Source: Vicinamibacterales bacterium
GTDB taxonomy: Bacteria; Acidobacteriota; Vicinamibacteria; Vicinamibacterales; JAKQTR01
Assembly: GCA_025456345.1 (NCBI GenBank)
Contig: JALOKU010000027.1
Span: forward strand, 1 to 64,000
Reading direction: 5' to 3'
Length of the DNA stretch: 64,000 bases
A program made the translations under genes and the position numbers. Under the pieces are notes generated by a model. It saw nothing but the letters and a program-made list of their open reading frames with translations. It made no database searches and was not told the origin of the DNA. Shown here one piece after another: positions 1 through 64,000 of this stretch. Numbering within the stretch: position 1 is the stretch's first letter; each line of letters begins with the position of its first letter.

Positions 1-412
1 GCAGCTTCTTCTGCCCGCCGGACAGGTGCTTCACCTTCTTCAGCGGGTTCACTCTGAACTCGTCGAGCAGCTTGTAGAAACACGCGCCGTCCCATCGAGC
101 GAAGTACGGCGCCGCGAAGCGGGCGAGCCACTTGACCGTCCTGTCCGGGTAGAACGCCGGCTCCTGCGGCACGTAGCCGATGCGGTTCTTGAGGTCCTGC
201 TCCGCGTCCGAGTAGGCCGAGCCGAACACCTGCACGCTGCCCTGGTGCGTCGGCGCCTGGCCGGCAAGGACCTTCAGCAGGGTGGACTTGCCGGCCGCGT
301 TCGGACCGAAGATCCCGGAGATCGAGCCGGCGCGGATCGCGAGGCTGACACCACGCAGGCTGAAGTCCTCATAGTGTTTCGTAAGGTCGGTCGCCTCGAG
401 CACGGTGTCCAT
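1..412 (-). CDS. ABC transporter ATP-binding protein (truncated by window edge)
   Basis: This is the nucleotide-binding subunit of an ABC transporter; only the first ~137 codons lie in the window. The visible protein starts MDTVLEATDLTKHYEDFSLR and contains Walker A (GPNAAGKST), a Q-loop (GYVPQEP) and the signature LSGGQKKL. Walker B and the H-loop lie beyond the left edge. The ATG at 412 follows the stop of the GntR regulator by one base, so the two genes form one operon and are probably translationally coupled. YtrA-type regulators usually sit next to an ABC exporter of unknown or antimicrobial substrate, which is the likely role here. The permease subunit is expected outside the window. 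The domain call is firm; the substrate is unknown. Confidence 0.93.
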   Translation of the reverse strand, partial: MDTVLEATDLTKHYEDFSLRGVSLAIRAGSISGIFGPNAAGKSTLLKVLAGQAPTHQGSVQVFGSAYSDAEQDLKNRIGYVPQEPAFYPDRTVKWLARFAAPYFARWDGACFYKLLDEFRVNPLKKVKHLSGGQKKL

Positions 413-413
413 G

Positions 414-785
414 TCAGTCCCCCTCGACCTGTCGCGTGAGCCGGACGATGTCGCCGGCCGTGATGCCGAACTTCGCGCTCGACCGGACAAGCCGGCGGAG
501 CTCCTCCTGCACCTCGGCGAGCTTCCGCTCCCGCAGGGCGTCGCGCTCCACAGGCGCGACGTACGAGCCCAGCCCGGCGCGCGTCAGAATGAAACCTCCC
601 GTTTCGAGGTCCTGGTAGGCCCGCTTGATCGTGATGGCGCTGACGTTGAGGGCTTCCGACAGCTCCCGGACCGAGGGCAGGCGGTCGTTCGGCTTCAGGT
701 CGCCAGTGGCGATGGCGTCCTTGATCTGGTCCGTGACCTGCTTGTACATCGGGTCCGGGTGAGCCGGTGAGAGCACCACGAACAC
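414..785 (-). CDS. GntR-family transcriptional regulator, YtrA subfamily
   Basis: This is a 123-residue DNA-binding repressor. Residues ~10-75 form the GntR winged helix, with the recognition region RLPSVRELSEALNVSAITIK followed by a short helical tail of ~45 residues. That length and the lack of a large effector domain are typical of the YtrA subfamily, which represses its own operon with a linked ABC transporter. The GTG start at 785 is chosen because a perfect AGGAGG (791-796) sits five bases upstream. The ABC ATPase gene starts one base after this stop. A strong promoter overlapped by an inverted repeat lies immediately upstream, consistent with autoregulation. Confidence 0.93.
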   Translation of the reverse strand: MFVVLSPAHPDPMYKQVTDQIKDAIATGDLKPNDRLPSVRELSEALNVSAITIKRAYQDLETGGFILTRAGLGSYVAPVERDALRERKLAEVQEELRRLVRSSAKFGITAGDIVRLTRQVEGD

Positions 786-806
786 GCTGGCCTCCTTGCC
801 TACCTA

Positions 807-843
807 GTATACTCAATATACACAGTAGCCCTCATTCTGTCAA
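807..843 (-). promoter_or_regulatory. Sigma-70 promoter with overlapping operator for the GntR-ABC operon
   Basis: On the minus strand a perfect -35 TTGACA (843-838) is followed after 17 bases by a near-consensus -10 TATATT (820-815). An inverted repeat with arms GTATA and TATAC and a 5-base centre (807-821) covers the -10 box, and the palindrome AGTATACT (806-813) abuts it. A repressor bound here would block RNA polymerase, as expected for autoregulation by the YtrA-type protein. The region is clearly AT-richer than its surroundings. Binding by this regulator is inference. Confidence 0.8.
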
Positions 844-1038
844 GGGCTCCACAACAGAAAAGGATCGAACGCCATCCGGACGACCGGACAATCCCTCCTG
901 GCCGGCGTTTGAGCCAGGCATCGCGGAGAGGATTCTCGCGGACGGTCAGAACATCCTTCGCGGATGCCCGTCCAATGTCTGTGTAGCCTTGGAGAGAGGC
1001 CGGCCCGGATGCGGAACGGCTCTCAGGAGGGGATGGCC

Positions 1039-1533
1039 ATGGGAAGCGCGACGACGCGGGTTGGCATCGCCATACTGCTGGTGGCAACGTTGTCACCGGC
1101 GAACGCCCAGCCCGGCCGGAAGTCGGAGCGGGCGGTGGTGGAGAAAACGGTCCGCGATTCGATCGGCTGGGCGCTGACCAAGGACCGGCCGCTGCTCGAG
1201 GGCATCATCGCGCACGACGCCGACCTCTTCATCTTCCATCCGGACTCGAAGTCGACGGTCGTTGGATGGGACGCCTTCGCCAGGAACTTCAGCACGTGGA
1301 TGGACCCCCGATTCAAGGCGACGAGCTTTGATGTGCGCGATCTTCGGGTCACCTTCTCCCGCTCCGGCGACGTGTCCTGGTTCTCGGCGGTGCTCGACGA
1401 CATGGGCGAGTGGGACCGCAAGCCTGTCGGGTGGAAGGACACACGGTGGACCGGCGTGCTCGAGAAGCGCGCCGGCAGGTGGGTGATCGTCCAGATGCAC
1501 TTTTCGTTCGCGTCCGATAGGGCCCCCGCCTGA
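1039..1533 (+). CDS. Exported SnoaL/NTF2-like protein
   Basis: This 164-residue protein has an N-terminal signal peptide (MGSATTRVGIAILLVATLSPANAQ) followed by one NTF2-like alpha+beta cone domain. The typical pattern is visible: an N-terminal helix with 'DSIGWALTKDR', the 'HDADLFIFHPDS...VVGWDAFARNF' region, and C-terminal beta strands ending 'GRWVIVQMHFSFASD'. Related proteins bind small hydrophobic ligands or act as isomerases or cyclases; no substrate can be assigned. The ATG at 1039 is preferred over ATG 1033 because AGGAGG (1025-1030) is eight bases upstream of it. The next gene starts 12 bases after the stop, with its own AAGGAGG. Confidence 0.82.
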   Translation: MGSATTRVGIAILLVATLSPANAQPGRKSERAVVEKTVRDSIGWALTKDRPLLEGIIAHDADLFIFHPDSKSTVVGWDAFARNFSTWMDPRFKATSFDVRDLRVTFSRSGDVSWFSAVLDDMGEWDRKPVGWKDTRWTGVLEKRAGRWVIVQMHFSFASDRAPA

Positions 1534-1545
1534 AGGAGGCGGTCT

Positions 1546-4380
1546 GTGACACGCGCGTTCGCCGGAGCCCTTGCGCTGAGTGCCGCACTCATTCCCTGGC
1601 AATCGACCGACCCAACGCCCCGCTTCCCGGACCGGGCCGGGCCTTACCTTGGCGAGACGCCGCCCGGACTGACGCCTGAGCTGTTCGCGCCGGGCCTGGT
1701 CAGCACGGGCGGGTTCGAGCGGGACGTGGCGATCACGCCGGACGGCAGCGAGATCTTCTTCGGACTTGCCGGCCCTTCCTACCAGTACACCACTGTTGTC
1801 TCCACGCGCCTGGTCGACGGGCGCTGGACGGAGCCTGAAGTCGTGCCAGGCCTCGACGACCCCCGATACCTTCACCTCGAGCCGGCGCTGTCTGCGGACG
1901 GCCATACGATGTACGTCCTGTCCACGCGGCCCGACCCGGCCGCGGGCGGCACGGCGGGCAACCAGGACATCTGGTTCCTCGCCCGTGCGCCCGGTGGCTG
2001 GAGCGCTCCCCGCAACCTCGGGCCGCCGGTGAACTCCGCGCTGCCCGAGTACTTCCCGTCGCTGACCCGCGACGGCGCCATCTACTTCACGCGGGAAGAG
2101 GCGGGCAGCCGCGTGAGCGCCATCTGGCGGGCGCGACGGTCGGGAAACGGGTATGGCGCGCCGGAGAAGTTGCCCTCGCAGGTCAACTCGGGCCGATCGC
2201 AGTTCAATGCGTTCGTGGCGCCGGACGAGAGCTACCTGATCGTGCCGACCGACGGCCGGCCCGATTCGCTCGGCGGCTGCGACTACTACGTCGTGTTCCG
2301 GACACCCGACGATCGCTGGAGCGAGCCGATCAACCTCGGTCCGGCGGTCAACACGAAGGGGTCGCAGGAGTTCTCGCCCTACGTCAGCCCCGACAAGAAG
2401 TACTTCTTCTTCATGTCATCGAGGCCGGCGGCTCCCGAGCGGCTGACGTTCCGGCTGTTCCGCGACCTGCACGATCGGCCCGGCAACGGCAACGCGGACA
2501 TCTACTGGGTCGACGCGGGCCTCGTCACCTCGCTGCGCGCGAAGGCGGTCTTCGGGCAGGGCGGCACGATTCACGGCGCCGCCCGGGCGGGCGATCTCGC
2601 AACGGTCCGCGCCCTCATCGAGAAGGACGTGAAACTGGCGCTCGCCCGCGACGAAGCCGGCCGGACCCCGCTGCACCTCGCCGCCGGCAGCGGGCGCGCG
2701 GATGTTGCCGCCTACCTGGTCGCGCGCGGCGCCGACGTCAACGCCGCCGACAACAACGCCTGGACGCCGCTCCATGCCGCCGCTGCGGCCGACCGGGACG
2801 AGGTGGTCGGCCTGCTGATCGAGCAGAAGGCCGCTCTGGATGCCCGTACTTCGGAGGGCGAGACACCTCTCGCGGCGGCGGCGGGACGCGGCGCAGCCCG
2901 CGCCGTCGCGCGCCTGCTCGACGCGGGAGCCGCCACCGAAGCGGCGAATGGCTACGGCCGCACGCCGCTGCTGCTGGTCGCGAGAGAATCCGGCAAGGCG
3001 GACATCGCCCGCCAACTGCTGGGCCGGAAGGCCAACGTCGACGCGAAGGACAAGTCCGGCGACACGCCCCTCACACTGGCGGCGTGGCGGGGATTCCGCG
3101 ACCTCGTCGATCTTCTCCTCCAGAGTGGCGCGACCGTGCCGGCCAGCGGTGCGGCTGCGGATCGCCTGCTGCAGTCCGCGGCGGAGAAGGGCCTCGACCG
3201 GCTCTTCACGACGATGGCGGGCAACGGCGTCGATCTGTCGACTCGGACCGAGCGTGGCGGCACGCTCCTGCACGATGCCGCAGCCGGCGGGTCGGTGGGC
3301 ATCGTCAATGAACTGCTCGCGCGGAAGTTCGAGGTGAACCACGCCGATCGTGACGGATGGACGCCGCTCCACAACGCCGCCTTCATGGGGCGCCTCGACG
3401 TCGCGAAAGCACTCGCTGCCGGCGGGTCCGATCTGAACGCACGGAACGTCCTCGGTCAGACTCCCTGGAACCTGGCCCGCGAGCACGGCCTCCTGGACAT
3501 CGCCGACTGGCTGGCGGCGAACGGGGCGAGCCAGGATGCGCCGACGTTCCCGGCGCTCACCGGGGACTACCTGGGCCAGGCTCCTCCCGGGCGGACTCCC
3601 AGGGAGTTCGCGCCCGGCATCGTCGGGGGTCATTTCAGCGTGCACAGCAGTCCCGCGTTCTCGCCTGACGGCAGCGAACTGTACTGGAGCGAGTCGATCC
3701 CTCCTCGAGGCGCCGGATACGGCAGCGGCCGGACGATGATGAGCCGGCGCGCGGGCGATCGATGGACGTATCCCGAACGCGCCATGGTGGGGAAGCTGCC
3801 GCTCGAGGACGTTCCGGTCATCACGACTGACGGCAAACGCATCTACGACATGGCCAAACGTCAGGTCCCAGGGCAGGCCGAGGGCGGCAAGGAGAACATC
3901 TGGGTCGCCGACCGGGCCGGTGACGGGTGGGGCGATCCTCGACCGCTCGACCCCGCGGTCAACGCGCTGCCGCACCACTGGCAGTTCTCGGTGGGGCCGG
4001 ACGGTGCGATGTACTTCAGTTCACGGTGGAAGGGGGCAAGCGGACTGTTCGTGTCGCGCCCCACCGGGGGACGCTATGCGGAACCTGTCGCGCTCGAAGC
4101 GCCCGTGCGGGCGTCGGGCAGCGAGGCGATGCCTTTCGTGGCTGCCGATGGGAGCTACCTCCTGTTCCAGCGCAACTACGACATTCACGTCAGTTTCCGT
4201 GGCGCCAGCGGCGGGTGGCTCGAACCTGCGCGACTGCCGCAACCGGTCAACACGCCGGACACGGAAGTGTGCCCCGTCGTCTCGCCCGGCGGCCGGTACC
4301 TGTTCTTCCTGCGGTCCGGCCGCACCTACTGGGTTGATGCCGCAATCATCGAGGATCTCCGGCCGGGCTCGAAGCGGTGA
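1546..4380 (+). CDS. Large exported PD40 - ankyrin - PD40 protein
   Basis: The protein has 944 residues with a short hydrophobic N-terminus. Residues ~34-330 form TolB/PD40-type beta-propeller blades (FSPYVSPDKKYFFFMSSRP and similar). Residues ~340-665 form roughly nine ankyrin repeats (GRTPLHLAAGSGRADVAAYL, WTPLHAAAA, WTPLHNAAF). Residues ~674-940 form a second propeller segment. Both propeller segments open with the same motif, YLG(E/Q)(T/A)PPG.TP..FAPG, so the ankyrin block appears to be inserted in, or flanked by, a duplicated domain. GTG 1546 is chosen because AAGGAGG (1533-1539) precedes it by six bases. The role is unknown; both domains mediate protein or ligand binding outside the cytoplasm. 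It is followed directly by another ankyrin protein, with which it probably forms an operon. Confidence 0.85.
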   Translation: MTRAFAGALALSAALIPWQSTDPTPRFPDRAGPYLGETPPGLTPELFAPGLVSTGGFERDVAITPDGSEIFFGLAGPSYQYTTVVSTRLVDGRWTEPEVVPGLDDPRYLHLEPALSADGHTMYVLSTRPDPAAGGTAGNQDIWFLARAPGGWSAPRNLGPPVNSALPEYFPSLTRDGAIYFTREEAGSRVSAIWRARRSGNGYGAPEKLPSQVNSGRSQFNAFVAPDESYLIVPTDGRPDSLGGCDYYVVFRTPDDRWSEPINLGPAVNTKGSQEFSPYVSPDKKYFFFMSSRPAAPERLTFRLFRDLHDRPGNGNADIYWVDAGLVTSLRAKAVFGQGGTIHGAARAGDLATVRALIEKDVKLALARDEAGRTPLHLAAGSGRADVAAYLVARGADVNAADNNAWTPLHAAAAADRDEVVGLLIEQKAALDARTSEGETPLAAAAGRGAARAVARLLDAGAATEAANGYGRTPLLLVARESGKADIARQLLGRKANVDAKDKSGDTPLTLAAWRGFRDLVDLLLQSGATVPASGAAADRLLQSAAEKGLDRLFTTMAGNGVDLSTRTERGGTLLHDAAAGGSVGIVNELLARKFEVNHADRDGWTPLHNAAFMGRLDVAKALAAGGSDLNARNVLGQTPWNLAREHGLLDIADWLAANGASQDAPTFPALTGDYLGQAPPGRTPREFAPGIVGGHFSVHSSPAFSPDGSELYWSESIPPRGAGYGSGRTMMSRRAGDRWTYPERAMVGKLPLEDVPVITTDGKRIYDMAKRQVPGQAEGGKENIWVADRAGDGWGDPRPLDPAVNALPHHWQFSVGPDGAMYFSSRWKGASGLFVSRPTGGRYAEPVALEAPVRASGSEAMPFVAADGSYLLFQRNYDIHVSFRGASGGWLEPARLPQPVNTPDTEVCPVVSPGGRYLFFLRSGRTYWVDAAIIEDLRPGSKR

Positions 4381-4409
4381 GTCCGGCGGCAACACGTGCG
4401 AGGACGGCC

Positions 4410-6164
4410 ATGAACAGCATCGCCAGGCTGACGCTTGCGGCGGCAATCCTGCTCTGGAGTCCGGCTGACAGCCGCGCGCAGACGCCGAACACGATCACTC
4501 CGGATCTTGCACGGCTGACCGACGGAAGGAGCGGGCAGGTCTTCAACCGCGCGCTCGCGGCGGCCGCCGAGAGCGGGCGCACCGTGGCCCGTCTGGACGC
4601 GCGAGCCGGCGACGGGGGAGTGCTGCTGGAAGGGATCCAACTCAGCGAGGGCGTCATCGAGGTCGACCTGAAGGGCAAGGACGTCGCCCAGCAGAGCTTC
4701 CTCGGCATCGCCTTCCACGTCGTCGACTGGACGATGCTCGACGCGGTGTACTTCAGGCCGTTCAACTTCAGGGGCGCCAGCGCCGAGCAGCGATCGCATG
4801 CCGTCCAGTACGTCTCGCATCCCGCCAACACGTGGCAGCGTCTGCGGACGGAGCGGCCGGGCCAGTTCGAGCAAGCGATCGACCCTCCGCCGGATCCGAA
4901 CGGCTGGCTTCACGCGCGCATCGTCCTCGCAGGCGGCCGGGTCGAGGTGTTCGTGAACGGCGGGGCGAAGCCGAGCCTCTCGGTCGAGGATCTCGGATCG
5001 GCGAAGAGCGGCGGCGTGGCGCTGTGGGCCGGCAACGGCTCGGACGGCGCGTTCGCCAATCTGAGGATCACGCCCACGGCGCCGGCTGGGCCGCCGCCGG
5101 CCAGCTCGCAGAACATCTTCCAGGCGTCGTCGACCGGGAATCTCGCGCGGCTGCGGACGCTTGTCGAGGCGGATCCGAAACTGGTCGGCGCGCGCAACCC
5201 GAACGGCTTCACGGCCCTCCATGCCGCCGCGCTCTATGGCCAGCGCGCGACGGCCGACTACCTGCTGGGCAGGGGCGCCGATCCGAATGTGGTGGCGAAG
5301 CACTCGGGCACGCCGCTAGATGTGGCGTACGAGGCCGGCCAGACCGAGTTCGTCGCCTGGCTGGAGCCGCAGGGCGCGCGGTTCACGCCGCTCCGGTTCG
5401 ACGTCGTGCAGGTGGCGCCGGCGATCCGCCGCGTCGCGTTTCCCTGGGGCATGATGAACAACGTCGTCGTCTTCTCGGGCACCGGCGGCGCCGTGGTGAT
5501 CGACACGGGGTTCTCGACGCGCGCGATTCCCGAACTGAAGCGGCTCATCGCCGGATGGTCGGCGCCCGGCATCACGTACGTCGTCAACACGCACGCGCAC
5601 GGCGATCACGTGGCCGGCAACGCCATGGCGCCGTCGCCGCAGGCCGTGATCACGGCTGCGTCGCTCTCTGCCGGCCATCCGGGCCTCCCGGTCACCAGGG
5701 AGGCCGAACCTCTGAAGGGAAGGTCAGGACGCACGCTGCCCGCGCCATACGCGTGGCGCGTCGGAGGCTCGGACATCAAGCTCATTCCCAGGCCGGGCCT
5801 GCACTCGGACGCGGACCTGATCGTCTACTTCCCGGCGGAGCGGGTGGTGGACATGGGCGACCTTCTGCTGTCCGAGAGCGTCCCCGCCGTAGAGGACATC
5901 GCCGGCTACCTCACGTTCCTCGACGACGCGCTGGACGTGTTCCCCGAGGACGCCACGTACATCAGCGGCCACGGGCGCGACCTCGACGCGGCGGGCGTGC
6001 GCGCCTATCGCGACACGCTGAAGGCGATGGGCGAGATCATCCGGACGAACGTTGCGGCGGGCAAGACCGCTGAGCAGATGGTGAAGGACGACGTGTTGAG
6101 GGCGTACAAGGCAAAGTACTCGCTGCTGGAGTTCCTGGCTCCCGACGCCCTGACGCTGAAGTAG
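4410..6164 (+). CDS. Exported ankyrin / metallo-beta-lactamase-fold hydrolase
   Basis: The protein has 584 residues and a clear signal peptide ending near SRAQ. Residues ~30-230 look like a concanavalin/LamG-type beta-sandwich (DUF1080-like). Residues ~237-320 form about two ankyrin repeats. Residues ~335-520 form a metallo-beta-lactamase fold with the zinc motif NTHAHGDHVAGN, a later His and Asp (GLHSDADLIVYFP, MGDLL) and the C-terminal SGHG. These are the usual metal ligands, so it should be an active hydrolase; the substrate is unknown. ATG 4410 is preferred because the signal peptide follows immediately. A GTG at 4377 overlapping the upstream stop (GTGA) is an alternative start that would add 11 residues. 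Confidence 0.85.
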   Translation: MNSIARLTLAAAILLWSPADSRAQTPNTITPDLARLTDGRSGQVFNRALAAAAESGRTVARLDARAGDGGVLLEGIQLSEGVIEVDLKGKDVAQQSFLGIAFHVVDWTMLDAVYFRPFNFRGASAEQRSHAVQYVSHPANTWQRLRTERPGQFEQAIDPPPDPNGWLHARIVLAGGRVEVFVNGGAKPSLSVEDLGSAKSGGVALWAGNGSDGAFANLRITPTAPAGPPPASSQNIFQASSTGNLARLRTLVEADPKLVGARNPNGFTALHAAALYGQRATADYLLGRGADPNVVAKHSGTPLDVAYEAGQTEFVAWLEPQGARFTPLRFDVVQVAPAIRRVAFPWGMMNNVVVFSGTGGAVVIDTGFSTRAIPELKRLIAGWSAPGITYVVNTHAHGDHVAGNAMAPSPQAVITAASLSAGHPGLPVTREAEPLKGRSGRTLPAPYAWRVGGSDIKLIPRPGLHSDADLIVYFPAERVVDMGDLLLSESVPAVEDIAGYLTFLDDALDVFPEDATYISGHGRDLDAAGVRAYRDTLKAMGEIIRTNVAAGKTAEQMVKDDVLRAYKAKYSLLEFLAPDALTLK

Positions 6165-6218
6165 AACCGGGCCGCAGCTCGGACCGGGTCGCGGCGCGTG
6201 CGCCGGCGCTCGGCCGCC

Positions 6219-6572
6219 TCAATGTCGCGGCGAGACGCGGGCGCGCCTGGCGACGAAGGCGCCGACCAACGCGGCCGCGATGACGCCGGCACTCTCACCC
6301 GACAGGCGAATCAGGTTCACCCGCGCGCGGAACTGAGGCCGCCGTTCCGGTGACGGCGGGCACGACAGTGCCGGGATGGCGGCCGCCGGCTGCCGCGCTC
6401 CAATGGCTGAGCAGACATCTTCCGGCCCGGGCGGCGCCCATCGGGGGTAGTGTCCGAGCGGCGCATGGAGCCGGCCGCCCGAGTCCGCGACGAAGCCGAA
6501 GTACGGTGGCGCCGCCGCCTGGCCAATGGCCACGAGCCCGGCAACGATGAACACGACATGCCGGCTGTTCAT
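6219..6572 (-). CDS. Small membrane-associated protein, unknown function
   Basis: The protein has 117 residues. It has a hydrophobic N-terminal segment (MNSRHVVFIVAGLVAIGQAA), a Pro-rich middle, and a second hydrophobic stretch near the C-terminus (GVIAAALVGAFVARRARV) ending in a positively charged tail. This suggests one or two membrane spans with an external loop. GAGGATGAG lies a few bases before ATG 6572. It is 70 bases downstream of another small membrane protein on the same strand, so the two may be co-transcribed. I recognise no family. Confidence 0.6.
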   Translation of the reverse strand: MNSRHVVFIVAGLVAIGQAAAPPYFGFVADSGGRLHAPLGHYPRWAPPGPEDVCSAIGARQPAAAIPALSCPPSPERRPQFRARVNLIRLSGESAGVIAAALVGAFVARRARVSPRH

Positions 6573-6642
6573 GTCTCATCCTCATCGCCACGCCAACCGA
6601 CGGCACGCCCGGCCATGCGGGGTGCGCGGCCGGCGCGCTGGA

Positions 6643-7002
6643 TCAACGCGCCAGGAGCGCCATCACCCAAGGGGCGAAGTTGGTTGCGTAGTGAGCGCCC
6701 ACGGCGTGCTCCCAATCACGCCGGACGAACACGACGGCCGCGGCGGCCGCCGCAATCCGGCCAGCGCGTCCGTCCGCCGCGGGACCGAGCGGCGAAGCAG
6801 GCAGACTCGCCATCGACGGTCCGCTGCGGGCGAGGTACCACAACAGCGCGGCAACGCAGGCCGCGTGGATCGCGGCGCGAACGGCCCCGAACCGGTCCGT
6901 GCCGCCGCCGGACACCAGGATCACGGCCAGCGAGACCGCCGCCGCCAGCCACGCCAGGATCAGGACCACGCATCCGGAAGCGACCCGGCGGTCGACGATC
7001 AC
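6643..7002 (-). CDS. Small integral membrane protein, unknown function
   Basis: The protein has 119 residues and about three hydrophobic spans (VVLILAWLAAAVSLAVILV, AAIHAACVAALLWYLA, and a C-terminal span near NFAPWVMALLA). The reading frame stays open much further upstream, but GTG 7002 is the sensible start: GGGAGG lies four bases before it and the hydrophobic sequence begins directly after. The family is not recognised. The neighbour downstream on the same strand is also a small membrane protein. Confidence 0.6.
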   Translation of the reverse strand: MIVDRRVASGCVVLILAWLAAAVSLAVILVSGGGTDRFGAVRAAIHAACVAALLWYLARSGPSMASLPASPLGPAADGRAGRIAAAAAAVVFVRRDWEHAVGAHYATNFAPWVMALLAR

Positions 7003-7154
7003 GGTGCCTCCCGTCGGGGGCGGGCAGTACTGTGATGGACGGAAGCGGGCGAAGCGAAGTTCGGCCTGTCGCCGTATCCCGACTGACGGAACCGCGTCGG
7101 CAGGGAATGGTGCCAGGCACCATCGGCCGGGACACGTGCCGGGAAGCGTTCCTG

Positions 7155-7940
7155 TCAGGGGCGGCGGCGGGGCGGGAGGGGGAAGAAGGCGCTCGTCGAC
7201 TCGATGTACTCGCGGTAGCCCGGCTTCGAATCCCGCATGGCGGACTCCAGCATGCTCACGCCGCTGACGCGGACGAGCAGGAACGTCATCAGCGCCGGGC
7301 TGAAGATCGTCCACCAGGCGCCGGATGCCGCCGCGAGGAGATAGTGGCCCCACCAGACGGCGGCGTCGCCGAAGTAGTTCGGGTGGCGGGTGTAGCGCCA
7401 GACGCCGCCGGTGAACAGCCTGCCCTTGTTGGACGGGTCGGCTTTGAAGCGGGCGAGTTGCCAGTCGCCGGCGGCCTCGAAGAAGAAGCCGACCAGCCAG
7501 ACGGCCGCGCCGAGCGCGTCGACCCAGTTGAGCGGCCGCTGTGACGCACGGCCGACCACCGCCACGACCGGCGCCGCAACGAGCCACATGATGACGCCCT
7601 GCAGCAGGAACACCTTGACGTAGCTGCGCCACCACCAGGCGGCTCCGGCTTCTTCGCGCCACTTCCGGTACCGGTAGTCCTCGCCCTTGCCCTTGTTGCG
7701 CCAGAAGATGTAGTGCGAGAGCCGGAGGCCCCACACGAGGACCAGCACTCCCAGCAGCCACGCGCGGGGAGCGAAGGCGGACGGCGCGGCTGCGGCCACG
7801 CTCAGGGCGATCGCGACGAACCCGACGCCCCAGAAGGCGTCGACAATGGAGCTGTCGCGCAGCAGGAGGCTCACGAGCCAGAGCACGGTGACAAAGACGG
7901 CCACCGTCAGGCCCGCGACGAGCCACGGGTCGAGGATCAC
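7155..7940 (-). CDS. DUF1295 integral membrane protein (steroid 5-alpha-reductase-like)
   Basis: This 261-residue polytopic membrane protein belongs to the DUF1295/ICMT-like superfamily. It carries several N-terminal spans, then the family's conserved cytosolic region: GLRLSHYIFWRNKGKGEDYRY, followed by the C-terminal motif GVWRYTRHPNYFGDAAVWWGHYL. The RHPNYFG-type motif binds NAD(P)H or S-adenosylmethionine in related reductases and methyltransferases. Members are thought to reduce or methylate lipids or isoprenoids; the substrate is unknown. GTG 7940 is preferred because the first span follows at once; ATG 7979 in the same frame lacks a ribosome binding site. It is transcribed divergently from the FKBP gene. 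Confidence 0.88.
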   Translation of the reverse strand: MILDPWLVAGLTVAVFVTVLWLVSLLLRDSSIVDAFWGVGFVAIALSVAAAAPSAFAPRAWLLGVLVLVWGLRLSHYIFWRNKGKGEDYRYRKWREEAGAAWWWRSYVKVFLLQGVIMWLVAAPVVAVVGRASQRPLNWVDALGAAVWLVGFFFEAAGDWQLARFKADPSNKGRLFTGGVWRYTRHPNYFGDAAVWWGHYLLAAASGAWWTIFSPALMTFLLVRVSGVSMLESAMRDSKPGYREYIESTSAFFPLPPRRRP

Positions 7941-8022
7941 GCCCCCATTATGCGCCGAGCCCCGGCGGATCCGTGCCATAATCAGGGCTGGTTCGGATGC
8001 GGTTTTCCTGGGAGAGGACGTG

Positions 8023-8466
8023 ATGGTTCGGCGTACGCTGGTTCCGGTTCTGGGTTTGCTGGCCCTCGTGTTGCTGCCGTTCGCCACGGCGGGATGCGGG
8101 AGCACGCCGTCGTCGCCGTCGGACTACGCCCCCTACAGCCAGATCGATCTGGTGTTCGGGGAAGGCGTCACCGCGGAGACCGGTAAGGTGCTGACGGTGA
8201 ACTACACCGGCTGGTTCTACGATTCGACGGCGGCCGACAGGAAGGGCGTGATGCTCACCACCTCGGCCATTTCCGGCCCGGTGATCTTCACCGCCGGCGC
8301 GAGCAGCGTCATCGAGGGGTGGGAGAAGGGCGTGCTGGGCATGAGGGAGGGCGGAAGCCGTCGCCTGGTGATCCCGCCGTCGCTGGCGTACGGGCCGAAC
8401 CGCTTCAACGCCATCCCGCCGAACGCCACGCTCGTGTTCGATCTCGAGTTAGTGAAGGTCGAATAG
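8023..8466 (+). CDS. FKBP-type peptidyl-prolyl cis-trans isomerase lipoprotein
   Basis: This 147-residue periplasmic folding catalyst is attached to a membrane by lipid. A lipoprotein signal peptide ends at the lipobox TAGC (Cys ~24-25). The single FKBP domain shows the canonical elements VLTVNYTGWFYDS, PVIFTAGASSVIEGWEKGVLGMREGGSRRLVIPPSLAYG and ATLVFDLELVKVE. The active-site aromatic and hydrophobic residues (Y, F, VIEGW, Y in LAYG) are retained, so isomerase activity is expected. A GGGAGAGGA lies just before the ATG. The gene is divergent from DUF1295 and convergent with the following beta-barrel gene. Confidence 0.93.
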   Translation: MVRRTLVPVLGLLALVLLPFATAGCGSTPSSPSDYAPYSQIDLVFGEGVTAETGKVLTVNYTGWFYDSTAADRKGVMLTTSAISGPVIFTAGASSVIEGWEKGVLGMREGGSRRLVIPPSLAYGPNRFNAIPPNATLVFDLELVKVE

Positions 8467-8487
8467 CGGGCCCGCCGAAAAGGCGCC

Positions 8488-9564
8488 TCAGCCGAGGATC
8501 CGGATGCGGATGCCCCCGATGATGTAGAACGCCCGCTGGTCGGTCCTGCCTTCGCCCAATTGCCGGTCGTCGCCCTTCACGCCAGCCAAGCCGCCCTCGC
8601 CGAAGATCAACGCGCGCTTGCCGGCCGTCACTTCGATGCCGGCCCCTGCGATCCAGCTCCAGCCCTGCGTATAGAGGTTGAAGGTCTGCGTGCCGCCGGG
8701 GAATACGACCGTGGCGTCGTCGATCGTGTAGGTCTGCTCCGTAATGGTCTGCGTGGTCGTCCAGTGGGCACGGCTCCAGGTGGCGCCGCCGAATCCGTAG
8801 GGGCGCACGTACGATAACGGCACGCCGAGCTTGCCGACCATCGTGAACACGTCGGTCTGGAACGTGCTCACGTACTCGTACGCGCTGGTCGCACCCGTCA
8901 GCCGGATGTCGGCGGGCTTCAGCCAGGACGCTTCGACTCCGAGGAACGGCTTCAGCCAGAACGTGGCGCCCGCCGAGAACACCGCCGGTTTGGTGCCGCC
9001 GCTGCATTCTCCGGTGCCGCACACCACGGCGCTGACGCCGGAAAGGCTGGCGATCCCGCCGGCGCCGAACCCGTACAAGCCGCGGCCGGGGGGGTTGACG
9101 GCCCTGGGTGAAGGCGGCTGGTCCACTTCGTCGGTGAGCCACGCGGCCGGCGCCTTGCCCTGCCGGACGAGGACGGACGGCGCAGTCTCCGACACGTTGA
9201 CGACGAGCGTGGTCATCTGGCGCACGACGAATGCGCCCGGCACCTCGCGCCGCGGGCACTGGCCGCCGGGGAATCCCTGCATGCCGGGCTCGATGAGGAT
9301 GACCCGCCGCAGGGTGTCGCAGTACTCGACGAAGACGTAGGCGTCGGCCTCGGTCTTCCCGCCGCGGGCCTCGGGCGTGAGCGCCATCGTCGCCATGCCC
9401 GTGCTGTCGGCCGTGGCCGTTCCGGCCAGGACCGAGTTCACGACGAGTTCGACCGTCCCGCCCGGCGGGGCCTTGGTCACGATGACGGTCTGCGCCGCGG
9501 CGGCGGCGACCACAATCACGTTCAACGCGGCCGCCAGAACCAGCGGCCGCCAGGGTGCCCTCAT
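8488..9564 (-). CDS. Exported outer-membrane beta-barrel protein
   Basis: The protein has 358 residues. A signal peptide (RPLVLAAALNVIVVAAAAAQ) is followed by a ~110-residue beta-rich N-terminal domain with four cysteines (EYCDTLRR, GGQCPRRE and others). The C-terminal half has alternating amphipathic strands with frequent aromatic residues (FWLKPFLGVEASWLKP, YVRPYGFGGATWSRAHW) and a terminal strand FYIIGGIRIRILG, as in OmpA/OmpW-size barrels. ATG 9564 is chosen because GAGGAG lies six bases upstream. The function is unknown; it is probably a small outer-membrane barrel fused to an adhesive or ligand-binding domain. It is divergent from the GH29 gene. Confidence 0.75.
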   Translation of the reverse strand: MRAPWRPLVLAAALNVIVVAAAAAQTVIVTKAPPGGTVELVVNSVLAGTATADSTGMATMALTPEARGGKTEADAYVFVEYCDTLRRVILIEPGMQGFPGGQCPRREVPGAFVVRQMTTLVVNVSETAPSVLVRQGKAPAAWLTDEVDQPPSPRAVNPPGRGLYGFGAGGIASLSGVSAVVCGTGECSGGTKPAVFSAGATFWLKPFLGVEASWLKPADIRLTGATSAYEYVSTFQTDVFTMVGKLGVPLSYVRPYGFGGATWSRAHWTTTQTITEQTYTIDDATVVFPGGTQTFNLYTQGWSWIAGAGIEVTAGKRALIFGEGGLAGVKGDDRQLGEGRTDQRAFYIIGGIRIRILG

Positions 9565-9708
9565 GCCCGGCTCCTCGTAGACGTCACGGCACGCGCGAAA
9601 CGCACGTCTCTCCATGTTACCCCAGACGCGCGTCCGAGCGGTTCCCATCCTGCCTTACAATAACGGCGCCAGGCTGTCCCCATGCCACCAACTCGGATGG
9701 AGGGTCCC

Positions 9709-11091
9709 ATGCGTCACCTGTTTGCCGGCGTGCTCGTGGCTCTTTCGCTCGCGGCCCTGGGAGCCCAGGACCGCGGGCCGGCCCAGTTGCCCGACGAAAC
9801 GGCGGCCCAGAAGGAGGCCCGCCTCGCGTGGTGGACCGACGCGCGCTTCGGCATGTTCATCCACTGGGGCCTCTATGCGCTGCCGGCGCGCCACGAGTGG
9901 GTGAAGAAGTACGAGAGGATCAGCGACGCCGATTACCAGAAGTACTTCGAGCAGTTCAACCCGGATCTCTACGATCCGAAGGCGTGGGCGCGCCGGGCCA
10001 GACAGGCTGGGATGAAGTACGCGGTGATCACCTCGAAGCACCACGAGGGGTTCTGCCTCTTCGACTCGAAGTTCACCGATTACAAGGCCACCAACACCCC
10101 GGCGAAGCGCGATCTCCTCAAGGCCTGGGTCGAGGCGTTCCGCGCCGAAGGGCTGAAAGTCGGGTTCTACTACTCCCTGCTGGACTGGCACCATCCGTCC
10201 TACACCATCGATCGCAATCACCCGCAGAGCCCCGCCAACGACGCCGAATTCGATGCCCTCAACAAGGGGCGCGACATGGCCGTCTACCGCCAGTACCTGA
10301 AGGACCAGGTCCGCGAGTTGCTGACCAGCTACGGCACCATCGACATCATCTGGCTCGACTTCTCGTTCACGGGCGGCGGGCGAGGCAAGAACCGCGACGA
10401 CTGGGACTCGGCCGGCCTGCTCAGGATGGTCCGCCAGCTCCAGCCCGGCATCATCGTCAACGACCGGCTGGATCTGCTCGACGTGCCGGGCGGCTGGGAC
10501 TTCCGCTCGCCCGAGCAGTTCAAGCCGCGCGAATGGGTGACGATGAACGGGCAGCGCGTGCCGTGGGAGACGTGCCAGACGTTTTCCGGGTCGTGGGGCT
10601 ACTTCCGCGACGAGACCAGCTGGAAGAGCCCGGCGCAACTCATCGAGCTCCTGATAGACACGGTCAGCAAGGGCGGCAACCTGCTGATGAACGTGGGCCC
10701 GACCGCGCGCGGCACCTTCGACGAGCGCGCCAAGGACCGCCTCTCGGCCTTCGGGCGCTGGATGCAGCTCAACGGCCCGTCCATCTACGGCGCGACGCAG
10801 GCGCCGGACACGTTCAAGGCGCCGCCGAATTCGCTGCTGACCTACAATCCGAAGACCAACCGGCTCTACGCGCATCTGCTGGCGTGGCCGATGGGCGAGA
10901 TCGTGCTGGAAGGGTACGCCGACAAGGTGAAGTACGCGCAACTGCTGCACGACGCCTCGGAAGTACGGATGAGCGCGCGCAAGTCGACGACGTGGATCAG
11001 CGAGGACAGCCGCGCGGGGGACCTCGTGCTCAGGCTGCCGATCCTGAAGCCCGATGTCGAGGTCCCCGTCGTGGAGCTCATCCTGAAGTGA
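9709..11091 (+). CDS. Exported alpha-L-fucosidase, GH29
   Basis: The protein has 460 residues and a Sec signal peptide (FAGVLVALSLAALGAQ). The GH29 barrel begins with WWTDARFGMFIHWGLYALPA, then YAVITSKHHEGFCLFDSK and FYYSLLDWHHPSY. The catalytic nucleophile is predicted as Asp217 in DIIWLDFSF, the position of the family's nucleophile. The conserved SWGYFRDE...LLIDTVSKGGNLLMNVGP block is also present. It should release terminal alpha-L-fucose from glycans in the periplasm or outside. ATG 9709 is supported by GGAGGG four bases upstream. A second, divergent GH29 gene lies at 37450. Neither has SusC/D neighbours. Confidence 0.95.
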   Translation: MRHLFAGVLVALSLAALGAQDRGPAQLPDETAAQKEARLAWWTDARFGMFIHWGLYALPARHEWVKKYERISDADYQKYFEQFNPDLYDPKAWARRARQAGMKYAVITSKHHEGFCLFDSKFTDYKATNTPAKRDLLKAWVEAFRAEGLKVGFYYSLLDWHHPSYTIDRNHPQSPANDAEFDALNKGRDMAVYRQYLKDQVRELLTSYGTIDIIWLDFSFTGGGRGKNRDDWDSAGLLRMVRQLQPGIIVNDRLDLLDVPGGWDFRSPEQFKPREWVTMNGQRVPWETCQTFSGSWGYFRDETSWKSPAQLIELLIDTVSKGGNLLMNVGPTARGTFDERAKDRLSAFGRWMQLNGPSIYGATQAPDTFKAPPNSLLTYNPKTNRLYAHLLAWPMGEIVLEGYADKVKYAQLLHDASEVRMSARKSTTWISEDSRAGDLVLRLPILKPDVEVPVVELILK

Positions 11092-11276
11092 CGTCCGCCG
11101 GGTCTGGCGCGATCCCCTGCGCGGCGCCCCATCAACGGGCTTGCCGAGGAGGGGGGGCAGAGGCCATACTGAAACGGAACGGATGATGACGCCGCGTCTC
11201 AGGAAAACAGGGCGGAGCCCCGTTGTGGGGATGCCCCAGGCGGGCACGACGTCGACGTAAAGAGGAGATCAGATCG

Positions 11277-12023
11277 ATGAACTGCAAGCGCGTGTGCTTC
11301 GTGGTGGCGGTACTGGCCGCGTGGATGAGCGTGGTCCCGGCCGCCCAGGCCCAGCCATCAGTGATGGACCGCCGGTGGAGCGTTGAGGTGGGCATCGGCT
11401 GGGACAACAGCCTCAGCGGCAACATCAACTCCGGCGCCATCGGCAAGCTCAACAACCAGGTGACGGTCATACTCCCGAACTCCTACCAGGACGTCTACGG
11501 CACCGGCTTCCACCTGAGGTTCGGCGGCGGCGTGCTGCTCGACGAGGTCTCGGAAGTGCACGCGGTGTTCACCTACCAGTCCCTGAAGGCTGACCTGACG
11601 AAGATGGGCGATCTCGGGGTCTCCAATCTCTACGGCCAGTACGACCCGTACCGGAGCTTCGGCCTCGACGTGGGCTTCAGGCGCTATTTCGACGCCGCCC
11701 CGAACGTGCGGCCCTACATCGAGGGAAACATCGGCCTCGGGTTCATCACCGAGATCGACGTCATCCTGTCGGCGCCAACCGCGAACCTCACCGAGCGCGC
11801 GACGGACTTCTACGATCGCACCGCGGCCTTCTCGTTCGGGGGCGCCGCGGGCGTCCTGTGGCAGCTCTCGGACCGCGTCGGGGCGTACAGCCAGATCGGG
11901 CTGCGCTGGATGTCGGGCCTGTCCCCGATCGACGACCTCGCGGGCACCGGCCTCGAGCCGATCAACGACGACAGCGCGCGCTGGACGATGCCGATCGTGG
12001 TCGGCATGCGGGTGCGCTTCTAG
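11277..12023 (+). CDS. Outer-membrane beta-barrel protein, OmpW/OmpA-like size
   Basis: The protein has 248 residues. A signal peptide ends at AAQAQ, followed by an eight-strand-sized barrel: strands such as WSVEVGIGWDNSLSG, GFHLRFGGGVLL, VHAVFTYQSLKA, FGLDVGFRRYF and VRPYIEGNIGLGF, with a C-terminal strand ending in Phe (PIVVGMRVRF), the usual signal for barrel assembly. The start at 11277 is backed by AAAGAGGAG nine bases upstream. The function is unknown; it is likely a surface porin-like or structural barrel. The 185-base gap after the fucosidase suggests its own promoter. Confidence 0.82.
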   Translation: MNCKRVCFVVAVLAAWMSVVPAAQAQPSVMDRRWSVEVGIGWDNSLSGNINSGAIGKLNNQVTVILPNSYQDVYGTGFHLRFGGGVLLDEVSEVHAVFTYQSLKADLTKMGDLGVSNLYGQYDPYRSFGLDVGFRRYFDAAPNVRPYIEGNIGLGFITEIDVILSAPTANLTERATDFYDRTAAFSFGGAAGVLWQLSDRVGAYSQIGLRWMSGLSPIDDLAGTGLEPINDDSARWTMPIVVGMRVRF

Positions 12024-12172
12024 TCCCAGCGTCTCTCTGGTCGGTGACGTTCGCTCCGGCTCACGCAGCCTGAAGCCTGCGGGCGCCATCCCGGCGCATG
12101 GTCAACTCGAGTGAGCGCCGGGTCAGGGGCCCGCGGCGCCGGGGCCGCTTCCCGATTCGACAGGAGATCTCC

Positions 12173-13516
12173 GTGCGCCACGTGCCTTTCCGCCGCGCCA
12201 CCGTCGCGGTCCTGTCGTCCGCCGCGCTCGCCTTCGGCGCGGCCTACGAAGGGCCGCGCACGTTCCAGGCGTCAGAGCTGCTGAAGCCGGAGCAGATCAA
12301 AGGGCCGCACTTCGAAGTGGGGCCCCTCGTGAACACCGAGGGCTACCTCCACCTGTTCAGCATCACGACCGACTTCGGGCCGCTGGAGGCCGAAGGCCGG
12401 AGCCTGCTGCTCATGCGGCTGCTCGAGGTCGACGCGCTCGAGCGCCTCGACGACGTGTCGAAGACCGAAGTGTTCGTGAAAGCGGTCGGCACGTCGATGT
12501 ACAACGTCGGCAAGAACGTGGTGTCGGCGGTGCAGGATCCCAAAGCCACGGCCCAGGGTGTCGGGTCCGGCCTCAAGCGTTTCGGCACGAACCTCGGCCG
12601 GCAGGCGAAGCGGCTGGGCGACCAGGGCGTGGACGCGGCTACGACCGACGAGCAGGAGAAGAAGGCTGCCGAGGAGCGGAAGGCGAAGGGGATTCCGGAG
12701 CCGTCCGCCACCGACAAGGCGGCGGCCGTGGGCACCGGGATGGCGTACTCGGTGTTCGGCGTGAACTCCGCCTCGCGCAGGTGGGCGCAGAAGGTCGGCG
12801 CGGATCCGTACACCACCAATCCCATCCTGAAGAAGGCGCTGGTGGACATCGGCAAGATCGATGCGGCCGGCGGCCTCGCGACGAAGATCATCGTGCCGAT
12901 GCCGTTCATCGTCACCGGGACGGCGACGGTCGGCGACCTGGTCTGGAGCAAGGACCCCGAGGAGCTCAGGAAGATCAACGAGCGGCAGTTGAAGGACATC
13001 GGCGTCACCGGAGACACGATCAAGCGCCTCTACCTGAGCAAGGGGTTCACGCTGACCTTGCACACCCGGCTCGCGTCGAACCTGCGCGAGGTGAACGTGC
13101 CCGGGTGCGGCGACTACGCCGTAACGGCCGCGCAGGTGGACACCGAACGCGAGGCGCTGTTCTTCGTCGAGAGCGCCGAGATGCTGGCGCGATTCCACAA
13201 GACGACGCCGGTGTCGATCGTGCTGAGCGATTCGAGGGCGCTGGTGGCGAAGACCAGGCAGGGACAGGCTGTCATCCTCCTTCCCGTGGACTGGGTGCGC
13301 TGGACCGCGGCCTTCGAGCAGTCACTGGCGGAGATTGAAGCCCGCGCCAGGAAGGAACTCGGCGCGACGGCGTTCGAGATGCGGCTGACTGGCACCATGT
13401 CGGAGGCGGCCAAGGCCGAGATGAAGGCCCGCGGCTGGACCGTGGTCGAGCGCCTGCCGTCGACGGTCGAGGTCGCCCTCGAGCGGGCGAAGGCGGCGAA
13501 GGAGCCGAAGCGGTAG
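12173..13516 (+). CDS. Exported protein of unknown family
   Basis: The protein has 447 residues and I do not recognise the family. GTG 12173 is chosen because CAGGAG is six bases upstream and a hydrophobic signal (ATVAVLSSAALAFGAAYEG) follows. The mature part has an N-terminal alpha/beta region, a central helical segment rich in Lys, Glu and Ala (residues ~150-205) that may be coiled coil, a small hydrophobic patch (IIVPMPFIVTGTATVGDLVW), and a C-terminal alpha/beta region. No catalytic motif stands out. It follows a beta-barrel gene by ~150 bases, so an envelope role is plausible but unproven. Confidence 0.7.
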   Translation: MRHVPFRRATVAVLSSAALAFGAAYEGPRTFQASELLKPEQIKGPHFEVGPLVNTEGYLHLFSITTDFGPLEAEGRSLLLMRLLEVDALERLDDVSKTEVFVKAVGTSMYNVGKNVVSAVQDPKATAQGVGSGLKRFGTNLGRQAKRLGDQGVDAATTDEQEKKAAEERKAKGIPEPSATDKAAAVGTGMAYSVFGVNSASRRWAQKVGADPYTTNPILKKALVDIGKIDAAGGLATKIIVPMPFIVTGTATVGDLVWSKDPEELRKINERQLKDIGVTGDTIKRLYLSKGFTLTLHTRLASNLREVNVPGCGDYAVTAAQVDTEREALFFVESAEMLARFHKTTPVSIVLSDSRALVAKTRQGQAVILLPVDWVRWTAAFEQSLAEIEARARKELGATAFEMRLTGTMSEAAKAEMKARGWTVVERLPSTVEVALERAKAAKEPKR

Positions 13517-13548
13517 CCGAGCGGCGAGCGGGGAGGGCTCCTCACGCG

Positions 13549-13977
13549 ATGGTCGCGACGCACACGATTGATGTCCGGACGAAGGGGCAGGGCGACGTCC
13601 GAGACCTGACGCAGGACGTCGGCCGGGCCGTCGCCACCGCCGCGTGCCACTCAGGCCTCGTCACGGTGTTCGTGAACGGGTCGACGGCGGGCATCACCAC
13701 GATCGAGTTCGAGCCGGGCGCGGTCGGCGACCTCGACCGGGCCTTCGAGCGCATCGCGCCGCGGCGGGGCGAATACGCCCATCACCTGCGCTGGGGCGAC
13801 GACAACGGGTCGAGCCACGTGCGCGCAGCCCTGCTCGGACCGTCACTCACCGTGCCGGTCGCCGGCGGACGGCTCGCGCTTGGCACGTGGCAGCAGATCG
13901 TGCTGGTGGAATTCGACACCGGCCCGCGCGAGCGGCACGTCATCGTCCAGGTGATGGGAGACCGCGGGGACGCCTAG
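13549..13977 (+). CDS. yjbQ: YjbQ family protein (UPF0047, secondary thiamine-phosphate synthase-like)
   Basis: This 142-residue cytosolic protein shows the full family signature: VTVFVNGSTAGITTIEFEPG, then HLRWGDDNGSSHVRAALLGPSLTVPVAGG, then LGTWQQIVLVEFDTGPRERHVIVQV. The conserved Asp, Asn, His and Glu residues of these motifs form a metal or anion site. E. coli YjbQ has weak thiamine-phosphate synthase activity and its physiological role is not settled. Length and motif order match the family exactly. It starts 32 bases after the preceding stop and may be co-transcribed with the unknown exported protein. Confidence 0.93.
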   Translation: MVATHTIDVRTKGQGDVRDLTQDVGRAVATAACHSGLVTVFVNGSTAGITTIEFEPGAVGDLDRAFERIAPRRGEYAHHLRWGDDNGSSHVRAALLGPSLTVPVAGGRLALGTWQQIVLVEFDTGPRERHVIVQVMGDRGDA

Positions 13978-14046
13978 CGTCCCGCGCCGATCCGCCTCGA
14001 CGCCCCGACACCCAGGCTCGGGCGGCCTTCCGACATCCGTCATCGA

Positions 14047-14157
14047 CTATCCAAGGCTGAGGTAGAGCGACAGCCCTAGCATGGTCAGCGACGCCACCAG
14101 CCAGGTCACCTGCTGGAGCGGCGTGAGCGAATCGTCATTCCGCGCGGGTGAGTTCAT
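14047..14157 (-). CDS. 36-residue single-span membrane peptide
   Basis: This short gene encodes 36 residues: a polar N-terminus (MNSPARNDDSLTPLQQ) followed by one hydrophobic span (VTWLVASLTMLGLSLYLSLG). GGAGGGG lies four bases before the ATG, inside the end of the upstream winged-helix gene, whose last 23 bases overlap this frame. That arrangement suggests translational coupling. The good ribosome binding site and the well-shaped membrane segment argue for a real microprotein. Its function is unknown. Confidence 0.5.
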   Translation of the reverse strand: MNSPARNDDSLTPLQQVTWLVASLTMLGLSLYLSLG

Positions 14158-14374
14158 AGAACCCCTCCGGGCATGGCCTGAGCACGTGGCGGTCCGTCAA
14201 CTCGCCGAGCAGCTGCTCGCAGGTCGACGGTTCGATCTGCCACCGGCGGGCGACGTCGGTGATGGTCGCCCGGCGTCCGAACGCGCGGGACCATCCATCG
14301 GCGACGTGCCAGACGAGGGTCTGCCGACGGTCCTCCTTGCGAACCAGTCGAATGCCAGGCGTCGTATTCGTCAT
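14135..14374 (-). CDS. Small winged-helix-like protein
   Basis: The protein has 79 residues. The central part (ATITDVARRWQIEPSTCEQLLGELTDRHVLRPCPEGFYELT) reads as a winged helix: helix-turn-helix followed by a short wing. GGGAGG is seven bases before ATG 14374, so the start is firm. It overlaps the downstream 36-residue membrane peptide. It may be a transcription factor or a small domain that binds a partner; no target is known. Confidence 0.6.
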   Translation of the reverse strand: MTNTTPGIRLVRKEDRRQTLVWHVADGWSRAFGRRATITDVARRWQIEPSTCEQLLGELTDRHVLRPCPEGFYELTRAE

Positions 14375-14479
14375 GGTCTGCCCTCCCGATACCTGGAGCC
14401 TATCGAGCCGGGGTTACGGCGGCGTTTCACCGGTGGGAATTCGGCGTGACGTCCTGCGGCGCCGCGACGCCGGCGCCCC

Positions 14480-15514
14480 TCAGGGCGCAGTCAGCTCGAC
14501 GCCCACGGCGCCGAGCGCGGCCACGACGGATGGATGGACGGGAATCCCGTCGCGCTCGTACTCGTCGCGTGTCCGCCAGCCGCGTTCTCCTGGCAGCAGG
14601 GCGTCGGGGCCCGTTGCGCGCTCGCGCAAGGACGCCGCGAGGCTGTCGACACGCGCACCGAATCGCGCGGGATCACCGAAGGCTCCAACGTCGATGGCCA
14701 CGAAGAGCTTGGATGCGCCGGCGTCGAGGCCTGACGCGTCGGCCTGGGCGATTTCGTGGCTGAGCGGGCTGCCGCCGAGGGCAGCCGTCAGCAGTTCCAT
14801 CATCAGGGCCAGTCCGGCGCCTTTGTGGCCGCCCATCGGGAGCAGGTTCTGCGAGGCCAGAATGGCCGCCGGATCGCTCGTCGGATGGCCGTTCTCATCG
14901 AGTCCCCATCCGAGCGGGACCGTCTCGCCCTCGCGTTGAGCCGCCGCCACGCGGCCAAGCGCGGCCTGGCTCATGGCGATGTCGAGGACGATCGGGTGGC
15001 GGCCCTCGCCGCGGGGCGCCGCGATCGCAAGAGGATTGTTGCCGAGCGCCGGCGCCGACGAGCCCGGCGCCAGCATGTTCGGGATCGCGTTGGTGGTGCA
15101 GAGGCCGATGAATCCCGCGTCGGCTGCCAGGCACGCGTACGCGTGTGCACGGCCCCAGTGCGTCGTCTCGGTGACGAGCGCGGCGCCGATCCCGAACCGG
15201 CTCGCACGCTCCATCGCCGCATGCATGCCCTGGACGCCGAGGTACCGCCCGGGCCCCAGGTCGCCGTCGAGCACGCAGGTGGCCGCCGTCTCGCGGACCA
15301 GGCGGATGTGCGGGTCCGGCCTGGCGTGGCCGGACCGGAAGCCCGCCACGAGGCGGGGCAGCATGAGCATGCCGTGCGACGGCACGCCATGCAGCTCCGC
15401 CTCGGTCATCAGGTCCGCCTCAACGTCGCGGACGTGAGGGGGGACACCCTCGCGGGCAAGGGCGTCGGAGAGGGCGCGACGGATCGTGTCGGGCCGGAAG
15501 CGCTGGTGTGCCAT
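14480..15514 (-). CDS. Ldh/malate dehydrogenase-2 family NAD(P)-dependent oxidoreductase
   Basis: This 344-residue cytosolic enzyme belongs to the malate/L-sulfolactate/ureidoglycolate dehydrogenase family, which is distinct from Rossmann-fold lactate dehydrogenases. Visible family motifs are the catalytic-site TEAELHGVPSHGMLMLPR (His in SHG), TTHWGRAHAYA, GLCTTNAIPNMLAPGSSAPALGNNPLAIAAPR, VLDIAMSQAALGRV and LPMGGHKGAGLALMMELL. It reduces a 2-keto acid to a 2-hydroxy acid; the actual substrate cannot be told. It lies 12 bases downstream of the CE15-TolB gene on the same strand, so the two may act in one sugar-acid pathway. Confidence 0.9.
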   Translation of the reverse strand: MAHQRFRPDTIRRALSDALAREGVPPHVRDVEADLMTEAELHGVPSHGMLMLPRLVAGFRSGHARPDPHIRLVRETAATCVLDGDLGPGRYLGVQGMHAAMERASRFGIGAALVTETTHWGRAHAYACLAADAGFIGLCTTNAIPNMLAPGSSAPALGNNPLAIAAPRGEGRHPIVLDIAMSQAALGRVAAAQREGETVPLGWGLDENGHPTSDPAAILASQNLLPMGGHKGAGLALMMELLTAALGGSPLSHEIAQADASGLDAGASKLFVAIDVGAFGDPARFGARVDSLAASLRERATGPDALLPGERGWRTRDEYERDGIPVHPSVVAALGAVGVELTAP

Positions 15515-15526
15515 GCGGCTCTGCGC

Positions 15527-17641
15527 CTACTCGCTCGGGAGCCGGTAGCTCACGAACGCGAACCGCCGGCCGTCGGGCGACCACGACGGCACGTTGATCG
15601 TGCCCTGGCCGCCGACAAGCCGCGCGACTACCCTGGGCTCGCCGCCGCCAGCCGGCATCATGCGCAGCACGACGTCCTTGTTCGCGGGATGGCCTTCGAC
15701 GGAGCGATCGTAAGAGAGGAAGACCACCTGCGTGCCGTCCGGCGACGGATGCGGAAACCAGTCCGCGTACTCCTCGTTGCGCGTCATCTGCGTCTGGTTC
15801 GCGCCGTCGGGGTCCATCCGCCAGATCTTCATAACGCCGGTGCGCACCGAGTTGAACCAGATGCGCCCATCGGGCGCGTAGTCAGGCCCATCGTCGAGAC
15901 CCGGTGCCGTGGTGAGCCGGCGCTCGTCGCCGCCCTCGACCGGAATCGTGTAGATGTCGTACTCGCCCTCGCGCCGTGCGCAGTAGGCCAGCGTCCGGCC
16001 GTCCGGCGACCAGCCGTGCCAGTACGACGGGCCGTGCGGCGTGACCAGGCGGGGCTGGCCTCCGGCCGCGGCCACGACGTAGATCAGCGAGTCGCGTTCG
16101 GGCGCATGGCTGATGGCGAGCCACGCGCCGTCGGGCGACAGGCCGTGGTCGTTGTTGCAGCGTGTGGCCGTCCCCGTGTCGATGAGCCGCGGTGTCCGAT
16201 TGTCGAGCGGCAACTCGTAGATCCGGCCGCCCTGGTTGAAGAGGAGCGCCTTCCCGTCCCGCGACCAGTTGGGCGCTTCGAGGTGCGCCGGCGCGGACCA
16301 GACGACTTCGCGCGCGCCGGTGGCGACTGTCAGGATCTCCAGGCGGCTTTCGACCCGCAGGAGCTGCGGCCGAGGAGCGGCAGGGACGGCACGACGGAAC
16401 TGCCGCTCCGCGAAGTCGAGGTACTGCTGCCAGTCATACGCCGTGACGTCGTGCTTGCCGGTGCGGACGTGGTAGCGCACCGCGTCGCCAACCGGCTGGT
16501 TCACCGGCGGCATCGTCGCCGTCCCGACTCCGTTCCTGCCGAGCAGTTCGTACACCTCGCTGGCGGCCGCGGCCGCGAGGAACTCGCCTTTCGGGTCGGC
16601 CCAGTGATCCTCTTCGGCGCTGGCGACATACAGGGGCCGCGGTGCGACCAGTGCCAGCAGCATGTGCGAATCGAACGGCATCGCGCCTTCGTGGCCGCCG
16701 TACTGCCTGTAGTTGCGGCAGAACCAGTGGGGGAAGCGGGTGTTGAGATCGGCCACCGTCTCGCCGAACACCCGGCGGCTGATTGCCGCGCCGCCTTCGC
16801 CCGAGTCGTTGGAGATGACGATGCCGAAGCGGGTGTCCATGGCGCCAGCCCACAGCGCCGTCTTGCCCAGCCGCGAGTGGCCGACCAGTGCCATGCGCCC
16901 CGCATCCACGTCCTTGTCGGTCTCCAGGTAGTCCGCAACGCGGCTCAGGCCCCACGCCCATGCCGCGATGGCGCCCCAGTCGCTCGCGTCCGGGGCTTCT
17001 TGGCCGGCCTTCAGGTAGGTTCCCCGAATGCCGTGCTTCACCGCGCCGGCGATATCGGGCTCGACATCTCCGTAGTACATCGTGGCCAGGCCGAAGCCAC
17101 GGTCGAGAACCATGTCCAGCTGCCAGCGGGACGCGGCCGAGCCGCGCGAGGAATCCAGTGCCGGCTGCCGTGCAATCTCGTTCGTTTCCTTGTTCTGGGC
17201 CCATGCTCCCGCGAGCGTGATGCCGGGGTCGGCGCTGACGCTCTGGTTGGGGCTGAAGTCCAGGCCGACGAAGACCGGCACCGGTCCGGTCGCGTTTGCG
17301 GGCAGGTAGAGCAGCACATGGAACGACAGGCCGCGGGCCGTGATGGACACCTGCTTGCGAATCGCCTTTCCGCCGAGCGCCGCCTTGTCGACGGAGTCGA
17401 CGGCGAAGGTGAGGTCTGCGGGCCGTGCCGGGGCCCGGCCGAACATCTGCGACTCGAGGAGCGCGGCAATCTCGGCGCGCCGTTTCGTCCAGTCCGTCGC
17501 GGTGCGCACCGGCGCGCCGTCGTTCATCGCCAGCAACGCGGGCAGCGTGTACGCCGGCACCTTCGCCTCGTCGTAGTTCGTCGCCGGGGCCTGGGCCAGC
17601 GCCACGCATCCCGCCGCGACGACGATCAGGGCCGTCTTCAT
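15527..17641 (-). CDS. Exported CE15-like esterase fused to a TolB/PD40 propeller
   Basis: The protein has 704 residues and a signal peptide ([17 protein letters not shown]). Residues ~30-425 form an alpha/beta hydrolase of the glucuronoyl esterase (CE15) type: nucleophile elbow [11 protein letters not shown] (Ser256), [15 protein letters not shown] with the oxyanion and acid region, and a late [10 protein letters not shown] supplying the catalytic His (~410). Residues ~440-704 form a PD40 beta-propeller ([57 protein letters not shown]). CE15 enzymes cleave lignin-glucuronoxylan esters; the propeller may bind polysaccharide or a partner. The fusion is unusual in my experience. It is divergent from the amidohydrolase gene. 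Confidence 0.88.
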
Positions 17642-17763
17642 GAGACCTCCAGGGGCCGCCAGACCATGGGTGATGCCGCGCGCTTTCCGCCAGCCGCGAC
17701 CCGCGCTATTCTACAGCGCAACCAGGCGGCTTCCCCCCGCCCGCCCTGGCGCGGAGGAGACCC

Positions 17764-18903
17764 ATGTCGCAGACGTCGCGCCGCGCGTCCCTGAGAGCCG
17801 TTGTCCTGCTGGCCGGAAGCCTCGCCGTTGCCGCCGCCCTCACGCTCCGCGCGCCAATCAGCGCGCAAGGTGATGCCATGACCGTCGACCAGGTGATGCA
17901 GATGCCCAAGATCGACGCGCACGCGCACATCGGCGCCGTGTCGCCCGGGCATCTCCGCGCGTTTATCGCGTTTCTCGAGCAGTACAACCTCCGGTGGCTG
18001 AACATCTGCGTGGGCGGCATGGACTGGGCGCGGCTGAGCCGGCAGATCGGCTCCGCACAGGCGCTGCACGCCGCGCAGCCCGATCGGATCGCGTGGGCGA
18101 CGTCGTTCACCGTCACGAACTGGGGCCAGGCGGACTGGGCGAAGGCCGCGAACGCCACGATCGACGATGGGTTCGCCGGCGGCGCCGTGGCGGTCAAGAT
18201 CTGGAAGGACGTCGGGATGGTCCTGAAGGACCCTGACGGCAAGTACGTGATGGCCGACGACCCGCGCCTGGACCCGGTGTTCAGCGCCCTCGCGAAGAAC
18301 GGCCGCACGCTGGTCGCCCATCTCGGCGAGCCGCGCAACTGCTGGCTGCCGGTGGACCAGATGACCGTCGACGGGGACCGGCGGTACTTCGCCGAGCATC
18401 CCGAGTACCACGGGCTGCTTCATCCGGAGATTCCGGACTACGAGGCCCAGGTCGCGGCCCGCGACAGGATGCTGGAGCGCCATCCGACGCTGAGAGTCGT
18501 CGGCTGCCACCTCGGCAGCCTCGAGTACGACGTCGACGAACTGGCGAAGCGGCTGGACAAGTACCCCAATCTGGCCGTCGATCTCTCGGCCCGAATCGTC
18601 CACCTGCAGATCCAGCCGCGCGCCAAGGTCCGGGCGTTTCTCATGAAGTACCAGGACCGGTTGCTCTACGGCACCGACGCCCAGTTCGGCCGCGGTTCGG
18701 GCGCGGAAGGCGCGGACCCGACCAAGGCGCTGGCGCGGCTGGCCGCCACCTACGAGTCCGATGCGAAGTGGTTCGCGACAGACCAGGAACTGGCGATGGA
18801 GAACGTGCGAGCCGGCTTCAAGTCGCGTGGCGTCGCCCTGCCTGGGCCGGTGCTGCGGAAGCTCTACGACGAGAACGCGCGGAAGTGGTATCCGGGGCTG
18901 TGA
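17764..18903 (+). CDS. Exported amidohydrolase-family protein (TIM barrel)
   Basis: The protein has 379 residues. The N-terminus SQTSRRASLRAVVLLAGSLAV is a Tat-like or Sec signal cleaved near ISAQG. The barrel shows the metal-binding IDAHAHIG, a Lys in AVAVKIWKDVGM, a His in TLVAHLGEP, another in VVGCHLGSLEYD, and an Asp in LLYGTDAQFG. This is the His/His/Lys/His/Asp pattern of amidohydrolase-2 proteins (ACMSD/LigY-like). It may act on a lactone, carboxylate or amide; the substrate is unknown. GGAGGAGA just precedes the ATG. It is convergent with the M81 peptidase gene across a palindromic terminator. Confidence 0.87.
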   Translation: MSQTSRRASLRAVVLLAGSLAVAAALTLRAPISAQGDAMTVDQVMQMPKIDAHAHIGAVSPGHLRAFIAFLEQYNLRWLNICVGGMDWARLSRQIGSAQALHAAQPDRIAWATSFTVTNWGQADWAKAANATIDDGFAGGAVAVKIWKDVGMVLKDPDGKYVMADDPRLDPVFSALAKNGRTLVAHLGEPRNCWLPVDQMTVDGDRRYFAEHPEYHGLLHPEIPDYEAQVAARDRMLERHPTLRVVGCHLGSLEYDVDELAKRLDKYPNLAVDLSARIVHLQIQPRAKVRAFLMKYQDRLLYGTDAQFGRGSGAEGADPTKALARLAATYESDAKWFATDQELAMENVRAGFKSRGVALPGPVLRKLYDENARKWYPGL

Positions 18904-18905
18904 AA

Positions 18906-18928
18906 CCCCGGGGCCTCATGACCCCGGG
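18906..18928. terminator. Candidate bidirectional terminator hairpin
   Basis: A perfect 7-bp inverted repeat (CCCGGGG at 18907-18913, CCCCGGG at 18922-18928) with an 8-base loop fills the 31-base gap between two convergent stop codons. Its position and symmetry suit a shared terminator. There is no U-tract, so this is inference from position and structure. Confidence 0.5.
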
Positions 18929-18934
18929 CTCCAG

Positions 18935-20452
18935 CTATCGTTTCGATCGCGCCGAGACAATCGTCGTCGGCGCCCAGCGCAGGTCGCGCACGAACGGGTA
19001 CGTCGGCACGCGGTGCCGGTTCCCCAGGCGCTCGATGTCCTGGTTGACCGCGCCGTCGGTGAGCGCCATCAGGTTCGGATTCGCGATCGCGGCGATCGGG
19101 GGCACCAGATAGCCGGCTTTGACGACAACGATCCTGAAGGCTGTCGGGTCGAGGCCGAGCGAGGTGAAGTCCACGATCTCGTGGAACGGACGGCGGCGCG
19201 CCGTGAGGACAACGGTGACGCCTTCGACCTCGATGACGGCCTGTCGCTCGGCGGGCTTGTCGGCCGCCGCGAGGAACACCACCTTGGCCGCGGCCTCTAC
19301 CGGCCGGCTGGCCTGCGGATCGAGCGTTGCGCCGATCGTGAGCGCCAGCGTCTTCCCCACGCCTGCCTGGTAGCAGGCCTCCGTCCCGGGCCGATCGGCG
19401 ATGCCGGCGAGCACGACATCGCGCACCTTCATCCGAAGCAGTTCGGCCAGCGCGTCGGCGCGATCACCGGTGCCGCCTCCCGTCGGGTTGTCGCCCGAGT
19501 CGGAGAGGACGACGGGACGGGTCGTCAGCGACTGCGCCTTTGCGATGACCTCCGCCATCGTTCCCGTCGGGACGCCGAAGGTGAACTCGGCGCGGGCATC
19601 CCAGTACTGCTGCGCCAGGTCCGTCGCGACCTTGCGCAGGGTGGCCGGCTTCGTGCCGGTGAGCACGGCCGCCGCCGTGGCGCGCGCTTCGTCGGCCCAC
19701 ACGTACCCGACCAGCAGCGAGACGTCCATGACGCCGTCCTGCGCGTTCATCGCCCGGAGTTGGCCCCACAGGCGCTTCGCCGGTTCGTACTCCGTGCTGC
19801 TGCGTTCGCCGGGCATGAGGACCGGGATGGGCGCCCAGACCAGCGCCGGCCGGATGCCCTCGTCGAGGCAGCGCACCAGCATGTCGCAGGCGCGCGTGTG
19901 GGTGGCCTCACGGTCGATGTGCGGCGCGGTCCGGAAGGCCGACATCATGTCCAGATTGTCGATGACGCGCCGGCTCAGGTTGCCGTGCAGGTCGTAGCTC
20001 GCGGAGATCAGGCACCGTTCCCCGACGACCGCGCGAACGGCTGAGATCCAATCGCCTTCGGCATCGGTCATGCCCTCGACGAACATCGCGCCGTGCATCG
20101 GCAAATACACGCCGTCCAGCGGCAGCAGCTCCCGCAGGCGGCCCAGGAACTCGGTCTTCAGCGCGTCGTAGGTCTTCCGTTCCACCGGACCGCCCGGCAC
20201 GGCGCTCGCCAGGAACACCGGCATGAAGGGGTGAGGGTAGCTTCTGGTGTTGGCGAAGAGCCGGTAGTCCGCCAGGGCCTGGCCGCGGCGGACCGTGAAG
20301 TCCTCCATCCGCGACAGGATGTTGCCGTAGGTGCTGCACTCGATCTGGATGCCGCCGAAGGCAATCCGCGTGTTGGCCGCGCCCGCGCGAGCCACCGCCG
20401 TGGCTGCCAGGGCGGCCATCGACGTCTGCCTGATGAACTCTCGCCGTTCCAT
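18935..20452 (-). CDS. Tat-exported M81-family metallopeptidase (MlrC-like)
   Basis: The protein has 505 residues. The N-terminus MERREFIRQTSMAALAATAVA is a clear twin-arginine signal. The body matches the M81 family (microcystin-degradation protein MlrC): GGIQIECSTYG at the start, then LPMHGAMFVEGMTDAEGDW, ASYDLHGNLS and TAPHIDREATHTRA in the catalytic domain, and the C-terminal DSGDNPTGGGTGDRADAL. The Glu, Asp and His residues of these motifs ligate zinc in the family. M81 enzymes cleave linear peptides or related amides; the natural substrate is unknown. It lies 43 bases downstream of the thioredoxin gene on the same strand. Confidence 0.92.
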   Translation of the reverse strand: MERREFIRQTSMAALAATAVARAGAANTRIAFGGIQIECSTYGNILSRMEDFTVRRGQALADYRLFANTRSYPHPFMPVFLASAVPGGPVERKTYDALKTEFLGRLRELLPLDGVYLPMHGAMFVEGMTDAEGDWISAVRAVVGERCLISASYDLHGNLSRRVIDNLDMMSAFRTAPHIDREATHTRACDMLVRCLDEGIRPALVWAPIPVLMPGERSSTEYEPAKRLWGQLRAMNAQDGVMDVSLLVGYVWADEARATAAAVLTGTKPATLRKVATDLAQQYWDARAEFTFGVPTGTMAEVIAKAQSLTTRPVVLSDSGDNPTGGGTGDRADALAELLRMKVRDVVLAGIADRPGTEACYQAGVGKTLALTIGATLDPQASRPVEAAAKVVFLAAADKPAERQAVIEVEGVTVVLTARRRPFHEIVDFTSLGLDPTAFRIVVVKAGYLVPPIAAIANPNLMALTDGAVNQDIERLGNRHRVPTYPFVRDLRWAPTTIVSARSKR

Positions 20453-20495
20453 GGCCCCTCCGGGGCCACGATAGCACGCTCTTGCGCGCCGGAGA

Positions 20496-21023
20496 CTACT
20501 CGGCTGTCTCGTTCAGGAACCGGAGCATGCCGGAGCGGGGCAGGAAGCCGTTGTTGCGTTTGACGACGCGGCCATCGGTGTCGAGGAGGAGAATCGTGGG
20601 AATCGATGACACCTCGTAGCGGCCGGCCAGCACCGTGTCGCGATCCGCGTCCACGAGCACGGGCACGAAGCCGGCGCTGATGGCTTTCTCCACCTGCGGG
20701 TGCGGCCAGACATCGTGCTTCATGGCCTGGCACGGAGGACACCAGTCGGCCGAGAAGTCGACGAGCACGCGCTTGTTGGCCGAGCGGGCTTCGGCGAGCG
20801 CGGCATCGAGATCGGTGCGCCAGGCGATGGAGGACGCGGGCGCCGGCGCGCCCGTCGCGCGGTAGTACCAGCCCTTGAGCATGGGCCACTGGATGACGAC
20901 CACGGCGGCCACCAGTGCCGCCCAGAGCAGTGGCTCGCGCCGCCTCCAGAGCGCGCCGATTGCCCGGCGCCCCCGCGAGAGGGGCTGGGCCGGGACCGTC
21001 GTGCCCGCCGTCGCCTTCGCCAC
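20496..21023 (-). CDS. Membrane-anchored thioredoxin-fold protein
   Basis: The protein has 175 residues. A cytosolic Arg-rich N-terminus leads into one span (LLWAALVAAVVVIQWPML), then a periplasmic thioredoxin domain with the active site VDFSADWCPPCQAMK (Cys95, Cys98). The cis-Pro loop is SIPTILLLD. It should reduce or oxidise disulfides, or hand electrons to envelope proteins. GTG 21023 has GGGGAGG eight bases upstream. It may be co-transcribed with the Tat-exported M81 peptidase. An inverted repeat lies ~65 bases upstream of the start. Confidence 0.93.
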   Translation of the reverse strand: MAKATAGTTVPAQPLSRGRRAIGALWRRREPLLWAALVAAVVVIQWPMLKGWYYRATGAPAPASSIAWRTDLDAALAEARSANKRVLVDFSADWCPPCQAMKHDVWPHPQVEKAISAGFVPVLVDADRDTVLAGRYEVSSIPTILLLDTDGRVVKRNNGFLPRSGMLRFLNETAE

Positions 21024-21085
21024 GAATCACGCCTCCCCTGGGACGAACCAGCCGCCCCTCCTGCATAGATGCACTCGGGCCTTGC

Positions 21086-21105
21086 GGCGTGACACGCGTC
21101 ACGCC
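21086..21105. promoter_or_regulatory. Perfect inverted repeat upstream of thioredoxin gene (candidate operator)
   Basis: GGCGTGAC and GTCACGCC form perfect 8-bp arms around a 4-base centre (ACGC), giving a 20-bp palindrome ~65 bases before the thioredoxin start. Its size and symmetry suit a dimeric regulator's site. The regulator is unknown and no matching site was seen elsewhere in the window. Confidence 0.4.
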
Positions 21106-21151
21106 GGCGGCGGGATGACCGCCACGCGGGCGATGCCTAGAATCTGGACCG

Positions 21152-21172
21152 GCTGCCTCGTTCCGAGGCAGC
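21152..21172. promoter_or_regulatory. Perfect 9-bp stem, 3-base loop hairpin
   Basis: GCTGCCTCG (21152-21160) pairs exactly with CGAGGCAGC (21164-21172) around TTC. It lies between the divergent thioredoxin and tandem-GNAT genes. There is no following U-tract, so it could be an RNA leader structure or a binding site rather than a terminator. Confidence 0.35.
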
Positions 21173-21309
21173 TGCAGGGACTCGTTCAGGATGCACCCTC
21201 CTGCCGGCGCAACCCGCAACTCCAGCGTTGTCAGTCGGTTGCCTCACCGCTACGCTCGCCAGACGCCCGGCCAGGCCAATCGGCACGTGCCGTGCTGTAG
21301 AGGCTCACC

Positions 21310-22593
21310 ATGATGGCCCAGTGGCCCCGGTTCGAGCCGTCGCCTGGCCTGGTGGCCGAATGGCACGTGTGCCTGCCCGACCTGGTGTGCCCGGGCTTCC
21401 GCCTCCGGGAGCCGAGTCTGGAGGATGCTGAGCGCCTGGCGGCCGCGTTCGGGCCCGAGGCGGCATCGAGGCTGGGCGTGGCCGCGCCCGGCGGGCGCGA
21501 CGAGTGGATGGACTTCGTTGCACGGGTGAGGACCGGCCGCGCCGGGCGCCAGACGGTGTGCTACGCCGTCGTGCCCGACGCGCCGGCGGAGGTCGGCGGC
21601 CTGATTCTGCTGCAGCGACTGGCGCCCAGGTCCCGCGCGGCGACGGTGTTGTTTGCGTTCTCGGAGGCGCACCGGGCTGCCGACCTGCCGGCCGCGAGCC
21701 TGGCCTGCATGGTCGCCTTCGCGTTCCAGGCGGTCGGGGTGGGCCGGGTGGAAGGACGGGCCGGCGCGTCTTGGGAGTTCAAGGCGGTGCGCCGGCTCGG
21801 TGCCGTCACTGAAGGCGTGTTGCGCCAATCGAGGGCGGCCCGTTGCGGCTTCGCGGACCAGATCCTGTGGTCGGTGCTGGCGACCGAGTGGAGCCATCCC
21901 GATCACTCGGCACCGAGTGTGCTGGTTCCCGGCGAGGAGAAACACCCCATGCCGGGCGCTCCATCAGGCGGCCGAGACGTGAAGCGGCCCGCCTGGACGC
22001 TTCGCCTGCCGACGCTTGAAGGCTCGTTGGTGACGCTGCGCGAGATCGACACGGACGACGTCCCGGCGTTGCTCGATTCGCTGGAACCGGCTGACATCGA
22101 GGTCGCCTTCGAGCCGGCGCCGACTACGCCGGGTGAGTTCCGCCGGTACGTCTCGTGGGTCCGGTCGCGGCGGACCGAGGGCCGTGCGGCCGGTTTTGCC
22201 ATCGTCCCTCGGGGCGCCGGCCAGGCGGTGGGCCTTCTTCAGGTCGGGCGGACCGACGTTCCGGGCGCCGTCGCCGAATGGGGCATCGTGCTGGCGCGCC
22301 GCCACCGCGGGACAGGGGCGGCGTTCGAGGCGGCCCGGCTCATGGCAGGGTTTGCGTTCGAGACGCTCGGCGTGCATCGGCTCGAGACGCGCGCGAGCAG
22401 AATCAGTCCCGGGTCAATTTCGCTGCTGCGCAAGCTGGGGGCCGTCCACGAGGCGCACCTGCGGCAGTCGTTCGTACACGGCAGCGAAGTGGTGGACGAC
22501 GATCTCTGGGCCATTCTCAAGAGCGACTGGCCCGGCCGGCAGATCTTCTCCGGCGCACGGGACAACCATCTGCCGCCTGCCCAGGCCCACTGA
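21310..22593 (+). CDS. Tandem GNAT (RimJ/RimL-like) acetyltransferase
   Basis: The protein has 427 residues in two GNAT domains (~28-195 and ~225-410) joined by a linker. The C-terminal copy has a normal acetyl-CoA loop (ARRHRGTGAAFEAARL) followed by FAFETLGVHRLETRAS and ISLLRKLGAVHEAHLRQSF, typical of RimJ/RimL-type N-acetyltransferases. The N-terminal copy keeps the fold-level motifs (FAFQAVGVGRVEGR, KAVRRLGAVTEGVLRQS), but its loop (EAHRAADLPAASLA) lacks the R-G-x-G pattern, so it is probably inactive in catalysis. The substrate is likely a protein N-terminus or a small amine; it is not identified. Confidence 0.88.
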   Translation: MMAQWPRFEPSPGLVAEWHVCLPDLVCPGFRLREPSLEDAERLAAAFGPEAASRLGVAAPGGRDEWMDFVARVRTGRAGRQTVCYAVVPDAPAEVGGLILLQRLAPRSRAATVLFAFSEAHRAADLPAASLACMVAFAFQAVGVGRVEGRAGASWEFKAVRRLGAVTEGVLRQSRAARCGFADQILWSVLATEWSHPDHSAPSVLVPGEEKHPMPGAPSGGRDVKRPAWTLRLPTLEGSLVTLREIDTDDVPALLDSLEPADIEVAFEPAPTTPGEFRRYVSWVRSRRTEGRAAGFAIVPRGAGQAVGLLQVGRTDVPGAVAEWGIVLARRHRGTGAAFEAARLMAGFAFETLGVHRLETRASRISPGSISLLRKLGAVHEAHLRQSFVHGSEVVDDDLWAILKSDWPGRQIFSGARDNHLPPAQAH

Positions 22594-22636
22594 GCGCATT
22601 CCTCCCCGGCGGCGGTCGGCACCCCCGCCACGGTCT

Positions 22637-23911
22637 TCACCTCGCCAGCAGTCTCTCCAGGCGGGCAATCGACTGGATCATGGAGCGCACCGAGTGGTAG
22701 TTGATCTTCCACGAGTGCGACATGTGGGTCCAGATCTGCGTGTTGCCGTCGCGCGACAGGAGGGGCCACCACTCGCCGACGTCGCGGTTGACCAGCTTGT
22801 CGAAGACGAAGCGGTGCACCTGCACGTACGCCTTCCAGTAAGGAACCATCCCGAACGCCAGGCATCCGTCGAGCATCCCGACGAGCGTCTCGGCCTGCTG
22901 CCAGAACTCCTTGTCGGTGTCATAGGCGGGGCCGCCGTCGTGCGGCCCCTCCACGTAGACGCCGCCGTGCTCGTAGTCGATGCCGGCCTTGACGGCGTGA
23001 TCGAGCTGTTGTCGCATGACGGGCTCGAACGGCGCCGACGGCTCGCCGAGCACATCGAGCGCGTGCCGCAGCAGCCACGCGAACTCGACGTTGTGGCCGT
23101 AGGACGTGTTGTCGCCGGCGTGGGGCTTCGCGCCGCCCTCGGCAAACCGGTCCCAGCCCCAGACGATGTCGAATTTGATCTGGGGCGCGACGCGCCAGTC
23201 GGCCCAGAACTGCGGGATGCCGGTGGCGTACTGCGGGTGCAGAATGCGCCGGGTCAGGATCTCGATGTCGTCGACGAGCGCGCGCCGGTGGGCGGCGCTC
23301 CCCGTGCACTCGTAGAGCGTCGTGAACGCCTCCATCAGGTGCATGTGGACGTCGAGCGTCTTGCGGTCGCCGCCGCCGCGGCCCGGCCCGCATCGCGTCC
23401 AGTCGCGCTCGAACATTTCGAAGTACCCGCCGTGCTCCGGGTCGGCACAGTGCCGCTGAACCAGATCGAACGCGGCCTGCGCGTGCTCGATGCCGCGGGT
23501 GTCTCCCGTCGCGAGGGTGTATTCGCTCAACGCGTAGATCGCGAAGCTCAGCCCATACAGGATCTTCTTGTCGGACTGCACGTTCCCCCGCCGGTCGACG
23601 GTCCAGTAGAACCCGCCGTGCTGCGGATCCCGCATCTTCGCCAGGAGGAAGTCGACGCCGTGCCGCGCGAAGTCGGCGCACACGCCGCCGCCGTACCCGG
23701 CCCGGTGCGCCGCCGACATCGTGTAGACGCTGCGGGTCTGGGCGATGAGCGACTTCTGATCGTCGCCGGTGTCGCGGCCGTGCCTGTCGTAGTGCGTGAT
23801 GAACCCGCCGTTCACGTCGTCTCTGCAGCGGGTGAGCCAGAAGGGCAGCAGGTCCCCGGTCAGGTGCCGGCGCGCTTCGTCCCTCGCCGCCTGGATCGTG
23901 TCCTTAGTCAT
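22637..23911 (-). CDS. AGE-family sugar 2-epimerase (N-acylglucosamine / cellobiose 2-epimerase-like)
   Basis: This 424-residue cytosolic (alpha/alpha)6 barrel carries AGE-family landmarks: DDVNGGFITHYDRHG, KSLIAQTRSVYTMSAAHR, DPQHGGFYWTVDRRG, MHLMEAFTTLYE, TSYGHNVEFAWLLRHA with the catalytic His, and DKEFWQQAETLVGMLD, followed by the late-barrel His region WTHMSHSWKINYH. It should epimerise C2 of an aldose, either a free disaccharide such as cellobiose or mannobiose or an N-acyl hexosamine. Its ATG overlaps the stop of the kinase-phosphatase gene (ATGACTAA), so the two proteins are probably made together and act in one pathway. Confidence 0.9.
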   Translation of the reverse strand: MTKDTIQAARDEARRHLTGDLLPFWLTRCRDDVNGGFITHYDRHGRDTGDDQKSLIAQTRSVYTMSAAHRAGYGGGVCADFARHGVDFLLAKMRDPQHGGFYWTVDRRGNVQSDKKILYGLSFAIYALSEYTLATGDTRGIEHAQAAFDLVQRHCADPEHGGYFEMFERDWTRCGPGRGGGDRKTLDVHMHLMEAFTTLYECTGSAAHRRALVDDIEILTRRILHPQYATGIPQFWADWRVAPQIKFDIVWGWDRFAEGGAKPHAGDNTSYGHNVEFAWLLRHALDVLGEPSAPFEPVMRQQLDHAVKAGIDYEHGGVYVEGPHDGGPAYDTDKEFWQQAETLVGMLDGCLAFGMVPYWKAYVQVHRFVFDKLVNRDVGEWWPLLSRDGNTQIWTHMSHSWKINYHSVRSMIQSIARLERLLAR

Positions 23912-25841
23912 GATCGTGTCTCATCAGCGTCAACAGGCTGGCCGCCTGTGAGAAGTCCGGCAGCAGGAGGTGGGCGCCGGCCTTGATGAGCCGTGTCCGT
24001 TTCTCCGGGTTCAACCCGTAGCGGCGGATCTCGTCGCTGGCGATGCCGATCGCCGCGCCGTGGCGCCGTCGCGACTCCCGCAGCTCCACCGGGCCGTCGC
24101 CGAACGCCGCGAGCTGCGCGCCGTCCAGGCCGTGCTCCGCGAGGATCCGCTGGATCACCTGCCGCTTCGACTGCGCGTTCACTTCGCCCAGGGCCCCGTA
24201 GATGCCGCCGTCGAACAGGTCCGCGTAGCCGAGGGCCTGCGCCTCATGGCGCACGTCATCGTGGTCCGTGCCGCTCGCGAGGTACAGCGTGACGCCCACG
24301 GCGCGCAGCGACCGCAGGAACGCCACGGCGCCTTTGACCGTGAGGTCGTCGATGTTCAGCTCGCCCCGGCGGTACTTGGCGAGCCGTCCGCTCACCACGG
24401 CCATCAGGGCGTCGTTGTAGATCGCCTTGTACCCGAACTTGTCGAGCACGTCGTGCGGCGAAACGACGCCGAACTCCTCCACCATGCCGACCAGGGCGTC
24501 CATCTGGACCAGGGTTTCGATCCCCGTGGACTTGTCGATGTACTCGCGTACGCGATGCACGACGCGATGGTAGAGCGTCTCGTCGGCCGTCGCGTACCGG
24601 CCGCCGAGAATCGCCCGGATCATCATCGGCTCCATGATCCGTTCCCAGCCTTGCCGCAGCGTGCTGATCGTGCCGTCGTGGTCGAAGACCGCGTGGCGGA
24701 CGTCGGCGAGGCGGGGCAGGGGCCGGCCACAGGCCTCGATCTCGGAGCCGTCGAGGTACACCGCCTGCCTGATGTCGTCGGCGAGCTCCGGCTGGTAGAT
24801 GTAGTCGGGGTGTGCGCTGACGGCGAGCACTTCGTCCGGCGAGGCGGTGCCCGTCCTGAAGAGCTTCTGCACGGTGACCGCCGCGGCGAAGTTCGCGAAG
24901 CCCGCCGCCTCGGCAGGCGAGAGCCCGGCGCCGAGGCACAGGGCGAGCGCGCTGGTGACGGTGTCGCCGGCGCCGACGGTATCGGTCTTCGCGAGCAACT
25001 GGATGCCGGGCTCCATATGGACGCCGGTGTCGGCCACCGTCAGGATGCCGCGCGCGCCCCTGGTGATGAACACCGGTTTGCCCGACTCCGCGAAGAGGCG
25101 GGTGGCGTACGACTCGATCTCGGCGAGCGACGGATGGACCGCCGGCTCGAGGGCGATCCCGTTGAGCCGCGCGGCCTCGGCGTCGTTCGTCTTGCGGTGA
25201 ATGTGCCTGAACCGGCTCCCGTAGTGGCGCGAGTCGCACACGACGATCTTCTGCGGATAGGCGCCGGCGAGGGCGTTCAGGCCGTCGATGAACGCCTCGC
25301 TCAGGCCGCCGGGGACCTGCTGGTTGAAGATCACCGCGTCGCACTGCTCGATTGCCTGGCGCAGGTGCGTCAGCACTGACGCGTCGGTCTCCGGGCTGCG
25401 CTCGTTGAAGAACCCGAAGTCGAGGCGCGGCGCTTCTCCGTCTTCGCCGTAGCGCTTGCCATACGTGACCGTGTCGAAGCGCCCGTGCTGGACCACCATC
25501 CCCGCCGTAGCTACGCCGAGTTCGCGAAGCTGGCGCAGCAGTTCGCGGCCGAAGATATCGTCGCCGACGATGCCGACCGCCCGGATGTGGGCAGGCCTGA
25601 GCGCGGCCAGGTTGGCGACGACGTTGGCCGCGCCGCCGAGGGAGTAGTAGTGCCGCCCGACGGCCTGCGCCGGCAGGCCCGTCTCGGCGGAGACTTCGCC
25701 CCCGCGCGGATTGAGCATCCAGTAGGCGTCGAGGCAGAAATCTCCGCAGACCGCCACGCGGACCCGGGTGATCCGGTCGAGGATCTCCCGTACCCGGTCC
25801 GCCGGCAACGGGTCTTCCTGGCGCGTCGGTGTGGCGGTCAT
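23904..25841 (-). CDS. PfkB-type sugar kinase fused to HAD-family phosphatase
   Basis: The protein has 645 residues. Residues ~25-340 form a ribokinase-like domain closest in look to the HldE/RfaE kinase: VAVCGDFCLDAYW, YYSLGGAANVVANLAAL, and the catalytic anion-hole motif DTVGAGDTVTSAL (287-299; Asp293). Residues ~380-630 form a HAD hydrolase with the nucleophile motif FDHDGTIS (386-393), motif II LASGTD (521-526) and acidic motif IV FGDGPVE (580-586). Both active sites look intact. One protein would phosphorylate and dephosphorylate sugars, or the domains act on successive intermediates. ATG 25841 follows GAGAGGG; the longer open frame upstream is not supported. It overlaps the epimerase gene by eight bases. 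Confidence 0.9.
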   Translation of the reverse strand: MTATPTRQEDPLPADRVREILDRITRVRVAVCGDFCLDAYWMLNPRGGEVSAETGLPAQAVGRHYYSLGGAANVVANLAALRPAHIRAVGIVGDDIFGRELLRQLRELGVATAGMVVQHGRFDTVTYGKRYGEDGEAPRLDFGFFNERSPETDASVLTHLRQAIEQCDAVIFNQQVPGGLSEAFIDGLNALAGAYPQKIVVCDSRHYGSRFRHIHRKTNDAEAARLNGIALEPAVHPSLAEIESYATRLFAESGKPVFITRGARGILTVADTGVHMEPGIQLLAKTDTVGAGDTVTSALALCLGAGLSPAEAAGFANFAAAVTVQKLFRTGTASPDEVLAVSAHPDYIYQPELADDIRQAVYLDGSEIEACGRPLPRLADVRHAVFDHDGTISTLRQGWERIMEPMMIRAILGGRYATADETLYHRVVHRVREYIDKSTGIETLVQMDALVGMVEEFGVVSPHDVLDKFGYKAIYNDALMAVVSGRLAKYRRGELNIDDLTVKGAVAFLRSLRAVGVTLYLASGTDHDDVRHEAQALGYADLFDGGIYGALGEVNAQSKRQVIQRILAEHGLDGAQLAAFGDGPVELRESRRRHGAAIGIASDEIRRYGLNPEKRTRLIKAGAHLLLPDFSQAASLLTLMRHDHD

Positions 25842-25930
25842 CGGTTCCCTCTCGGCCTGTCGGCGGCGGAGGCCCCACGCGCCCGACAGGACGGGGTGTA
25901 GGCTAGCAGCGCCGCCTCGCCACCGCAAGG

Positions 25931-25973
25931 GCCGGCGCGTGCCGGCGCGTGCCGGGGCGCGGTCGGCTATAAT
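25931..25973 (+). promoter_or_regulatory. 10-bp tandem repeat and TATAAT box in divergent promoter region
   Basis: GCCGGCGCGT occurs twice in a row (25931-25950), with a third degenerate copy (25951-25960), directly before TATAAT at 25968-25973. The box lies ~77 bases upstream of the MFS gene. No good -35 is visible at 17 bases, so the promoter may need an activator; the repeats would be a natural binding place. This is inference from position. Confidence 0.45.
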
Positions 25974-26049
25974 CACCCCGCCCTTCCGTGACACGCACGG
26001 GGGACTATCTGGCGGGATTGCACAGATCCCGGAGCAGGAGGCAGTCAAC

Positions 26050-27252
26050 ATGGCAGGCACATCCCGCACACAGGTGTCCATCGTCGCGCTGACGGCGGTG
26101 TTCGGCCTCGGCATCGCCTTTATCATCCTGGGTGCCGTCTCGGAGGAACTGAAGACGGCGCTCGGCGTTACGAACGCGGAGATCGGCAACCTGGTGCTGA
26201 CGCTGTTCCTGACGAGCGTCTTCGTCCAGCTGATCGTCGGGCCGATGGTCGACAAGTTCGGCTACAAGCCGGTGGCGATCGTCGGATTCCTGGTGGCAAG
26301 TTCGAGCATGTTCCTGCTCGGGACGGCCTCGAGCCTGGGGACGGCCACCGTGGCCTGCGTGCTGCTGGGCATCGGCGCGATGTGCCTCAACACCGTGGGG
26401 AACACGCTCATCCCGGTGGTGCTCTTCGGCGGAAAGGACCCGGCGCGGGCCAGCAATTTCGGGAACGCGTTCTTCGGGCTGGGCTATGTCATCACGCCGC
26501 TCCTGTTCTCGCTCCTCGGCAGCGCCGGGATGTCCTACAAGACCGGCGTCTTCATCCTCTGCGGCCTCCTGCTCCTGTTCCTGCTGGTGGCGTTGACCGC
26601 CAGTTTCCCGAGCGTCGCGACCGGCTACGAGTTCTCGATGGCGTTCAAGCTGCTCGGCACGCCGGCCGTGCTCATCGCCGCGGCGGCGCTCTTCTGCTAC
26701 ATCTCGCTCGAGGTGAGCATGGGGACGTGGAGCAAACCGTACATGACGGAACTGTTCGGCGGCGCCGCGAACCCGGGCGCCGTCGCGAGGGCCGGGCTCA
26801 TCCTCAGCCTGTTCGGCGCCGCCATGATGGTCGGACGCTTCGTGACGTCGGCCGTGAAGAACCTGACGGCCATCGGCGTCCGGCTCATCGCGGTGCTGGC
26901 GCTGGTGGCGATGGCCGCCATTCTCGTGATGATCATGACCACGTCGTCGGCGGTCGCCACCGCGGCGGTCGTGCTGGCGGGTTTCGTGTTCGCGCCGATC
27001 TTCCCGACGATCGTGGGCGTCACGTTCGCGAAGTTCGAGCCCAGGCTCTACGGCAGCATCTTCGGCATCATCTTCGCCATCGGGCTGCTCGGCGGCACCT
27101 TCGTGCCGCAGATCGTCGGCAACCTGAGTGTGGGGGCGACGATCCAGCAGAGCCTGCTCATCGTGGCCGCGATGGCCGCCGCGCTGTTCGTGATCGCGCT
27201 CTTCCTCGGCGTCGGCTCGAAGCCGGCGGGGACGGCCAGACAGGCGCGCTGA
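26050..27252 (+). CDS. MFS transporter, sugar permease-like
   Basis: This 400-residue permease has about 12 membrane spans. It shows the MFS loop 2-3 motif (GPMVDKFGYKPVAIVGF) and a central cytosolic loop near SFPSVATGYEFSM. Its general layout is that of the fucose/hexose (FucP-like) branch. ATG 26050 has AGGAGG eight bases upstream. It is followed after 14 bases by a Gfo/Idh/MocA oxidoreductase and diverges from the kinase-phosphatase/epimerase operon, so it likely imports the carbohydrate that these genes process. Confidence 0.9.
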   Translation: MAGTSRTQVSIVALTAVFGLGIAFIILGAVSEELKTALGVTNAEIGNLVLTLFLTSVFVQLIVGPMVDKFGYKPVAIVGFLVASSSMFLLGTASSLGTATVACVLLGIGAMCLNTVGNTLIPVVLFGGKDPARASNFGNAFFGLGYVITPLLFSLLGSAGMSYKTGVFILCGLLLLFLLVALTASFPSVATGYEFSMAFKLLGTPAVLIAAAALFCYISLEVSMGTWSKPYMTELFGGAANPGAVARAGLILSLFGAAMMVGRFVTSAVKNLTAIGVRLIAVLALVAMAAILVMIMTTSSAVATAAVVLAGFVFAPIFPTIVGVTFAKFEPRLYGSIFGIIFAIGLLGGTFVPQIVGNLSVGATIQQSLLIVAAMAAALFVIALFLGVGSKPAGTARQAR

Positions 27253-27266
27253 ACCGGAGGGCAGTC

Positions 27267-28562
27267 ATGCATACCCCAACCCTGAAGTACGGCTTCGTCG
27301 GCGCGGGCTTCATCGCCAGGTTCCAGCTCGCGGCCCTCGGGCAGGTGCGCGGGATCGACGTGGCCGGGGTGACGGCCGTGAAGGGCGCGCCCGAGTTCGC
27401 GCGGCTCGCGGCCGACTCGGGACTCGGCGACACGAGGGTCTTCGAGAGCGTCGAAGAGCTGACGAAGCACGTCGATTGCGTCGTCATCTGCGCCCCCAAC
27501 TACGCGCGCGTCGAGATTGTCGAAGCCATCGTCGGCGCCGTCAAGGCCGGCGCGCAGCTGAAGGGCGTGATTTGCGAGAAGCCGCTGGGCCGCAATGTGG
27601 CTGAGGCCCGGCGGCTGGTCGAGCTGGCCCGGTCAGCCGACCTGCGCACGGCGTACTTCGAGAACCAGATCTTCATGAAGCCGGTTCGCGCACAGCTCGC
27701 CCAGCTCGAACCGGTGCGGCGGCAGATGGGGCCGCTGGCGCTGGCCCGGTCCGCGGAGGAACACGGCGGGCCCCACGAGGGGTGGTTCTGGGATCCGACG
27801 CGGCAGGGTGGCGGCGTGCTGTGCGACATGGGGTGCCACAGCATCGCCGTGGGCTGGCACGTCCTGACACCGACCGGGAAGCCGCTCACGTTCCTCGAGC
27901 CGCAGGAGGTGACGGCGGATCTGGGGCTGCTCAAGTGGGGCCTGCCGGCCTGGCGAGAGAAGCTCTTGAAAGACCGCGGCGTCGACTACGCGAAGACGCC
28001 GGCCGAGGACTTCGCCACGGGCATGATCACGTTCCGGAACCCGGAGACCGGCCAACTCGTGAAGGCGCAGTTCACCAACTCGTGGATGTTCGAGAAGCAG
28101 GGGCTGCGGCTCCTGATGGACGGCATGGGGCCGGGATACGCATTCGAGATCAACACGCTGCTGTCGCCCCTCAACCTCTTCATCGGCGACGTCGCCGCGG
28201 ACGCCATCAAGGACGCCGAGACGGCCCTGGAGAAGTCCACGGCGTCGAGGGGACTGCTGGCGGTCCAGCACAACGAGGCCGATCTGTACGGGTACACCGA
28301 CGAGAATGCCGACGCGCTCGAGGCGTTCTCGAACGGGCGGGATGCGCTGCTGCCGTGGAGCTACGGGCTCGAGATTACGCGGCTCGTGATGGCCGCGTAC
28401 ATGTCCGCCGAGCGGAAGCGGGTGGTCGACCTGACCGACGCGGCGACGCTGCGTGAACTCGAGACGTACGTGCCCCTCATCCAGCAGGGCCGCGGCGCGG
28501 GGCAGCTCTACGGATCCGGCGGGATGGCCGCGGGGCGCTCGCGGCCGCCAGGAGGAGCGTGA
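27267..28562 (+). CDS. Gfo/Idh/MocA-family NAD(P)-dependent oxidoreductase
   Basis: The protein has 431 residues. The N-terminal Rossmann fold starts KYGFVGAGFIARFQLAAL, and the conserved catalytic motif appears as ICEKPLGRNVAEA (Lys in EKP). The C-terminal alpha/beta domain has GGPHEGWFWDPTRQGGGVLCDMGCHSIAVG with the usual Asp/His pair (D.G.H). Members oxidise or reduce sugars, inositols or their derivatives. No signal peptide is visible, so it is cytosolic. CGGAGG lies six bases before ATG 27267. The next gene's start overlaps this stop (ATGA). Confidence 0.92.
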   Translation: MHTPTLKYGFVGAGFIARFQLAALGQVRGIDVAGVTAVKGAPEFARLAADSGLGDTRVFESVEELTKHVDCVVICAPNYARVEIVEAIVGAVKAGAQLKGVICEKPLGRNVAEARRLVELARSADLRTAYFENQIFMKPVRAQLAQLEPVRRQMGPLALARSAEEHGGPHEGWFWDPTRQGGGVLCDMGCHSIAVGWHVLTPTGKPLTFLEPQEVTADLGLLKWGLPAWREKLLKDRGVDYAKTPAEDFATGMITFRNPETGQLVKAQFTNSWMFEKQGLRLLMDGMGPGYAFEINTLLSPLNLFIGDVAADAIKDAETALEKSTASRGLLAVQHNEADLYGYTDENADALEAFSNGRDALLPWSYGLEITRLVMAAYMSAERKRVVDLTDAATLRELETYVPLIQQGRGAGQLYGSGGMAAGRSRPPGGA

Positions 28563-29992
28563 TGAATCGACCTCGATCGACGTCCATCGCGGCGCTCGCC
28601 GCGGCCCTGCTGCTGGCCGTACCCTGCTCGCCAGCCGGCGTGGCCCGCGCGCAAGTGCCTGCGCTGGCGCCGGCGCCCGGCGCGGCGAAGACGGCACTTG
28701 ACCGTTACGTCGGCGCGCCTGATCCCAGCTACAAGTACGAACTGGCCGCCACCATTCCGGGCGAGGGGTACACGGCGTTTGTCCTCGACATGACGTCGCA
28801 GACCTGGCGCGCGCCGGGGGAGGTGGACCGCACCGCCTGGAAGCACTGGCTGACCGTCATCACGCCCGACAAGGTGCGGCACCAGAAGGCGTTCCTCTAC
28901 ATCACGGGCGGCAGCAACAACAATCCCGCGCCGAAGGCCGCCGACGAGAACCTGGCGCGCGTCGCCGTGCTCACCGGGTCGGTGGTGGCGGAACTGCGGA
29001 TGGTGCCGAACCAGCCGCTGACGTTCCTCGACGACACGCAGCCGCGCAGCGAGGACGGAATCGTCGCCTACACCTGGGACAAGTTCCTGCGCGGCGGCGA
29101 CGACCAGTGGCCGCTGCGGCTGCCGATGACCAAGGCCGCCGTGCGCGCGATGGATGCGGTCGTGTCCTATTGCGCGAGCCAGAAGGTGGCCGTGGACGGC
29201 TTCGTGGTGGCCGGTGCGTCGAAGCGCGGCTGGACGGCCTGGACGACGGCCGCGGTGGACAGGCGCGTCGTGGCGGTGGTGCCCCTCGTGATCGACCTGC
29301 TCAACATCGTCCCCTCGTTCAAGCACCATCTGGCCGTCTACGGCTACTACGCACCCGCGGTTGCCGACTACGAGGAGCTGGGGATCATGGCGTGGTCCGA
29401 TTCGCCGCGGTACCGCGCGTTGATGGCGATCGAGGAACCCTACGAATACCGCCAGCGCCTGACGATGCCGAAGTTCATGGTCAACGCGACCGGCGATCAG
29501 TTCTTCGTGCCCGATTCCTGGCGGTTCTATCTTGACCAGTTGTCGGGGGTGACGTCGCTGCGGTACGTGCCGAACGCCGACCATTCGCTGCGCGGGACCG
29601 ACGCGTGGCTCTCCGTGCTGGCGTGGTACCACGCCCTGTTGAACGGCGCGCCGTTGCCGCAGTTCACGTGGCAGATCGACAAGGACGGCGCGGTCCGGGT
29701 TCGCAGCAAGGACGCCCCGAGCGCGGTGACGCTCTGGCAGGCGACCAACCCCGGGGCGCGCGACTTCCGCCTCAGTTCCATCGGGGCGAAATGGAAGGGC
29801 AGCCCGCTGAAGGCGGGCAGCAGCGGCGAGTACGTCGCCCGTGTGCCGCGGCCGTTCCGCGGCTACACGGCCTACATGGTCGAGTTGACGTTCCCGAGCG
29901 GCGTGGCGATGGCGCCCTTCACGTTCACGACCGGCGTCAAGGTCGTCCCCGACATCGAGCCGTTCAAGGCGGCGCCGGCCGCGGTGAAGTGA
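28562..29992 (+). CDS. Exported PqaA-like (PhoPQ-activated pathogenicity-related) alpha/beta hydrolase
   Basis: The protein has 476 residues and a signal peptide ending near ARAQ. It matches the PhoPQ-activated pathogenicity-related family: TSQTWRAPGEVDRTAWKHWL, the nucleophile region VAGASKRGWTAWTTAAVDRRV, a conserved MPKFMVNATGDQFFVPDSW giving the acid, and VPNADHSLRGTD giving the His. The fold is that of an alpha/beta hydrolase with an added C-terminal beta domain. Its biochemical activity is unsettled in the family. GTG 28559 and ATG 28562 are adjacent; AGGAGGA precedes both. It overlaps the oxidoreductase stop and so is the third gene of the MFS operon. Confidence 0.9.
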   Translation: MNRPRSTSIAALAAALLLAVPCSPAGVARAQVPALAPAPGAAKTALDRYVGAPDPSYKYELAATIPGEGYTAFVLDMTSQTWRAPGEVDRTAWKHWLTVITPDKVRHQKAFLYITGGSNNNPAPKAADENLARVAVLTGSVVAELRMVPNQPLTFLDDTQPRSEDGIVAYTWDKFLRGGDDQWPLRLPMTKAAVRAMDAVVSYCASQKVAVDGFVVAGASKRGWTAWTTAAVDRRVVAVVPLVIDLLNIVPSFKHHLAVYGYYAPAVADYEELGIMAWSDSPRYRALMAIEEPYEYRQRLTMPKFMVNATGDQFFVPDSWRFYLDQLSGVTSLRYVPNADHSLRGTDAWLSVLAWYHALLNGAPLPQFTWQIDKDGAVRVRSKDAPSAVTLWQATNPGARDFRLSSIGAKWKGSPLKAGSSGEYVARVPRPFRGYTAYMVELTFPSGVAMAPFTFTTGVKVVPDIEPFKAAPAAVK

Positions 29993-30091
29993 CGCAACGC
30001 TTGACCGTCTGGCCGCTGCTGCTCGGTTTCTGAGACAGGCCGGCACCGATCTGGTACTTGTACTGGCCGGGCATCACCGGCGGGAGCACCC

Positions 30092-31528
30092 GTGATCAGC
30101 TTCGATGTCGTCGTCCTTGGCGGTGGTCCGGGAGGCGAACGCGCGGCCATCCAGGCCGCGCGCGCCGGCAAGCGCGTCGCGCTGGTCGAGCGCGAGAACG
30201 TCGTCGGCGGCATGCGGGTCAACTGGGGGACGATTCCCAGCAAGACGCTGCGCGAGAGCGCGCTGTTTGTCCACGGCCTGCGGCACAACAAGCTGGACGC
30301 GATCAAGGTCGCGATCGCCGAGACCATCACCATCCCCGAACTGATGTACCGCGAGCAGCGCGTCGTCCAGCGGGAGCTGGAGCTCATCAACCGCTCGCTG
30401 ACCCGCTATGCGATCGAGGTCTACCGCGGCGAGGGGCGGTTCCTCGACGCCCACACGATCGCGGTCCACGGCGTGGACGGGCAGGTCCGGCTGCGCCTGT
30501 CGGGCGGGGTGATCGTGATCGCGACCGGCTCGGCGCCCAACAGGCCCGCCGACGTCGACTTCGACGACGACACGGTGTTCGACAGCACCACGGTGCTGCG
30601 CCTCCCGCGGATGCCGCGGTCGATGATCGTGCTCGGGGCGGGGGTCATCGGCGTCGAGTACGCGTCGATCTTCGCGGCGCTCGGGCTCTCGGTGACGCTG
30701 GTCGACACCCGCGCGGACCTGCTGCCGTTCGTCGATCGCGAGATCGCCGGCCTGCTGCGCCAGGAACTCGGCCGGCTCGGCGTCGTCTTCGTCTCGAACG
30801 ACCACTACGCCGGCGTCGAGCGCGTCGGCGGCGCGCCCCCGACGGTCCGCGTCACGACCCGCAGCGGGAACGTGCTCGAAGCCGACGTGCTCCTCTACTG
30901 CGTCGGCCGCGACGGCAACTCGCGCGGCCTGGGCCTCGAGGCGATCGGGATCACGCCCGATGCGCGCGGGCTGCTCTCGGTCAACGAGCGGTTCCAGACC
31001 GTGCACCCGCACATTTACGCCGTCGGCGACGTGATCGGATACCCGGCGCTGGCGAGCACGTCGATGGAGCAGGGGCGTCAGGCGATCCGGAACGCGTACG
31101 GCATTCCGGGGCCGAAGCTGCGGACGGATCGTCTGCCGTTCGCGATCTACGCGATTCCCGAAGTGAGCTACGTCGGCGACACCGAGGAAACGCTGAAGAA
31201 GCAGGAGATTCCGTTCGTCGCCGGGCGCGGGCACTACGAGATGAACCCGAAGGGCCAGATCGTCGGGGCGCCAGGGGGGCTCGTGAAGCTCCTCTTCGAG
31301 CGCGGCTCACTCAGGCTGCTCGGCGTCCACATCATCGGGCACACGGCGAGCGAGCTGATCCACACCGGGCAGGCGTTTCTCGATGCGGGCGCCGACGCGG
31401 CCCATATTGCCGAGACCCTCTACAACTACCCGACGTTCTCCGACATGTACCGCCACGCGGCGCTGGTGGCGCTCCGCGCGCATGAGCCGCGCGAGCCCGG
31501 TGAACGCACCGAGAGCGAGCCGGCGTAA
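30092..31528 (+). CDS. sthA: Soluble (Si-specific) NAD(P) transhydrogenase
   Basis: This 478-residue cytosolic flavoprotein belongs to the pyridine nucleotide disulfide reductase superfamily. It has an N-terminal FAD motif (VVLGGGPGGERAAIQAARAG), an NAD(P) motif (MIVLGAGVIGVEYASIFAALG), the second FAD motif (IYAVGDVIGYP) and a C-terminal dimer domain. The usual redox CxxxxC is replaced by MRVNWGTIPSK, exactly the change that distinguishes SthA from lipoamide and glutathione reductases. The enzyme moves hydride between NADPH and NAD+, useful when sugar oxidation overproduces NADPH. GTG 30092 follows GGGAG. A 99-base gap separates it from the MFS operon. Confidence 0.93.
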   Translation: MISFDVVVLGGGPGGERAAIQAARAGKRVALVERENVVGGMRVNWGTIPSKTLRESALFVHGLRHNKLDAIKVAIAETITIPELMYREQRVVQRELELINRSLTRYAIEVYRGEGRFLDAHTIAVHGVDGQVRLRLSGGVIVIATGSAPNRPADVDFDDDTVFDSTTVLRLPRMPRSMIVLGAGVIGVEYASIFAALGLSVTLVDTRADLLPFVDREIAGLLRQELGRLGVVFVSNDHYAGVERVGGAPPTVRVTTRSGNVLEADVLLYCVGRDGNSRGLGLEAIGITPDARGLLSVNERFQTVHPHIYAVGDVIGYPALASTSMEQGRQAIRNAYGIPGPKLRTDRLPFAIYAIPEVSYVGDTEETLKKQEIPFVAGRGHYEMNPKGQIVGAPGGLVKLLFERGSLRLLGVHIIGHTASELIHTGQAFLDAGADAAHIAETLYNYPTFSDMYRHAALVALRAHEPREPGERTESEPA

Positions 31529-31563
31529 CCCGAGGCGCCTGCCCGAGACGACGGAGCCAGAGG

Positions 31564-32832
31564 ATGATGCTCATGTCCATGAAGTGCGAGCTTCCGTCCC
31601 TGCTGTGGATGGTGGCCTGCCTCGGCCCCTGTCTGGCGGCCGCCGCCGCGTGCGGTCCCGCCGCGGCAGCGGGGCCTCCCGGGCGGTCGTTCGCGGACGA
31701 TGTCGCGTTTCTGAGGGCGCACACGAAGATTCTGGTGCTGGCCGACGAGCGCGACGAGGCCCAGGTGGCCGTCGCCCCGGACTGGCAGGGCCGCGTCATG
31801 ACCAGCACGGCTGCGGGCGGCTCCGGATCGAGCTACGGCTGGATCAACCGCGCCGTCATCGCGGCCGGCGGTGTCGATCCGCACATCAACGTCTTCGGCG
31901 GGGAGGACCGCTTCTGGCTGGGCCCGGAAGGGGGGCAGTTCTCCATCTTCTTCGCCAGGGGCGCGCCGTTCGATCTGGAGCACTGGTACACGCCGAAGCC
32001 CATCGACACCGAGCCGTTCGAGGTCGTGCGGTCCACACGAGACACCGCGCAGTTCCGCCACACCTTCGCCCTCAGCAACTACTCCGGCGCCGCCTTCAAC
32101 GTCCGCGTGGACCGCAGCGTGCGTCTGCTCGCTGCCGCTCAGGCCTGGAAGGCGCTCGGCGTGCCGGCCGCGCCAGGCGTCTCGATGGTCGCCTTCGAGT
32201 CGGTCAACGCGATCACGAACGCGGGCCGCACGCCCTGGACGGCCGGCACGGGGCTCCTGTCGATCTGGATCCTTGGCATGTTCAATCCGTCGCCGGCCAC
32301 GACGATCGTGGTGCCCATCGCGCCAGGACCGGAATCGAGCCTCGGCACGGCCGTCAACGCCGACTACTTCGGCGCCGTCCCGCCGGATCGGCTCGTCGTG
32401 AAAGACGGCGCCGTCTTCTTCAGCGGCGACGGCCAGTACCGCAGCAAGATCGGCATCGGTCCGCGGCGGGTGCGCCCGATCCTGGGCAGCTACGATGCGG
32501 CGACCCAGGTGCTGACCCTGGTGCAGTTCACCCTGCCGCCCGCGCCGCACGGATACGTGAATTCGAAGTGGGAGATTCAGCAGCAGCCGTATTCCGGCGA
32601 CGTGGCGAACAGTTACAACGACGGACCGCCCGCGCCGGGGGCCAAGCCGCTCGGGCCGTTCTACGAGCTTGAGTCGTCGTCGCCGGCCGCAGCCCTGGCA
32701 CCAGGCGCGTCGCTCGAGCACGTGCACCGGACGCTGCACCTGACCGGCACGCGGGCGGCCCTCGACGCCATTGCCCGGGCTACGCTGGGCGCCGGCCTCG
32801 ATGAGATCGAGCGCGCGCTGCCGAAGAAGTAG
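31564..32832 (+). CDS. Exported DUF6786-like protein
   Basis: This 422-residue protein has an N-terminal signal peptide containing an AAAC that could act as a lipobox. The body carries the distinctive motif ...VAPDWQGRVMTSTAAGGSGSSYGWINR..., then PHINVFGGEDRFWLGPEGGQFSIFF, which I associate with the DUF6786 family of beta-rich, carbohydrate-linked exported proteins. The length is normal and no catalytic residues are known. It starts 35 bases after sthA. Assignment to DUF6786 is from memory of the motif, and the function is unknown. Confidence 0.75.
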   Translation: MMLMSMKCELPSLLWMVACLGPCLAAAAACGPAAAAGPPGRSFADDVAFLRAHTKILVLADERDEAQVAVAPDWQGRVMTSTAAGGSGSSYGWINRAVIAAGGVDPHINVFGGEDRFWLGPEGGQFSIFFARGAPFDLEHWYTPKPIDTEPFEVVRSTRDTAQFRHTFALSNYSGAAFNVRVDRSVRLLAAAQAWKALGVPAAPGVSMVAFESVNAITNAGRTPWTAGTGLLSIWILGMFNPSPATTIVVPIAPGPESSLGTAVNADYFGAVPPDRLVVKDGAVFFSGDGQYRSKIGIGPRRVRPILGSYDAATQVLTLVQFTLPPAPHGYVNSKWEIQQQPYSGDVANSYNDGPPAPGAKPLGPFYELESSSPAAALAPGASLEHVHRTLHLTGTRAALDAIARATLGAGLDEIERALPKK

Positions 32833-32889
32833 AGATGTCCTCCGCGCGCCGCCCGTCAGGCTGTCACGCCGCGGAGCGCGCGAAGGCCG

Positions 32890-33237
32890 TCAGCGCACCA
32901 GACACGGGCGCGTGCTGTCGAACGTCCAGCCCGGCACGAGAAACTGCATCGAGACGGCATCGTTGCGCGCACCGAGGCCGTGCTGCTCGACGAGCGCGTG
33001 CGCCTTCGCGATCGCCTCCATGCCGGGTTCAGTGCCGAGGCCGGGCCGATCGGGCACGGTGAGGCGGCGGTCCACAATCCGGAGCGGCTCCCTCGTCAGC
33101 CGCTGTCCCTCCTGCCAGATTCAGTGCGTATCGATGGCGGTGATTCGCCCGGGGGCCGCCGCGGCGGCGTGGTTCACCGTCGTTGCCTCGAACAGGAGCC
33201 AGCCAACCAGGTAACGGGCGGGCAGAGAGGCGCTCAT
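32890..33237 (-). pseudogene. gudD: Glucarate dehydratase remnant with in-frame TGA
   Basis: The frame from ~33183 to 32890 encodes the C-terminal ~95 residues of a glucarate dehydratase-type enolase. The pieces are HAAAAAPGRITAIDTH, then a TGA (33123-33121) where the family has Trp, then IWQEGQRLTREPLRI, VPDRPGLGTEPG, KAHALVEQHGLGARNDA and MQFLVPGWTFDSTRPCLVR. The rest of the enzyme (~350 residues with its metal site) is absent. An ATG at 33237 overlaps the stop of the upstream gene (ATGA) in the same frame, which suggests the original start survived and an internal deletion plus a nonsense mutation killed the gene. It is the last member of the MFS-DapA-Tat protein operon. Confidence 0.88.
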
Positions 33238-34970
33238 CCGATTGCCAGTCTCAGGTGAAACGGCGTGAAGCCGGTGAGGTACACGGACTGGCCGTCCCAC
33301 TTGGGCAACGCGCCTCGCAGCTGGGTCCACGAATGTTCGGCGCGGCCGGCACCGAAGGTGATGGTGTCGCTGCCGGACGTGTAGCGCCCGGTGCCCTCCC
33401 TGAGCAGGTAGGCGTCCTTCAGGCCCGGCACGGCCTCGACCCCGTGAAGCTGACCGCCGTGGCGGAACGCGAGCTCGACCGCGACCGGGACCCCGTCGGT
33501 GCCGCCGGCGGCCAGGTCGAGTTCGAACGCGCCGTCGGCTTCCGTGATCTCGACGACGGATTCGAGTGTCTGGACGTTGCTGCGGGCGCGCACGGCACGG
33601 CTGTCGGCGGCAAGCGTGCCGTTGGGCGTCAGGCGCACGGCCACGCCGCCAGCGATCTGGTCGGGCGAGAACGGCTGGAAGTAGGGGCCGTCCAGCACTT
33701 GGCGCAGGATGAACCGTCCGCCGCGCACCTCCAGCCTGTCTCCGACAAACTGCCCTTTGCCGAAAAAGGCGCTGGCGAGACGCACCGCCTCGAGCGCGGC
33801 GTTGCCCTTGCGGAGCGAGAACACCGACGAGTTGTCGGCCAGGATCGTGGCACTGACGCGCCCGCGGCGGACCCGGGCGAGGCCGGAGTAGCTGAACACC
33901 CTGACGTAGTCGGCCGGCAGCGGCGCGGCCGCGGGCAGGGGCTGCTGCAGGCCGGGCTCCTCGAGAAACGCCGGCAGCTCGCCGGTGAGGTGCGGCCGCT
34001 CGGCCTGCTCGATCTGACGGGCCATCGCGGCGAACCGCCCGTTGCCGTCCAGCAACGCCAGCGATCGGTACGAGTAGTAGTACCGCGCCAGGCCGCCTCG
34101 CTGGTACTTGTCCTGACGCCTGGACGCCTCGGTCACGACTTCGCCGTCGGGATGGACATAGAAGACCGTCATCTCGAGGTTGCGGCGGACAGGCTCCCGT
34201 AGCGCCGGGCGATCAAGCAGGCGCGCCACCGTCAGCAACGCCCGGTCCACGACGGGCGAGTAGACCGCGGTGCTCCGTTCCGTGAACTGGCCGTCGGGAT
34301 CGATGTCGATGGCCTCCGCCAGCCACTGATCGATGCGAGCGACGTAGTCCGGATCGGGCGACAGCACATTGAGCCGGGCGAGCGCCGCCGAGACCACCCA
34401 GCGGTGGTTGGGCGTGTGCACGCCGCCGGACACCAGCGCGGCGCCGGCGCGGACGGCGAAACGGCGAAGGTCCGCCACCACAGCGGCGAGCGGCGGCCAG
34501 GCCTCGCGCTGCATCACCGTGCAGGCTGGGCAGAGCGCCTCGAGCACGAACGCCGTATCGGGCGGCGAATGGAAGTTCGTCGTGTGGAGATCGATGGTGC
34601 CGTCGTCGTGCTGGACCTCGAGCAGGAAGCGGGCGGCGAGCTGCAGCGGTTCGACCAGTTCGGTGGAACGGAAGAAGCGGGCGCCCGGCGCGCACGAGGC
34701 GCAGGCGAGCGCGGAGACGAAGCCGGCGGCCTCGCCTGCCGCGAAGATCCCGTGTTCATTCGGCAGGCCCCCCACCCGGCGATGGGACGCCCGGCGTTCC
34801 TGCCGCGGCAGCAGGCGTGCGACATGCGCGTCGTTCGCGCGGACCAACTCGAGGACGAGCGGGTCGGGATCGGCGGCGGCGGCGGTGTCGTGGGCGCGGA
34901 CACTCGCGGCCGGGTGCGCACCGAGGACGGCCATTCCCGCGGTGGTCTTCAGGAATTCCCGGCGCCTCAT
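33234..34970 (-). CDS. Tat-exported (alpha/alpha)-toroid plus beta-domain protein, possibly lyase-like
   Basis: The protein has 578 residues. ATG 34970 gives a clean Tat signal, MRRREFLKTTAGMAVLGAHP, and lies one base after the DapA stop with AGGAG upstream. Residues ~50-350 are helical with an alpha/alpha-toroid feel, including the conserved-looking GGVHTPNHRWVVSAALARLN and YSPVVDRALLTVARLL. Residues ~360-578 are beta-rich. This two-part plan resembles heparinase II/III and alginate-lyase families, but no lyase motif can be confirmed. Association with a sugar-acid operon makes polyuronide degradation a reasonable guess. A decayed gudD gene overlaps its stop. Confidence 0.75.
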   Translation of the reverse strand: MRRREFLKTTAGMAVLGAHPAASVRAHDTAAAADPDPLVLELVRANDAHVARLLPRQERRASHRRVGGLPNEHGIFAAGEAAGFVSALACASCAPGARFFRSTELVEPLQLAARFLLEVQHDDGTIDLHTTNFHSPPDTAFVLEALCPACTVMQREAWPPLAAVVADLRRFAVRAGAALVSGGVHTPNHRWVVSAALARLNVLSPDPDYVARIDQWLAEAIDIDPDGQFTERSTAVYSPVVDRALLTVARLLDRPALREPVRRNLEMTVFYVHPDGEVVTEASRRQDKYQRGGLARYYYSYRSLALLDGNGRFAAMARQIEQAERPHLTGELPAFLEEPGLQQPLPAAAPLPADYVRVFSYSGLARVRRGRVSATILADNSSVFSLRKGNAALEAVRLASAFFGKGQFVGDRLEVRGGRFILRQVLDGPYFQPFSPDQIAGGVAVRLTPNGTLAADSRAVRARSNVQTLESVVEITEADGAFELDLAAGGTDGVPVAVELAFRHGGQLHGVEAVPGLKDAYLLREGTGRYTSGSDTITFGAGRAEHSWTQLRGALPKWDGQSVYLTGFTPFHLRLAIG

Positions 34971-34971
34971 C

Positions 34972-35913
34972 TCATGCTCCTTCACCGCGATGGAGCCCCA
35001 GCGCCGTGATGTCCGCCCGGAGCGCCTCCAGCCGCCGCTCCACCAGCGCGCGTTCATCCGCGCGGAACCGATGGAACGGCTCGGCCATGAAGTCGTCGCT
35101 CACGCCCAGGCACGAGAGGGCGCACTTGAGGCCCTTGATGACGGCGGACGGATGCCGGCCGATGCGATAGAGGGCTTCGCCCACCCGGATCACCTGCGCG
35201 TGCAACGCGTGCGCGCGTGACAGGTCGCCGGCCCGGCAGGCCTCGAACAGGGCGACGTAGAGCGCGGGAAACAGATTCGCCCCGCCGCAGACACCGCCGT
35301 GCCCACCGGCCAGCAGCGCGTCCATCAGATGCTCCTCAGGTCCCACCAGCAGCGACCAGTCCGGGCGCTGCGGCAGCAGCGCGGCCGCGTCGCGGAAGTA
35401 GGCCATGTCGCCGGAACTGTCCTTGAGGCCGACGATGCGCGGCTCGTCCATGGCGGCGCGCACGGTCTCGAGTTCGAAAGCGACCTTGGTGAGCGCCGGC
35501 ATGTTGTAGAGGAACAGCGGCAGCGGCAGCTCGGACACCAGGTGGCGGAGGTACTCCCGCAGCTCGGGCTGGCCGCCAGGCAGGTAGTACGGCGGCGCCG
35601 CCACGACCGCCTGCGCCCCGGCGTCCGCCGCGCACCTGGCGAGGGTCAGCGCCTCGACAAACGCGGTGTCGGTGATGCCCACGAGCACCGGTACGCGCCC
35701 GCGGACCTGACGGCAGACGCGCTCGACGAGCTCGCGCCGCAGACGGTAGCTGAGACTGGGGCCTTCACCCGTCGTCCCGAGCACGAACAGCCCGCTCACG
35801 CCGCCAGCGAGCACGCGCTCGACGAGTCGCTCGAGGCCGGCGGCGTCGAGCTCATCCCGGCCCCGCATCGGGCTGATCATCGGGGGCACGATGCCGGTGA
35901 GCGGCCTGTTCAT
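34972..35913 (-). CDS. DapA-family aldolase/dehydratase
   Basis: This 313-residue TIM-barrel Schiff-base enzyme belongs to the dihydrodipicolinate synthase/N-acetylneuraminate lyase superfamily. The visible landmarks are GVSGLFVLGTTGEGPSLS (substrate carboxylate loop), PLFLYNMPALTK with the catalytic Tyr, and IVGLKDSSGDMAYF with the Schiff-base Lys. Beside a glucarate dehydratase remnant and a MFS transporter, a role as 5-keto-4-deoxyglucarate dehydratase or a 2-keto-3-deoxy sugar acid aldolase is more likely than lysine synthesis. The ATG overlaps the MFS stop by four bases (ATGA). Confidence 0.9.
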   Translation of the reverse strand: MNRPLTGIVPPMISPMRGRDELDAAGLERLVERVLAGGVSGLFVLGTTGEGPSLSYRLRRELVERVCRQVRGRVPVLVGITDTAFVEALTLARCAADAGAQAVVAAPPYYLPGGQPELREYLRHLVSELPLPLFLYNMPALTKVAFELETVRAAMDEPRIVGLKDSSGDMAYFRDAAALLPQRPDWSLLVGPEEHLMDALLAGGHGGVCGGANLFPALYVALFEACRAGDLSRAHALHAQVIRVGEALYRIGRHPSAVIKGLKCALSCLGVSDDFMAEPFHRFRADERALVERRLEALRADITALGLHRGEGA

Positions 35914-37244
35914 CGAGTCTGCTCCCGCCGTCGCTGCCGGGCGAACACCAGCATGGCCGCAACCACCAGGGCCGCCGCGACGAGGTAGATGATGCCACCG
36001 AACGCGATGGCATCGCTCATGTTCTCGACCTGCGTCGGTTTGCTGCCGTACTTCGACGTCCAGCCGACAAACAGCGGCCCGAGCGCGCCGCCGCCCCAGC
36101 CGACCGTGTTCATCAGCCCGGCCGCCGTGCCGCGTGCCCGCGGCTCGATGGTATCGAAGAGCGAGGCGAAGATGCCCGAATCGTAGAAGCCCTTGCAGGC
36201 GCCGAAGGCGGTCATCGCCAGGATGAGGGTGGTCGTGTCGGCGGTTCTTCCGACGAGGACCACGAACGCGGCGCCCGCGAGCAGGCCCAGCGCCTGCACG
36301 AGCATCCGGCCGCCGGCCATCCGGCGCGTGAGGCGGTCGGCGAGCGCGCCCGCCAGCGGTACGCTCGCCGCGCTCGCCAGGTGAATGAAGACCGTGCCAG
36401 ACAAGCCGGCCGAGGCCAGCGTGAAACCGAACTTGTCGACCAGGAACGTGGGCGTCCACGTGAGGAAGATGGTTGCCACGAAGTTCGCGCCGACAAACGC
36501 GAGCATCAGCAGCGGGACGACGGGCGACTGGAAGATGGCCCGCAGCGTCTCGCGCAGCGACAGGGCCTCCGCCGCCGCGCCCTGCGCCGCCGGTGCTCCG
36601 TCCGCCGCGTCCGCGGCGCCGCGCTGGGGCTCGTGCAGGAAGCGGTAGAGCACGACCGCCAGCACCATGCCCAGGCCGCCGAAGAGGAAGAAACCGTATC
36701 GCCATCCCACGTGCTGGGCGAACCATGCGCCGATCCAGCTGCCGAGAATCGTCCCGAGATACACGCTCGACTGGTGAAAAGAGAGCGCGCGCGAGCGGGT
36801 GCGTGAGTCGTGGTAGTCGCTCATGAGCGACATCGAGGCCGGGAAGTAGAACGTCTCGCCGAGTCCCTCGAGCGCCCGCACGGTGATGAAGTGCCAGAGC
36901 TTCGAAGACCAGCCGGTCGTGACCGTCACGAAGCTCCAGAACAGGCAGCCGCCCAGGATGAGGTCCTTGCGGCGGAACCGGTCGCAGATGAACCCGGCGG
37001 CCGGCGCGCCAAACGCATAGACCCACATGAAAGCGGAGCCGATGAGCCCGAGCTGGACGGTGTCGAAGCCGAACTCCTGCTTCAGCGTCGGGAAGACGGC
37101 GAAAATGGCCTGGCGGTCTGCGTAGTTGAAGAAGCAGACGAACCAGAGCATGAACACCACCCACCACTTGTAACCGCGCGGCACGCCTTTGGCCGGGCCG
37201 TGCGGCGGTTGGGAGGCTGGCGATGTCGGCGGTGTCGACGGCAT
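35910..37244 (-). CDS. MFS transporter, anion:cation symporter-like (sugar-acid type)
   Basis: The protein has 444 residues and 12 predicted spans. The N-terminal span carries CFFNYADRQAIFAVFPTLKQEFG, the pattern of the anion:cation symporter branch that includes glucarate/galactarate GudP-like carriers. Loop 2-3 has FICDRFRRKDLILGG, and the central loop is rich in Ala and Asp. It heads an operon with a DapA-family lyase, a Tat-exported toroid protein and a dead gudD, so it likely imports hexarate or a related acid. It diverges from the second GH29 gene across ~205 bases. Confidence 0.9.
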   Translation of the reverse strand: MPSTPPTSPASQPPHGPAKGVPRGYKWWVVFMLWFVCFFNYADRQAIFAVFPTLKQEFGFDTVQLGLIGSAFMWVYAFGAPAAGFICDRFRRKDLILGGCLFWSFVTVTTGWSSKLWHFITVRALEGLGETFYFPASMSLMSDYHDSRTRSRALSFHQSSVYLGTILGSWIGAWFAQHVGWRYGFFLFGGLGMVLAVVLYRFLHEPQRGAADAADGAPAAQGAAAEALSLRETLRAIFQSPVVPLLMLAFVGANFVATIFLTWTPTFLVDKFGFTLASAGLSGTVFIHLASAASVPLAGALADRLTRRMAGGRMLVQALGLLAGAAFVVLVGRTADTTTLILAMTAFGACKGFYDSGIFASLFDTIEPRARGTAAGLMNTVGWGGGALGPLFVGWTSKYGSKPTQVENMSDAIAFGGIIYLVAAALVVAAMLVFARQRRREQTR

Positions 37245-37449
37245 ATGCGATCACCCTGCGCCTGCTGGCCGCGCCAGCACGTCGGCGCGCCGCGGCTCGA
37301 GCTTCCAGCACGCCGCGGCGCGAACGCTGCATGCTACCTCGCGGGAGCTGTCTTGTGGAATTCCCGAACGGCTATGATGTGCGCATGCGTCGTTCCACAG
37401 GTCTCCCACGGTGCGACAGGCGGCCCACGCCGATCCCTGGAGCGCGGCC

Positions 37450-38817
37450 ATGAACCGCCGGCGTTTTCTGCAGACCGGGCCGGTGCTGCTGGGCGGTGCG
37501 GCCGCGACGGCCGCCGCGCGTGCCCTTCCGGCGGTCGGCGCCCCGCAGACGGCGCGCGAGCCGGCTCGCGACCGCCTCGAACAGGCACCGCGCTTCGGCG
37601 ACGGTCGCGACTGGTGGTTTCAGAAGCGCTTCGGGATGTTCGTGCACTGGGGCCTTTACGCGATCAACGGCTTCCACGAACAGGAGCAGTGGCGCCGCCG
37701 CGTGCCGCGCGAGGAGTACGTCAAGCTGGCCGCGCGGTGGAACCCGACGGCTTTCGACCCTGAGGCGTGGCTCGATCTGATGCAGCAGGCGGGCATGAGC
37801 TACATCTGCCTGACCGCCAAGCACCACGACGGGTTCTGTCTCTGGGACACGAAGCTCACGCGCTTCCACACGATGAACACGCCCTACGGCAAGGACGTCG
37901 TCCGGATCCTCGCCGAGGCTTGCCATCGGCGGCGCATTCCACTCTGCCTCTATTACTCCATCGCGGACTGGAACCATCCGGACTATCCCAACCAGGGACG
38001 TCACCACGAGTTGCCGCCCCAGCCGCAGGATCAGCCGGATCTGCTCAGGTACCTGGAGTTCCTGAAGGCCCAGGTGCGCGAACTGTGCACGAACTACGGC
38101 GAGATCTCGGGGTTCTGGTGGGACATGAACGTGGACAGGCACGTGGACCCGTCGATCAATGCGATGATCCGCCGGCTCCAGCCGAACGCGGTGATCAACG
38201 ATCGCGGGTTCGATCAGGGCGACTTCGGGACGCCGGAGCGCGACGTCGATACGGCGGGCGACGAGACGCTCGTGTTCAGCAAGCGCACCGAGGCCTGTCA
38301 GTCGGTGGGTGTCGAGAGCTGGGGTTACCGGCGGGACGAGAGTTATTACACCGATCGCCATCTGCTCCGCAGCATCGACAAGTACCGCGCGCGGGACGCG
38401 AACTACCTGCTCAACGTCGGACCGATGGCGGACGGCGTGATCCCGGCGGAGTCGGCGTCCATCCTGCGGCGCATCGGCGCCTGGCACCGGTCGGTCGCGG
38501 AGGGGCTTGATGGGGCCGCCCCGGCTTCCGTATTGACGTCGAACCGGAACGTGCTGCTCACGCGGACGGGCAATACGGTGTACGTGCACTGCCATCGCGA
38601 TCCGGTCAGCGACGCGGTGAAACTGAAGCCCCTGGCGCGTCAGCCACGGCGGGCGACGCTCCTCAACACCGGCCGGCCCGTCCGATGCGTCGTGGACATG
38701 GCCCCGAGCGACCACGCCGAACAGGCGGCCTACCTGCGTGTCGTCGAGCTGCCGGCCAACGAGATGTCCAACACGGTGATGGTGATCAGACTCGAGTTCG
38801 AGGGCGAGCCCGGGTGA
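37450..38817 (+). CDS. Tat-exported alpha-L-fucosidase, GH29
   Basis: This 455-residue enzyme starts with a Tat signal (MNRRRFLQTGPVLLGGAAAT). Its GH29 landmarks are WWFQKRFGMFVHWGLYAIN, ICLTAKHHDGFCLWDTK, LYYSIADWNHPDYP, and the predicted nucleophile Asp225 in GFWWDMNVD. VESWGYRRDESYY and YLLNVGPMADG follow. It differs clearly from the GH29 at 9709, which uses a Sec signal, so the two may handle different linkages. ATG 37450 has GGAG ~7 bases upstream. The gene is divergent from the MFS-DapA operon and convergent with the GH78 gene. Confidence 0.93.
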   Translation: MNRRRFLQTGPVLLGGAAATAAARALPAVGAPQTAREPARDRLEQAPRFGDGRDWWFQKRFGMFVHWGLYAINGFHEQEQWRRRVPREEYVKLAARWNPTAFDPEAWLDLMQQAGMSYICLTAKHHDGFCLWDTKLTRFHTMNTPYGKDVVRILAEACHRRRIPLCLYYSIADWNHPDYPNQGRHHELPPQPQDQPDLLRYLEFLKAQVRELCTNYGEISGFWWDMNVDRHVDPSINAMIRRLQPNAVINDRGFDQGDFGTPERDVDTAGDETLVFSKRTEACQSVGVESWGYRRDESYYTDRHLLRSIDKYRARDANYLLNVGPMADGVIPAESASILRRIGAWHRSVAEGLDGAAPASVLTSNRNVLLTRTGNTVYVHCHRDPVSDAVKLKPLARQPRRATLLNTGRPVRCVVDMAPSDHAEQAAYLRVVELPANEMSNTVMVIRLEFEGEPG

Positions 38818-38829
38818 CGGCCGCCCCGA

Positions 38830-40602
38830 TCACCTGACGTCGAGGGTGACGGAGCCGGTCACCTCGTCCTCGAGCAGCCATCGGTTCGCTACGCGCCGGG
38901 CACGGACAGGGGCGCCTCCGCTGAAGACGCCGCGCGAGCCGGCCGGGGCGGGCAACTCCATCTGCGCCGTCATCCCTGGCGGCAGGGTCACCTTCACGCG
39001 GAAGCCCGCTTCATTGGCCCAGGCGATGTGGACCGGCCCGCGCGGCGTCGGGATCGTGCCGGCCGCCCGCGTCAGCGAGCCGGGGATCGGGCGAATCCTG
39101 GCGCGCCGCCAGCCGGGCGCGAGCGGCTGCGCGCCGAGCACGAAGCGGGGGAGGAGGTTGGCCGGCGCCGCCCCCCATGCGTGGTTCCAGTCCTGGTTGG
39201 GCTTGTACTTCTGGTCCCACGCCTCCCACGTGATCGTGGTGCCGCTTTCGACCATGTGCCGCCAGCTTCGGTCGGTCGCCGCCGTGACGAGCGCGAGTGC
39301 CTGTGCGCCATCACCGTGCTCGAAGAGGCCTTCGAGCAGGTACTGCGCCGCGTACACCGAGCAGGGCATCCCGCGGCTGGCCAGCCACGCCGACACGCCG
39401 GCCGCGTGCTCCGCCGGCACCAGGCCGAAGGCGAGCGGGAAGAGGTTGGCATGCACGGACGCGTGGTCCGTGCCCTCACCGTCGCGATACAACCCGCGCA
39501 CGGGGTCGAACAGCGCGCCCTGGAAGGCCGTGCGGGCTGAACGTTCCCGCGTCCGGTACTCCGCTACCTCGGCGTCGCGGCCCAGCGCGGCGGCGAGCGC
39601 CGCCATGTGGGCCAGCGCGCGAAGGTGAAAGGCGTTGACCACGGTGTTGACCGGCGTGAAGACGTACCCGTCGCGCTCGCCGGCCGGCCAGTCGACGATA
39701 TCCTCCTTCGCGCGCTGAGCCTCCGAGCTCGCGAGCAGGCCGTCGGCGCGGGCGCGGTCGAGCAGGAGCTTGGGCTTCAAGGCTTCGTAGCGCGCGGCGA
39801 GCCATTCCCTGTCGCCGGTGTGCATCCAGTCGGCGTGCGCGATGAAGATCATGTGGAACGCCCACTCCGTCGGCCAGGTGGGACGGGCCATCAGGTGGTC
39901 GAACGTGTCACGCGCCATCTGCACGTCGCGATCGGTGGCGTAGTGGCTGAGCTGATTGAGGTAGGCGTCTGCCTCGTAGGGAATCCGCTCACGATCGCCG
40001 TCGACATATACGCCGGCGAAGGTCGTGGCCTTGATGGAGTAGCGGCACAGCTCCCAGATGCGGTCGAGGAGTCCGTCCGACGACGTGAACGCCGCGGCGG
40101 CATCATCCCAGGTGCTCGCGAACGCCGCCTGCCGGCTCAGATGCTCGGGCCGGAGTTCCCCGGGCCACCCCTCGATCTCGACCCAGCGGAACGGCGTCAC
40201 CACGCCCCATTCCGGCGGCGTGAGCACGGCGGCGGGTTGCCTGGTGTTGCGCGCGTCGGGCAGCGGGGCGGCGACGATGGGCGAGCCGCCCGCCAGCGTG
40301 ACGCGCGCCGTCGAATAGCGGACCGAGCCCGGCGGCGCGCGGTTGACCCGGCCGTCGGCGAGCGACTCGCCGAAGTGCACGGTCACGTCGCCGGCCGCGC
40401 CGGCCGGCGGGAGAAGGCGGAGGTTGCCGAAGGCGACCCGGCCGAAATCGACCAGCACCACCCCCGGAGCCGCCGACGAGATGCGCACGGGAGCCTGCGC
40501 CACCAGCGTGACCGGCGCCGCCGCGGCCGCCCCGGCCCCTAACGCGGCGATGCCAATCCAGGCGGCGAGGACGCCACGCGCGACAGGCGACCGGTCAGAC
40601 AT
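38830..40602 (-). CDS. Exported GH78 alpha-L-rhamnosidase-like enzyme
   Basis: The protein has 590 residues and a signal peptide ending near AAAAAP. A beta-sandwich (~40-170) precedes the (alpha/alpha)6 barrel. The catalytic region reads GVYVDGDRERIPYEADAYLNQLSHY, where GH78 carries its essential acidic residues, followed by TITWEAWDQKYKPNQDWNHAWGAAPAN and a C-terminal beta-domain with NEAGFRVKVTLPPG. It should cleave alpha-L-rhamnose or a similar deoxysugar outside the cytosol. Its ATG overlaps the EIIC stop by eight bases, and it is the last gene of the long operon. At 590 residues it is short for GH78. Confidence 0.88.
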   Translation of the reverse strand: MSDRSPVARGVLAAWIGIAALGAGAAAAAPVTLVAQAPVRISSAAPGVVLVDFGRVAFGNLRLLPPAGAAGDVTVHFGESLADGRVNRAPPGSVRYSTARVTLAGGSPIVAAPLPDARNTRQPAAVLTPPEWGVVTPFRWVEIEGWPGELRPEHLSRQAAFASTWDDAAAAFTSSDGLLDRIWELCRYSIKATTFAGVYVDGDRERIPYEADAYLNQLSHYATDRDVQMARDTFDHLMARPTWPTEWAFHMIFIAHADWMHTGDREWLAARYEALKPKLLLDRARADGLLASSEAQRAKEDIVDWPAGERDGYVFTPVNTVVNAFHLRALAHMAALAAALGRDAEVAEYRTRERSARTAFQGALFDPVRGLYRDGEGTDHASVHANLFPLAFGLVPAEHAAGVSAWLASRGMPCSVYAAQYLLEGLFEHGDGAQALALVTAATDRSWRHMVESGTTITWEAWDQKYKPNQDWNHAWGAAPANLLPRFVLGAQPLAPGWRRARIRPIPGSLTRAAGTIPTPRGPVHIAWANEAGFRVKVTLPPGMTAQMELPAPAGSRGVFSGGAPVRARRVANRWLLEDEVTGSVTLDVR

Positions 40603-41848
40603 CGGCCCCTCGCTCGGCGGTGCGTTCGGCGTTCAGCCGCTGGCGTTCGGCGGCCTTGGCGAACGGATAGTAGACAGCCATGGCGATCAGAATCGAAATC
40701 GCGCCCCACACGGCCGCCCTCCAATCGCCGCCCGACACCAGGTAGTGCCCGACGATGGGCGGCGTGGTCCAGGGCACGGCCACGAACGGCTTCTGCATCA
40801 GGCCCCAGCTCATGAGCAGGTACGTGCAGGTGGTGAGCACGAGGGCGGTCACGACGTAGGGAATCATGAAGATCGGGTTCAGCACGATGGGGAACCCGAA
40901 GAAGATGGGCTCGTTGATCCCGAAGATCTGCGTGGGCAGCGAGAGCCGGCTCACCTTGCGGTAGCCGGGCTCCTTCGACCGCAGCATGACGAGCGCCAGG
41001 CCGAGCGTCGCCCCTGTCCCGCCGACGTTCACGAACGTGCTGAAGAACCCGGAGGCCGTCACGTACGGCAACGCCTGGCCCTGCGCCACGGCATCGACAT
41101 TGGCCGCGAGGTACTGCAGGAAGATCGGCGCGACAATCGCGTCCAGCGTGTTGTCGCCGTTGATGCCCACCGACCACAGCAGCGTGACCAGACATGCGTA
41201 GGCGAGGATGCCGGGCAGGGTGTTCAAGGCGAAGACCAGCGGGGTGAACGCGGTCTGCAGCGCCTGGTTGATGTCGACGCCGGCCACGAACCGGATGAGC
41301 CAGAACGCCACGACCAGGAAGACCATCGGGCTCAGCGAGAGGAAGGTGTCGTAGACGACCGCCGGCACGTGGCGGGGCAGCGCGATGACCCAGTTCCGAT
41401 CGGTGAAGCACTTCTGCACCCGCACCGTCACCAGCGCCACGAGGATGGCCGTGAACAGGCCGCGCGACCCCAGGCCGTCCATGGAAAGCGTCTGGTCCTC
41501 GGGCCGGACCTGGATCAGCAGGAACACGAGCGCCGCCATCGAGGCGCTGACGACGGCCTCCTGCTTCAGCCGCGTACCGAGGTCGTACGCGATCGCGAAG
41601 CAGACGAAGACGGCCAGCAACCCGAAAGTGGCGGTGACCGGCAGCTGGAGCAGGGGCAGGTAGGGCGCGACGACCGTGTCCCAACCGGCCACCGGCAGGA
41701 ACGACACCACGAGGAAGAGCCCGCCGATGATGGTCAGCGGCACGATCGACACCATGCCGGCGCGGATGGCGGACAAGTACGTGTTCTCGCTCAGCACGGT
41801 CAGCGGAGGCACGACGTACTTGTTCAGGAAGGCGGTCGCCGACCTCAC
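40595..41848 (-). CDS. PTS EIIC permease, lactose/cellobiose family (no EIIA/EIIB nearby)
   Basis: The protein has 417 residues and about ten spans. It has the lactose/cellobiose-type EIIC hallmarks: the N-terminal AIRAGMVSIVPLTIIGGLF, LLWSVGINGDNTLDAIVAPI, and the conserved FGINEPIFFGFPIVLNPIFMIPY loop with the catalytic Glu-Pro. No EIIA, EIIB, HPr or EI gene is visible in this window. GTG 41848 overlaps the aminotransferase stop (GTGA). It may use phosphotransferase partners encoded elsewhere or work as a simple carrier for the amino sugar or disaccharide handled by the operon. Confidence 0.9.
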   Translation of the reverse strand: MRSATAFLNKYVVPPLTVLSENTYLSAIRAGMVSIVPLTIIGGLFLVVSFLPVAGWDTVVAPYLPLLQLPVTATFGLLAVFVCFAIAYDLGTRLKQEAVVSASMAALVFLLIQVRPEDQTLSMDGLGSRGLFTAILVALVTVRVQKCFTDRNWVIALPRHVPAVVYDTFLSLSPMVFLVVAFWLIRFVAGVDINQALQTAFTPLVFALNTLPGILAYACLVTLLWSVGINGDNTLDAIVAPIFLQYLAANVDAVAQGQALPYVTASGFFSTFVNVGGTGATLGLALVMLRSKEPGYRKVSRLSLPTQIFGINEPIFFGFPIVLNPIFMIPYVVTALVLTTCTYLLMSWGLMQKPFVAVPWTTPPIVGHYLVSGGDWRAAVWGAISILIAMAVYYPFAKAAERQRLNAERTAERGADV

Positions 41849-43113
41849 GCGGGCCCCTTCCGGCGAGTGCCTCGCTTCCGGGACCACTCGGAGAGCGCGG
41901 CCCGGTTTGCGTGGACCTTCTCGAACGCCCGTGCAATGTCGTCCATGTCGGCGCGCCTGCCGAGCAACATCGCCTGCTCGAGCCACACGCCCTGCTCGCG
42001 GCAGATCAGGTCGCTGTTGGGGCACTCCGCGCGGCTGTAGTCCGTCCGCGCCGCGGCCCCGTGCAGATATGGACCGAAGGCCCGCTCACGGAACATCGGC
42101 TGCTGCGGCAGCGAGAACCCGTAGCCGGCCGAGCACGGAATGCCCTCCGCGCGGAGCGCCTCGATGGCCGCGGCCCGCGGCACGCCGAACGCGGCCGCGT
42201 CCAGCCTGAGCATGAAGAGATGGTAGCTGTGCCGCGTGCAGGAGGCGGGGCGCTTCTGCGGATGCAGGCCCGGAAGCGCCGAGAGCCGCGCGGCGAGGTC
42301 GCGGCCGTTGCGGTCGCGGGTGTTCGTCTGCGCCTCGAGCCGATCGAGTTGGGCGTTGAGCACCGCGCCCTGGAACTCGCCGAGGCGGTAGTTGCCGGAG
42401 ACCGTGTGGTGCTCGTACCACACACCGCCCGGCACCCGGCCGCAGTTGTGCAGGGAACGGCAGGCGTCGGCCAGGCGGCGGTCGCTGGTCGTGATGATGC
42501 CGCCCTCGCCGCACGTGAGGTTCTTGCTGGACTGGAACGAGAACGACGCGAGGTGCCCCAGGCTCCCGGCGGGCCGGTCCTTGTACCGCGCCCCGTGGGC
42601 GTGGGCGGCGTCCTCGATGACCACCAGGCTCCGCGTCCGCGCGATGCGCATGATCGCGGCCATGTCCGACGGCTGCCCGGCGAAATGGACGGGAATGACG
42701 GCGCGGGTGCGCGGCGTGAGGGCGGCCTCCACCGCGGCTGGACTCAGATTGAAGGTGTCGAGATCGATGTCGGCGAAGACCGGAATCATGTTCGCCTCCA
42801 CCACCGCCGACGCCGTGGAGAAGAACGTGTACGGGGGCACGATCACCTCGGCCTCGGCGGGCACGCCGGCCGCGATGAGCGCCAGGCGCAGCGAGACGGT
42901 GCCGTTCGAGACGGCGATGCCGTGCCGGCAGCCGTGCATCCCGGCAAAGCGCGACTCGAAGCGCCGCACCTCGTCGCCGTGCAGCCGGCCCCACTGTCCG
43001 CTGCGCAGCGTGCGGAGCAGCCGGGCTTCCTCGGCCTTGCCGAAGACGGGCCACGCCGGGAAGGCCCTGGTCCGCACCGGGCGGCCGCCAAGCAACGCGA
43101 GCGGAGATGTCAT
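41845..43113 (-). CDS. DegT/DnrJ/EryC1/StrS-family PLP aminotransferase
   Basis: This 422-residue fold-type I aminotransferase shows FAGMHGCRHGIAVSNGTVSLRLAL, the PLP-binding Asp in VVIEDAAHAHGARYKDR, the Schiff-base Lys in FSFQSSKNLTCGEGGII, and HNCGRVPGGVWYEHHTVSGNYRLGEFQGAV. Family members aminate keto-sugars, usually nucleotide-linked, or inositols (scyllo-inosose type). Here it is bracketed by an acetyltransferase and an EIIC carrier, so an amino sugar or aminocyclitol is likely. Its ATG overlaps the acetyltransferase stop by four bases. Confidence 0.92.
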   Translation of the reverse strand: MTSPLALLGGRPVRTRAFPAWPVFGKAEEARLLRTLRSGQWGRLHGDEVRRFESRFAGMHGCRHGIAVSNGTVSLRLALIAAGVPAEAEVIVPPYTFFSTASAVVEANMIPVFADIDLDTFNLSPAAVEAALTPRTRAVIPVHFAGQPSDMAAIMRIARTRSLVVIEDAAHAHGARYKDRPAGSLGHLASFSFQSSKNLTCGEGGIITTSDRRLADACRSLHNCGRVPGGVWYEHHTVSGNYRLGEFQGAVLNAQLDRLEAQTNTRDRNGRDLAARLSALPGLHPQKRPASCTRHSYHLFMLRLDAAAFGVPRAAAIEALRAEGIPCSAGYGFSLPQQPMFRERAFGPYLHGAAARTDYSRAECPNSDLICREQGVWLEQAMLLGRRADMDDIARAFEKVHANRAALSEWSRKRGTRRKGPA

Positions 43114-43739
43114 GGGTCGAGCGCCTTGCCCAGGTAGACCACGCCGTCCGTCGCCGAACCCACGCGGATGAGTTCCGTGAAGCCGATCCTGCGGTAGAAC
43201 CCAAGCGCCGGGTCGTTGCGCACGCTCACGCCCAGGTGCACGCCGGGCGACCCGCGCCTCTGCAGCGTGTTCATGACCTGCTCCATCATCTGCCGTCCGA
43301 ACCCGCGGCCTTGCGCCCGCTCGAGCAGGTCGATGTGCATGTGCGAAGGATAGGCCTCATAGGGTTCGGGGCAGTAGTAGTCGGGGTGGTGATACCAGGA
43401 GTGCACCGTCTGTGCGCGCGTCCATGAGGACGGATCGCCTTGCGGCATCGGATGACGGGCGCATAGTTGCGGCCGCCAGTCCGACTCGTAGCGCGAATAG
43501 AAGGCGCGCGAGTCGAACGCGCCGAAGGCATAGCCGCACACGCCATGCCCGTCCTCGAGCATCAGTCCCAGTTCGGGCTCGAAGGCGAGGTAAGGACCGA
43601 CGAAGATCCGGCCCAGGGCGTCCGGGTCGTCCCCGTAGAACGGCTCGCCGTCGGCGCCGTGATCGCCGGTCTTGAGACAGATGTAGTAGGCGGCTGCCTG
43701 ATCGTCCGGCCGCGCGGAGCGAATGGTGAAGGCGCTCAT
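43110..43739 (-). CDS. GNAT acetyltransferase resembling the HAT-like domain of animal O-GlcNAcase
   Basis: This 209-residue single-domain GNAT has an intact acetyl-CoA loop (AQGRGFGRQMMEQVM, 142-156). The whole sequence tracks the C-terminal domain of metazoan O-GlcNAcase: AAAYYICLKTGDHGADG, DPDALGRIFVGPYL, LMLEDGHGVCGYAFGAFDSR, the long insert with SDWRPQL, and SHMHIDLLERAQGRGFG. Human O-GlcNAcase carries a pseudo-acetyltransferase version that lacks a working acetyl-CoA loop; this one retains it. ATG 43739 overlaps the GH84 stop (ATGA), so the two proteins are made together. The acceptor is unknown; a freed hexosamine is a natural candidate. Confidence 0.88.
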   Translation of the reverse strand: MSAFTIRSARPDDQAAAYYICLKTGDHGADGEPFYGDDPDALGRIFVGPYLAFEPELGLMLEDGHGVCGYAFGAFDSRAFYSRYESDWRPQLCARHPMPQGDPSSWTRAQTVHSWYHHPDYYCPEPYEAYPSHMHIDLLERAQGRGFGRQMMEQVMNTLQRRGSPGVHLGVSVRNDPALGFYRRIGFTELIRVGSATDGVVYLGKALDP

Positions 43740-45082
43740 GCGACGGCTCCTGGTGCCGGGCCGGGCGAGGCCACCACGCCGCCGCGATAGGTGCCCGGAC
43801 GATGAAAGTCCGACCGGCATGGCGCGCCCGGGTCGGCTTCCTTGGACCGCACGCAGGCCAGCAGCAGGTCCATCTCCTCCCGCAGTTCCCACGTGCGTCG
43901 GCCGAGCGCGTAGAAGAGCGGGCGGTCGCGCAACTCCGACACGCGCGCGCACACGTCCCGCAGGCGCGCGGCCTGCTCCTTGACGGCGAAGGCGCTGCCC
44001 CACGTCGCCGGCTCCGAAGCCAGCAGGCCTTGCGCCGACGCGATGAGAGACTCGGCCAGAGGACCTTCTTCATACGGGAGGTAGTAGCAGTCTCCAAGCA
44101 GCAGGAGGTCGTCGAGCGAGATGGGAGGGCCCACGGTCTCGAAACGCGGCAGCCACGCGCCCATCGCCTCGAGGTACGCCCGCCGCGCGTCCCAGGGGCC
44201 GTCGCCCCGGACGAACTCGCCGAGTGTGCGCAGCGGCACGTAATTCAGCGGCAGTTCGTTGTTGGGATTGGCCAGGATCCCGGCCACCTCCTGGCGCAAG
44301 GCGCCGGGCCGGCCGGCGTACGGGCCGCAGTAGAAGCGCCGGCCGTCGTAGTCGTTCGCGTGAAGGTTGTCCCAGATGAGCGGCTTGCGCCGGAGGATCT
44401 GCCGCAGTTCACGGACGTGCGCGACGGTGATGTCGCGCGACACGATCTCCGGCCCGGTCCAGCACACGTCGAAGCCGGCATCCAGTTCGCGCCCCACGGT
44501 GTCCAGATAACCCGCGCCGCCGAGCTGCCGGTCCGCCATCCTCCCGCAGTACGGCGTCGGACAGAAGAGGAAGCGCGCGCCGGGCCGCCGCTCCCGGACC
44601 CACCGGAACACGCCGTTCGTCACGTCGCACTGCGCGGAGGCGAATGACGTCCAGCGCGCCGCATCCTCGGCGTGCATGCGATCAGGGATGTCGTCGAAGA
44701 GCAGCGCGAAGTGCTCGCACCCCAGGGCCAGCATCTGCTCGAGGCGTGCGTGAAGGCGGCCCCGATCCGGCTCGCTGCCGAACCGGATGTCGAGACCCGG
44801 ACTGAGCGCATAGATGAACCGCAGGCCGCGCGCGGCGCAGTCTCGAACCGTCGCCGCGAGCGCGTCGGCCTCCTCAGGCGAGTAGGTCTCCCGCCACAGC
44901 GTGCGGTGCTTGAGGTCGTCTTTGGGGGCGTAGAGGTAGGTGTTCAGGCCGAAGTCGGCCATCCAGTCGAACAGCTCGAGCCGTTCTGGCGCGGACCAGG
45001 GCCGGCCGTAGAAGCCCTCGATGGCCCCGGCCAGGAAGGCGCCGTCATGCGCGTCGGCCGCGACGGCTGGTCCGTCAGTCAT
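43736..45082 (-). CDS. GH84 O-GlcNAcase / beta-N-acetylhexosaminidase
   Basis: The protein has 448 residues and no signal peptide, so it is likely cytosolic. GH84 hallmarks begin at once: FLAGAIEGFYGRPWSAPERL, GLNTYLYAPKDDLKHRTLWRE and YALSPGLDIRF. The catalytic Asp pair lies in LLFDDIPDRM (Asp130, Asp131), and LIWDNLHANDYDGRRFYCGPY supplies the binding Asn and Asp. These are the residues used for substrate-assisted hydrolysis of terminal beta-O-GlcNAc. Bacterial relatives are often secreted hyaluronidase-like enzymes; a leaderless form suggests imported HexNAc-saccharides or intracellular targets. Overlapping the acetyltransferase gene, it recreates the two-domain layout of animal O-GlcNAcase as separate genes. 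Confidence 0.95.
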   Translation of the reverse strand: MTDGPAVAADAHDGAFLAGAIEGFYGRPWSAPERLELFDWMADFGLNTYLYAPKDDLKHRTLWRETYSPEEADALAATVRDCAARGLRFIYALSPGLDIRFGSEPDRGRLHARLEQMLALGCEHFALLFDDIPDRMHAEDAARWTSFASAQCDVTNGVFRWVRERRPGARFLFCPTPYCGRMADRQLGGAGYLDTVGRELDAGFDVCWTGPEIVSRDITVAHVRELRQILRRKPLIWDNLHANDYDGRRFYCGPYAGRPGALRQEVAGILANPNNELPLNYVPLRTLGEFVRGDGPWDARRAYLEAMGAWLPRFETVGPPISLDDLLLLGDCYYLPYEEGPLAESLIASAQGLLASEPATWGSAFAVKEQAARLRDVCARVSELRDRPLFYALGRRTWELREEMDLLLACVRSKEADPGAPCRSDFHRPGTYRGGVVASPGPAPGAVA

Positions 45083-45089
45083 GCGCGCA

Positions 45090-46661
45090 TCACTCGCCGA
45101 TCAGGAACTTGTGGTGCCGCCCCATCCAGTACGGCAGCAGGAACGCGCCGCCGTCCGACTCGGAGCGGCCTCCGCGGCCGCCGTCGACCACGAAGGGGTT
45201 GGCGTTCCAGCGCATGACCGGCCGCTCGTCCGGCGGGAGGAGCGTGCGCGCCTCGCGCCTGCCGTGCCGATCGGCGTCGGTGGCCCATTCGATGCCGGTG
45301 CGGTGTGAATTCCTGACGTCCCAGTCGATCAGATCGAGGGGCATCCGGTAGAGCGTCCACACCGCCCCCGGCAGGTCGACGGCGGCGTCGGGACGGCCGG
45401 TCAGGTAGATGAACGTCCAGAGCGGGGACAGTTCGCGCTGCATGTTCTGCCACCAGTCGTCCAGCGCGCGGCGGTACGCCGCGAGCATCGCCGGGTCCCG
45501 CTCGTAGCGGAACACGGCGTAGAAGGGCAGCATGGCCAGCTCCTCGTCGGAGTAGTTCATCTCCACGCGGACGTCGTGCAGGCGCAGGATGAGTGTGGCG
45601 TAGCCCAGGTCGTGCGCGACCTTTCTATATTCCGTCTCGTATCGTCCGTCGCCGGTGATGTGCGCTGCCGTCTTGAGGAAGCTGAGCAACTCGAGCGCGT
45701 TGAGCGCCGAGTCTTCGGGATCCTCTGCGAAGTACTTCGGCGACCACTTGCCCCACGTGGTCGGCTGGCCGTCGACGTCCACGAGGTGGTAGCCGCTCGA
45801 GACGATGTGGTCCATGATGCGGCGGGTCGTGGCGGCGATGCGCGTCTTGAGATCGGCATCGGGAAGCAGGTCGTAGGCGATGCCGAACGCGAACATGTGG
45901 CCGACGATCTCGTCGGAGCTCGTGTCGCCTTTCCAGTAGATCTGCCCGTCGGCGGTCCAATGCCACTCGCCGCTTGCCGGCATGCGGTCGCCCTTGCGGA
46001 TGTACGAGCGGGCGGGGAAGCCGCGGCGCCCGGTGACTTCCTCGAGGAAGAGCAGCGCCTCGACCGCTTTGCGGGCGTTCGCGAGGGAGTCGGGGGAGGA
46101 CGTGACGGCGTAGCGGAAGCACTCCGCCGCGGCGTAGATCGACGTCCACAGGCCGTTGTTGTCGTTGTCGACGTGGCGGCTGGTGGACAGGTCGCCGGGG
46201 ACTTCCAGGAGCGAGTCGCCGAGCATGCCGTAGCGGTCGTGACGCAGCCGCACGTTCTGCTCCATCACCTCCGCCTTCTGCAGGAGCGTCATGGGACGCA
46301 GTTCGATGTGCGACACGCCTGTGCGCGTGCGCACCCAGACGCCGCCCGTCGCGTCGGCGACGATTCGCTGGACGTCGTCATCCGGCAGGTACCGCTTGCC
46401 GGCGAAGTACTGGAGGCGGTCGCGCGGGGGCGCCTTCTCGTCCACCCGCGTCAGCCCCCGGGGACTGCCGGACCAGACCGCGCCGTCGGCCGCGCGGACG
46501 CCGGGCGGCCTGTCTGCCGCCTCGCGGAGGGCTGCCGGGACGGCCGGGTCGCCGGCCTGATAGAAGGTGCGCACCTTCTGCGGGTACGGGGCGAGCCTCA
46601 CGGGCTGCGCCGCGAGAGCGGCGCCGGCCAGGACCGCGGCGCACACGACCACGGCGCGCAC
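45090..46661 (-). CDS. Exported (alpha/alpha)-toroid protein of unknown family
   Basis: The protein has 523 residues; the GTG start is one base after the aldo/keto reductase stop. A signal peptide (AVVVCAAVLAGAALAAQ) leads into a short beta segment resembling regulator-propeller blades (DDVQRIVADATGGVWVRTRTGVSHIEL). A long helical domain follows, with HVDNDNNGLWTSIYAAAECFRYA, WHWTADGQIYWKGDTSSDEIVGHMFAFGIAYDLL and GQPTTWGKWSPKYFA. The paired helices suggest an alpha/alpha barrel like GH or lyase enzymes; Asp, Glu and Trp residues cluster in likely active-site loops. I do not know the family. Its operon suggests a glycan-related role. Confidence 0.78.
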   Translation of the reverse strand: MRAVVVCAAVLAGAALAAQPVRLAPYPQKVRTFYQAGDPAVPAALREAADRPPGVRAADGAVWSGSPRGLTRVDEKAPPRDRLQYFAGKRYLPDDDVQRIVADATGGVWVRTRTGVSHIELRPMTLLQKAEVMEQNVRLRHDRYGMLGDSLLEVPGDLSTSRHVDNDNNGLWTSIYAAAECFRYAVTSSPDSLANARKAVEALLFLEEVTGRRGFPARSYIRKGDRMPASGEWHWTADGQIYWKGDTSSDEIVGHMFAFGIAYDLLPDADLKTRIAATTRRIMDHIVSSGYHLVDVDGQPTTWGKWSPKYFAEDPEDSALNALELLSFLKTAAHITGDGRYETEYRKVAHDLGYATLILRLHDVRVEMNYSDEELAMLPFYAVFRYERDPAMLAAYRRALDDWWQNMQRELSPLWTFIYLTGRPDAAVDLPGAVWTLYRMPLDLIDWDVRNSHRTGIEWATDADRHGRREARTLLPPDERPVMRWNANPFVVDGGRGGRSESDGGAFLLPYWMGRHHKFLIGE

Positions 46662-46662
46662 G

Positions 46663-47646
46663 CTATGCCGTCCAGGTCCCGTCGTCGCGGTGGCCCGTGA
46701 AGAAGCGGGCCATCTCGACCGTGCTGCCGGCGTACTGCCGGCGGAGCCGATCCATGTCGGCGGGGGAGAGCGACGACGCGAACGCCTGCGCCGTCGCGAC
46801 GTTCGCTTCGAGGAACTCGAGCTTCGGCATGCCGCACACCGCCGTCGAGATCGGCAGGCTCCAGGCGTAGCGGAGCAGCGACGCCGCGTCGGCTTTGCCT
46901 GCGCCCAGCAGCTTGTCCTGCCCGGTGACTTTCATCAGGATGACGCCCAGGTTCTTCCGGTTCGCGGCCGGCAGCGCCAGTTCCTCGAAGCGAAGCGCGC
47001 GCGAGGGGTTCATCGCCATCTGCACGCAGTCGAGGTCGTGCCGCTCGATCGCCTTCGCCATCACGGCGCCGTCGCTGTGACTGGTCATCCCAATGAAGCG
47101 CGCCACCTTCTGCTCGCGCAGCTGGTAGAGCGCCTTCAGCGCGCCGTCAGCGGCCTCGATCTTCGCCAGGTCCGCCTCGTCTCCAAGTCCGTGAAGGTGC
47201 AGCAGGTCGACGTGGTCGGTCCGGAGGCGCTTGAGGCTGGCCTCGACTTCCCGCAGGGCGGCATCCCGCGTTCGGGCGCTCGGAGGGACCTTCGTCGCGA
47301 CGAACACGTTGCGGCGCCGCGCCGCCAGAAAACGGCCCACGCGCGTTTCGCTCTCGCCGTTGCCGTAGTCAATCGCCGTATCGAGATAGTTGATACCGAG
47401 GCCAACGGCTCTCTCGATGACCGACGTCGCCTGCTCGGCGGGGAACTGCAGGAAGCGGCTGCCGCAGCCCATCGCGAGAATCGACACGCTGACGCCTGTG
47501 CGGCCCAGCGTGCGGTGCGGCATCAGCGTGGCGGCCTCCGCCGGGCCGGACGCCGCGACGAGCGACGGGATGGCCGCGACGGCACCCGCCATGGCCCCGC
47601 TCTTCTCCAGGAACTCGCGCCGGCTGATTCGCTCGTGCATCGACAT
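46663..47646 (-). CDS. Tat-exported aldo/keto reductase
   Basis: The protein has 327 residues. The N-terminus ISRREFLEKSGAMAGAVAAIPSL is a twin-arginine signal. The aldo/keto reductase barrel follows, with the catalytic tetrad in INYLDTAIDYGNGESE (Asp, Tyr), VFVATKV (Lys) and DLLHLHGLGDE (His). Bound NADP should be carried folded through the Tat system, which explains the signal. It presumably oxidises or reduces a sugar or cyclitol in the periplasm. It sits between the isomerase-like gene and the unknown toroid gene, all spaced by a few to ~30 bases. Confidence 0.93.
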   Translation of the reverse strand: MSMHERISRREFLEKSGAMAGAVAAIPSLVAASGPAEAATLMPHRTLGRTGVSVSILAMGCGSRFLQFPAEQATSVIERAVGLGINYLDTAIDYGNGESETRVGRFLAARRRNVFVATKVPPSARTRDAALREVEASLKRLRTDHVDLLHLHGLGDEADLAKIEAADGALKALYQLREQKVARFIGMTSHSDGAVMAKAIERHDLDCVQMAMNPSRALRFEELALPAANRKNLGVILMKVTGQDKLLGAGKADAASLLRYAWSLPISTAVCGMPKLEFLEANVATAQAFASSLSPADMDRLRRQYAGSTVEMARFFTGHRDDGTWTA

Positions 47647-47673
47647 GATTCGCTCCTGTGACGCAGCCTGCGC

Positions 47674-48606
47674 CTACGAGGCCTTGACGCCCGCGGCAGA
47701 CAAGTAATCGGCCATCGTCTTCGCGTAGTGCGGGAACGCGACCTCCGGCTCCTCGATCTCCGGATGCCACTTCTTCTCCCACTCGAAGGAGTACAGGCCC
47801 TTGTAGCCTGCCGCCGCCAGCACCTTGACCTGCTCCTTCACGGGCACCTCGCCCGCGCCGAGCAGGACGTAACGGCGGTCGGCCCCTTCCGGCTTCGAGT
47901 CCTTGAGGTGCGTATGGCGCGTCCACTTCCCGATTCTGGCGAACGTGTCGGCGGGTTTTTCCCCGGCGGCGACGAAGGAATGGTGCGCGTCCCACAGGAG
48001 TGCAAACTGCGGCGACCCGACGCTGGTCAGGATGTTCTCGAGGTCGGCCGAGCGCGTGAAGTCGCCGTGCGATTCGATCAGCACGGTGACGCCCGCCGGC
48101 TTCCCGTAGTCCGCCATCGCCCGGAAGCCCTCGATGACGCGCTTCATCACCTCGTCTTTCGGTTCGCCCTCGGGGAACTTGTCGCCGAACATCCGGACGT
48201 ACTTCACGCCCATCGCCTGCGCGAGGTCAATGAAGCGCCGGCCCTCGTCGAACTGCTGCGCCCGGACCGCCGCGTCCTTCTCGTGCATGCGTGCCGACGC
48301 CCCGAGATCGCTCACGGCGATGCCGAGGGCGGCGAGGTCGCGCTTCGCGTCTGCGAGGCGTGTGCCGGTGAACTCCGGGACCTTCGGCAGGTCCATCTCG
48401 CCGGCGATGCCACGGAGCTCGATCGCCACGAAGCCGCCCTTGTCGGCGTTCGCCAGGATCGTTTTCCAGCTCCAGGCGGGGCAGCCGAGCGTCGAGAAGG
48501 CGATCGGGTAGCGCGCCGGGCGCGACTGGGCACGAAGCAGGGCGGGCGCGGTTGCGAGTCCCGCACCGAGCGTGGCGAGAAAGGAGCGGCGGTTCACGGC
48601 GGTCAT
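47674..48606 (-). CDS. Tat-exported sugar isomerase/epimerase-like TIM barrel
   Basis: The protein has 310 residues. A Tat signal (MTAVNRRSFLATLGAGLATA) precedes an AP-endonuclease-2/xylose-isomerase-like barrel. Metal-site motifs are visible: the Glu in GFVAIELRGI, VTVLIESHGDFT, FALLWDAHHS with the His/Asp, HTHLKDSK, and the terminal GLYSFEWEKKWHP with the last Glu. Enzymes of this fold isomerise or epimerise ketoses or inosoles, or cleave C-C bonds. ATG 48606 follows GGGAGG, which is partly inside the 3' arm of a perfect hairpin. It is the first gene of the long operon. Confidence 0.92.
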   Translation of the reverse strand: MTAVNRRSFLATLGAGLATAPALLRAQSRPARYPIAFSTLGCPAWSWKTILANADKGGFVAIELRGIAGEMDLPKVPEFTGTRLADAKRDLAALGIAVSDLGASARMHEKDAAVRAQQFDEGRRFIDLAQAMGVKYVRMFGDKFPEGEPKDEVMKRVIEGFRAMADYGKPAGVTVLIESHGDFTRSADLENILTSVGSPQFALLWDAHHSFVAAGEKPADTFARIGKWTRHTHLKDSKPEGADRRYVLLGAGEVPVKEQVKVLAAAGYKGLYSFEWEKKWHPEIEEPEVAFPHYAKTMADYLSAAGVKAS

Positions 48607-48612
48607 CGAGCC

Positions 48613-48642
48613 TCCCGGGGCAAAGGGTTCCCCGGGATTATA
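48613..48642 (-). promoter_or_regulatory. -10 box and leader hairpin overlapping the Shine-Dalgarno of the long operon
   Basis: On the minus strand TATAAT (48642-48637) is followed at once by TCCCGGGG, a 9-base loop, and CCCCGGGA (48637-48613), a perfect 8-bp stem. The 3' arm contributes GGGA to the GGGAGG that serves ATG 48606. If transcribed, the stem would hide half of the ribosome binding site. No convincing -35 is visible. Regulation is inference. Confidence 0.5.
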
Positions 48643-48666
48643 CCGCCGCCCCTTCGGGTGGCCGCC

Positions 48667-49365
48667 TCAGACGACGGGCGCGTCGAGGCCGATGCGCACG
48701 AAGGCCCGCGCGCCAGGAATGCGCGCTTCGAGCCCGGCGGCCAGCGACTCGAGCATACCGTCGAGATGCCTGCAGATATTCGCGTGCCTGCCGTCTGTCA
48801 GCCGAGCCAACGCCGCCCGGGAGCGGTCGATCCCGACGAGCGCGATCTTGGCGGAGCCCTCGGCGTCGTCCCGTTCGCCGGGGATGCCGCGGTCGGCTCG
48901 TGCCGCCGCCACCAGCGCCCGGGTCGCCCGCATCGCGAGGAACTGGTGATACCACGCGAGAACGTCCTGCGGGCCCGGCGACCGCCCGAAGGTGCCCGAG
49001 GCCGGGGGCCTCCAGCCCGCCCTTGTCAGCAGGAACCCTGCGCCGACGGCGTACTGGCTCGCAAGCAAGCACAGCCCTTCGTCGGCGGGCACGGGCTGGT
49101 ACTCGCCCTTGGGGTCTCCGGCCATCAACGCGTCAAGACCGGGCGTGGTCTCGCCGGCTGCGGCCGCCACCTCGCGCGTGAAGGCGATGCTATCGTCCGC
49201 GTCGAACGCCGAGTCGCGCCGGCGCCGCGCCTCCCATGCCTGCCGGACCCGATGGGACGTGCATCGGGCCGTGACACGGCAGAACTCGCACCAGTCGTCG
49301 CAGTACTTGTAGACCCCAGGTATGTCCTCCACTCGCCGGGCCGCGGTTCCTGTGTGTACGCTCAC
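48667..49365 (-). CDS. Unknown protein with N-terminal four-cysteine cluster
   Basis: The protein has 232 residues. GTG 49365 is chosen because GAGGAGGG lies six bases before it. Residues ~21-34 carry YKYCDDWCEFCRVTARC, four Cys spaced C-x3-C-x2-C-x5-C, followed by TSHRVRQAWEARRRR. The rest is helical with AWYHQFLAMRATRAL and LVGIDRSRAALARL. The cysteines could bind zinc or an iron-sulfur cluster. No signal peptide is seen. The family is not recognised. It is divergent from the small exported protein at 49721. Confidence 0.7.
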   Translation of the reverse strand: MSVHTGTAARRVEDIPGVYKYCDDWCEFCRVTARCTSHRVRQAWEARRRRDSAFDADDSIAFTREVAAAAGETTPGLDALMAGDPKGEYQPVPADEGLCLLASQYAVGAGFLLTRAGWRPPASGTFGRSPGPQDVLAWYHQFLAMRATRALVAAARADRGIPGERDDAEGSAKIALVGIDRSRAALARLTDGRHANICRHLDGMLESLAAGLEARIPGARAFVRIGLDAPVV

Positions 49366-49720
49366 GTCGCCCTCCTCGGTGTCCGCGCTGCGGCGTCGAT
49401 TCCGGAACCGCAGGCGAGCACCAGTGAGAGCACGCCGCGTGCCACCCCCGAGTTCGGCGATTGGCGGGGAGTTGTCACGAACCGGGATGCAGAATTTGCC
49501 ACCGGTCCCGGGCCCGCGCGTGGCAGTTTCTGCCACCGGTCTCCCGAGGAGCGGACAGCGGGGCAGGGCCGCTGAGCTGGCGGGACGGGGAGTAAACGGA
49601 ATGGCGCCGCCGGGCGTATCTGATGGGTGAAGGCGCCACCGGACCCGCGGCCCGGCGGCAGGACTCCGGCTCCTCCCGCCCCAAGGCGAGCCGGTTAGGC
49701 ACCCATCATCGAGGTCGTTC
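49366..49720. other. Divergent intergenic region with repeats
   Basis: This 355-base non-coding stretch lies between divergent genes. TGCCACCGGTC occurs twice as a direct repeat (49497-49507 and 49531-49541), and GTGGCAG-TTT-CTGCCAC (49520-49536) forms a perfect 7-bp hairpin that overlaps the second copy. These may be sites for a regulator of one or both genes. No clear -35/-10 pair or small gene was found. Confidence 0.5.
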
Positions 49721-50110
49721 ATGAACCGTCGTCGTATCCGCACTCACGTCGTCGCCGCCGCATTCATCCTCGCTGGAGCCTGGTGGGCGCATGCCCAGGT
49801 GCCGGCCCTGAACATCGACTTCCGGTTTGTCGCCGCGGGCAGGGCCCTGAATGCGGGCACCTACTCAGTCGATATCTCGCCGAGCGGCCACGTGGTCCTC
49901 ACGGCGGAGGGCGGGGCTGCCGTGGAATTCCCGGACACCAAGAAGCTCAACGACCGCAAGGTCGACAGGGCGGAGCTGATCTTCGACGTGGTCGGGTCCG
50001 CGAGATTTCTGTCCCAGGTCAAGCTGCCCGGGAAGGGCCACTTCGTCGTGGGCCGGCAGGAAGCCGCTGAGGGGCAGGAGACCGTGAAAGGGCCGAAGAC
50101 GGGCAAGTAG
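49721..50110 (+). CDS. Small exported beta-rich protein
   Basis: The protein has 129 residues with a signal peptide (HVVAAAFILAGAWWAHAQ). The mature part is one small beta domain: IDFRFVAAGRALNAGTYSVDISPSGHVVLT, then KLPGKGHFVVGRQE. The 'F.aG...L.AGtY.v' pattern is one I associate with small secreted proteins common in Acidobacteriota. The C-terminus is polar and Lys-rich. There is no enzymatic motif; a structural or binding role is likely. GAGGT precedes the ATG. Confidence 0.72.
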   Translation: MNRRRIRTHVVAAAFILAGAWWAHAQVPALNIDFRFVAAGRALNAGTYSVDISPSGHVVLTAEGGAAVEFPDTKKLNDRKVDRAELIFDVVGSARFLSQVKLPGKGHFVVGRQEAAEGQETVKGPKTGK

Positions 50111-50166
50111 GGGAGGGAGCCGGGCTCAGCCGCCGGCCCAGACCCTCCAGGCGACGGCCTGCCGTC

Positions 50167-50319
50167 TCAGAGACCGAGCAGGCGGGCGAGCCAGGACTTG
50201 GGTCGCGGGCACTGGCAGCGCTTCTCCGGCGGAACCTCGTGCAGCACCTCCTCGATGTGCCGGCCGCAGCCTGCCCAGGTCGGTTTCCCGCATGTCCGGC
50301 ACACGATTCGATGGCACAT
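50167..50319 (-). CDS. 50-residue Cys-rich protein (CGKPTWAGCG family)
   Basis: This small gene encodes 50 residues. It starts MCHRIVCRTCGKPTWAGCGR, continues HIEEVLHEVPPEKRCQCPRP and ends in a basic hydrophobic tail. The pattern C-x4-C-x2-C-GKPTWAGCG-x-H-x-E, with further Cys downstream, matches a short conserved family found in many bacteria, probably a metal-binding peptide. GGGAG lies ~11 bases before ATG 50319. It starts two bases after the stop of a probable frameshifted gene. Confidence 0.8.
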   Translation of the reverse strand: MCHRIVCRTCGKPTWAGCGRHIEEVLHEVPPEKRCQCPRPKSWLARLLGL

Positions 50320-50320
50320 C

Positions 50321-50625
50321 TCAGTTGCTCCCGGTGCGAGGCGCCACGGCCGCTTCCCCGGCTGGAATCAGCGCGGCCGCCAGGTCGGCGTTGAAGCGGC
50401 ACTGTTCGGTCTTGAAGTCCTCGACCAGCCAAAGCCAGCGGCGCCGCGCGGTTTGGCGCAATGGGCGCTCGCCCTCGCCGCTCCAGTAGTCTACGATCTT
50501 CTTGACGTCGTCTGGCGGCGTGACGGTCTGGAGGCACCGCGGGTTGCCGGGCTTCGTGTCGAGCCGCCAGCGAACCGGTGGACCGGCAGGTCCCTGAACA
50601 CGATCCCCTCATGCGGGCCCCTCAC
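50321..50625 (-). pseudogene. Probable frameshifted small gene
   Basis: Two adjacent frames have strong G/C third-position bias and read as one protein if a single base is restored near 50570. The first, from GTG 50625, gives RGPHEGIVFRDLPVHRF. The second continues RWRLDTKPGNPRCLQTVTPP, DDVKKIVDYWSGEGERP and RRRWLWLVEDFKTEQCRF to the stop at 50321. The second frame has no normal start of its own before residue ~50. Either the gene is broken, or it uses a start I cannot identify. The family is not recognised. It overlaps no other gene and precedes the Cys-rich protein by two bases. Confidence 0.4.
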
Positions 50626-50679
50626 GCGGGCCTTGGCGCCATACGGAATCGGGGCGGTGGCGAGAGGTATGATTCACCC

Positions 50680-53028
50680 ATGATGCGTCGAATCGCGCTC
50701 GCCCTCGTCCTCGGTTGCACGGCCGTCATGACCGCGGCGCCGGCCGCGACACGGCCGGTCGACCTGGTGGATCCGCGCATCGACACCTCCCAGACGCGGT
50801 GGATCTTCTTCGCGTCGGCGTCCCGTCCGTTCGGGATGGTGTCGCTCAGCCCCGACACGAAGCTCGACGGCGACTGGGGCGCGGGCTACATCTACGTCGA
50901 GCCCTACATCCGCGCGTTCTCGCACATCCACGACTGGCAGCTCGCCGGCGTCCCCGTGATGCCCATTGTCGGCCGCATGAACGGCCACGAAGGCTATGAG
51001 GCCTACAAGGCGCCGTTTTCCCACGACCGGGAAACCGTGCGCGCCGGCTACCACAAGGTCGTGCTCGACAACTCCGGCATCACGGTGGAGCTGACCTCCA
51101 CGACGCGCGTCGGGTTCCACCGCTACACGTTCCCGGCGACGGATGAGGCGTACGTCTTGCTCGACATTGGCGCACCCATCGCGATGACGACGATGGCCGA
51201 CGCGTCACTGCGGCGGGTCGGCCCGCGGCAGCTCGCCGGCTCGTCGACGATGGCGCCCACGATACGGCGCGAGAAGGCCTGCACGGTGTACTTCGTTGTC
51301 GATTTCGACCGCGACATGGCCGCGTTCGGCGGCTGGGAGAAGGACGGGGCCGCGAAGGCCGTGAAGTCCGGCGTGGAACGGGTCGCCGGTCCCGGCTCGG
51401 GCGGTTTCGCGCGATTCCGGTTCGAGCGGCCGTCCCAGCTGCGCATGAAGGTCGCAATCTCCTACGTGAGCGAGGACAACGCGCGGCGCAATCTCGACGC
51501 GGAGCTGCCGGGCTGGGACTTCGACGCGACGGTCAGGGCGTCGGCCGACGACTGGAACACGTGGCTGTCGACGATTGCCATCGACGGCGGCACCGAGGCG
51601 CAGCGCGTCAAGTTCTATACGGACCTGTGGCACGCGCTGCTCGGCCGGCGGACCTTCTCGGATGTCGACGGGCGCTACGTGGACAACACCGGCCCCGCGC
51701 CGCGGATCCGGCAGGTGCCGCTCGACGAGGCGGGGCGCCCGACGCGCGCCACCTACAACAGCGATTCGTTCTGGGGCTCGCAGTGGAACCTCAACGTGCT
51801 GTGGTCGTTCGCCTACCCGCGCGTCATGAGCGAGCAAGCCGCCTCGCTGGTCGACTACTACACCAACGGCGGCATGACGGCGCGCGGACCGGCCGGCGGG
51901 AGCGATTCCTTCGTGATGATCGGCGACCAGGCGACGCCGCTCATCGCGGCGGCGTACAGCAAGGGCGTCCGCGACTTCGAGGTCGAGGCCGCCTATGCCG
52001 GCGCACGGAAGAACGCCTTTCCGGGCGGCATTCGCGATCGGGCGGGCTACGAGTTCGGGCCGAATCCGCAGGGCGGCGGGATGCCGGACTACGTCGAGCG
52101 CGGCTGGATCCGGGCGGTCCCGGGCACGAAGGGCTTCCATCGCGCCGGCGCCGCGCAGACGCTGGAGTACGCCTACCAGGACTGGTGCCTCGCCCAGTTC
52201 GCGAAGGGGCTCGGCAAGACGGACGACTACGCCGCCTTCATGAAGCGGTCCTCGAACTGGAGGAACCTGTTCGATCCGTCGGTGGGCTGGATCAGGCCGA
52301 AGAACCCCGACGGCACGTGGCTCGAGCCGTTCACGCCGACGTGCACCGGCGGCGCCTGCCCGGGCTTCGTCGAGTCGAACTCGGCCATCTACACGTACTT
52401 CGTCCCGCACGATCTCGCGGGCCTGGTCGGCGCCATCGGCGGCCCGGCGGCCTTCATCGACAAGCTGAACCGGCAGTTCGAGCTCGCGGCGCCGAAACGG
52501 TACGTCACCCCTCATGGCAGGCACGCCGAGGAGTGGGTCGATTACGAGAACCAGCCGTCGTGCCACATGGCGCACCTGTTCACCTACGCGGGCGCCCCCT
52601 GGCTCACGCAGTACTGGGTGCGGCGGGTCAAGGACGAGGCCTACGGCGGCACCACGCCGTCCAGCGGCTACAACGGCGACGAAGACCAGGGCCAGATGGG
52701 CGGGCTCGGCGTCCTGATGGCGATGGGCCTGTTCGATGTCACGGGCGGCGCGGCCACCGAGCCGCGCTACGAGATCACCAGCCCGCTGTTCGATCGCGTC
52801 ACCGTCACGCTCGACCCGCGCTACTACCCGGGCAGGACCTTCACGATCGCGACGTCGAACAACCTCCCGGGCCACGTGTACATCCAGTCGGCCTCGTTGA
52901 ACGGCCGGCCGATCACCGGCCGCTTCTGGATCACGCACCGGGAACTGACCTCGGGCGGCACGCTCGCCATCACGCTCGGGCCCCGACCCAACACCGCGTG
53001 GGGCGTGGTGCCGGCTGACAGCCGGTAG
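50680..53028 (+). CDS. Exported GH92 alpha-mannosidase-like enzyme
   Basis: The protein has 782 residues; the signal peptide MMRRIALALVLGCTAVMTAAPA is followed by the GH92 opening DLVDPRIDTSQTRWIFFASASRPFGMVSLSPDT. The N-terminal beta-sandwich has FSHIHDWQLAGVPVMPIVG. The (alpha/alpha)6 barrel has NSDSFWGSQWNLNVLWSFAYP, NQPSCHMAHLFTYAGAPWLTQYW, and the catalytic stretch GYNGDEDQGQMGGLGVLMAMGLFDV (~664-688). GH92 enzymes are calcium-dependent exo-alpha-mannosidases. FIQ-type residues are replaced in places relative to the second GH92 at 60015, so specificity probably differs. A weak GAGAGG precedes ATG 50680; ATG 50683 is an alternative. Confidence 0.92.
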   Translation: MMRRIALALVLGCTAVMTAAPAATRPVDLVDPRIDTSQTRWIFFASASRPFGMVSLSPDTKLDGDWGAGYIYVEPYIRAFSHIHDWQLAGVPVMPIVGRMNGHEGYEAYKAPFSHDRETVRAGYHKVVLDNSGITVELTSTTRVGFHRYTFPATDEAYVLLDIGAPIAMTTMADASLRRVGPRQLAGSSTMAPTIRREKACTVYFVVDFDRDMAAFGGWEKDGAAKAVKSGVERVAGPGSGGFARFRFERPSQLRMKVAISYVSEDNARRNLDAELPGWDFDATVRASADDWNTWLSTIAIDGGTEAQRVKFYTDLWHALLGRRTFSDVDGRYVDNTGPAPRIRQVPLDEAGRPTRATYNSDSFWGSQWNLNVLWSFAYPRVMSEQAASLVDYYTNGGMTARGPAGGSDSFVMIGDQATPLIAAAYSKGVRDFEVEAAYAGARKNAFPGGIRDRAGYEFGPNPQGGGMPDYVERGWIRAVPGTKGFHRAGAAQTLEYAYQDWCLAQFAKGLGKTDDYAAFMKRSSNWRNLFDPSVGWIRPKNPDGTWLEPFTPTCTGGACPGFVESNSAIYTYFVPHDLAGLVGAIGGPAAFIDKLNRQFELAAPKRYVTPHGRHAEEWVDYENQPSCHMAHLFTYAGAPWLTQYWVRRVKDEAYGGTTPSSGYNGDEDQGQMGGLGVLMAMGLFDVTGGAATEPRYEITSPLFDRVTVTLDPRYYPGRTFTIATSNNLPGHVYIQSASLNGRPITGRFWITHRELTSGGTLAITLGPRPNTAWGVVPADSR

Positions 53029-53175
53029 AGTCTGACCGGCCCCAATCGTCCGGGACCGCCACCGCAAGTCCCGCTCTCGGCCGGGGCCGAGGGGCCGGGG
53101 CCAGGACCGTAGCCTCCAGAGCGGCGCACCGCCAGTCGCGCCGGACGGAGCAGCCGGGTGTAGGATCGGCGGCGC

Positions 53176-53748
53176 ATGGCGACCTCCGCCGATTCGGGCA
53201 TCACCGCGCTGCTTGCCGCATGGAAGGACGGCGAACCAGGCTCGTTCGATCGCCTTGTGGAACGCGCCTACCCGGAACTACGCCGCATGGCACGCGCGCA
53301 GCTTCAACGGCGACGGCCAGGCGAGAGTCTCGAGTCTGCGGCCCTGGCGAACGAGGCGTACCTCAAGCTGGTGCACGCCGGACACCTCAACTGCGAAAAC
53401 CGCCTCCACTTCCTGGCCCTCTGCGCGCAGATCATGCGTCGCATCCTCGTAGATCATGCCCGCCAGCGCGCCTCCGCGAAGCGCGGCGGCGAGGCGGCCC
53501 TGGTTCCCATTGACGAGGTGGACGTGCCCGGCACCAGAGCCGTCGGGGCTGAAATGCTGGACCTCGATGCCGCGCTCGACGGCCTCGCCCGCCTCGATCC
53601 CCGCAAGAGCCGCCTCGTCGAACTGCGGTATTTCGCCGGCCTGACGCTGGAGGAGGCGGCGAGCGTTCTCGACGTCTCGGTCGAGACCTGCAAGCGCGAC
53701 TGGCGGGTGGCGAAGGCGTGGCTCTTCGCCGAACTGACCCGCCGGTAG
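53176..53748 (+). CDS. ECF-type RNA polymerase sigma factor (kinase-associated type)
   Basis: The protein has 190 residues. Region 2 reads YPELRRMARAQLQRRRPGESLESAALANEAYLKLV and LCAQIMRRILVDHARQRASAKRGG; region 4 reads SRLVELRYFAGLTLEEAASVLDVSVETCKRDWRVAKAWLFAEL. The ESLESAALANEAYLKL and RRILVDHAR motifs mark the group often annotated as ECF-like sigma factors and usually encoded beside large Ser/Thr kinases. The kinase here lies convergently only 18 bases away. No anti-sigma gene is present, so control by the kinase is plausible. Confidence 0.93.
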   Translation: MATSADSGITALLAAWKDGEPGSFDRLVERAYPELRRMARAQLQRRRPGESLESAALANEAYLKLVHAGHLNCENRLHFLALCAQIMRRILVDHARQRASAKRGGEAALVPIDEVDVPGTRAVGAEMLDLDAALDGLARLDPRKSRLVELRYFAGLTLEEAASVLDVSVETCKRDWRVAKAWLFAELTRR

Positions 53749-53766
53749 CGCACGAGCCCGCCGGTC

Positions 53767-56700
53767 CTATTTCACCGGCCCGAGGTATCGGTCGAACCAG
53801 GCGAGCGCCTCACGGGTCAGCGCCGGGTAGTGGGGTGAGAGGTCGCCATGGCCCCCGGCCCACTGGATCAGGCGTTTGTCCTTCTCGGCGGCGCCGAGCA
53901 GGAACAACATCGGGCGCTGCGACCCTTCGATCGGGAACCCGAAATCGTAGCGCCCTGCGGCCATCAGCGTGGGGACCGTGAATCGCGGGAGAAAGTGAAA
54001 CGGGTCCGACTCGCGGTGTTCGAGCCGATTCGGCGTCAGGCCCACACTGAAGAGCACCGCAGCCCTCAGCCGCGTTTCGCCAACGGCGAGGATTGACAGG
54101 AGGCTCGCGCCGCGGCTCAGGCCGAAGACGCCGAGCCGATCGCGACCCACGTCCGCACGGGCCGCGAGATAGTCGATGCACCGGCGGAACTCCTTCGATT
54201 CCACGACCAGGCGGTCGCGCGCTTCGTTCGGTCCGGCCGGGGGCGCCGTGTAGCGGCGATGGTAGTAGCCCTTCAGCGCCGGGTGCAGAAGAGCCCGTCC
54301 GCTCTTGACGACGAACTCGAAGATGCGCTCCTCGCCATGCTCGGGCGACGGGAGCCTCAGGGCCATGCCGGGGTTGGCATACAGGACGGCCTGGTAGGGC
54401 GGCTTCGCACGCGTGGGGGTGTAGAGATACGCCACGATCCGTTCGTTCGGCACCACGGACGCGAAGGACACCGTTTCCCGCCTCCAGTCAGGGGTGTCGA
54501 GCGCGACGCCCTCCGTGCGCGCGTCGAGCCCAGCGGGGTCGTATGCGTAGAGGTCGCGGAAGAACTGGAAGACCTCGTCGGAGACAGGCGTCTGCTCGAC
54601 GCGGTCCGTTGGCACCCGGCTCACAGGAGCGTCGAGTGCCGTTTCGCCGCGTGCATCGGCGCGCATGCAGCGGAAGCCGTTCTCGGGCGACCGGTCCCAT
54701 GGCGACCGTGCGTCGAGTTGGGCAAAGGTCCACATCGCCTGGTTCCAGGCGCCGCCGCGCGCACACCTCGCCCCCGCGACCTCGTTCCAGCACCACTCTT
54801 TGACGTTGCCGGCCATGTCGAGTGTGCCGAACGCGCCAAGGCCGCGGTACGATCCGACCGGTGCAGGCCCGGCGCCCCGGAAGTTGCTGAGTTCCACGAC
54901 CTCCCCGAACCAGCCAGGGCTGGCCGCCCGCTGCCAGTGGTAGATGGTGGGCAGGCGCTTTCCGGCGAACTCCGCGAATGCGGCGGCCTCGAACCAGCTG
55001 ATGCCGGCTGCAGGGTCGTCGCCGCGACCCGGCGCGTACGTGCCTCCCGACCACGTGGACGGGCCGGGTTGGCCGGTGGCGTCGATGAACGCGGGCATGG
55101 CCTCTTCCCAGGCGAGCACACGCCCGTCCCGGACGAAGGGCGCAGTCCAGTACCGGCGTTCACCATAGCCGCCGCTGTCGACGAACACTTTGAACTGCCG
55201 GTTGGTCACCTCGTCGCGGTCGATCACGAACCGGCCCACCTTCACGTCGTCGAGCGTGGGAACGCTCGCGGTGCCCGCGGGGACGCGCACCATCCCGGCA
55301 GGTAGACTGCCTGCCGGGTCGAGGTCGAACTCCATCGTCGTGCCGCCGCGGACCTCCCCGCTTGCGATGATGGTGTCGAACTGAGGTTTCTGCACGCGCA
55401 CCCGGTAGAAGCCGAGCGGCAGAAGCCTGGTCGTGAAGGGCGTTGTGCCAAGACGCACCCAGTCCTCGTCCCCTGGCTCGTAGCCCGTGGCCCAGACCTC
55501 GGCGCCGGCCGGGTTCGTCCTGACGGTCAACGGGAGCGCGGTCCTGGCGCGAAGCTGCTTCACGCCCTCGTCGCCGGGCACGGCCGTGTCCGCACGGCGG
55601 AGCAGCCGGAACGCCGCTTTGTAGTCGCCGCCGTCCACCAGGCGGGTGAGTTCCGGCAGCACTTCCTCTCTCACCCAGCGGACCTTGGCGCTGTGCTGGT
55701 ACAGGCGCAGACCGGCGAAGGCTGCCAGTAGAAGGCAAGCGGCCGCGAGGGCGGCGTAGCGCGGCTGGCGCAACCGGGCCAATACGGCGCGCCAGCGAGC
55801 AGGAGGTCGCTGCGCGGCCTCGAGCTCGGCCCGCACGCTGGCCATGCTGACCGGGCGTTGCGTGGCATCCTTGTCGAGGCAGCGGCGCACGAGGTTCCGG
55901 ACCTCAGGTGGCGTGTCCGCGGGGAGTGCCTGCCAGTCGGGTTCGTGGTCGAGCGCGTGCGCCAGAGTCTCACCATCCGAGGCGGCGGCGAACGCGCGCG
56001 TGCCGGCGAGCAGCTCGTAGCACAGGCAGCCGAATGCCCAGATGTCGGTCCGATGGTCCACCTCGCCGCCGCGGACCTGCTCGGGGCTCATGTACCCCGG
56101 CGTGCCGACGATGAGCCCGGTCAGGGTCCCCGGGGTCGAGGCCGGCGACGTCTCGGGCGGATCCGCGGCGCGTGTCAGCGCCTTCGCCACGCCGAAATCC
56201 AGGATCTTCACCCGCCCGTCGGGCGTGACCTTGATGTTGGCGGGTTTCAGATCGCGGTGGATGACCCCGTGTTCGTGCGCCGCCTGGAGCGCATGCGCCA
56301 TCTGGCAGGCGCAGTCGATCGCGGCTGGGACACTGAGCGGGCCTCGCAGTTGGCTGCCGTCCACCAGCTCCAGCACGAGGTAGTCGACGCCGTCCGACTG
56401 CTCGACGCCGTAGATCGCGGCGATATTGGGATGGTTGAGCGCCGCCAGGGTTCGCGCTTCCCGGTGGAAGCGTGCCAGTCGGCTGGCATCTCGCGCGAAC
56501 TCGGGAGGCAGCGTCTTGACGGCGACGTCGCGGTCGAGTTTGGCGTCGTGGGCGCGGTAGACTTCCCCCATGCCCCCGGCGTCGATGAACGAGACGATGT
56601 GATAGGAACCCAGCTGGCGGCCGACCAGTGAGCCGCGCGTGAGGGCGAAGACCGGCTCAAGGCTGGCGGGCTCCTCGAGGAAACCGGCGGCCCGCTGGTC

Positions 56701-56850
56701 ACCTTCCATGAGGCGACCGACGGTCTGGCGCAGGAGGGTGTCGCTGCCGCACGCCTGGGCCAGGAACTCCTCGCGGCGCTCGGGTGGCTCCGCGAGCGCC
56801 GCGAGGAAGAGTTTCTCCGCCAGCCGCCAGCGATCACGGTCGAGGGCCAT
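53767..56850 (-). CDS. Ser/Thr kinase - PEGA - FGE-sulfatase-like - alpha/beta hydrolase fusion
   Basis: The protein has 1027 residues. Residues ~82-345 form a Hanks-type kinase with AGGMGEVYRAHD, VAVKTL (Lys112), HRDLKPANIKV, DFGVA and GTPGYMSPEQ all intact. A span at ~366-384 (YAALAAACLLLAAFAGLRL) places the rest outside. Residues ~438-505 form a PEGA domain. Residues ~518-732 form a formylglycine-generating-enzyme-like domain (FVIDRDEVTNRQFKVF, AGKRLPTIYHWQRAA, DMAGNVKEW, RGGAWNQ, ENGFRCMR). Residues ~760-1027 form an alpha/beta hydrolase (GLSRGASLLS, WAGGHGDLSPHYP). ATG 56850 has GGAGG ten bases upstream; GTG 56856 or 56859 are alternatives. It is convergent with the sigma factor gene. 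Confidence 0.92.
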   Translation of the reverse strand: MALDRDRWRLAEKLFLAALAEPPERREEFLAQACGSDTLLRQTVGRLMEGDQRAAGFLEEPASLEPVFALTRGSLVGRQLGSYHIVSFIDAGGMGEVYRAHDAKLDRDVAVKTLPPEFARDASRLARFHREARTLAALNHPNIAAIYGVEQSDGVDYLVLELVDGSQLRGPLSVPAAIDCACQMAHALQAAHEHGVIHRDLKPANIKVTPDGRVKILDFGVAKALTRAADPPETSPASTPGTLTGLIVGTPGYMSPEQVRGGEVDHRTDIWAFGCLCYELLAGTRAFAAASDGETLAHALDHEPDWQALPADTPPEVRNLVRRCLDKDATQRPVSMASVRAELEAAQRPPARWRAVLARLRQPRYAALAAACLLLAAFAGLRLYQHSAKVRWVREEVLPELTRLVDGGDYKAAFRLLRRADTAVPGDEGVKQLRARTALPLTVRTNPAGAEVWATGYEPGDEDWVRLGTTPFTTRLLPLGFYRVRVQKPQFDTIIASGEVRGGTTMEFDLDPAGSLPAGMVRVPAGTASVPTLDDVKVGRFVIDRDEVTNRQFKVFVDSGGYGERRYWTAPFVRDGRVLAWEEAMPAFIDATGQPGPSTWSGGTYAPGRGDDPAAGISWFEAAAFAEFAGKRLPTIYHWQRAASPGWFGEVVELSNFRGAGPAPVGSYRGLGAFGTLDMAGNVKEWCWNEVAGARCARGGAWNQAMWTFAQLDARSPWDRSPENGFRCMRADARGETALDAPVSRVPTDRVEQTPVSDEVFQFFRDLYAYDPAGLDARTEGVALDTPDWRRETVSFASVVPNERIVAYLYTPTRAKPPYQAVLYANPGMALRLPSPEHGEERIFEFVVKSGRALLHPALKGYYHRRYTAPPAGPNEARDRLVVESKEFRRCIDYLAARADVGRDRLGVFGLSRGASLLSILAVGETRLRAAVLFSVGLTPNRLEHRESDPFHFLPRFTVPTLMAAGRYDFGFPIEGSQRPMLFLLGAAEKDKRLIQWAGGHGDLSPHYPALTREALAWFDRYLGPVK

Positions 56851-56899
56851 CGGCACCACGCCTCCGGCACATTATAGGGCGACGGGTGTTCGAGGAACC

Positions 56900-57403
56900 T
56901 CAGTCCCAGAACACCCAGATCGGGAGCACCCGCCGCGCCGTCATGGTCATAGTCGGCGAGAGGGGGATGCCATTGGGCAGCGCCATCGACGTCATGATGG
57001 CCCGCATCTCCTGCCCGTGGTCGACGAGGACGAACGTCCAGACCGACTGGCGCTGCGGGACCCCGTCACGGAACGCCGTGAGCGTGAGCGTTCCGGTGCA
57101 CTCCGGCGTGATGGTGTAGGTTCCCGCCTTGGTGTCGTGGCCAACGGCGCCATTGGCGCTGCTGTCCTGCTCGCCCTCGAAGTTCCCCGCGCGGTCGAAC
57201 TCGTACCGGCCGACGGCGGCGGCGGCGAGGGTGACGGTGCCCCCCGTGGGGGTGGGCGCGATGACCGAGCCGGTCTCGGTGTAGCCCCATGCGCCCTTCA
57301 GCGTGGCGTTCGAGCATCCGCGGCCAACCTGGGCGGCGGCCGCGGTGGTCAACCCGAAGACGAGCATGATGCCGATGGCGATGCGACACGCGTGCTGTCT
57401 CAT
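56900..57403 (-). CDS. Small exported protein, CSNATLKG type
   Basis: The protein has 167 residues and a signal peptide ending at AAAAQ. The mature part begins GRGCSNATLKGAWGYTETG, a motif seen in small secreted proteins of Acidobacteriota, and continues as antiparallel strands (GRYEFDRAGNFEGEQ, AGTYTITPECTGTLTLTAF, WTFVLVDHGQEMRAIM). Two Cys may form a disulfide. There is no catalytic motif. AGGAGG lies eight bases before ATG 57403. It lies 49 bases upstream of the kinase fusion on the same strand, so the two may be co-transcribed. Confidence 0.78.
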   Translation of the reverse strand: MRQHACRIAIGIMLVFGLTTAAAAQVGRGCSNATLKGAWGYTETGSVIAPTPTGGTVTLAAAAVGRYEFDRAGNFEGEQDSSANGAVGHDTKAGTYTITPECTGTLTLTAFRDGVPQRQSVWTFVLVDHGQEMRAIMTSMALPNGIPLSPTMTMTARRVLPIWVFWD

Positions 57404-57683
57404 TCAGAACACCTCCTGATCTGAGATCCGTAAACGCGCTACGAAACGGGTCACGCGCCCGTGTCCCCCTCGAATCGGGCCGGCTCTCCGTCGACAGCGA
57501 CGTGCGCGCGTGGTGACCGCCTGGCCGGAGAGCCTCACCCCGGGCGCGGCCGAGTTCACCGTGTCCGGCGACACCGGGCCCGAGGCGCGGCAGACCGGCG
57601 GTTGGGCATCCTGATCGTCGGTCCGAGGCGGCCCCGTCGGCCCGGCCGGGCAGCGGCAAGGCTCGGCCGCCCGCGGGAACCAT

Positions 57684-59015
57684 TCACGCGACGTCGAGGT
57701 CCCGCTGGATCTGCTCGAGTGACCGGCCCTTGGTCTCCGTCACCATGAGCCGCACCCACACGAGTTGCAGCACCATCATGCCGGCGAAAAACAGAAACAC
57801 GTACCCCGGTGCGAATGACGTCACCATCTGCGGGAAGAACGTCGTCAGAAGCGCGGCGAAGACCCAGTGCGTGAAGCTGCCCAGCGCCTGTCCCTCCGCG
57901 CGATGGCGGTTGGGGAAGATCTCGGAGATGAACACCCAGATGACCGTGCCCTGGCCGATCGCGTGCGACGCGATGAACGCGAAGATGCAGACGGGCACGA
58001 TCCCGTAGTGGTGCGTGAAGAATGCCCACGAGGTGAGGCCCAGCGACACGATGTAGCCGACCGACCCGAGGTAGAGGAGCGTGCGGCGGCCGAGGCGGTC
58101 GATGAGCCACAGGCCCACGAACGTGAAGATGAGGTTGGTGACGCCAATGCCGACCGATTGCAGCAGCGCGGCCTCCTGGCCGAGGCCCGTCATCTCGAAG
58201 ATGCGCGGCGCGAAGTAGAGCACCGCGTTGATGCCGGAGAGCTGGTTGAAGAACGCGATCAGGATCGCGAGCACGATGGGCACGCGCAGACGCCACGTCC
58301 AGAACCGGGAGGCAGGCGCGTGTTCCGGCCGGCCGGCCGCGGTCATCTCGTCGGCCTGGGCCGCGAGGCGGGCCGGCGGCAACTCGGGCTCGATCAGGCG
58401 CAGGACGGCCAGGCCGGCAGCCCGGTCGCCTTTCCGGCCGATCAGCCAGCGCGGGCTTTCAGGGAGGCCGAGACACATCGCCGCATACACCAGGGACGGC
58501 ACGGCGGCGATCCCGAGCATCCATCGCCACGCGTCAGCCCCGCCGACACGCGCGATGACGGCGTTCGACGCGAATGCGATCACGATGCCAAAGACGATGT
58601 TGAACTGGAACATGCCGGCCAGGCGCCCACGGTAGGCCGGCGGGGCGATCTCCGAGATGTAGAGCGGGGCGGCCACGGTCGAGGCGCCGATGCCCAGCCC
58701 GCCGATGAAGCGGGCCGCGATGAACGTGGACACGCCGGTGGCGAACGCGCAGCCGATCGCCGACAGCACGTACAGCACGCCGATGCCGAGGAGGGTCTTC
58801 TTGCGGCCGAACCGGTCCGCCGGCCAGCCCCCGAGCAGCGAACCCAGCACGGTGCCGTAGAGCGCCGCGCCCATCGCCAGACCGTGCACTCCCGCGCTGA
58901 GGCCCCAGAGCGCCTGGATCGTCTGCTCGGCGCCGGAAATGACGACGGTGTCGAAACCGAAGAGGAAACCCGCCAGGGCGGACACGACGGACCAGCGGAA
59001 CAGACGCCAGTTCAT
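57684..59015 (-). CDS. Sugar-porter MFS transporter
   Basis: The protein has 443 residues and 12 spans. Sugar-porter motifs are complete: GWPADRFGRKKTLLG, RFIGGLGIGASTVAAPLYISEIAPPAYRGRL, PESPRWLIGRKGDRA, NQLSGINAVLYFAP, LIDRLGRRTLL and VTETKGRSLEQIQ. It should be a proton-coupled hexose or pentose importer. ATG 59015 has GAGGAG nine bases upstream. It diverges from deoC, which suggests joint use of a deoxysugar or pentose source, though the link is only positional. Confidence 0.94.
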   Translation of the reverse strand: MNWRLFRWSVVSALAGFLFGFDTVVISGAEQTIQALWGLSAGVHGLAMGAALYGTVLGSLLGGWPADRFGRKKTLLGIGVLYVLSAIGCAFATGVSTFIAARFIGGLGIGASTVAAPLYISEIAPPAYRGRLAGMFQFNIVFGIVIAFASNAVIARVGGADAWRWMLGIAAVPSLVYAAMCLGLPESPRWLIGRKGDRAAGLAVLRLIEPELPPARLAAQADEMTAAGRPEHAPASRFWTWRLRVPIVLAILIAFFNQLSGINAVLYFAPRIFEMTGLGQEAALLQSVGIGVTNLIFTFVGLWLIDRLGRRTLLYLGSVGYIVSLGLTSWAFFTHHYGIVPVCIFAFIASHAIGQGTVIWVFISEIFPNRHRAEGQALGSFTHWVFAALLTTFFPQMVTSFAPGYVFLFFAGMMVLQLVWVRLMVTETKGRSLEQIQRDLDVA

Positions 59016-59212
59016 GATGACGATGACTCCTCGCGTGGCGCGACCTGAGCAATCCACCGGCAAACGGCCGCGCGGCGACCAGACCGTGCGGCCACGCCGC
59101 CGCCAAGTCTACCAGTCTTCCGGCGTCCGTGACCCGAAGCCTGAGTGACGGGCGGCGGGAGCGGCCCGAGGCCTCGACAGTGCCGTGCCTTGAGTGCATC
59201 ATGGAGCTGCCC

Positions 59213-59995
59213 ATGAGATACAGCTACTCCGACCTCGCCAAGATGATCGACCACAGCCTCCTGCATCCCACGATGACGGATGCGGACCTCGAGGCCGGCT
59301 GCAAGCTGGCCGCGACGTATCAGGTGGCCTCGGTGTGCATCAAACCCTGCGCCGTGAGGCAGGCCGCGGAGTGGCTGCGCGGCTCCGGCGTGCTGGTCGG
59401 CTGCGTGATCGGCTTTCCACATGGCTCCAGCGCCACCGAATCGAAGCGCTACGAGACCGAGCTGGCCTGCAGGGACGGCGCGAACGAAATCGACATGGTC
59501 GTCAACATCGGCAAGGCGCTCGGCGGCGACTGGGACTACGTCGAGGCCGACGTGAAGGCCGTGTGCGGCGAGGCGCACGCGCATGGCGCGAAGGTGAAAG
59601 TGATCTTCGAGAACGACTACCTCACCCAGGGCGGCGCGGGCCTCAGCAGCGACGACCTGAAACGCAAGCTCTGCGAGATCTGCGAACGCGCCGGAGCCGA
59701 TTGGGTGAAGACGAGCACCGGCTACGGCTTCGTGAAGCAGCCCGACGGCAGCTACAACTACACAGGCGCGACCGAGCACGATCTCGCGCTCATGCGCGCC
59801 AGCGTATCGCCGCGAGTCCAGGTGAAGGCCGCTGGCGGTGTGCGCGATCTCGACGGTCTCATCAAGGTCCGCGACCTGGGCGGCACCCGCTGCGGCGCGA
59901 CCGCCACCGCGGCCATGATGGACGAGTATCGCCGCCGCGAGGCCGCGGGCGACACCACCGCATCTTCCGGCCGAATCGGCTCTGGCGGGTACTGA
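59213..59995 (+). CDS. deoC: Deoxyribose-phosphate aldolase
   Basis: This 260-residue class I aldolase has the expected catalytic set: ANEIDMVVNIG (Asp94), DWVKTSTGYG with the Schiff-base Lys166, and VQVKAAGGVRD with Lys205. It reversibly splits 2-deoxyribose-5-phosphate into glyceraldehyde-3-phosphate and acetaldehyde. An insert after the catalytic Lys (VKQPDGSYNYTGATEHD) is longer than in E. coli DeoC. ATG 59213 has GGAG six bases upstream; ATG 59201 in frame is a weaker alternative. It is divergent from the sugar-porter gene. Confidence 0.95.
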   Translation: MRYSYSDLAKMIDHSLLHPTMTDADLEAGCKLAATYQVASVCIKPCAVRQAAEWLRGSGVLVGCVIGFPHGSSATESKRYETELACRDGANEIDMVVNIGKALGGDWDYVEADVKAVCGEAHAHGAKVKVIFENDYLTQGGAGLSSDDLKRKLCEICERAGADWVKTSTGYGFVKQPDGSYNYTGATEHDLALMRASVSPRVQVKAAGGVRDLDGLIKVRDLGGTRCGATATAAMMDEYRRREAAGDTTASSGRIGSGGY

Positions 59996-60014
59996 GTCCG
60001 GCTCAGGTGGGCCC

Positions 60015-62285
60015 TCACCGGGGCTTGGGCGCGTACCGGGACCACGGCGACACGAGGTCCGGGCTCGCGCCCCACGCCTTGTTCGGCCGGTCGCCCATCT
60101 CGAGCGTGATCGTGCCGCCGCTGGTCAGCACATCGTGGCTGAACCACGGCTCATTCAACGCCTTGCCGTTCAGGGTCGCCGACTGGATGTACTTGTTGGC
60201 CCCGCTGGCCTTCGGCGCGCTCACCACGAACTGCTTGCCGTTCTCCAGGCGGATGACGACCTTGCTGAACACCGGGCTGCCGATGGCGTACGCCGGGACG
60301 CCGGGCGTGACCGGGTAGAAGCCCATCATCGAGAACACGACGAACGCCGACATGCCGCCGCCGTCCTCGTCGCCGGGGACGCCCATGAGATCGCGCCGGA
60401 ACCAGGCCTCGATGAGCATGCGGATCCGCTTCTGGGTCTTCCACGGCTCGCCGGCCAGGGCGTAGAGGTACGGGATGTGGAAGCTCGGCTCGTTCCCCAT
60501 CACGTACATGCCGACGTTGCCGGTCGAGTCGGGCAGCACGTTGTAGTACTCCCAGCGCGGGCGCTCGTACCCTTCGACGAACAGCCGGTCCAGCTTGTCG
60601 ATGAACGCGCGGCGGCCGCCGACGAGATCGATCAGCCCGGGGATGTCGTGGTAGACCTCCCACAGATAGGTCCAGGCGTTGTTCTCGTCGTAGTAGTCGC
60701 GGGCGCCCTGACCGCCCGAGACCTTGTAGTCGAAGGGCAGAATCCACTGCCCGTCACGGTCCTTCGGGTGGAAGAAGCCGGTGTCGGCCTTCCAGAGGTT
60801 GCGGTAGTCGAGCGACCGGGCGAGGAAGAACTGCGCGTCCTGCTCCTGGCCGAGCTCGGCGGCGATCTGGGCCAGGCACCAGGCGTCGTAGGCAGCCGCG
60901 AGCGTGACGGCCACCGCTTGCCGCTTCTCGCCCCGCGTGACCTCCTTCACGGTCTCCGGCTCGCCGGGATGTAGCGCCGGGAAGTAGCCCTTCTCCCAGT
61001 AGAAGCGGTCCAGTTCGGTCGCCGGCCCCCGGTACCAGGGGATGAGGCTCTCCTCACGCATCGTTTTCTTCATGCACGCGTAGGCGCGCTCGAGGTCGAA
61101 ACCCCGGATGCCCTTGCGCCACGCGTCCGCCAGGAGCGCCACCGCGTGCTGCCCGTTCATGCAGTGCGCGTCGCCGAAGACCGTGGGAAACGTCGGCATC
61201 CAGCCCGATTGCTCGCAGGCGCGGACGTACGACGCGATCTTCTCCTGCTGCACCCCGGGGTTGAGGAGGATCTGCAGCGGGTGCAGGGCGTGGAAGGTGT
61301 CCCAGATCCAGTCATCGGTCCAGAACGGCACGCCGCCGTCGTCGTGCACCCGGCGGTCCCAGGCGCTGAAGTAGCGTCCGTCCTCCGAGATGGGGACCAT
61401 CCGCTCGTGCGATCGATAGAGCGCCGTGTAGAAGACGGTCTTCTCGTCCTCCGTGCCGCCCTCGACGGACACCTTGCCGAGCGCGGCATTCCACTCGGCG
61501 CGGGCCTCGGCGGCGAGCCGCTCGATGTCGAAATCGCGGATCTCGGCGTCGAGGTTCCGGCGCGCCTGGTCGGCGCTGACGTACGAGATCGCGTAGCGCA
61601 GCCGCACGCGCTTCACGGCGGCGGGGAAGGCCGCCACCACCGGTTCGGCGGACTCCTGCGTGGCCTGACGGGTGAAGTCGAGGACGCCGGCGGCGAACGC
61701 CCCCGCCCGCGCCGGCGGCGAATCGAACTCGCCGTGGAGATATACGGTGACACCGTGATAGTCGTCCGTGCCGGTGATCACGCGGCCGTCGATGCGCAGC
61801 GACCCTGTCTTCTGCGGGCGCAGCATCACGAAGCGCTCGTGGTTGGCGGCGGGCGCACGCTCGAAGTCGACCGCGCAGATCGCCGCGCGGCGCCCCGGAG
61901 CGAACGCGACCGTGGCGTCGTGGTCGTCGAGGAACACCGAGTAGCGGTAGGGCAGCGCCGTCGAGTGGTCGTAGCGCGAGCTCCAGTCGGGGCGCAGCGC
62001 CGCCGCGTCGCCGCTGGCGGGCATCAGCCGGAACACTGCGCCCTGCCGGTGCGAGGGGACGCTGAGGTTGAACCCGTTGATGCGGTCGGTCGTGAAGCTC
62101 TCGTTGGGCGGGACGATGCGGAGCATGCCGTTCGGCCGCTGAATGCTCGGGAACGTCGGCACGAGCATGTGGGAGATGGTGCCGATGCGCGTGTCGACAT
62201 AGTCGACCGGGTCCTTGGTCTGGGCGGACGCCACGCTCGCCGTCGCGAGCAGGACGAGGGGGATGGTCTTGACGAACGCGTTCAC
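60015..62285 (-). CDS. Exported GH92 alpha-mannosidase
   Basis: The protein has 756 residues and a signal peptide (FVKTIPLVLLATASVASAQ). It opens with the GH92 motif DYVDTRIGTISHMLVPTFPSIQRPNGMLR. The barrel has WTDDWIWDTFHALHPLQILL, YDENNAWTYLWEVYHDIPGL, NEPSFHIPYLYALAGEPWKTQ and the catalytic GVPGDEDGGGMSAFVVFSMMGFYPV, followed by the C-terminal strand region GSPVFSKVVIRLENGKQFVV. This is the canonical form; GH92 releases mannose by inversion with calcium. GTG 62285 is chosen because GGAGG lies five bases upstream; the longer open frame is not supported. Confidence 0.95.
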   Translation of the reverse strand: MNAFVKTIPLVLLATASVASAQTKDPVDYVDTRIGTISHMLVPTFPSIQRPNGMLRIVPPNESFTTDRINGFNLSVPSHRQGAVFRLMPASGDAAALRPDWSSRYDHSTALPYRYSVFLDDHDATVAFAPGRRAAICAVDFERAPAANHERFVMLRPQKTGSLRIDGRVITGTDDYHGVTVYLHGEFDSPPARAGAFAAGVLDFTRQATQESAEPVVAAFPAAVKRVRLRYAISYVSADQARRNLDAEIRDFDIERLAAEARAEWNAALGKVSVEGGTEDEKTVFYTALYRSHERMVPISEDGRYFSAWDRRVHDDGGVPFWTDDWIWDTFHALHPLQILLNPGVQQEKIASYVRACEQSGWMPTFPTVFGDAHCMNGQHAVALLADAWRKGIRGFDLERAYACMKKTMREESLIPWYRGPATELDRFYWEKGYFPALHPGEPETVKEVTRGEKRQAVAVTLAAAYDAWCLAQIAAELGQEQDAQFFLARSLDYRNLWKADTGFFHPKDRDGQWILPFDYKVSGGQGARDYYDENNAWTYLWEVYHDIPGLIDLVGGRRAFIDKLDRLFVEGYERPRWEYYNVLPDSTGNVGMYVMGNEPSFHIPYLYALAGEPWKTQKRIRMLIEAWFRRDLMGVPGDEDGGGMSAFVVFSMMGFYPVTPGVPAYAIGSPVFSKVVIRLENGKQFVVSAPKASGANKYIQSATLNGKALNEPWFSHDVLTSGGTITLEMGDRPNKAWGASPDLVSPWSRYAPKPR

Positions 62286-62623
62286 GCGGGCCTCCGTTCT
62301 CGAGTGGCCCCTCCGGCCCCGTGGCGTGGCGCCGTGGGAGAAAGGGCAGACATCGAGCCAGCCTATTGATAGCGCGACGGCGGTTTTCGCGCAACGCCGG
62401 CAGGTGGGTTGGCCGAGCGGAACCAAGGTCGGGTTCGCGCGGCCGGCGTCCTTCTGATGCACGAAGGCGGTCCCGCCCCCTCGCCAGCCGCTCCGGCTCC
62501 CGTCGGCAGCCGATTCAACACCCTATCGATTCGTCAAACCGGGTTGTGAGGACAGAGCCGCTGCGATCCCCACGCGTGTCACAGAAGACACGACGCTGCG
62601 CCAGTCCAACTTCCCCACAGGTT
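62286..62623. other. Intergenic region upstream of GH92 gene
   Basis: This stretch of ~338 bases lies between the GH92 start and the stop of the propeller gene. It contains a candidate GH92 promoter (62366-62394). The part at 62510-62620 is visibly less GC-rich than the genes. I see no small gene, tRNA or repeat in it. Confidence 0.5.
62366..62394 (-). promoter_or_regulatory. Candidate sigma-70 promoter for GH92 gene
   Basis: On the minus strand TTGCGC (62394-62389) and TATCAA (62371-62366) are separated by 17 bases, ~80 bases before the GH92 start. The match is moderate; in such GC-rich DNA the A/T-rich boxes stand out. Confidence 0.35.
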
Positions 62624-63883
62624 CTATTGGTTCACAGGTCCCGGAACTGCGACGTGAAGCTGGCGCGTCCAGGATGTCGTCTCCAATGCGTCGAAGCAAA
62701 TCTGCCGGCCGTCGCGGCTCCACCTGGGGTGCAGGTCGCAGCGCAGATCTCCGCCCCGATACTGTTTCATGGGGAAGTCACCCAGCTTCGCGGATTGGCC
62801 ACTGGCGACGTTCAGAATCCAGAGCGACTTGGACTGCGTGTCCGTGTGATTCTGGTCCGTCGCCAGCCACTCACCGTCGGGGGAAAACGTGCAGTGCCCG
62901 TCACCTTTGAAAACGTCCCGGCCGAGAACGCGGTAATCCTGCTTGCCATCGGTGAAGAGCACGTGACGGTTGGCGCCCTCGAAGGTGAACGTGGCGATGA
63001 TCTCCCGTTCGTTTCGCCAGCCGAAATGCGACACGCGGCTGCCGTACGGGATGACTTCCCGCAGATCTGAACCGTCGGGGTTCGCGGTGAACATGCCGGT
63101 TTCCAGGCGCGGATTGGGACCTCGGGTCCAGGTGCGGGGCAGGAGCAGAAAGCGGGTATCGGCTGGATTGAACTCGACGTGGTCAATCCACAGGTGCTGC
63201 TCCTTGAGCTCGGGATGCTGGTCGAGCAGCTGGCTCTGAATCCGGGCATAGGACACCACGAGCCGGCACTGTCCCGTCGCCAGTTCCATCAGGAACACGC
63301 CGTCGTCCTCCGGCGCGGGCGACTGCGGATTCGGATCCACGGCGCCGGCATAGCCGGTGACTTTGCGCAGACGAGCGAGCCGTCCGTAGGTGAGACTGAG
63401 GGCATGACGCCCACGGTGGCTCAATGCGCTGATGGGGCGGGGTAGCCAGCGCCGTTGGCCTGTCTGCACGTTGAGCACCGCCGAAGCCACCTCCCCCTGG
63501 CGCAGATCATTGAAAACGATTTCGGTGTCGGGCGCGGCGGGGTGCCAATGGAGCATCGCGCCTTGCTGGAAGTTCCACGCGCGCGTGTCGGTGAGTGTAT
63601 CGAAGCGGCCCGCCTGAGCGTCCACGAGTCCGATGGCCGCGGTTTCGCCCGGCCCTGGCATGTGATCCTGGAACTCCGTCTCCAGGCAAAGCAGCCGTGT
63701 GCCGGATCGATTCCAGGGTGGGATTCCGTAATAGCCGAAGAAGTGGTGCTTCGGGCCCTGGGTCAGAGCGCGGATGCGGACCTCGGGGACCGGTGGGGCT
63801 TGGGTGGCTGCGCCAGGGACCGGGATGCGCCAGGTGGCGAGCGCCGCGGCCCCAGTCGTGAGCAGGAATCGTCGTCGTTTCAT
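62624..63883 (-). CDS. Tat-exported TolB/PD40-like propeller protein
   Basis: The protein has 419 residues. ATG 63883 gives the Tat signal MKRRRFLLTTGAAALATW. The mature protein has propeller-blade signatures: KHHFFGYYGIPPWNRSGTRLL, GAMLHWHPAAPDTEIVFND, DHVEFNPADTRFLLL, GDGHCTFSPDGEWLATDQNH and DLHPRWSRDGRQICFD. This resembles oligogalacturonate-lyase-type propellers with conserved His residues, but a lyase role is only possible, not shown. It is preceded by an inverted repeat in its promoter region. Confidence 0.8.
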   Translation of the reverse strand: MKRRRFLLTTGAAALATWRIPVPGAATQAPPVPEVRIRALTQGPKHHFFGYYGIPPWNRSGTRLLCLETEFQDHMPGPGETAAIGLVDAQAGRFDTLTDTRAWNFQQGAMLHWHPAAPDTEIVFNDLRQGEVASAVLNVQTGQRRWLPRPISALSHRGRHALSLTYGRLARLRKVTGYAGAVDPNPQSPAPEDDGVFLMELATGQCRLVVSYARIQSQLLDQHPELKEQHLWIDHVEFNPADTRFLLLPRTWTRGPNPRLETGMFTANPDGSDLREVIPYGSRVSHFGWRNEREIIATFTFEGANRHVLFTDGKQDYRVLGRDVFKGDGHCTFSPDGEWLATDQNHTDTQSKSLWILNVASGQSAKLGDFPMKQYRGGDLRCDLHPRWSRDGRQICFDALETTSWTRQLHVAVPGPVNQ

Positions 63884-63938
63884 GGCTTCACATCGAGCAA
63901 TGCTGCCGATGCAATCGACAGTGCTGCGCAGGCGCTTC

Positions 63939-63968
63939 ATTGTACTGTGAGATGCAAAATGGCATCTC
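63939..63968 (-). promoter_or_regulatory. Candidate promoter with inverted repeat for the propeller gene
   Basis: A -10-like TACAAT (63944-63939, minus strand) lies ~55 bases before the start. A perfect inverted repeat GAGATGC-6-GCATCTC (63949-63968) occupies the spacer just upstream, where a repressor would block RNA polymerase. The -35 is poor. Confidence 0.4.
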
Positions 63969-64000
63969 CGGCAAAGGGCGCCGGCAACCTTCGCTTCGCC

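Follow-up and report, generated by a model that had tools for sequence, protein, structure and literature searches.

A conserved GH84–acetyltransferase–orphan EIIC gene row in a Vicinamibacterales bacterium, a possible amino-sugar salvage cassette

Which genes belong together in a row that joins an O-GlcNAcase-type hydrolase to an acetyltransferase and a sugar carrier, and what could they do? The row lies in the window, a forward-strand stretch of 64,000 nt from contig JALOKU010000027.1 (GCA_025456345.1) of a Vicinamibacterales bacterium, and all positions refer to this whole stretch. A preliminary description had read it as a single eight-gene pathway. Its coordinates agreed with our analysis: the eight genes extend from 38830 to 48606, all on the minus strand, in the order TIM barrel, aldo/keto reductase (AKR), toroid protein, GH84, GNAT, DegT, EIIC and GH78, and overlap or lie 1–27 bases apart (Table 1). 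The gaps are of 27 bases (TIM/AKR), 1 base (AKR/toroid) and 7 bases (toroid/GH84), followed by ATGA overlaps of GH84 with GNAT (43736–43739) and of GNAT with DegT (43110–43113), a GTGA overlap of DegT with EIIC, whose start codon is GTG at 41848, and an 8-base overlap of EIIC with GH78. The gene families named in that description were also correct, with Pfam matches for seven genes and none for the toroid protein. As read from the translations, the leaders of the TIM barrel and AKR carry RR motifs, those of the toroid protein and GH78 are Sec-like, and no leader was seen in GH84, GNAT and DegT. A TATAAT box was read from the sequence about 35 bases ahead of the first ATG; a two-hexamer scan of 38500–49000 detected no sigma-70-type promoter, internal or upstream.

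Table 1. Features of the gene row, with positions in the window.
Feature	Position	Strand	Evidence
TIM-barrel isomerase-like protein, Tat-type	47674..48606	-	PF01261, E 4.1e-32
Aldo/keto reductase (AKR), Tat-type	46663..47646	-	PF00248, E 1.3e-26; TIGR01409
Secreted protein, 2 propeller-like repeats + (alpha/alpha)6 toroid	45090..46661	-	predicted model
GH84, O-GlcNAcase type, cytosolic, OGA-like stalk region	43736..45082	-	PF07555, E 3.2e-74
GNAT, OGA HAT-like type	43110..43739	-	PF00583, E 4.6e-8
DegT/DnrJ/EryC1/StrS aminotransferase	41845..43113	-	PF01041, E 1e-96
Orphan EIIC, lactose/cellobiose/chitobiose type	40595..41848	-	PF02378, E 1.8e-43; TIGR00410
GH78-type alpha-L-rhamnosidase, secreted	38830..40602	-	PF17389, E 8.5e-57; PF17390, PF05592 over cut-off
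Candidate promoter region with TATAAT box	48607..48660	-	consensus match read from sequence

The row was compared with 80 GH84 loci from other genomes, all of which contain GH84 because they were picked by GH84 similarity; 76 remained after removal of rows above 95% identity (L024, L039, L077, L079), including three (L045, L060, L078) that share their contigs with class genomes G035, G188 and G187. The eight genes as a conserved unit were ruled out. In tblastn searches at 1e-8, none of the 80 loci had a relative of the window GH78 or TIM barrel, and one had a relative of AKR (L040, 43%, overlapping GH84); GH78 and the periplasmic redox/isomerase genes are therefore local additions. L080 has, directly upstream of GH84, a TIM barrel that belongs to the Pfam family of the window protein. 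The six-hairpin domain of GH78 (PF17389) scored 193.4 bits (cut-off 24.5).

The conserved unit is GH84, GNAT, in part of the loci DegT, and EIIC, sometimes with the secreted toroid protein. Among dereplicated loci, GNAT follows GH84 in 58 of the 62 with room for it, EIIC is downstream in 28/37, DegT is directly after GNAT in 17/37, and GNAT and EIIC occur without DegT nearby in another count of 17/37. The link of a cytosolic O-GlcNAcase-type GH84 to the HAT-like GNAT, DegT and EIIC, drawn beforehand from this row, was right, and the arrangement recurs in Verrucomicrobiota, Acidobacteriota and Planctomycetota. Within the class, GNAT was present in 7 of 193 genomes, with a close GH84 in six of these seven and EIIC in six, and GNAT-less genomes had neither a close GH84 nor EIIC. 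Genome G040 carries GNAT, DegT, EIIC and the toroid gene with no GH84, which is therefore not indispensable to the cassette. The identity matrices of the four core genes correlate (r 0.53–0.83; 0/2000 permutations as high), which common descent alone could also cause. The open-licence literature listed for GH84 together with Verrucomicrobia concerns gut and mucin topics.

Close relatives of the toroid protein adjoin GH84 or EIIC in 6/80 loci, and EIIC also in L138. A profile search with this protein matched propeller repeats only, and Reg_prop was present in 12 of 14 relatives. Its model (pLDDT 77.5, pTM 0.83) gave GH9 CelD as best Foldseek match, with E 1.9e-4 but TM 0.35, and GH76 as best VIA match (Z 17.2, rmsd 4.2, 305 aligned) in a flat ranking that was no clearer when the toroid part was compared alone. 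With two models predicted and three structural comparisons made, only the general toroid fold emerged, and no GH9, GH76 or AGE-type match stood clear of other toroids.

By their sequences, GH84 and GNAT are kin of the O-GlcNAcase (OGA) type. GH84 scored 250.4 bits against PF07555 (cut-off 25), and its best PDB match was human OGA 9ba8 (316.7 bits); with 297.9 bits for OgOGA vs 128.2 for NagJ and 121.6 for BT_4395 in the PDB search, it is nearer to OGA and OgOGA. A second stretch aligned to human OGA, residues ~318–436, covers the stalk. The catalytic Asp pair D130-D131 is kept in 84/84 rows. The best PDB matches of GNAT were 3zj0 (residues 4–193, E 3.6e-41) and 4bmh (5–205, E 1.2e-38), then the HAT-like domains of animal OGA in 6r45 (5.8e-25) and 5m7r (1.8e-22), and its similarity to the OGA HAT-like acetyltransferases (OgpAT, SsAT) is full length. 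The acetyl-CoA loop R/Q-x-x-G-x-G is intact (RAQGRG, 141–146), with R141 and G144 each in 69/72 rows and G146 in 72/72.

OGA-type GNATs also occur in other surroundings: within amino-sugar operons of Falsirhodobacter (BadF kinase-ROK-DMT-GNAT-nagB-amidohydrolase) and of Duffyella (sugar ABC-GNAT-ROK-BadF kinase). In marine Verrucomicrobia, GH84-GNAT is followed by a NagK-like kinase, a sugar isomerase of the SIS type and a sodium symporter, and a YdjC/ChbG-like deacetylase lies upstream in L037.

The EIIC scored 298.5 bits against TIGR00410 (cut-off 236), and its sole PDB match was 3qnq, a lactose/cellobiose-class EIIC (E 6.3e-64). It is the only PF02378 gene of the genome and an orphan, without cognate EIIA or EIIB: the two lactose/cellobiose families searched, PF02255 and PF02302, had 0 matches each in this genome (90.8% complete), and no Lac/Cel EIIA or EIIB was found beside the cassette loci in searches that included positive controls. 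EIIA and/or EIIB were annotated alongside in seven of eight plasmid EIIC controls, and the eighth has neither. The His at 3qnq-250, which we take to have a role in the lactose/cellobiose PTS permease, is replaced by Asn in the window EIIC and in 41/47 EIIC rows (L060 and L078 duplicate L011 and L014), and the nine controls have His (7), Gln (1) or Asn (1). Loss of this His as proof of a non-PTS EIIC was weakened by the His of six EIIC rows from four acidobacterial genomes and by the Gln of a plasmid Lac EIIC encoded alongside PTS partners, so Asn at this position is no proof of function loss. In a phage search with the EIIC, the matches were ordinary PTS-like.

With middling confidence, the GH84-GNAT-(DegT)-EIIC core is proposed to be a cassette for amino-sugar salvage in the cytosol; in this genome, sugar redox genes would have been added to it upstream and the rhamnosidase downstream. 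Working without PTS phosphorylation, the EIIC would carry a GlcNAc/GlcN disaccharide in unphosphorylated form into the cytosol, with chitobiose-type sugars or the chitobiose core of N-glycans as candidate cargo. With acetyl-CoA as donor, GNAT would then N-acetylate the free amino groups of the imported sugar, a step proposed because the substrate-assisted catalysis of GH84 requires a 2-acetamido group, and GH84 would cleave the beta-GlcNAc bond, its products entering the NagA route. In favour of this reading are the conserved gene order, the orphan EIIC with its kinship to 3qnq, the GNAT relatives in amino-sugar operons, the sugar genes behind GH84-GNAT in marine Verrucomicrobia, the deacetylase of L037, the lack of OGT in the seven cassette genomes and NagA, which was over the cut-off in six of these seven. 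The import of a HexNAc-containing piece, already suggested in the preliminary description, is the likeliest theme of the row, the substrate being one that we infer. Against the salvage reading stand G040, with no GH84, the scant amino-sugar link of four of the eight other GNAT contexts (none in L111, L113 and L116, weak in L119), the not clearly placed DegT, and the presence in the genome of EI and HPr, adjacent to each other, through which a non-cognate partner might phosphorylate.

A less probable, though not negligible, alternative is that the row is built around DegT, which would aminate a keto-sugar or cyclitol after its import or oxidation, with GNAT acetylating the product and GH84 as a side activity; the keto-sugar would come from the Tat-type AKR and TIM barrel. 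DegT scored 324.7 bits against PF01041 and its PLP lysine is kept in 28/28 rows; its best PDB matches, AHBA synthase (1b9i/1b9h) and scyllo-inosose aminotransferases, use non-nucleotide keto substrates. The 17/37 loci with DegT right behind GNAT, the ATGA overlap in the window and the retention of GNAT-DegT-EIIC in G040 are consistent with such a role, and DegT/N-acetyltransferase pairs of nucleotide-sugar synthesis could offer an analogy. On the other hand, GNAT-EIIC has no DegT nearby in 17/37 loci, the GNAT-GH84 pairing is far steadier than that of GNAT with DegT, and DegT is not annotated beside the proteobacterial GNAT relatives that adjoin nagB or sugar kinase genes. An aminocyclitol or aminoglycoside substrate, hinted at by the DegT relatives, was discounted, since most glycosides of this kind have alpha linkages and GH84 cleaves beta bonds.

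A rather improbable alternative makes GNAT an acetyltransferase of proteins, or a sensor, that answers to GlcNAc freed by GH84, by analogy with fungal Ngs1, which similarly combines a GlcNAc-related hydrolase-like domain with a GNAT domain that is activated by GlcNAc binding (PMC5063960). The GH84 and GNAT neighbours do mirror a fused protein, but the hydrolase part of Ngs1 is GH3-like and a sensor, and its GNAT acetylates histones (PMC5063960), whereas the catalytic Asp pair kept throughout the GH84 rows argues for an enzyme rather than a dead sensor, and GNAT relatives occur within sugar catabolic operons lacking GH84. That the EIIC still phosphorylates, through EI and HPr together with an EIIA/EIIB from a different family whose genes lie elsewhere, is improbable to a greater degree: the adjacent EI and HPr genes and a Glu at 3qnq-334 in 47/47 rows would fit it, and the lack of PF02302 and PF02255 in the genome, the lack of such partners beside any cassette and the seven partnered plasmid controls speak against it. 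A bacterial system for protein O-GlcNAc removal, with human OGA as closest PDB relative of GH84, stalk included, and a precedent in Thermobaculum, which has both OGT and OGA (PMC4683255), was rejected as very unlikely, given that the OGT family (PF13844) was absent from all seven cassette genomes, with positive controls, and that the pair is steadily linked to a sugar carrier.

The amino-sugar salvage reading was also compared with known systems. The row shares its EIIC family and the chitobiose theme with the diacetylchitobiose PTS (E. coli chbBCARFG; EIIC 3qnq), but is without EIIA/EIIB and has GH84 instead of a 6-phospho-hydrolase and an acetyltransferase where chb has the ChbG deacetylase. 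The proposed order of acetylating and then cutting resembles heparan sulfate breakdown, in which HGSNAT acetylates terminal glucosamine so that the substrate-assisted N-acetylglucosaminidase NAGLU can cut, although the proteins are unrelated and the acetyltransferase there is a membrane protein of the lysosome. By description, the proposed acceptor is also like that of GlmA of Clostridium acetobutylicum, a GNAT and glucosamine/glucosaminide N-acetyltransferase proposed to acetylate GlcN and GlcN-glycosides. In animal OGA (MGEA5), likewise cytosolic, GH84, stalk and GNAT fold follow in the same order; in contrast, OGA is one fused protein and not two separate genes, its GNAT-fold domain lacks acetyl-CoA binding (PMC3814719, PMC12494797) while the bacterial GNAT has kept its loop intact, and the bacterial hosts are without OGT.

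The GH84-acetyltransferase pair itself is already known from Oceanicola granulosus, where OgOGA likewise immediately precedes OgpAT, a homologue of the OGA HAT-like domain that binds acetyl-CoA and whose function is stated there as unknown (Rao et al. 2013, PMC3814719). The match between this pair and the domain order of animal OGA was likewise pointed out for Oceanicola (PMC3814719); the preliminary description mentioned neither this match nor the missing EIIA/EIIB partners. Unlike that pair as described, the window row runs on into DegT and an orphan EIIC, a link that was not found in the open-licence literature. The role of the HAT-like domain of O-GlcNAcase was still termed unknown in 2025 (PMC12494797).

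A tentative extension, which we regard as possible but doubtful, is that a bacterial cassette for amino-sugar salvage gave rise to both halves of animal O-GlcNAcase, its GNAT being an active glucosaminide N-acetyltransferase that readies the sugar for GH84 and its EIIC working outside the PTS as a plain sugar transporter. If true, the human pseudo-HAT domain would be the remnant of an enzyme acting on sugar and not on histones, and the cassette offers a testable ancestral role for it. The conserved carrier-linked operon, together with GNAT relatives near nagB and sugar kinases, reduces the HAT-like question to an enzyme assay on glucosamine-containing sugars, and the orphan EIIC is a natural test case for EIIC function without phosphorylation.

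The reading frames of the window bore out the order of the eight genes, their tight spacing and their common minus strand, and profile searches upheld the family assignments. Genome contigs were scanned with the window GH84 protein, giving 80 loci from other genomes (mostly labelled Verrucomicrobiota, besides a few from Acidobacteria and Planctomycetes), which were searched with fourteen window proteins. A steady core, GH84-GNAT-(DegT)-EIIC, was seen across them. After removal of rows above 95% identity, GNAT lay at most 1.5 kb 3' of GH84 in 58 of the 62 loci with room for it. Of the 37 loci in which sequence continued for at least 4 kb past GNAT, 28 had EIIC further on and 17 had DegT (11 had the two, 17 EIIC alone, 6 DegT alone and 3 neither). 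DegT is conserved yet optional, being 67–77% identical to the window copy in most loci that have it. No relatives of the window GH78 or of the TIM-barrel isomerase-like protein were found in the 80 loci, and the aldo/keto reductase had a relative only in L040, overlapping the GH84 start. The eight genes, regarded as one set in the preliminary description, are therefore a local assemblage and the unit is the core, whose reality we consider practically certain.

In L071 and L079, the GH84 frame carried about 360 additional N-terminal residues without Pfam match, which may reflect a wrong start, and no GNAT lay 3' of it. The EIIC match was in two pieces about 360 bases apart in L034 and L076; in L034 both lie in a single open frame, indicating an insertion.

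Selected features of the window and of the compared loci
Sequence	Coordinates	Feature
Window	38830-48606 (-)	Eight-gene operon
Window	37411-38817	GH29
Window	50578-53028	GH92 alpha-mannosidase-type, near operon
Window	60015-62462	GH92 alpha-mannosidase-type, near operon
L018	5264-7180	GH92 alpha-mannosidase-type, listed with the two above
Window	33234-37244	MFS carrier, DHDPS/N-acetylneuraminate-lyase-like aldolase, Tat-type protein without Pfam match, in a row
Window	31564-32832	DUF6786 protein, 519 bits
L096	9998-15303	GH84, GNAT, NagK-like kinase, SIS isomerase, sodium symporter
L071	8918-11368	Extended GH84 frame
L079	8918-11368	Extended GH84 frame
L034	12094-13710	EIIC match in two pieces
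L076	7902-9467	EIIC match in two pieces
L105	2977-4269	Cetobacterium plasmid EIIC
L138 (genome G040)	7771-12600	GNAT, DegT, EIIC, toroid

The toroid protein of the window had no Pfam match; the two-component regulator propeller repeat was matched in 12 of 14 relatives, and the predicted model comprised two propeller-type repeats followed by an (alpha/alpha)6 toroid, for which no family stood out in structure comparisons. Close relatives were encoded directly 5' of GH84 in five loci and immediately 3' of EIIC in L098.

Among 193 genomes of the class Vicinamibacteria, GNAT was present in seven, six of them with a close GH84, six with EIIC and five with all three; the seventh GH84 match in the class, in G088, was merely 32% identical. 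In G035, GNAT and GH84 were present and the contig stops within DegT. The GNAT, DegT, EIIC and toroid genes of G040 overlap or abut and the genome search gave no GH84 match, so GH84 is separable from the cassette. Since four of the cassette genomes of the class belong to one genus, they are not independent events. In a tree of the three concatenated cassette proteins, the window grouped with verrucomicrobial rows (support 96/94), separate from two acidobacterial rows of its own class (L011 and L014). This position suggests horizontal transfer of the window cassette; alternatively, the contig may have been misassigned by binning.

The window EIIC is a member of the lactose/cellobiose family, with 3qnq as its sole solved relative. 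EI and HPr are encoded in the window genome, in which neither a further PF02378 gene (EIIC) nor any PF02302 (EIIB) or PF02255 (EIIA) gene was found. EIIA/EIIB relatives were absent from the cassette loci and the window in a search that detected E. coli and plasmid controls. Of two positions with a presumed role in phosphoryl transfer, Glu at 334 (3qnq numbering) was kept in 47/47 rows, and position 250, His in 3qnq, was Asn in 41/47, the six rows with His coming from four acidobacterial genomes. Nine EIIC controls carried His (7), Gln (1) or Asn (1) there, the last in the Cetobacterium EIIC, which had no adjoining lactose-type EIIA or EIIB in the annotation.

Human O-GlcNAcase was the top PDB match of the window GH84 (316.7 bits; OgOGA 297.9, NagJ 128.2, BT_4395 121.6), and a second stretch matched the O-GlcNAcase stalk. 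GNAT matched the bacterial proteins 3zj0 and 4bmh, both labelled 'acetyltransferase' in the match table and taken by us, from published work, as OgpAT and SsAT; the next matches were the HAT-like domains of O-GlcNAcases from animals. The GNAT keeps an intact acetyl-CoA loop, unlike the animal HAT-like domain as described in two reports (PMC3814719, PMC12494797). The GH84-acetyltransferase gene order is already known, having been noted in Oceanicola by Rao et al., with its function left open (PMC3814719). No paper relevantly joining GH84 and EIIC was found in the open-licence literature.

An amino-sugar role of the cassette is fairly probable because of three lines: GH84 specificity, GNAT plasmid contexts and GH84-locus neighbours. 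The GH84 family acts on beta-GlcNAc. Eight plasmid contexts of GNAT relatives outside the cassette were viewed: Falsirhodobacter (BadF-type kinase, ROK regulator, nagB and amidohydrolase within one run), Duffyella (sugar ABC transporter, ROK, BadF-type kinase), two rhizobial plasmids (ROK regulator, ABC transporter, Gfo/Idh/MocA gene), one Deinococcus (PIG-L deacetylase and nagA close by), and three without amino-sugar-type neighbours. The GH84 loci of marine Verrucomicrobia (L084, L089, L096) continue downstream with a NagK-like kinase, a sugar isomerase of the SIS type and, replacing EIIC, a sodium symporter; L086 shares the variant up to the NagK-like kinase after GH84-GNAT, where its contig stops. 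A YdjC/ChbG-like deacetylase lay upstream in L037, and GH92 3' of EIIC in L076. NagA scored above cut-off in 6/7 cassette genomes.

In the proposed pathway, EIIC would import a GlcNAc/GlcN disaccharide, GNAT would acetylate its free amino groups, and GH84, dependent on the acetamido group, would then cut the acetylated sugar and pass its products on to NagA; DegT may act on a keto or amino sugar from the local redox genes. Acetylation ahead of cleavage is put forward tentatively, as a somewhat doubtful step. The MFS-aldolase row of the window is perhaps a second sugar-acid pathway, and the DUF6786 protein lies within the same carbohydrate-rich stretch. GH92, GH29 and related genes are numerous in the window itself, in keeping with N-glycan cores as a possible substrate, and the three GH92 genes together with GH29 give the appearance of a glycoprotein-glycan region.

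Follow-up and report, generated by a model that had tools for sequence, protein, structure and literature searches.

The two halves of animal O-GlcNAcase as translationally coupled genes in a bacterial operon, with an apparently working acetyltransferase

In the 64,000-nucleotide stretch of bacterial DNA analyzed here (the window), the two halves of animal O-GlcNAcase (OGA) are encoded by two translationally coupled genes of an operon. The acetyltransferase half, dead in animals, is apparently still working in this bacterium, to judge from its intact motifs. The pair itself is not new: the OgOGA-OgpAT pair, with an intact acetyl-CoA site, was described in Oceanicola granulosus in 2013, its function being left unknown (Rao et al. 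2013, PMC3814719). The conserved pairing beside sugar importers is new relative to that report. By analogy with known enzymes, the GH84 and GNAT proteins could form a cytoplasmic unit that processes amino-sugar glycosides within an uptake operon, the GNAT acetylating before GH84 cleaves, a reading to which we assign a probability of about 0.5.

Table 1. Gene pair and neighboring genes in the window
Feature	Coordinates	Strand	Remarks
Alpha-L-rhamnosidase-like (GH78) enzyme	38830..40602	minus	overlaps EIIC end
PTS EIIC permease, lactose/cellobiose/diacetylchitobiose family	40595..41848	minus	TIGR00410, 298 bits
DegT/DnrJ/EryC1/StrS PLP aminotransferase	41845..43113	minus	PF01041, 1e-96
GNAT acetyltransferase, OGA C-terminal (pHAT-like) family	43110..43739	minus	209 aa; P-loop QGRGFG at 143-148
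ATGA overlap of GH84 and GNAT	43736..43739	minus	two ORFs
GH84 beta-N-acetylglucosaminidase, OGA type with stalk domain	43736..45082	minus	448 aa; catalytic D130/D131
523-aa protein, no family name, apparently secreted	45090..46661	minus	
Aldo/keto reductase with Tat signal	46663..47646	minus	
Xylose-isomerase-like TIM barrel protein	47674..48606	minus	

A first-pass annotation of the window had recognized the animal OGA architecture as two coupled genes, and both ORFs are as it described them: two polypeptides rather than one chain, overlapping by ATGA. The translational coupling runs past the GNAT gene, which shares an ATGA with the DegT gene (43113-43110); the DegT and EIIC genes in turn share a GTGA (EIIC start GTG at 41848, DegT stop at 41845). 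Against Pfam, the GH84 protein matches PF07555 (NAGidase) at 3e-74 and, among PDB proteins, it matches human OGA at 2e-93 and OgOGA at 1e-87. The Asp pair named as catalytic was found at residues 130 and 131, within FDDIPD, and the active-site columns are invariant in an alignment with 35 relatives. A second phmmer stretch, residues 318-436, aligns with the helical stalk of human OGA. With the NAGidase TIM barrel, the Asp-Asp pair and the stalk all present, the protein is, by its sequence, an OGA-type GH84 member; no signal peptide is evident in it.

The GNAT is a full-length homolog of the animal OGA C-terminal domain, as had also been claimed. In phmmer searches, it matched OgpAT (3zj0; E = 3.6e-41), SsAT (4bmh; 1e-38), the Trichoplax pHAT (6r45; 6e-25) and residues 714-916 of human OGA (2e-22), with similarity to the OGA domain over its whole length, and the score then fell to 3e-4 for other GNATs. 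Searched with Foldseek, its AF2 model (pLDDT 97) yielded TM scores of 0.91 to OgpAT (3zj0), 0.86 to SsAT and 0.87 to animal OGA (6r45) versus about 0.55 to other GNATs. The best structural matches are OGA-type domains, not an unrelated GNAT group, and the fold match is full-length, including the insertions that distinguish OGA-type from other GNATs. The acetyl-CoA loop is intact, as annotated: QGRGFG occupies residues 143-148, and T24, H133, H135, N175 and Y182 are kept. The P-loop pattern [QR]xxGx[GA] is present in all 40 linked GNAT relatives, and the acetyl-CoA site residues of OgpAT, retained in this protein, are fully or almost fully conserved across 44 relatives.

The arrangement resembles that of OgOGA-OgpAT, with an OGA-type GH84 immediately followed by a pHAT-like GNAT carrying QGRGxG, T24/25, H135, N175 and Y182, and the GNAT is 41% identical to OgpAT over the fold. 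The pair in the window belongs to a GH84-GNAT-DegT-EIIC unit; the nearest relative compared, a Rhodobacterales locus (L067), has the order ABC importer-GH84-GNAT-GlcNAc-kinase-like. Binding of acetyl-CoA by OgpAT was demonstrated by crystallography and SPR (PMC3814719), and such binding is the sole activity shown for OgpAT (PMC3814719) and SsAT (PMC3919268). The order GH84-stalk-GNAT is also that of metazoan OGA (human and Trichoplax TaOGA), which, however, is a single chain whose GNAT domain has no P-loop and does not bind acetyl-CoA, whereas the motif is intact here.

Farther along the operon, the DegT protein is closest among solved structures to AHBA synthase and 2-deoxy-scyllo-inosose aminotransferase (PDB 1b9h/1b9i, about 3e-74), and it is kept downstream of the GNAT in about half of the related loci. 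The EIIC scores above the TIGR00410 cutoff of 236 bits. Profile searches with positive controls detected no EIIB (PF02302) in its own genome or in any of 21 module genomes; the EIIC is an orphan, without an EIIB phosphorylation partner. The 523-aa protein stays next to the GH84-GNAT pair in three other loci (L016, L028 and L033). No GlcNAc kinase or deacetylase adjoins the pair in this operon.

A survey of other genomes showed that the adjacency predicted from the window is conserved. In one verrucomicrobial class (236 genomes), the GNAT was found in all 15 genomes with an OGA-type GH84 and in 4 of the 221 others (Fisher 2e-20), and it adjoins GH84 in 13 of the 15. In the same class, the GNAT is missing where the GH84 is long and probably secreted (the sole match, in G363, is weak, at 43 bits), as expected if the partner requires cytosolic acetyl-CoA. 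Where close GNAT relatives have no adjacent GH84, the enzyme is encoded elsewhere in 6 of 9 genomes tested. Two types of module recur. One is GH84-GNAT-(DegT)-orphan PTS-EIIC, as in the window; the other, found in Verrucomicrobiota, Trueperaceae, Rhodobacterales and Salinibacterium, is ABC importer-GH84-GNAT-GlcNAc-kinase-like (PF01869)-SIS sugar isomerase, with a solute-binding protein weakly of the NgcE type. The SIS partner matches the PRK02947 family, which rules out the peptidoglycan etherase MurQ; a NagS-type GlcNAc-6P dehydratase (PMC12680351) is only a lead. The pair is rare in its own phylum, given that the GNAT was present in 1 further genome of 296 sampled.

We infer the substrate, the order of steps and the general base as follows. 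A beta-linked glucosaminide, wholly or partly de-N-acetylated and derived from chitosan, peptidoglycan or exopolysaccharide, would enter unphosphorylated through the orphan EIIC or, in its sister operons, through the ABC importer that takes its place there. With His135 serving as general base, the GNAT would move the acetyl group from acetyl-CoA onto the free 2-amino group. The resulting 2-acetamido group would be the intramolecular nucleophile for substrate-assisted hydrolysis, thus enabling GH84 (D130/D131) to release GlcNAc into kinase/SIS-type catabolism. This order is suggested by two precedents that work alike. RmNag, a fungal GH3 beta-N-acetylglucosaminidase that carries a GNAT at the C-terminus of the same polypeptide, does not cleave (GlcN)2 until this GNAT has acetylated it at the expense of acetyl-CoA (PMC4680927), and GlmA of Clostridium acetobutylicum, as cited there, acetylates non-reducing GlcN ahead of NAGase cleavage (Reith & Mayer 2011, cited in PMC4680927). 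What is proven for RmNag is proposed here for another hexosaminidase coupled to a GNAT; RmNag differs in having GH3 in place of GH84 and a tandem GNAT, and its likeness to the pair, like that of GlmA, would be functional and does not come from sequence comparison. The NAGase partner of GlmA we take to be NagZ, likewise a GH3 and not a GH84 enzyme. Of the joint action suggested in the first-pass annotation, the processing of amino sugars appears right, but deacylation is unsupported, as nothing in the unit resembles a deacetylase.

Plain glucosaminide catabolism does not account for DegT, which roughly every second module contains; the GH78-like enzyme, the aldo/keto reductase and the TIM barrel isomerase of the operon were also counted against the glucosaminide reading. 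The GNAT might instead act in the manner of PerA/PerB-type pairs and acetylate an amine that DegT has placed on a keto sugar or a glycoside with a keto group, with GH84 removing or trimming the acetamido sugar, so that the unit would modify or build an unusual amino sugar and salvage no glucosaminide. This fits the ATGA coupling of the two genes, the position of DegT after the GNAT in many relatives and in locus L003, the closeness of DegT to amino-cyclitol and keto-sugar aminotransferases, and the reductase and isomerase within the same gene run. However, DegT is absent from every ABC-type module and from roughly half of those of the EIIC type, all of which keep GH84, GNAT and an importer, and the unit has no nucleotide-sugar genes or glycosyltransferases; we consider this route rather unlikely. 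The same operon logic would suit a GNAT that works alongside GH84, or once GH84 has acted, on a liberated amine such as free glucosamine, galactosamine or an amino aglycone; it would then serve detoxification or supply GlcNAc catabolism, and RmNag does acetylate free GlcN too (PMC4680927). But GH84 products are already N-acetylated, so that free GlcN would not be the main product, and the single-chain fusions described below hint at sequential action on one substrate, which makes such a role doubtful.

Two further explanations have little in their favor. That the genes merely share an operon for regulation, their products being functionally independent, agrees with the few genomes that hold them apart (G471 and G364), but the repeated ATGA overlaps, the frequent adjacency and the single-chain fusions make it very improbable. 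Reversal of bacterial protein O-GlcNAc in the manner of OGA, in which the GNAT would acetylate proteins, is disfavored and hardly credible, even though GH84 and stalk are strongly OGA-like and Thermobaculum terrenum carries both OGT and OGA (PMC4683255). The operons encode sugar import and probable GlcNAc phosphorylation; moreover, no OGT (GT41) was detected in the window's own genome (90.8% complete) or in G125, whose single-contig genome has a listed completeness of 100%, and of the 31 module genomes, 26 lack it and 5 have it.

Single-chain GH84-stalk-GNAT fusions with an intact P-loop exist in Planctomycetota and Verrucomicrobiota; among the bacterial loci examined, only L038, L047 and L127 have the fused form, and we found no report of it in the open-access literature. 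The 699-aa L127 fusion, encoded at L127:40-2136, aligns with both halves of human OGA (E = 2.6e-130). In the AF2 model of L038, GH84 and the stalk are good and the GNAT is poor, because only two alignment rows cover the GNAT part. Two separate bacterial fusion events could not be demonstrated, as a single fusion clade was not rejected (AU p = 0.455).

What the acetyltransferase-like domain of O-GlcNAcase does has been a matter of dispute ever since a histone acetyltransferase role was proposed for it. In trees built separately for GH84 and GNAT (a mixed alignment was misaligned and left out), both domains of Trichoplax OGA group among GH84-linked verrucomicrobial genes with moderate support. 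The likeliest ancestor of animal OGA is a linked pair of this kind, which would later have fused and lost acetyl-CoA binding; this placement, the operon context and the P-loop-intact fusions lend support to the earlier suggestion that the bacterial arrangement may reveal the original role of the animal domain. The wide conservation near sugar importers and the animal-like bacterial fusions point to an origin of the pair as a machine for digesting amino sugars. More tentatively, and against the odds, animal OGA might be a fused verrucomicrobial-type GH84-GNAT operon for acetylate-then-cleave catabolism of imported glucosaminides, the bacterial single-chain enzymes with a working acetyltransferase being living counterparts of the ancestor, and the animal pseudo-acetyltransferase a relic of a glucosaminide N-acetyltransferase and not of a histone acetyltransferase. 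Bacterial GNATs whose acetyl-CoA motifs are intact, and which operons and fusions link to GH84 and sugar importers, offer a testable ancestral function, namely, glucosaminide N-acetylation before substrate-assisted hydrolysis, and the fusions provide single-chain, probably active forms for biochemistry and structure.

The GNAT family also extends beyond these modules. SsAT of Streptomyces sviceus belongs to it and binds acetyl-CoA (PMC3919268), but the Streptomyces relatives examined have no GH84 alongside, unlike the GNAT in the window. Actinobacterial relatives mostly come without an OGA-type GH84 and next to unrelated genes (GH2, GH36 and others, with no hexosaminidase beside the unlinked GNATs in the cases scanned), so that the amine acceptor may differ across the family.

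The GH84 gene, encoding an OGA-type beta-N-acetylglucosaminidase, and the overlapping acetyltransferase (GNAT) gene lie where the first-pass annotation had placed them, as re-reading of both ORFs established. The pair belongs to a minus-strand run of eight tightly packed genes, 48606 to 38830, and translational coupling extends downstream, with ATGA shared by GNAT and DegT and GTGA by DegT and EIIC. The GH84 protein matches the human O-GlcNAcase (OGA) catalytic domain (2e-93), carries the catalytic pair D130/D131 within FDDIPD, and also matches the OGA stalk (residues 318-436).

Genes of the window and bacterial single-chain fusions
Feature	Coordinates	Strand	Length	Remark
GH84	45082-43736	minus	448 aa	PF07555, E=3e-74
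GNAT	43739-43110	minus	209 aa	ATGA overlap with GH84
DegT	41845-43113			PLP aminotransferase
EIIC	40595-41848			PTS permease
Apparently secreted protein	45090-46661			
L038 fusion	3495-5489		665 aa	Planctomycetota
L047 fusion	8-1984		at least 661 aa (contig end)	Planctomycetota
G380 fusion	L127:40-2136		699 aa	Followed by a PF01869-type kinase gene

The proposed likeness of the GNAT to the OGA C-terminal domain is borne out by both sequence and structure. Its closest solved structures are OGA-type acetyltransferases, from Oceanicola granulosus (OgpAT, 3.6e-41) and Streptomyces (SsAT, 1e-38), followed by the pseudo-acetyltransferase domain (pHAT) of Trichoplax (6e-25) and human OGA 714-916 (2e-22); unrelated GNATs begin at 3e-4, with the acetyl-CoA motif alone covered. 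A confident AlphaFold2 model (pLDDT 97) resembles OgpAT, SsAT, and the Trichoplax pHAT with TM-scores of 0.91, 0.86, and 0.87, respectively, the next match being at ~0.55. The normal acetyl-CoA loop claimed earlier is present (QGRGFG, residues 143-148), whereas human OGA lacks the P-loop. T24, H135, N175, and Y182 are equivalent to OgpAT T25, H135, N175, and Y182; Y130, P131, H133, H135, and N175 are invariant among 44 family members, and the YPxHxHID...P-loop pattern was found in 40/40 GH84-linked GNATs.

The gene pair itself is already published. Rao et al. 2013 (PMC3814719) describe OgOGA followed by OgpAT in Oceanicola granulosus, the same neighborhood as in the window, an OgpAT-acetyl-CoA complex with H135 as candidate general base, and human OGA without the P-loop, and declare the bacterial function unknown. 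A Streptomyces homolog binding acetyl-CoA has also been reported (He et al., PMC3919268), and a 2025 study confirms that animal pHATs do not bind it (PMC12494797). The core of the finding was therefore known from Rao et al. and He et al.; the pair is real and well conserved, its function is newly framed, and the new contribution is the operon logic, single-chain fusions with an intact acetyl-CoA motif, and phylogenetic placement.

A GTDB genome scan and neighbor analysis located the pair mainly in Verrucomicrobiota, plus Acidobacteriota and Planctomycetota. Among 236 genomes of one verrucomicrobial class, picked without regard to adjacency, OGA-type GH84 (>350 bits) was present in 15, each of which also encoded the GNAT, compared with only 4 of the other 221 having it at comparable strength (>140 bits) (Fisher 2e-20, optimistic owing to near relatives). 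The suggested adjacency survey found both genes adjacent on one contig in 13/15 genomes, including G557, whose adjacent copy is cut by a contig end. Where the long, probably secreted GH84 type (mostly 850-1100 aa) was the only one in a genome, the GNAT was missing except for one weak match (G363). Where the GNAT stood alone, OGA-type GH84 was elsewhere in the genome in 6/9 cases tested. Within the window's phylum (297 genomes, its own included), just one other genome has the GNAT, again ordered GH84-ATGA-GNAT-DegT (L003). Three actinobacterial GNAT relatives (L065, L071, and L078) lie immediately 3' of GH36 or GH2 (beta-galactosidase) genes, not GH84.

Three bacterial genomes encode GH84, stalk, and GNAT in one polypeptide with the P-loop intact, in the domain order of animal OGA. 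The G380 fusion matches human OGA at E=2.6e-130, and its stalk-GNAT half forms a single aligned stretch on residues 550-915. No report of such bacterial fusions was found in the open-access literature, the passages of prior papers being silent on them; in a topology test, single and multiple fusion events were indistinguishable. In the GNAT tree, the Trichoplax pHAT groups with verrucomicrobial GH84-linked sequences (99/93; end branch 3.3). The GH84 tree, built separately with the long type as root, places Trichoplax OGA inside the OGA-type clade, in a 16-sequence group (86/96) in which these verrucomicrobial lineages recur (L042, L043, L048, and L039-L041). This concordance tentatively suggests that the animal gene derived from one linked bacterial pair, within the limits of sampling and long branches.

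Two operon types were distinguished. In type 1, the window's own (GH84-GNAT-(DegT)-EIIC), the permease belongs to the lactose/cellobiose/diacetylchitobiose family (TIGR00410). EIIB is absent from 21/21 module genomes (the window's and 20 related), one listed as a single contig with 100% completeness; thus, the orphan EIIC consistently tied to GH84-GNAT probably imports without phosphorylating. Type 2 comprises an ABC sugar importer, GH84, GNAT, a PF01869 kinase, and a SIS sugar isomerase, not all present at every locus; the solute-binding protein is weakly NgcE-like and the kinase weakly GlcNAc kinase-like. Its hosts are Verrucomicrobiota, Trueperaceae, a Rhodobacterales relative of Oceanicola (L067), and Salinibacterium, where the locus (L074, about 800 to 9600) holds the importer, GH84, SIS, a kinase-like gene, and a GntR/UTRA regulator, with a divergent GNAT beside. 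O-GlcNAc transferase (GT41), the partner in protein O-GlcNAc cycling, was found neither in the window's genome nor in 26/31 module genomes, which, together with the operon context, suggests that an amino-sugar glycoside is imported and catabolized rather than that such cycling takes place.

In GH84 enzymes, the nucleophile is the 2-acetamido group of the substrate itself (PMC4263850). A glycoside with a free 2-amino group should thus be cleaved poorly, a block that a coupled N-acetyltransferase would remove. Because of this chemistry and two precedents, we propose that the GNAT acetylates and GH84 then cleaves, with substrate identity, step order, and DegT role inferred. RmNag cleaves (GlcN)2 only with acetyl-CoA (PMC4680927), an acetylation-enabled cleavage like that proposed here, although its hydrolase differs from GH84; GlmA of C. 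acetobutylicum is reported, as cited in that paper, to act likewise in peptidoglycan salvage.

DegT is dispensable across modules. The window's copy, whose closest matches are AHBA synthase and 2-deoxy-scyllo-inosose aminotransferase, is coupled to a sugar-catabolic unit. The apparently secreted protein, whose family has no Pfam or NCBIfam name and weak propeller-sensor similarity only (residues 56-117), adjoins GH84-GNAT also in L016, L028, and L033.
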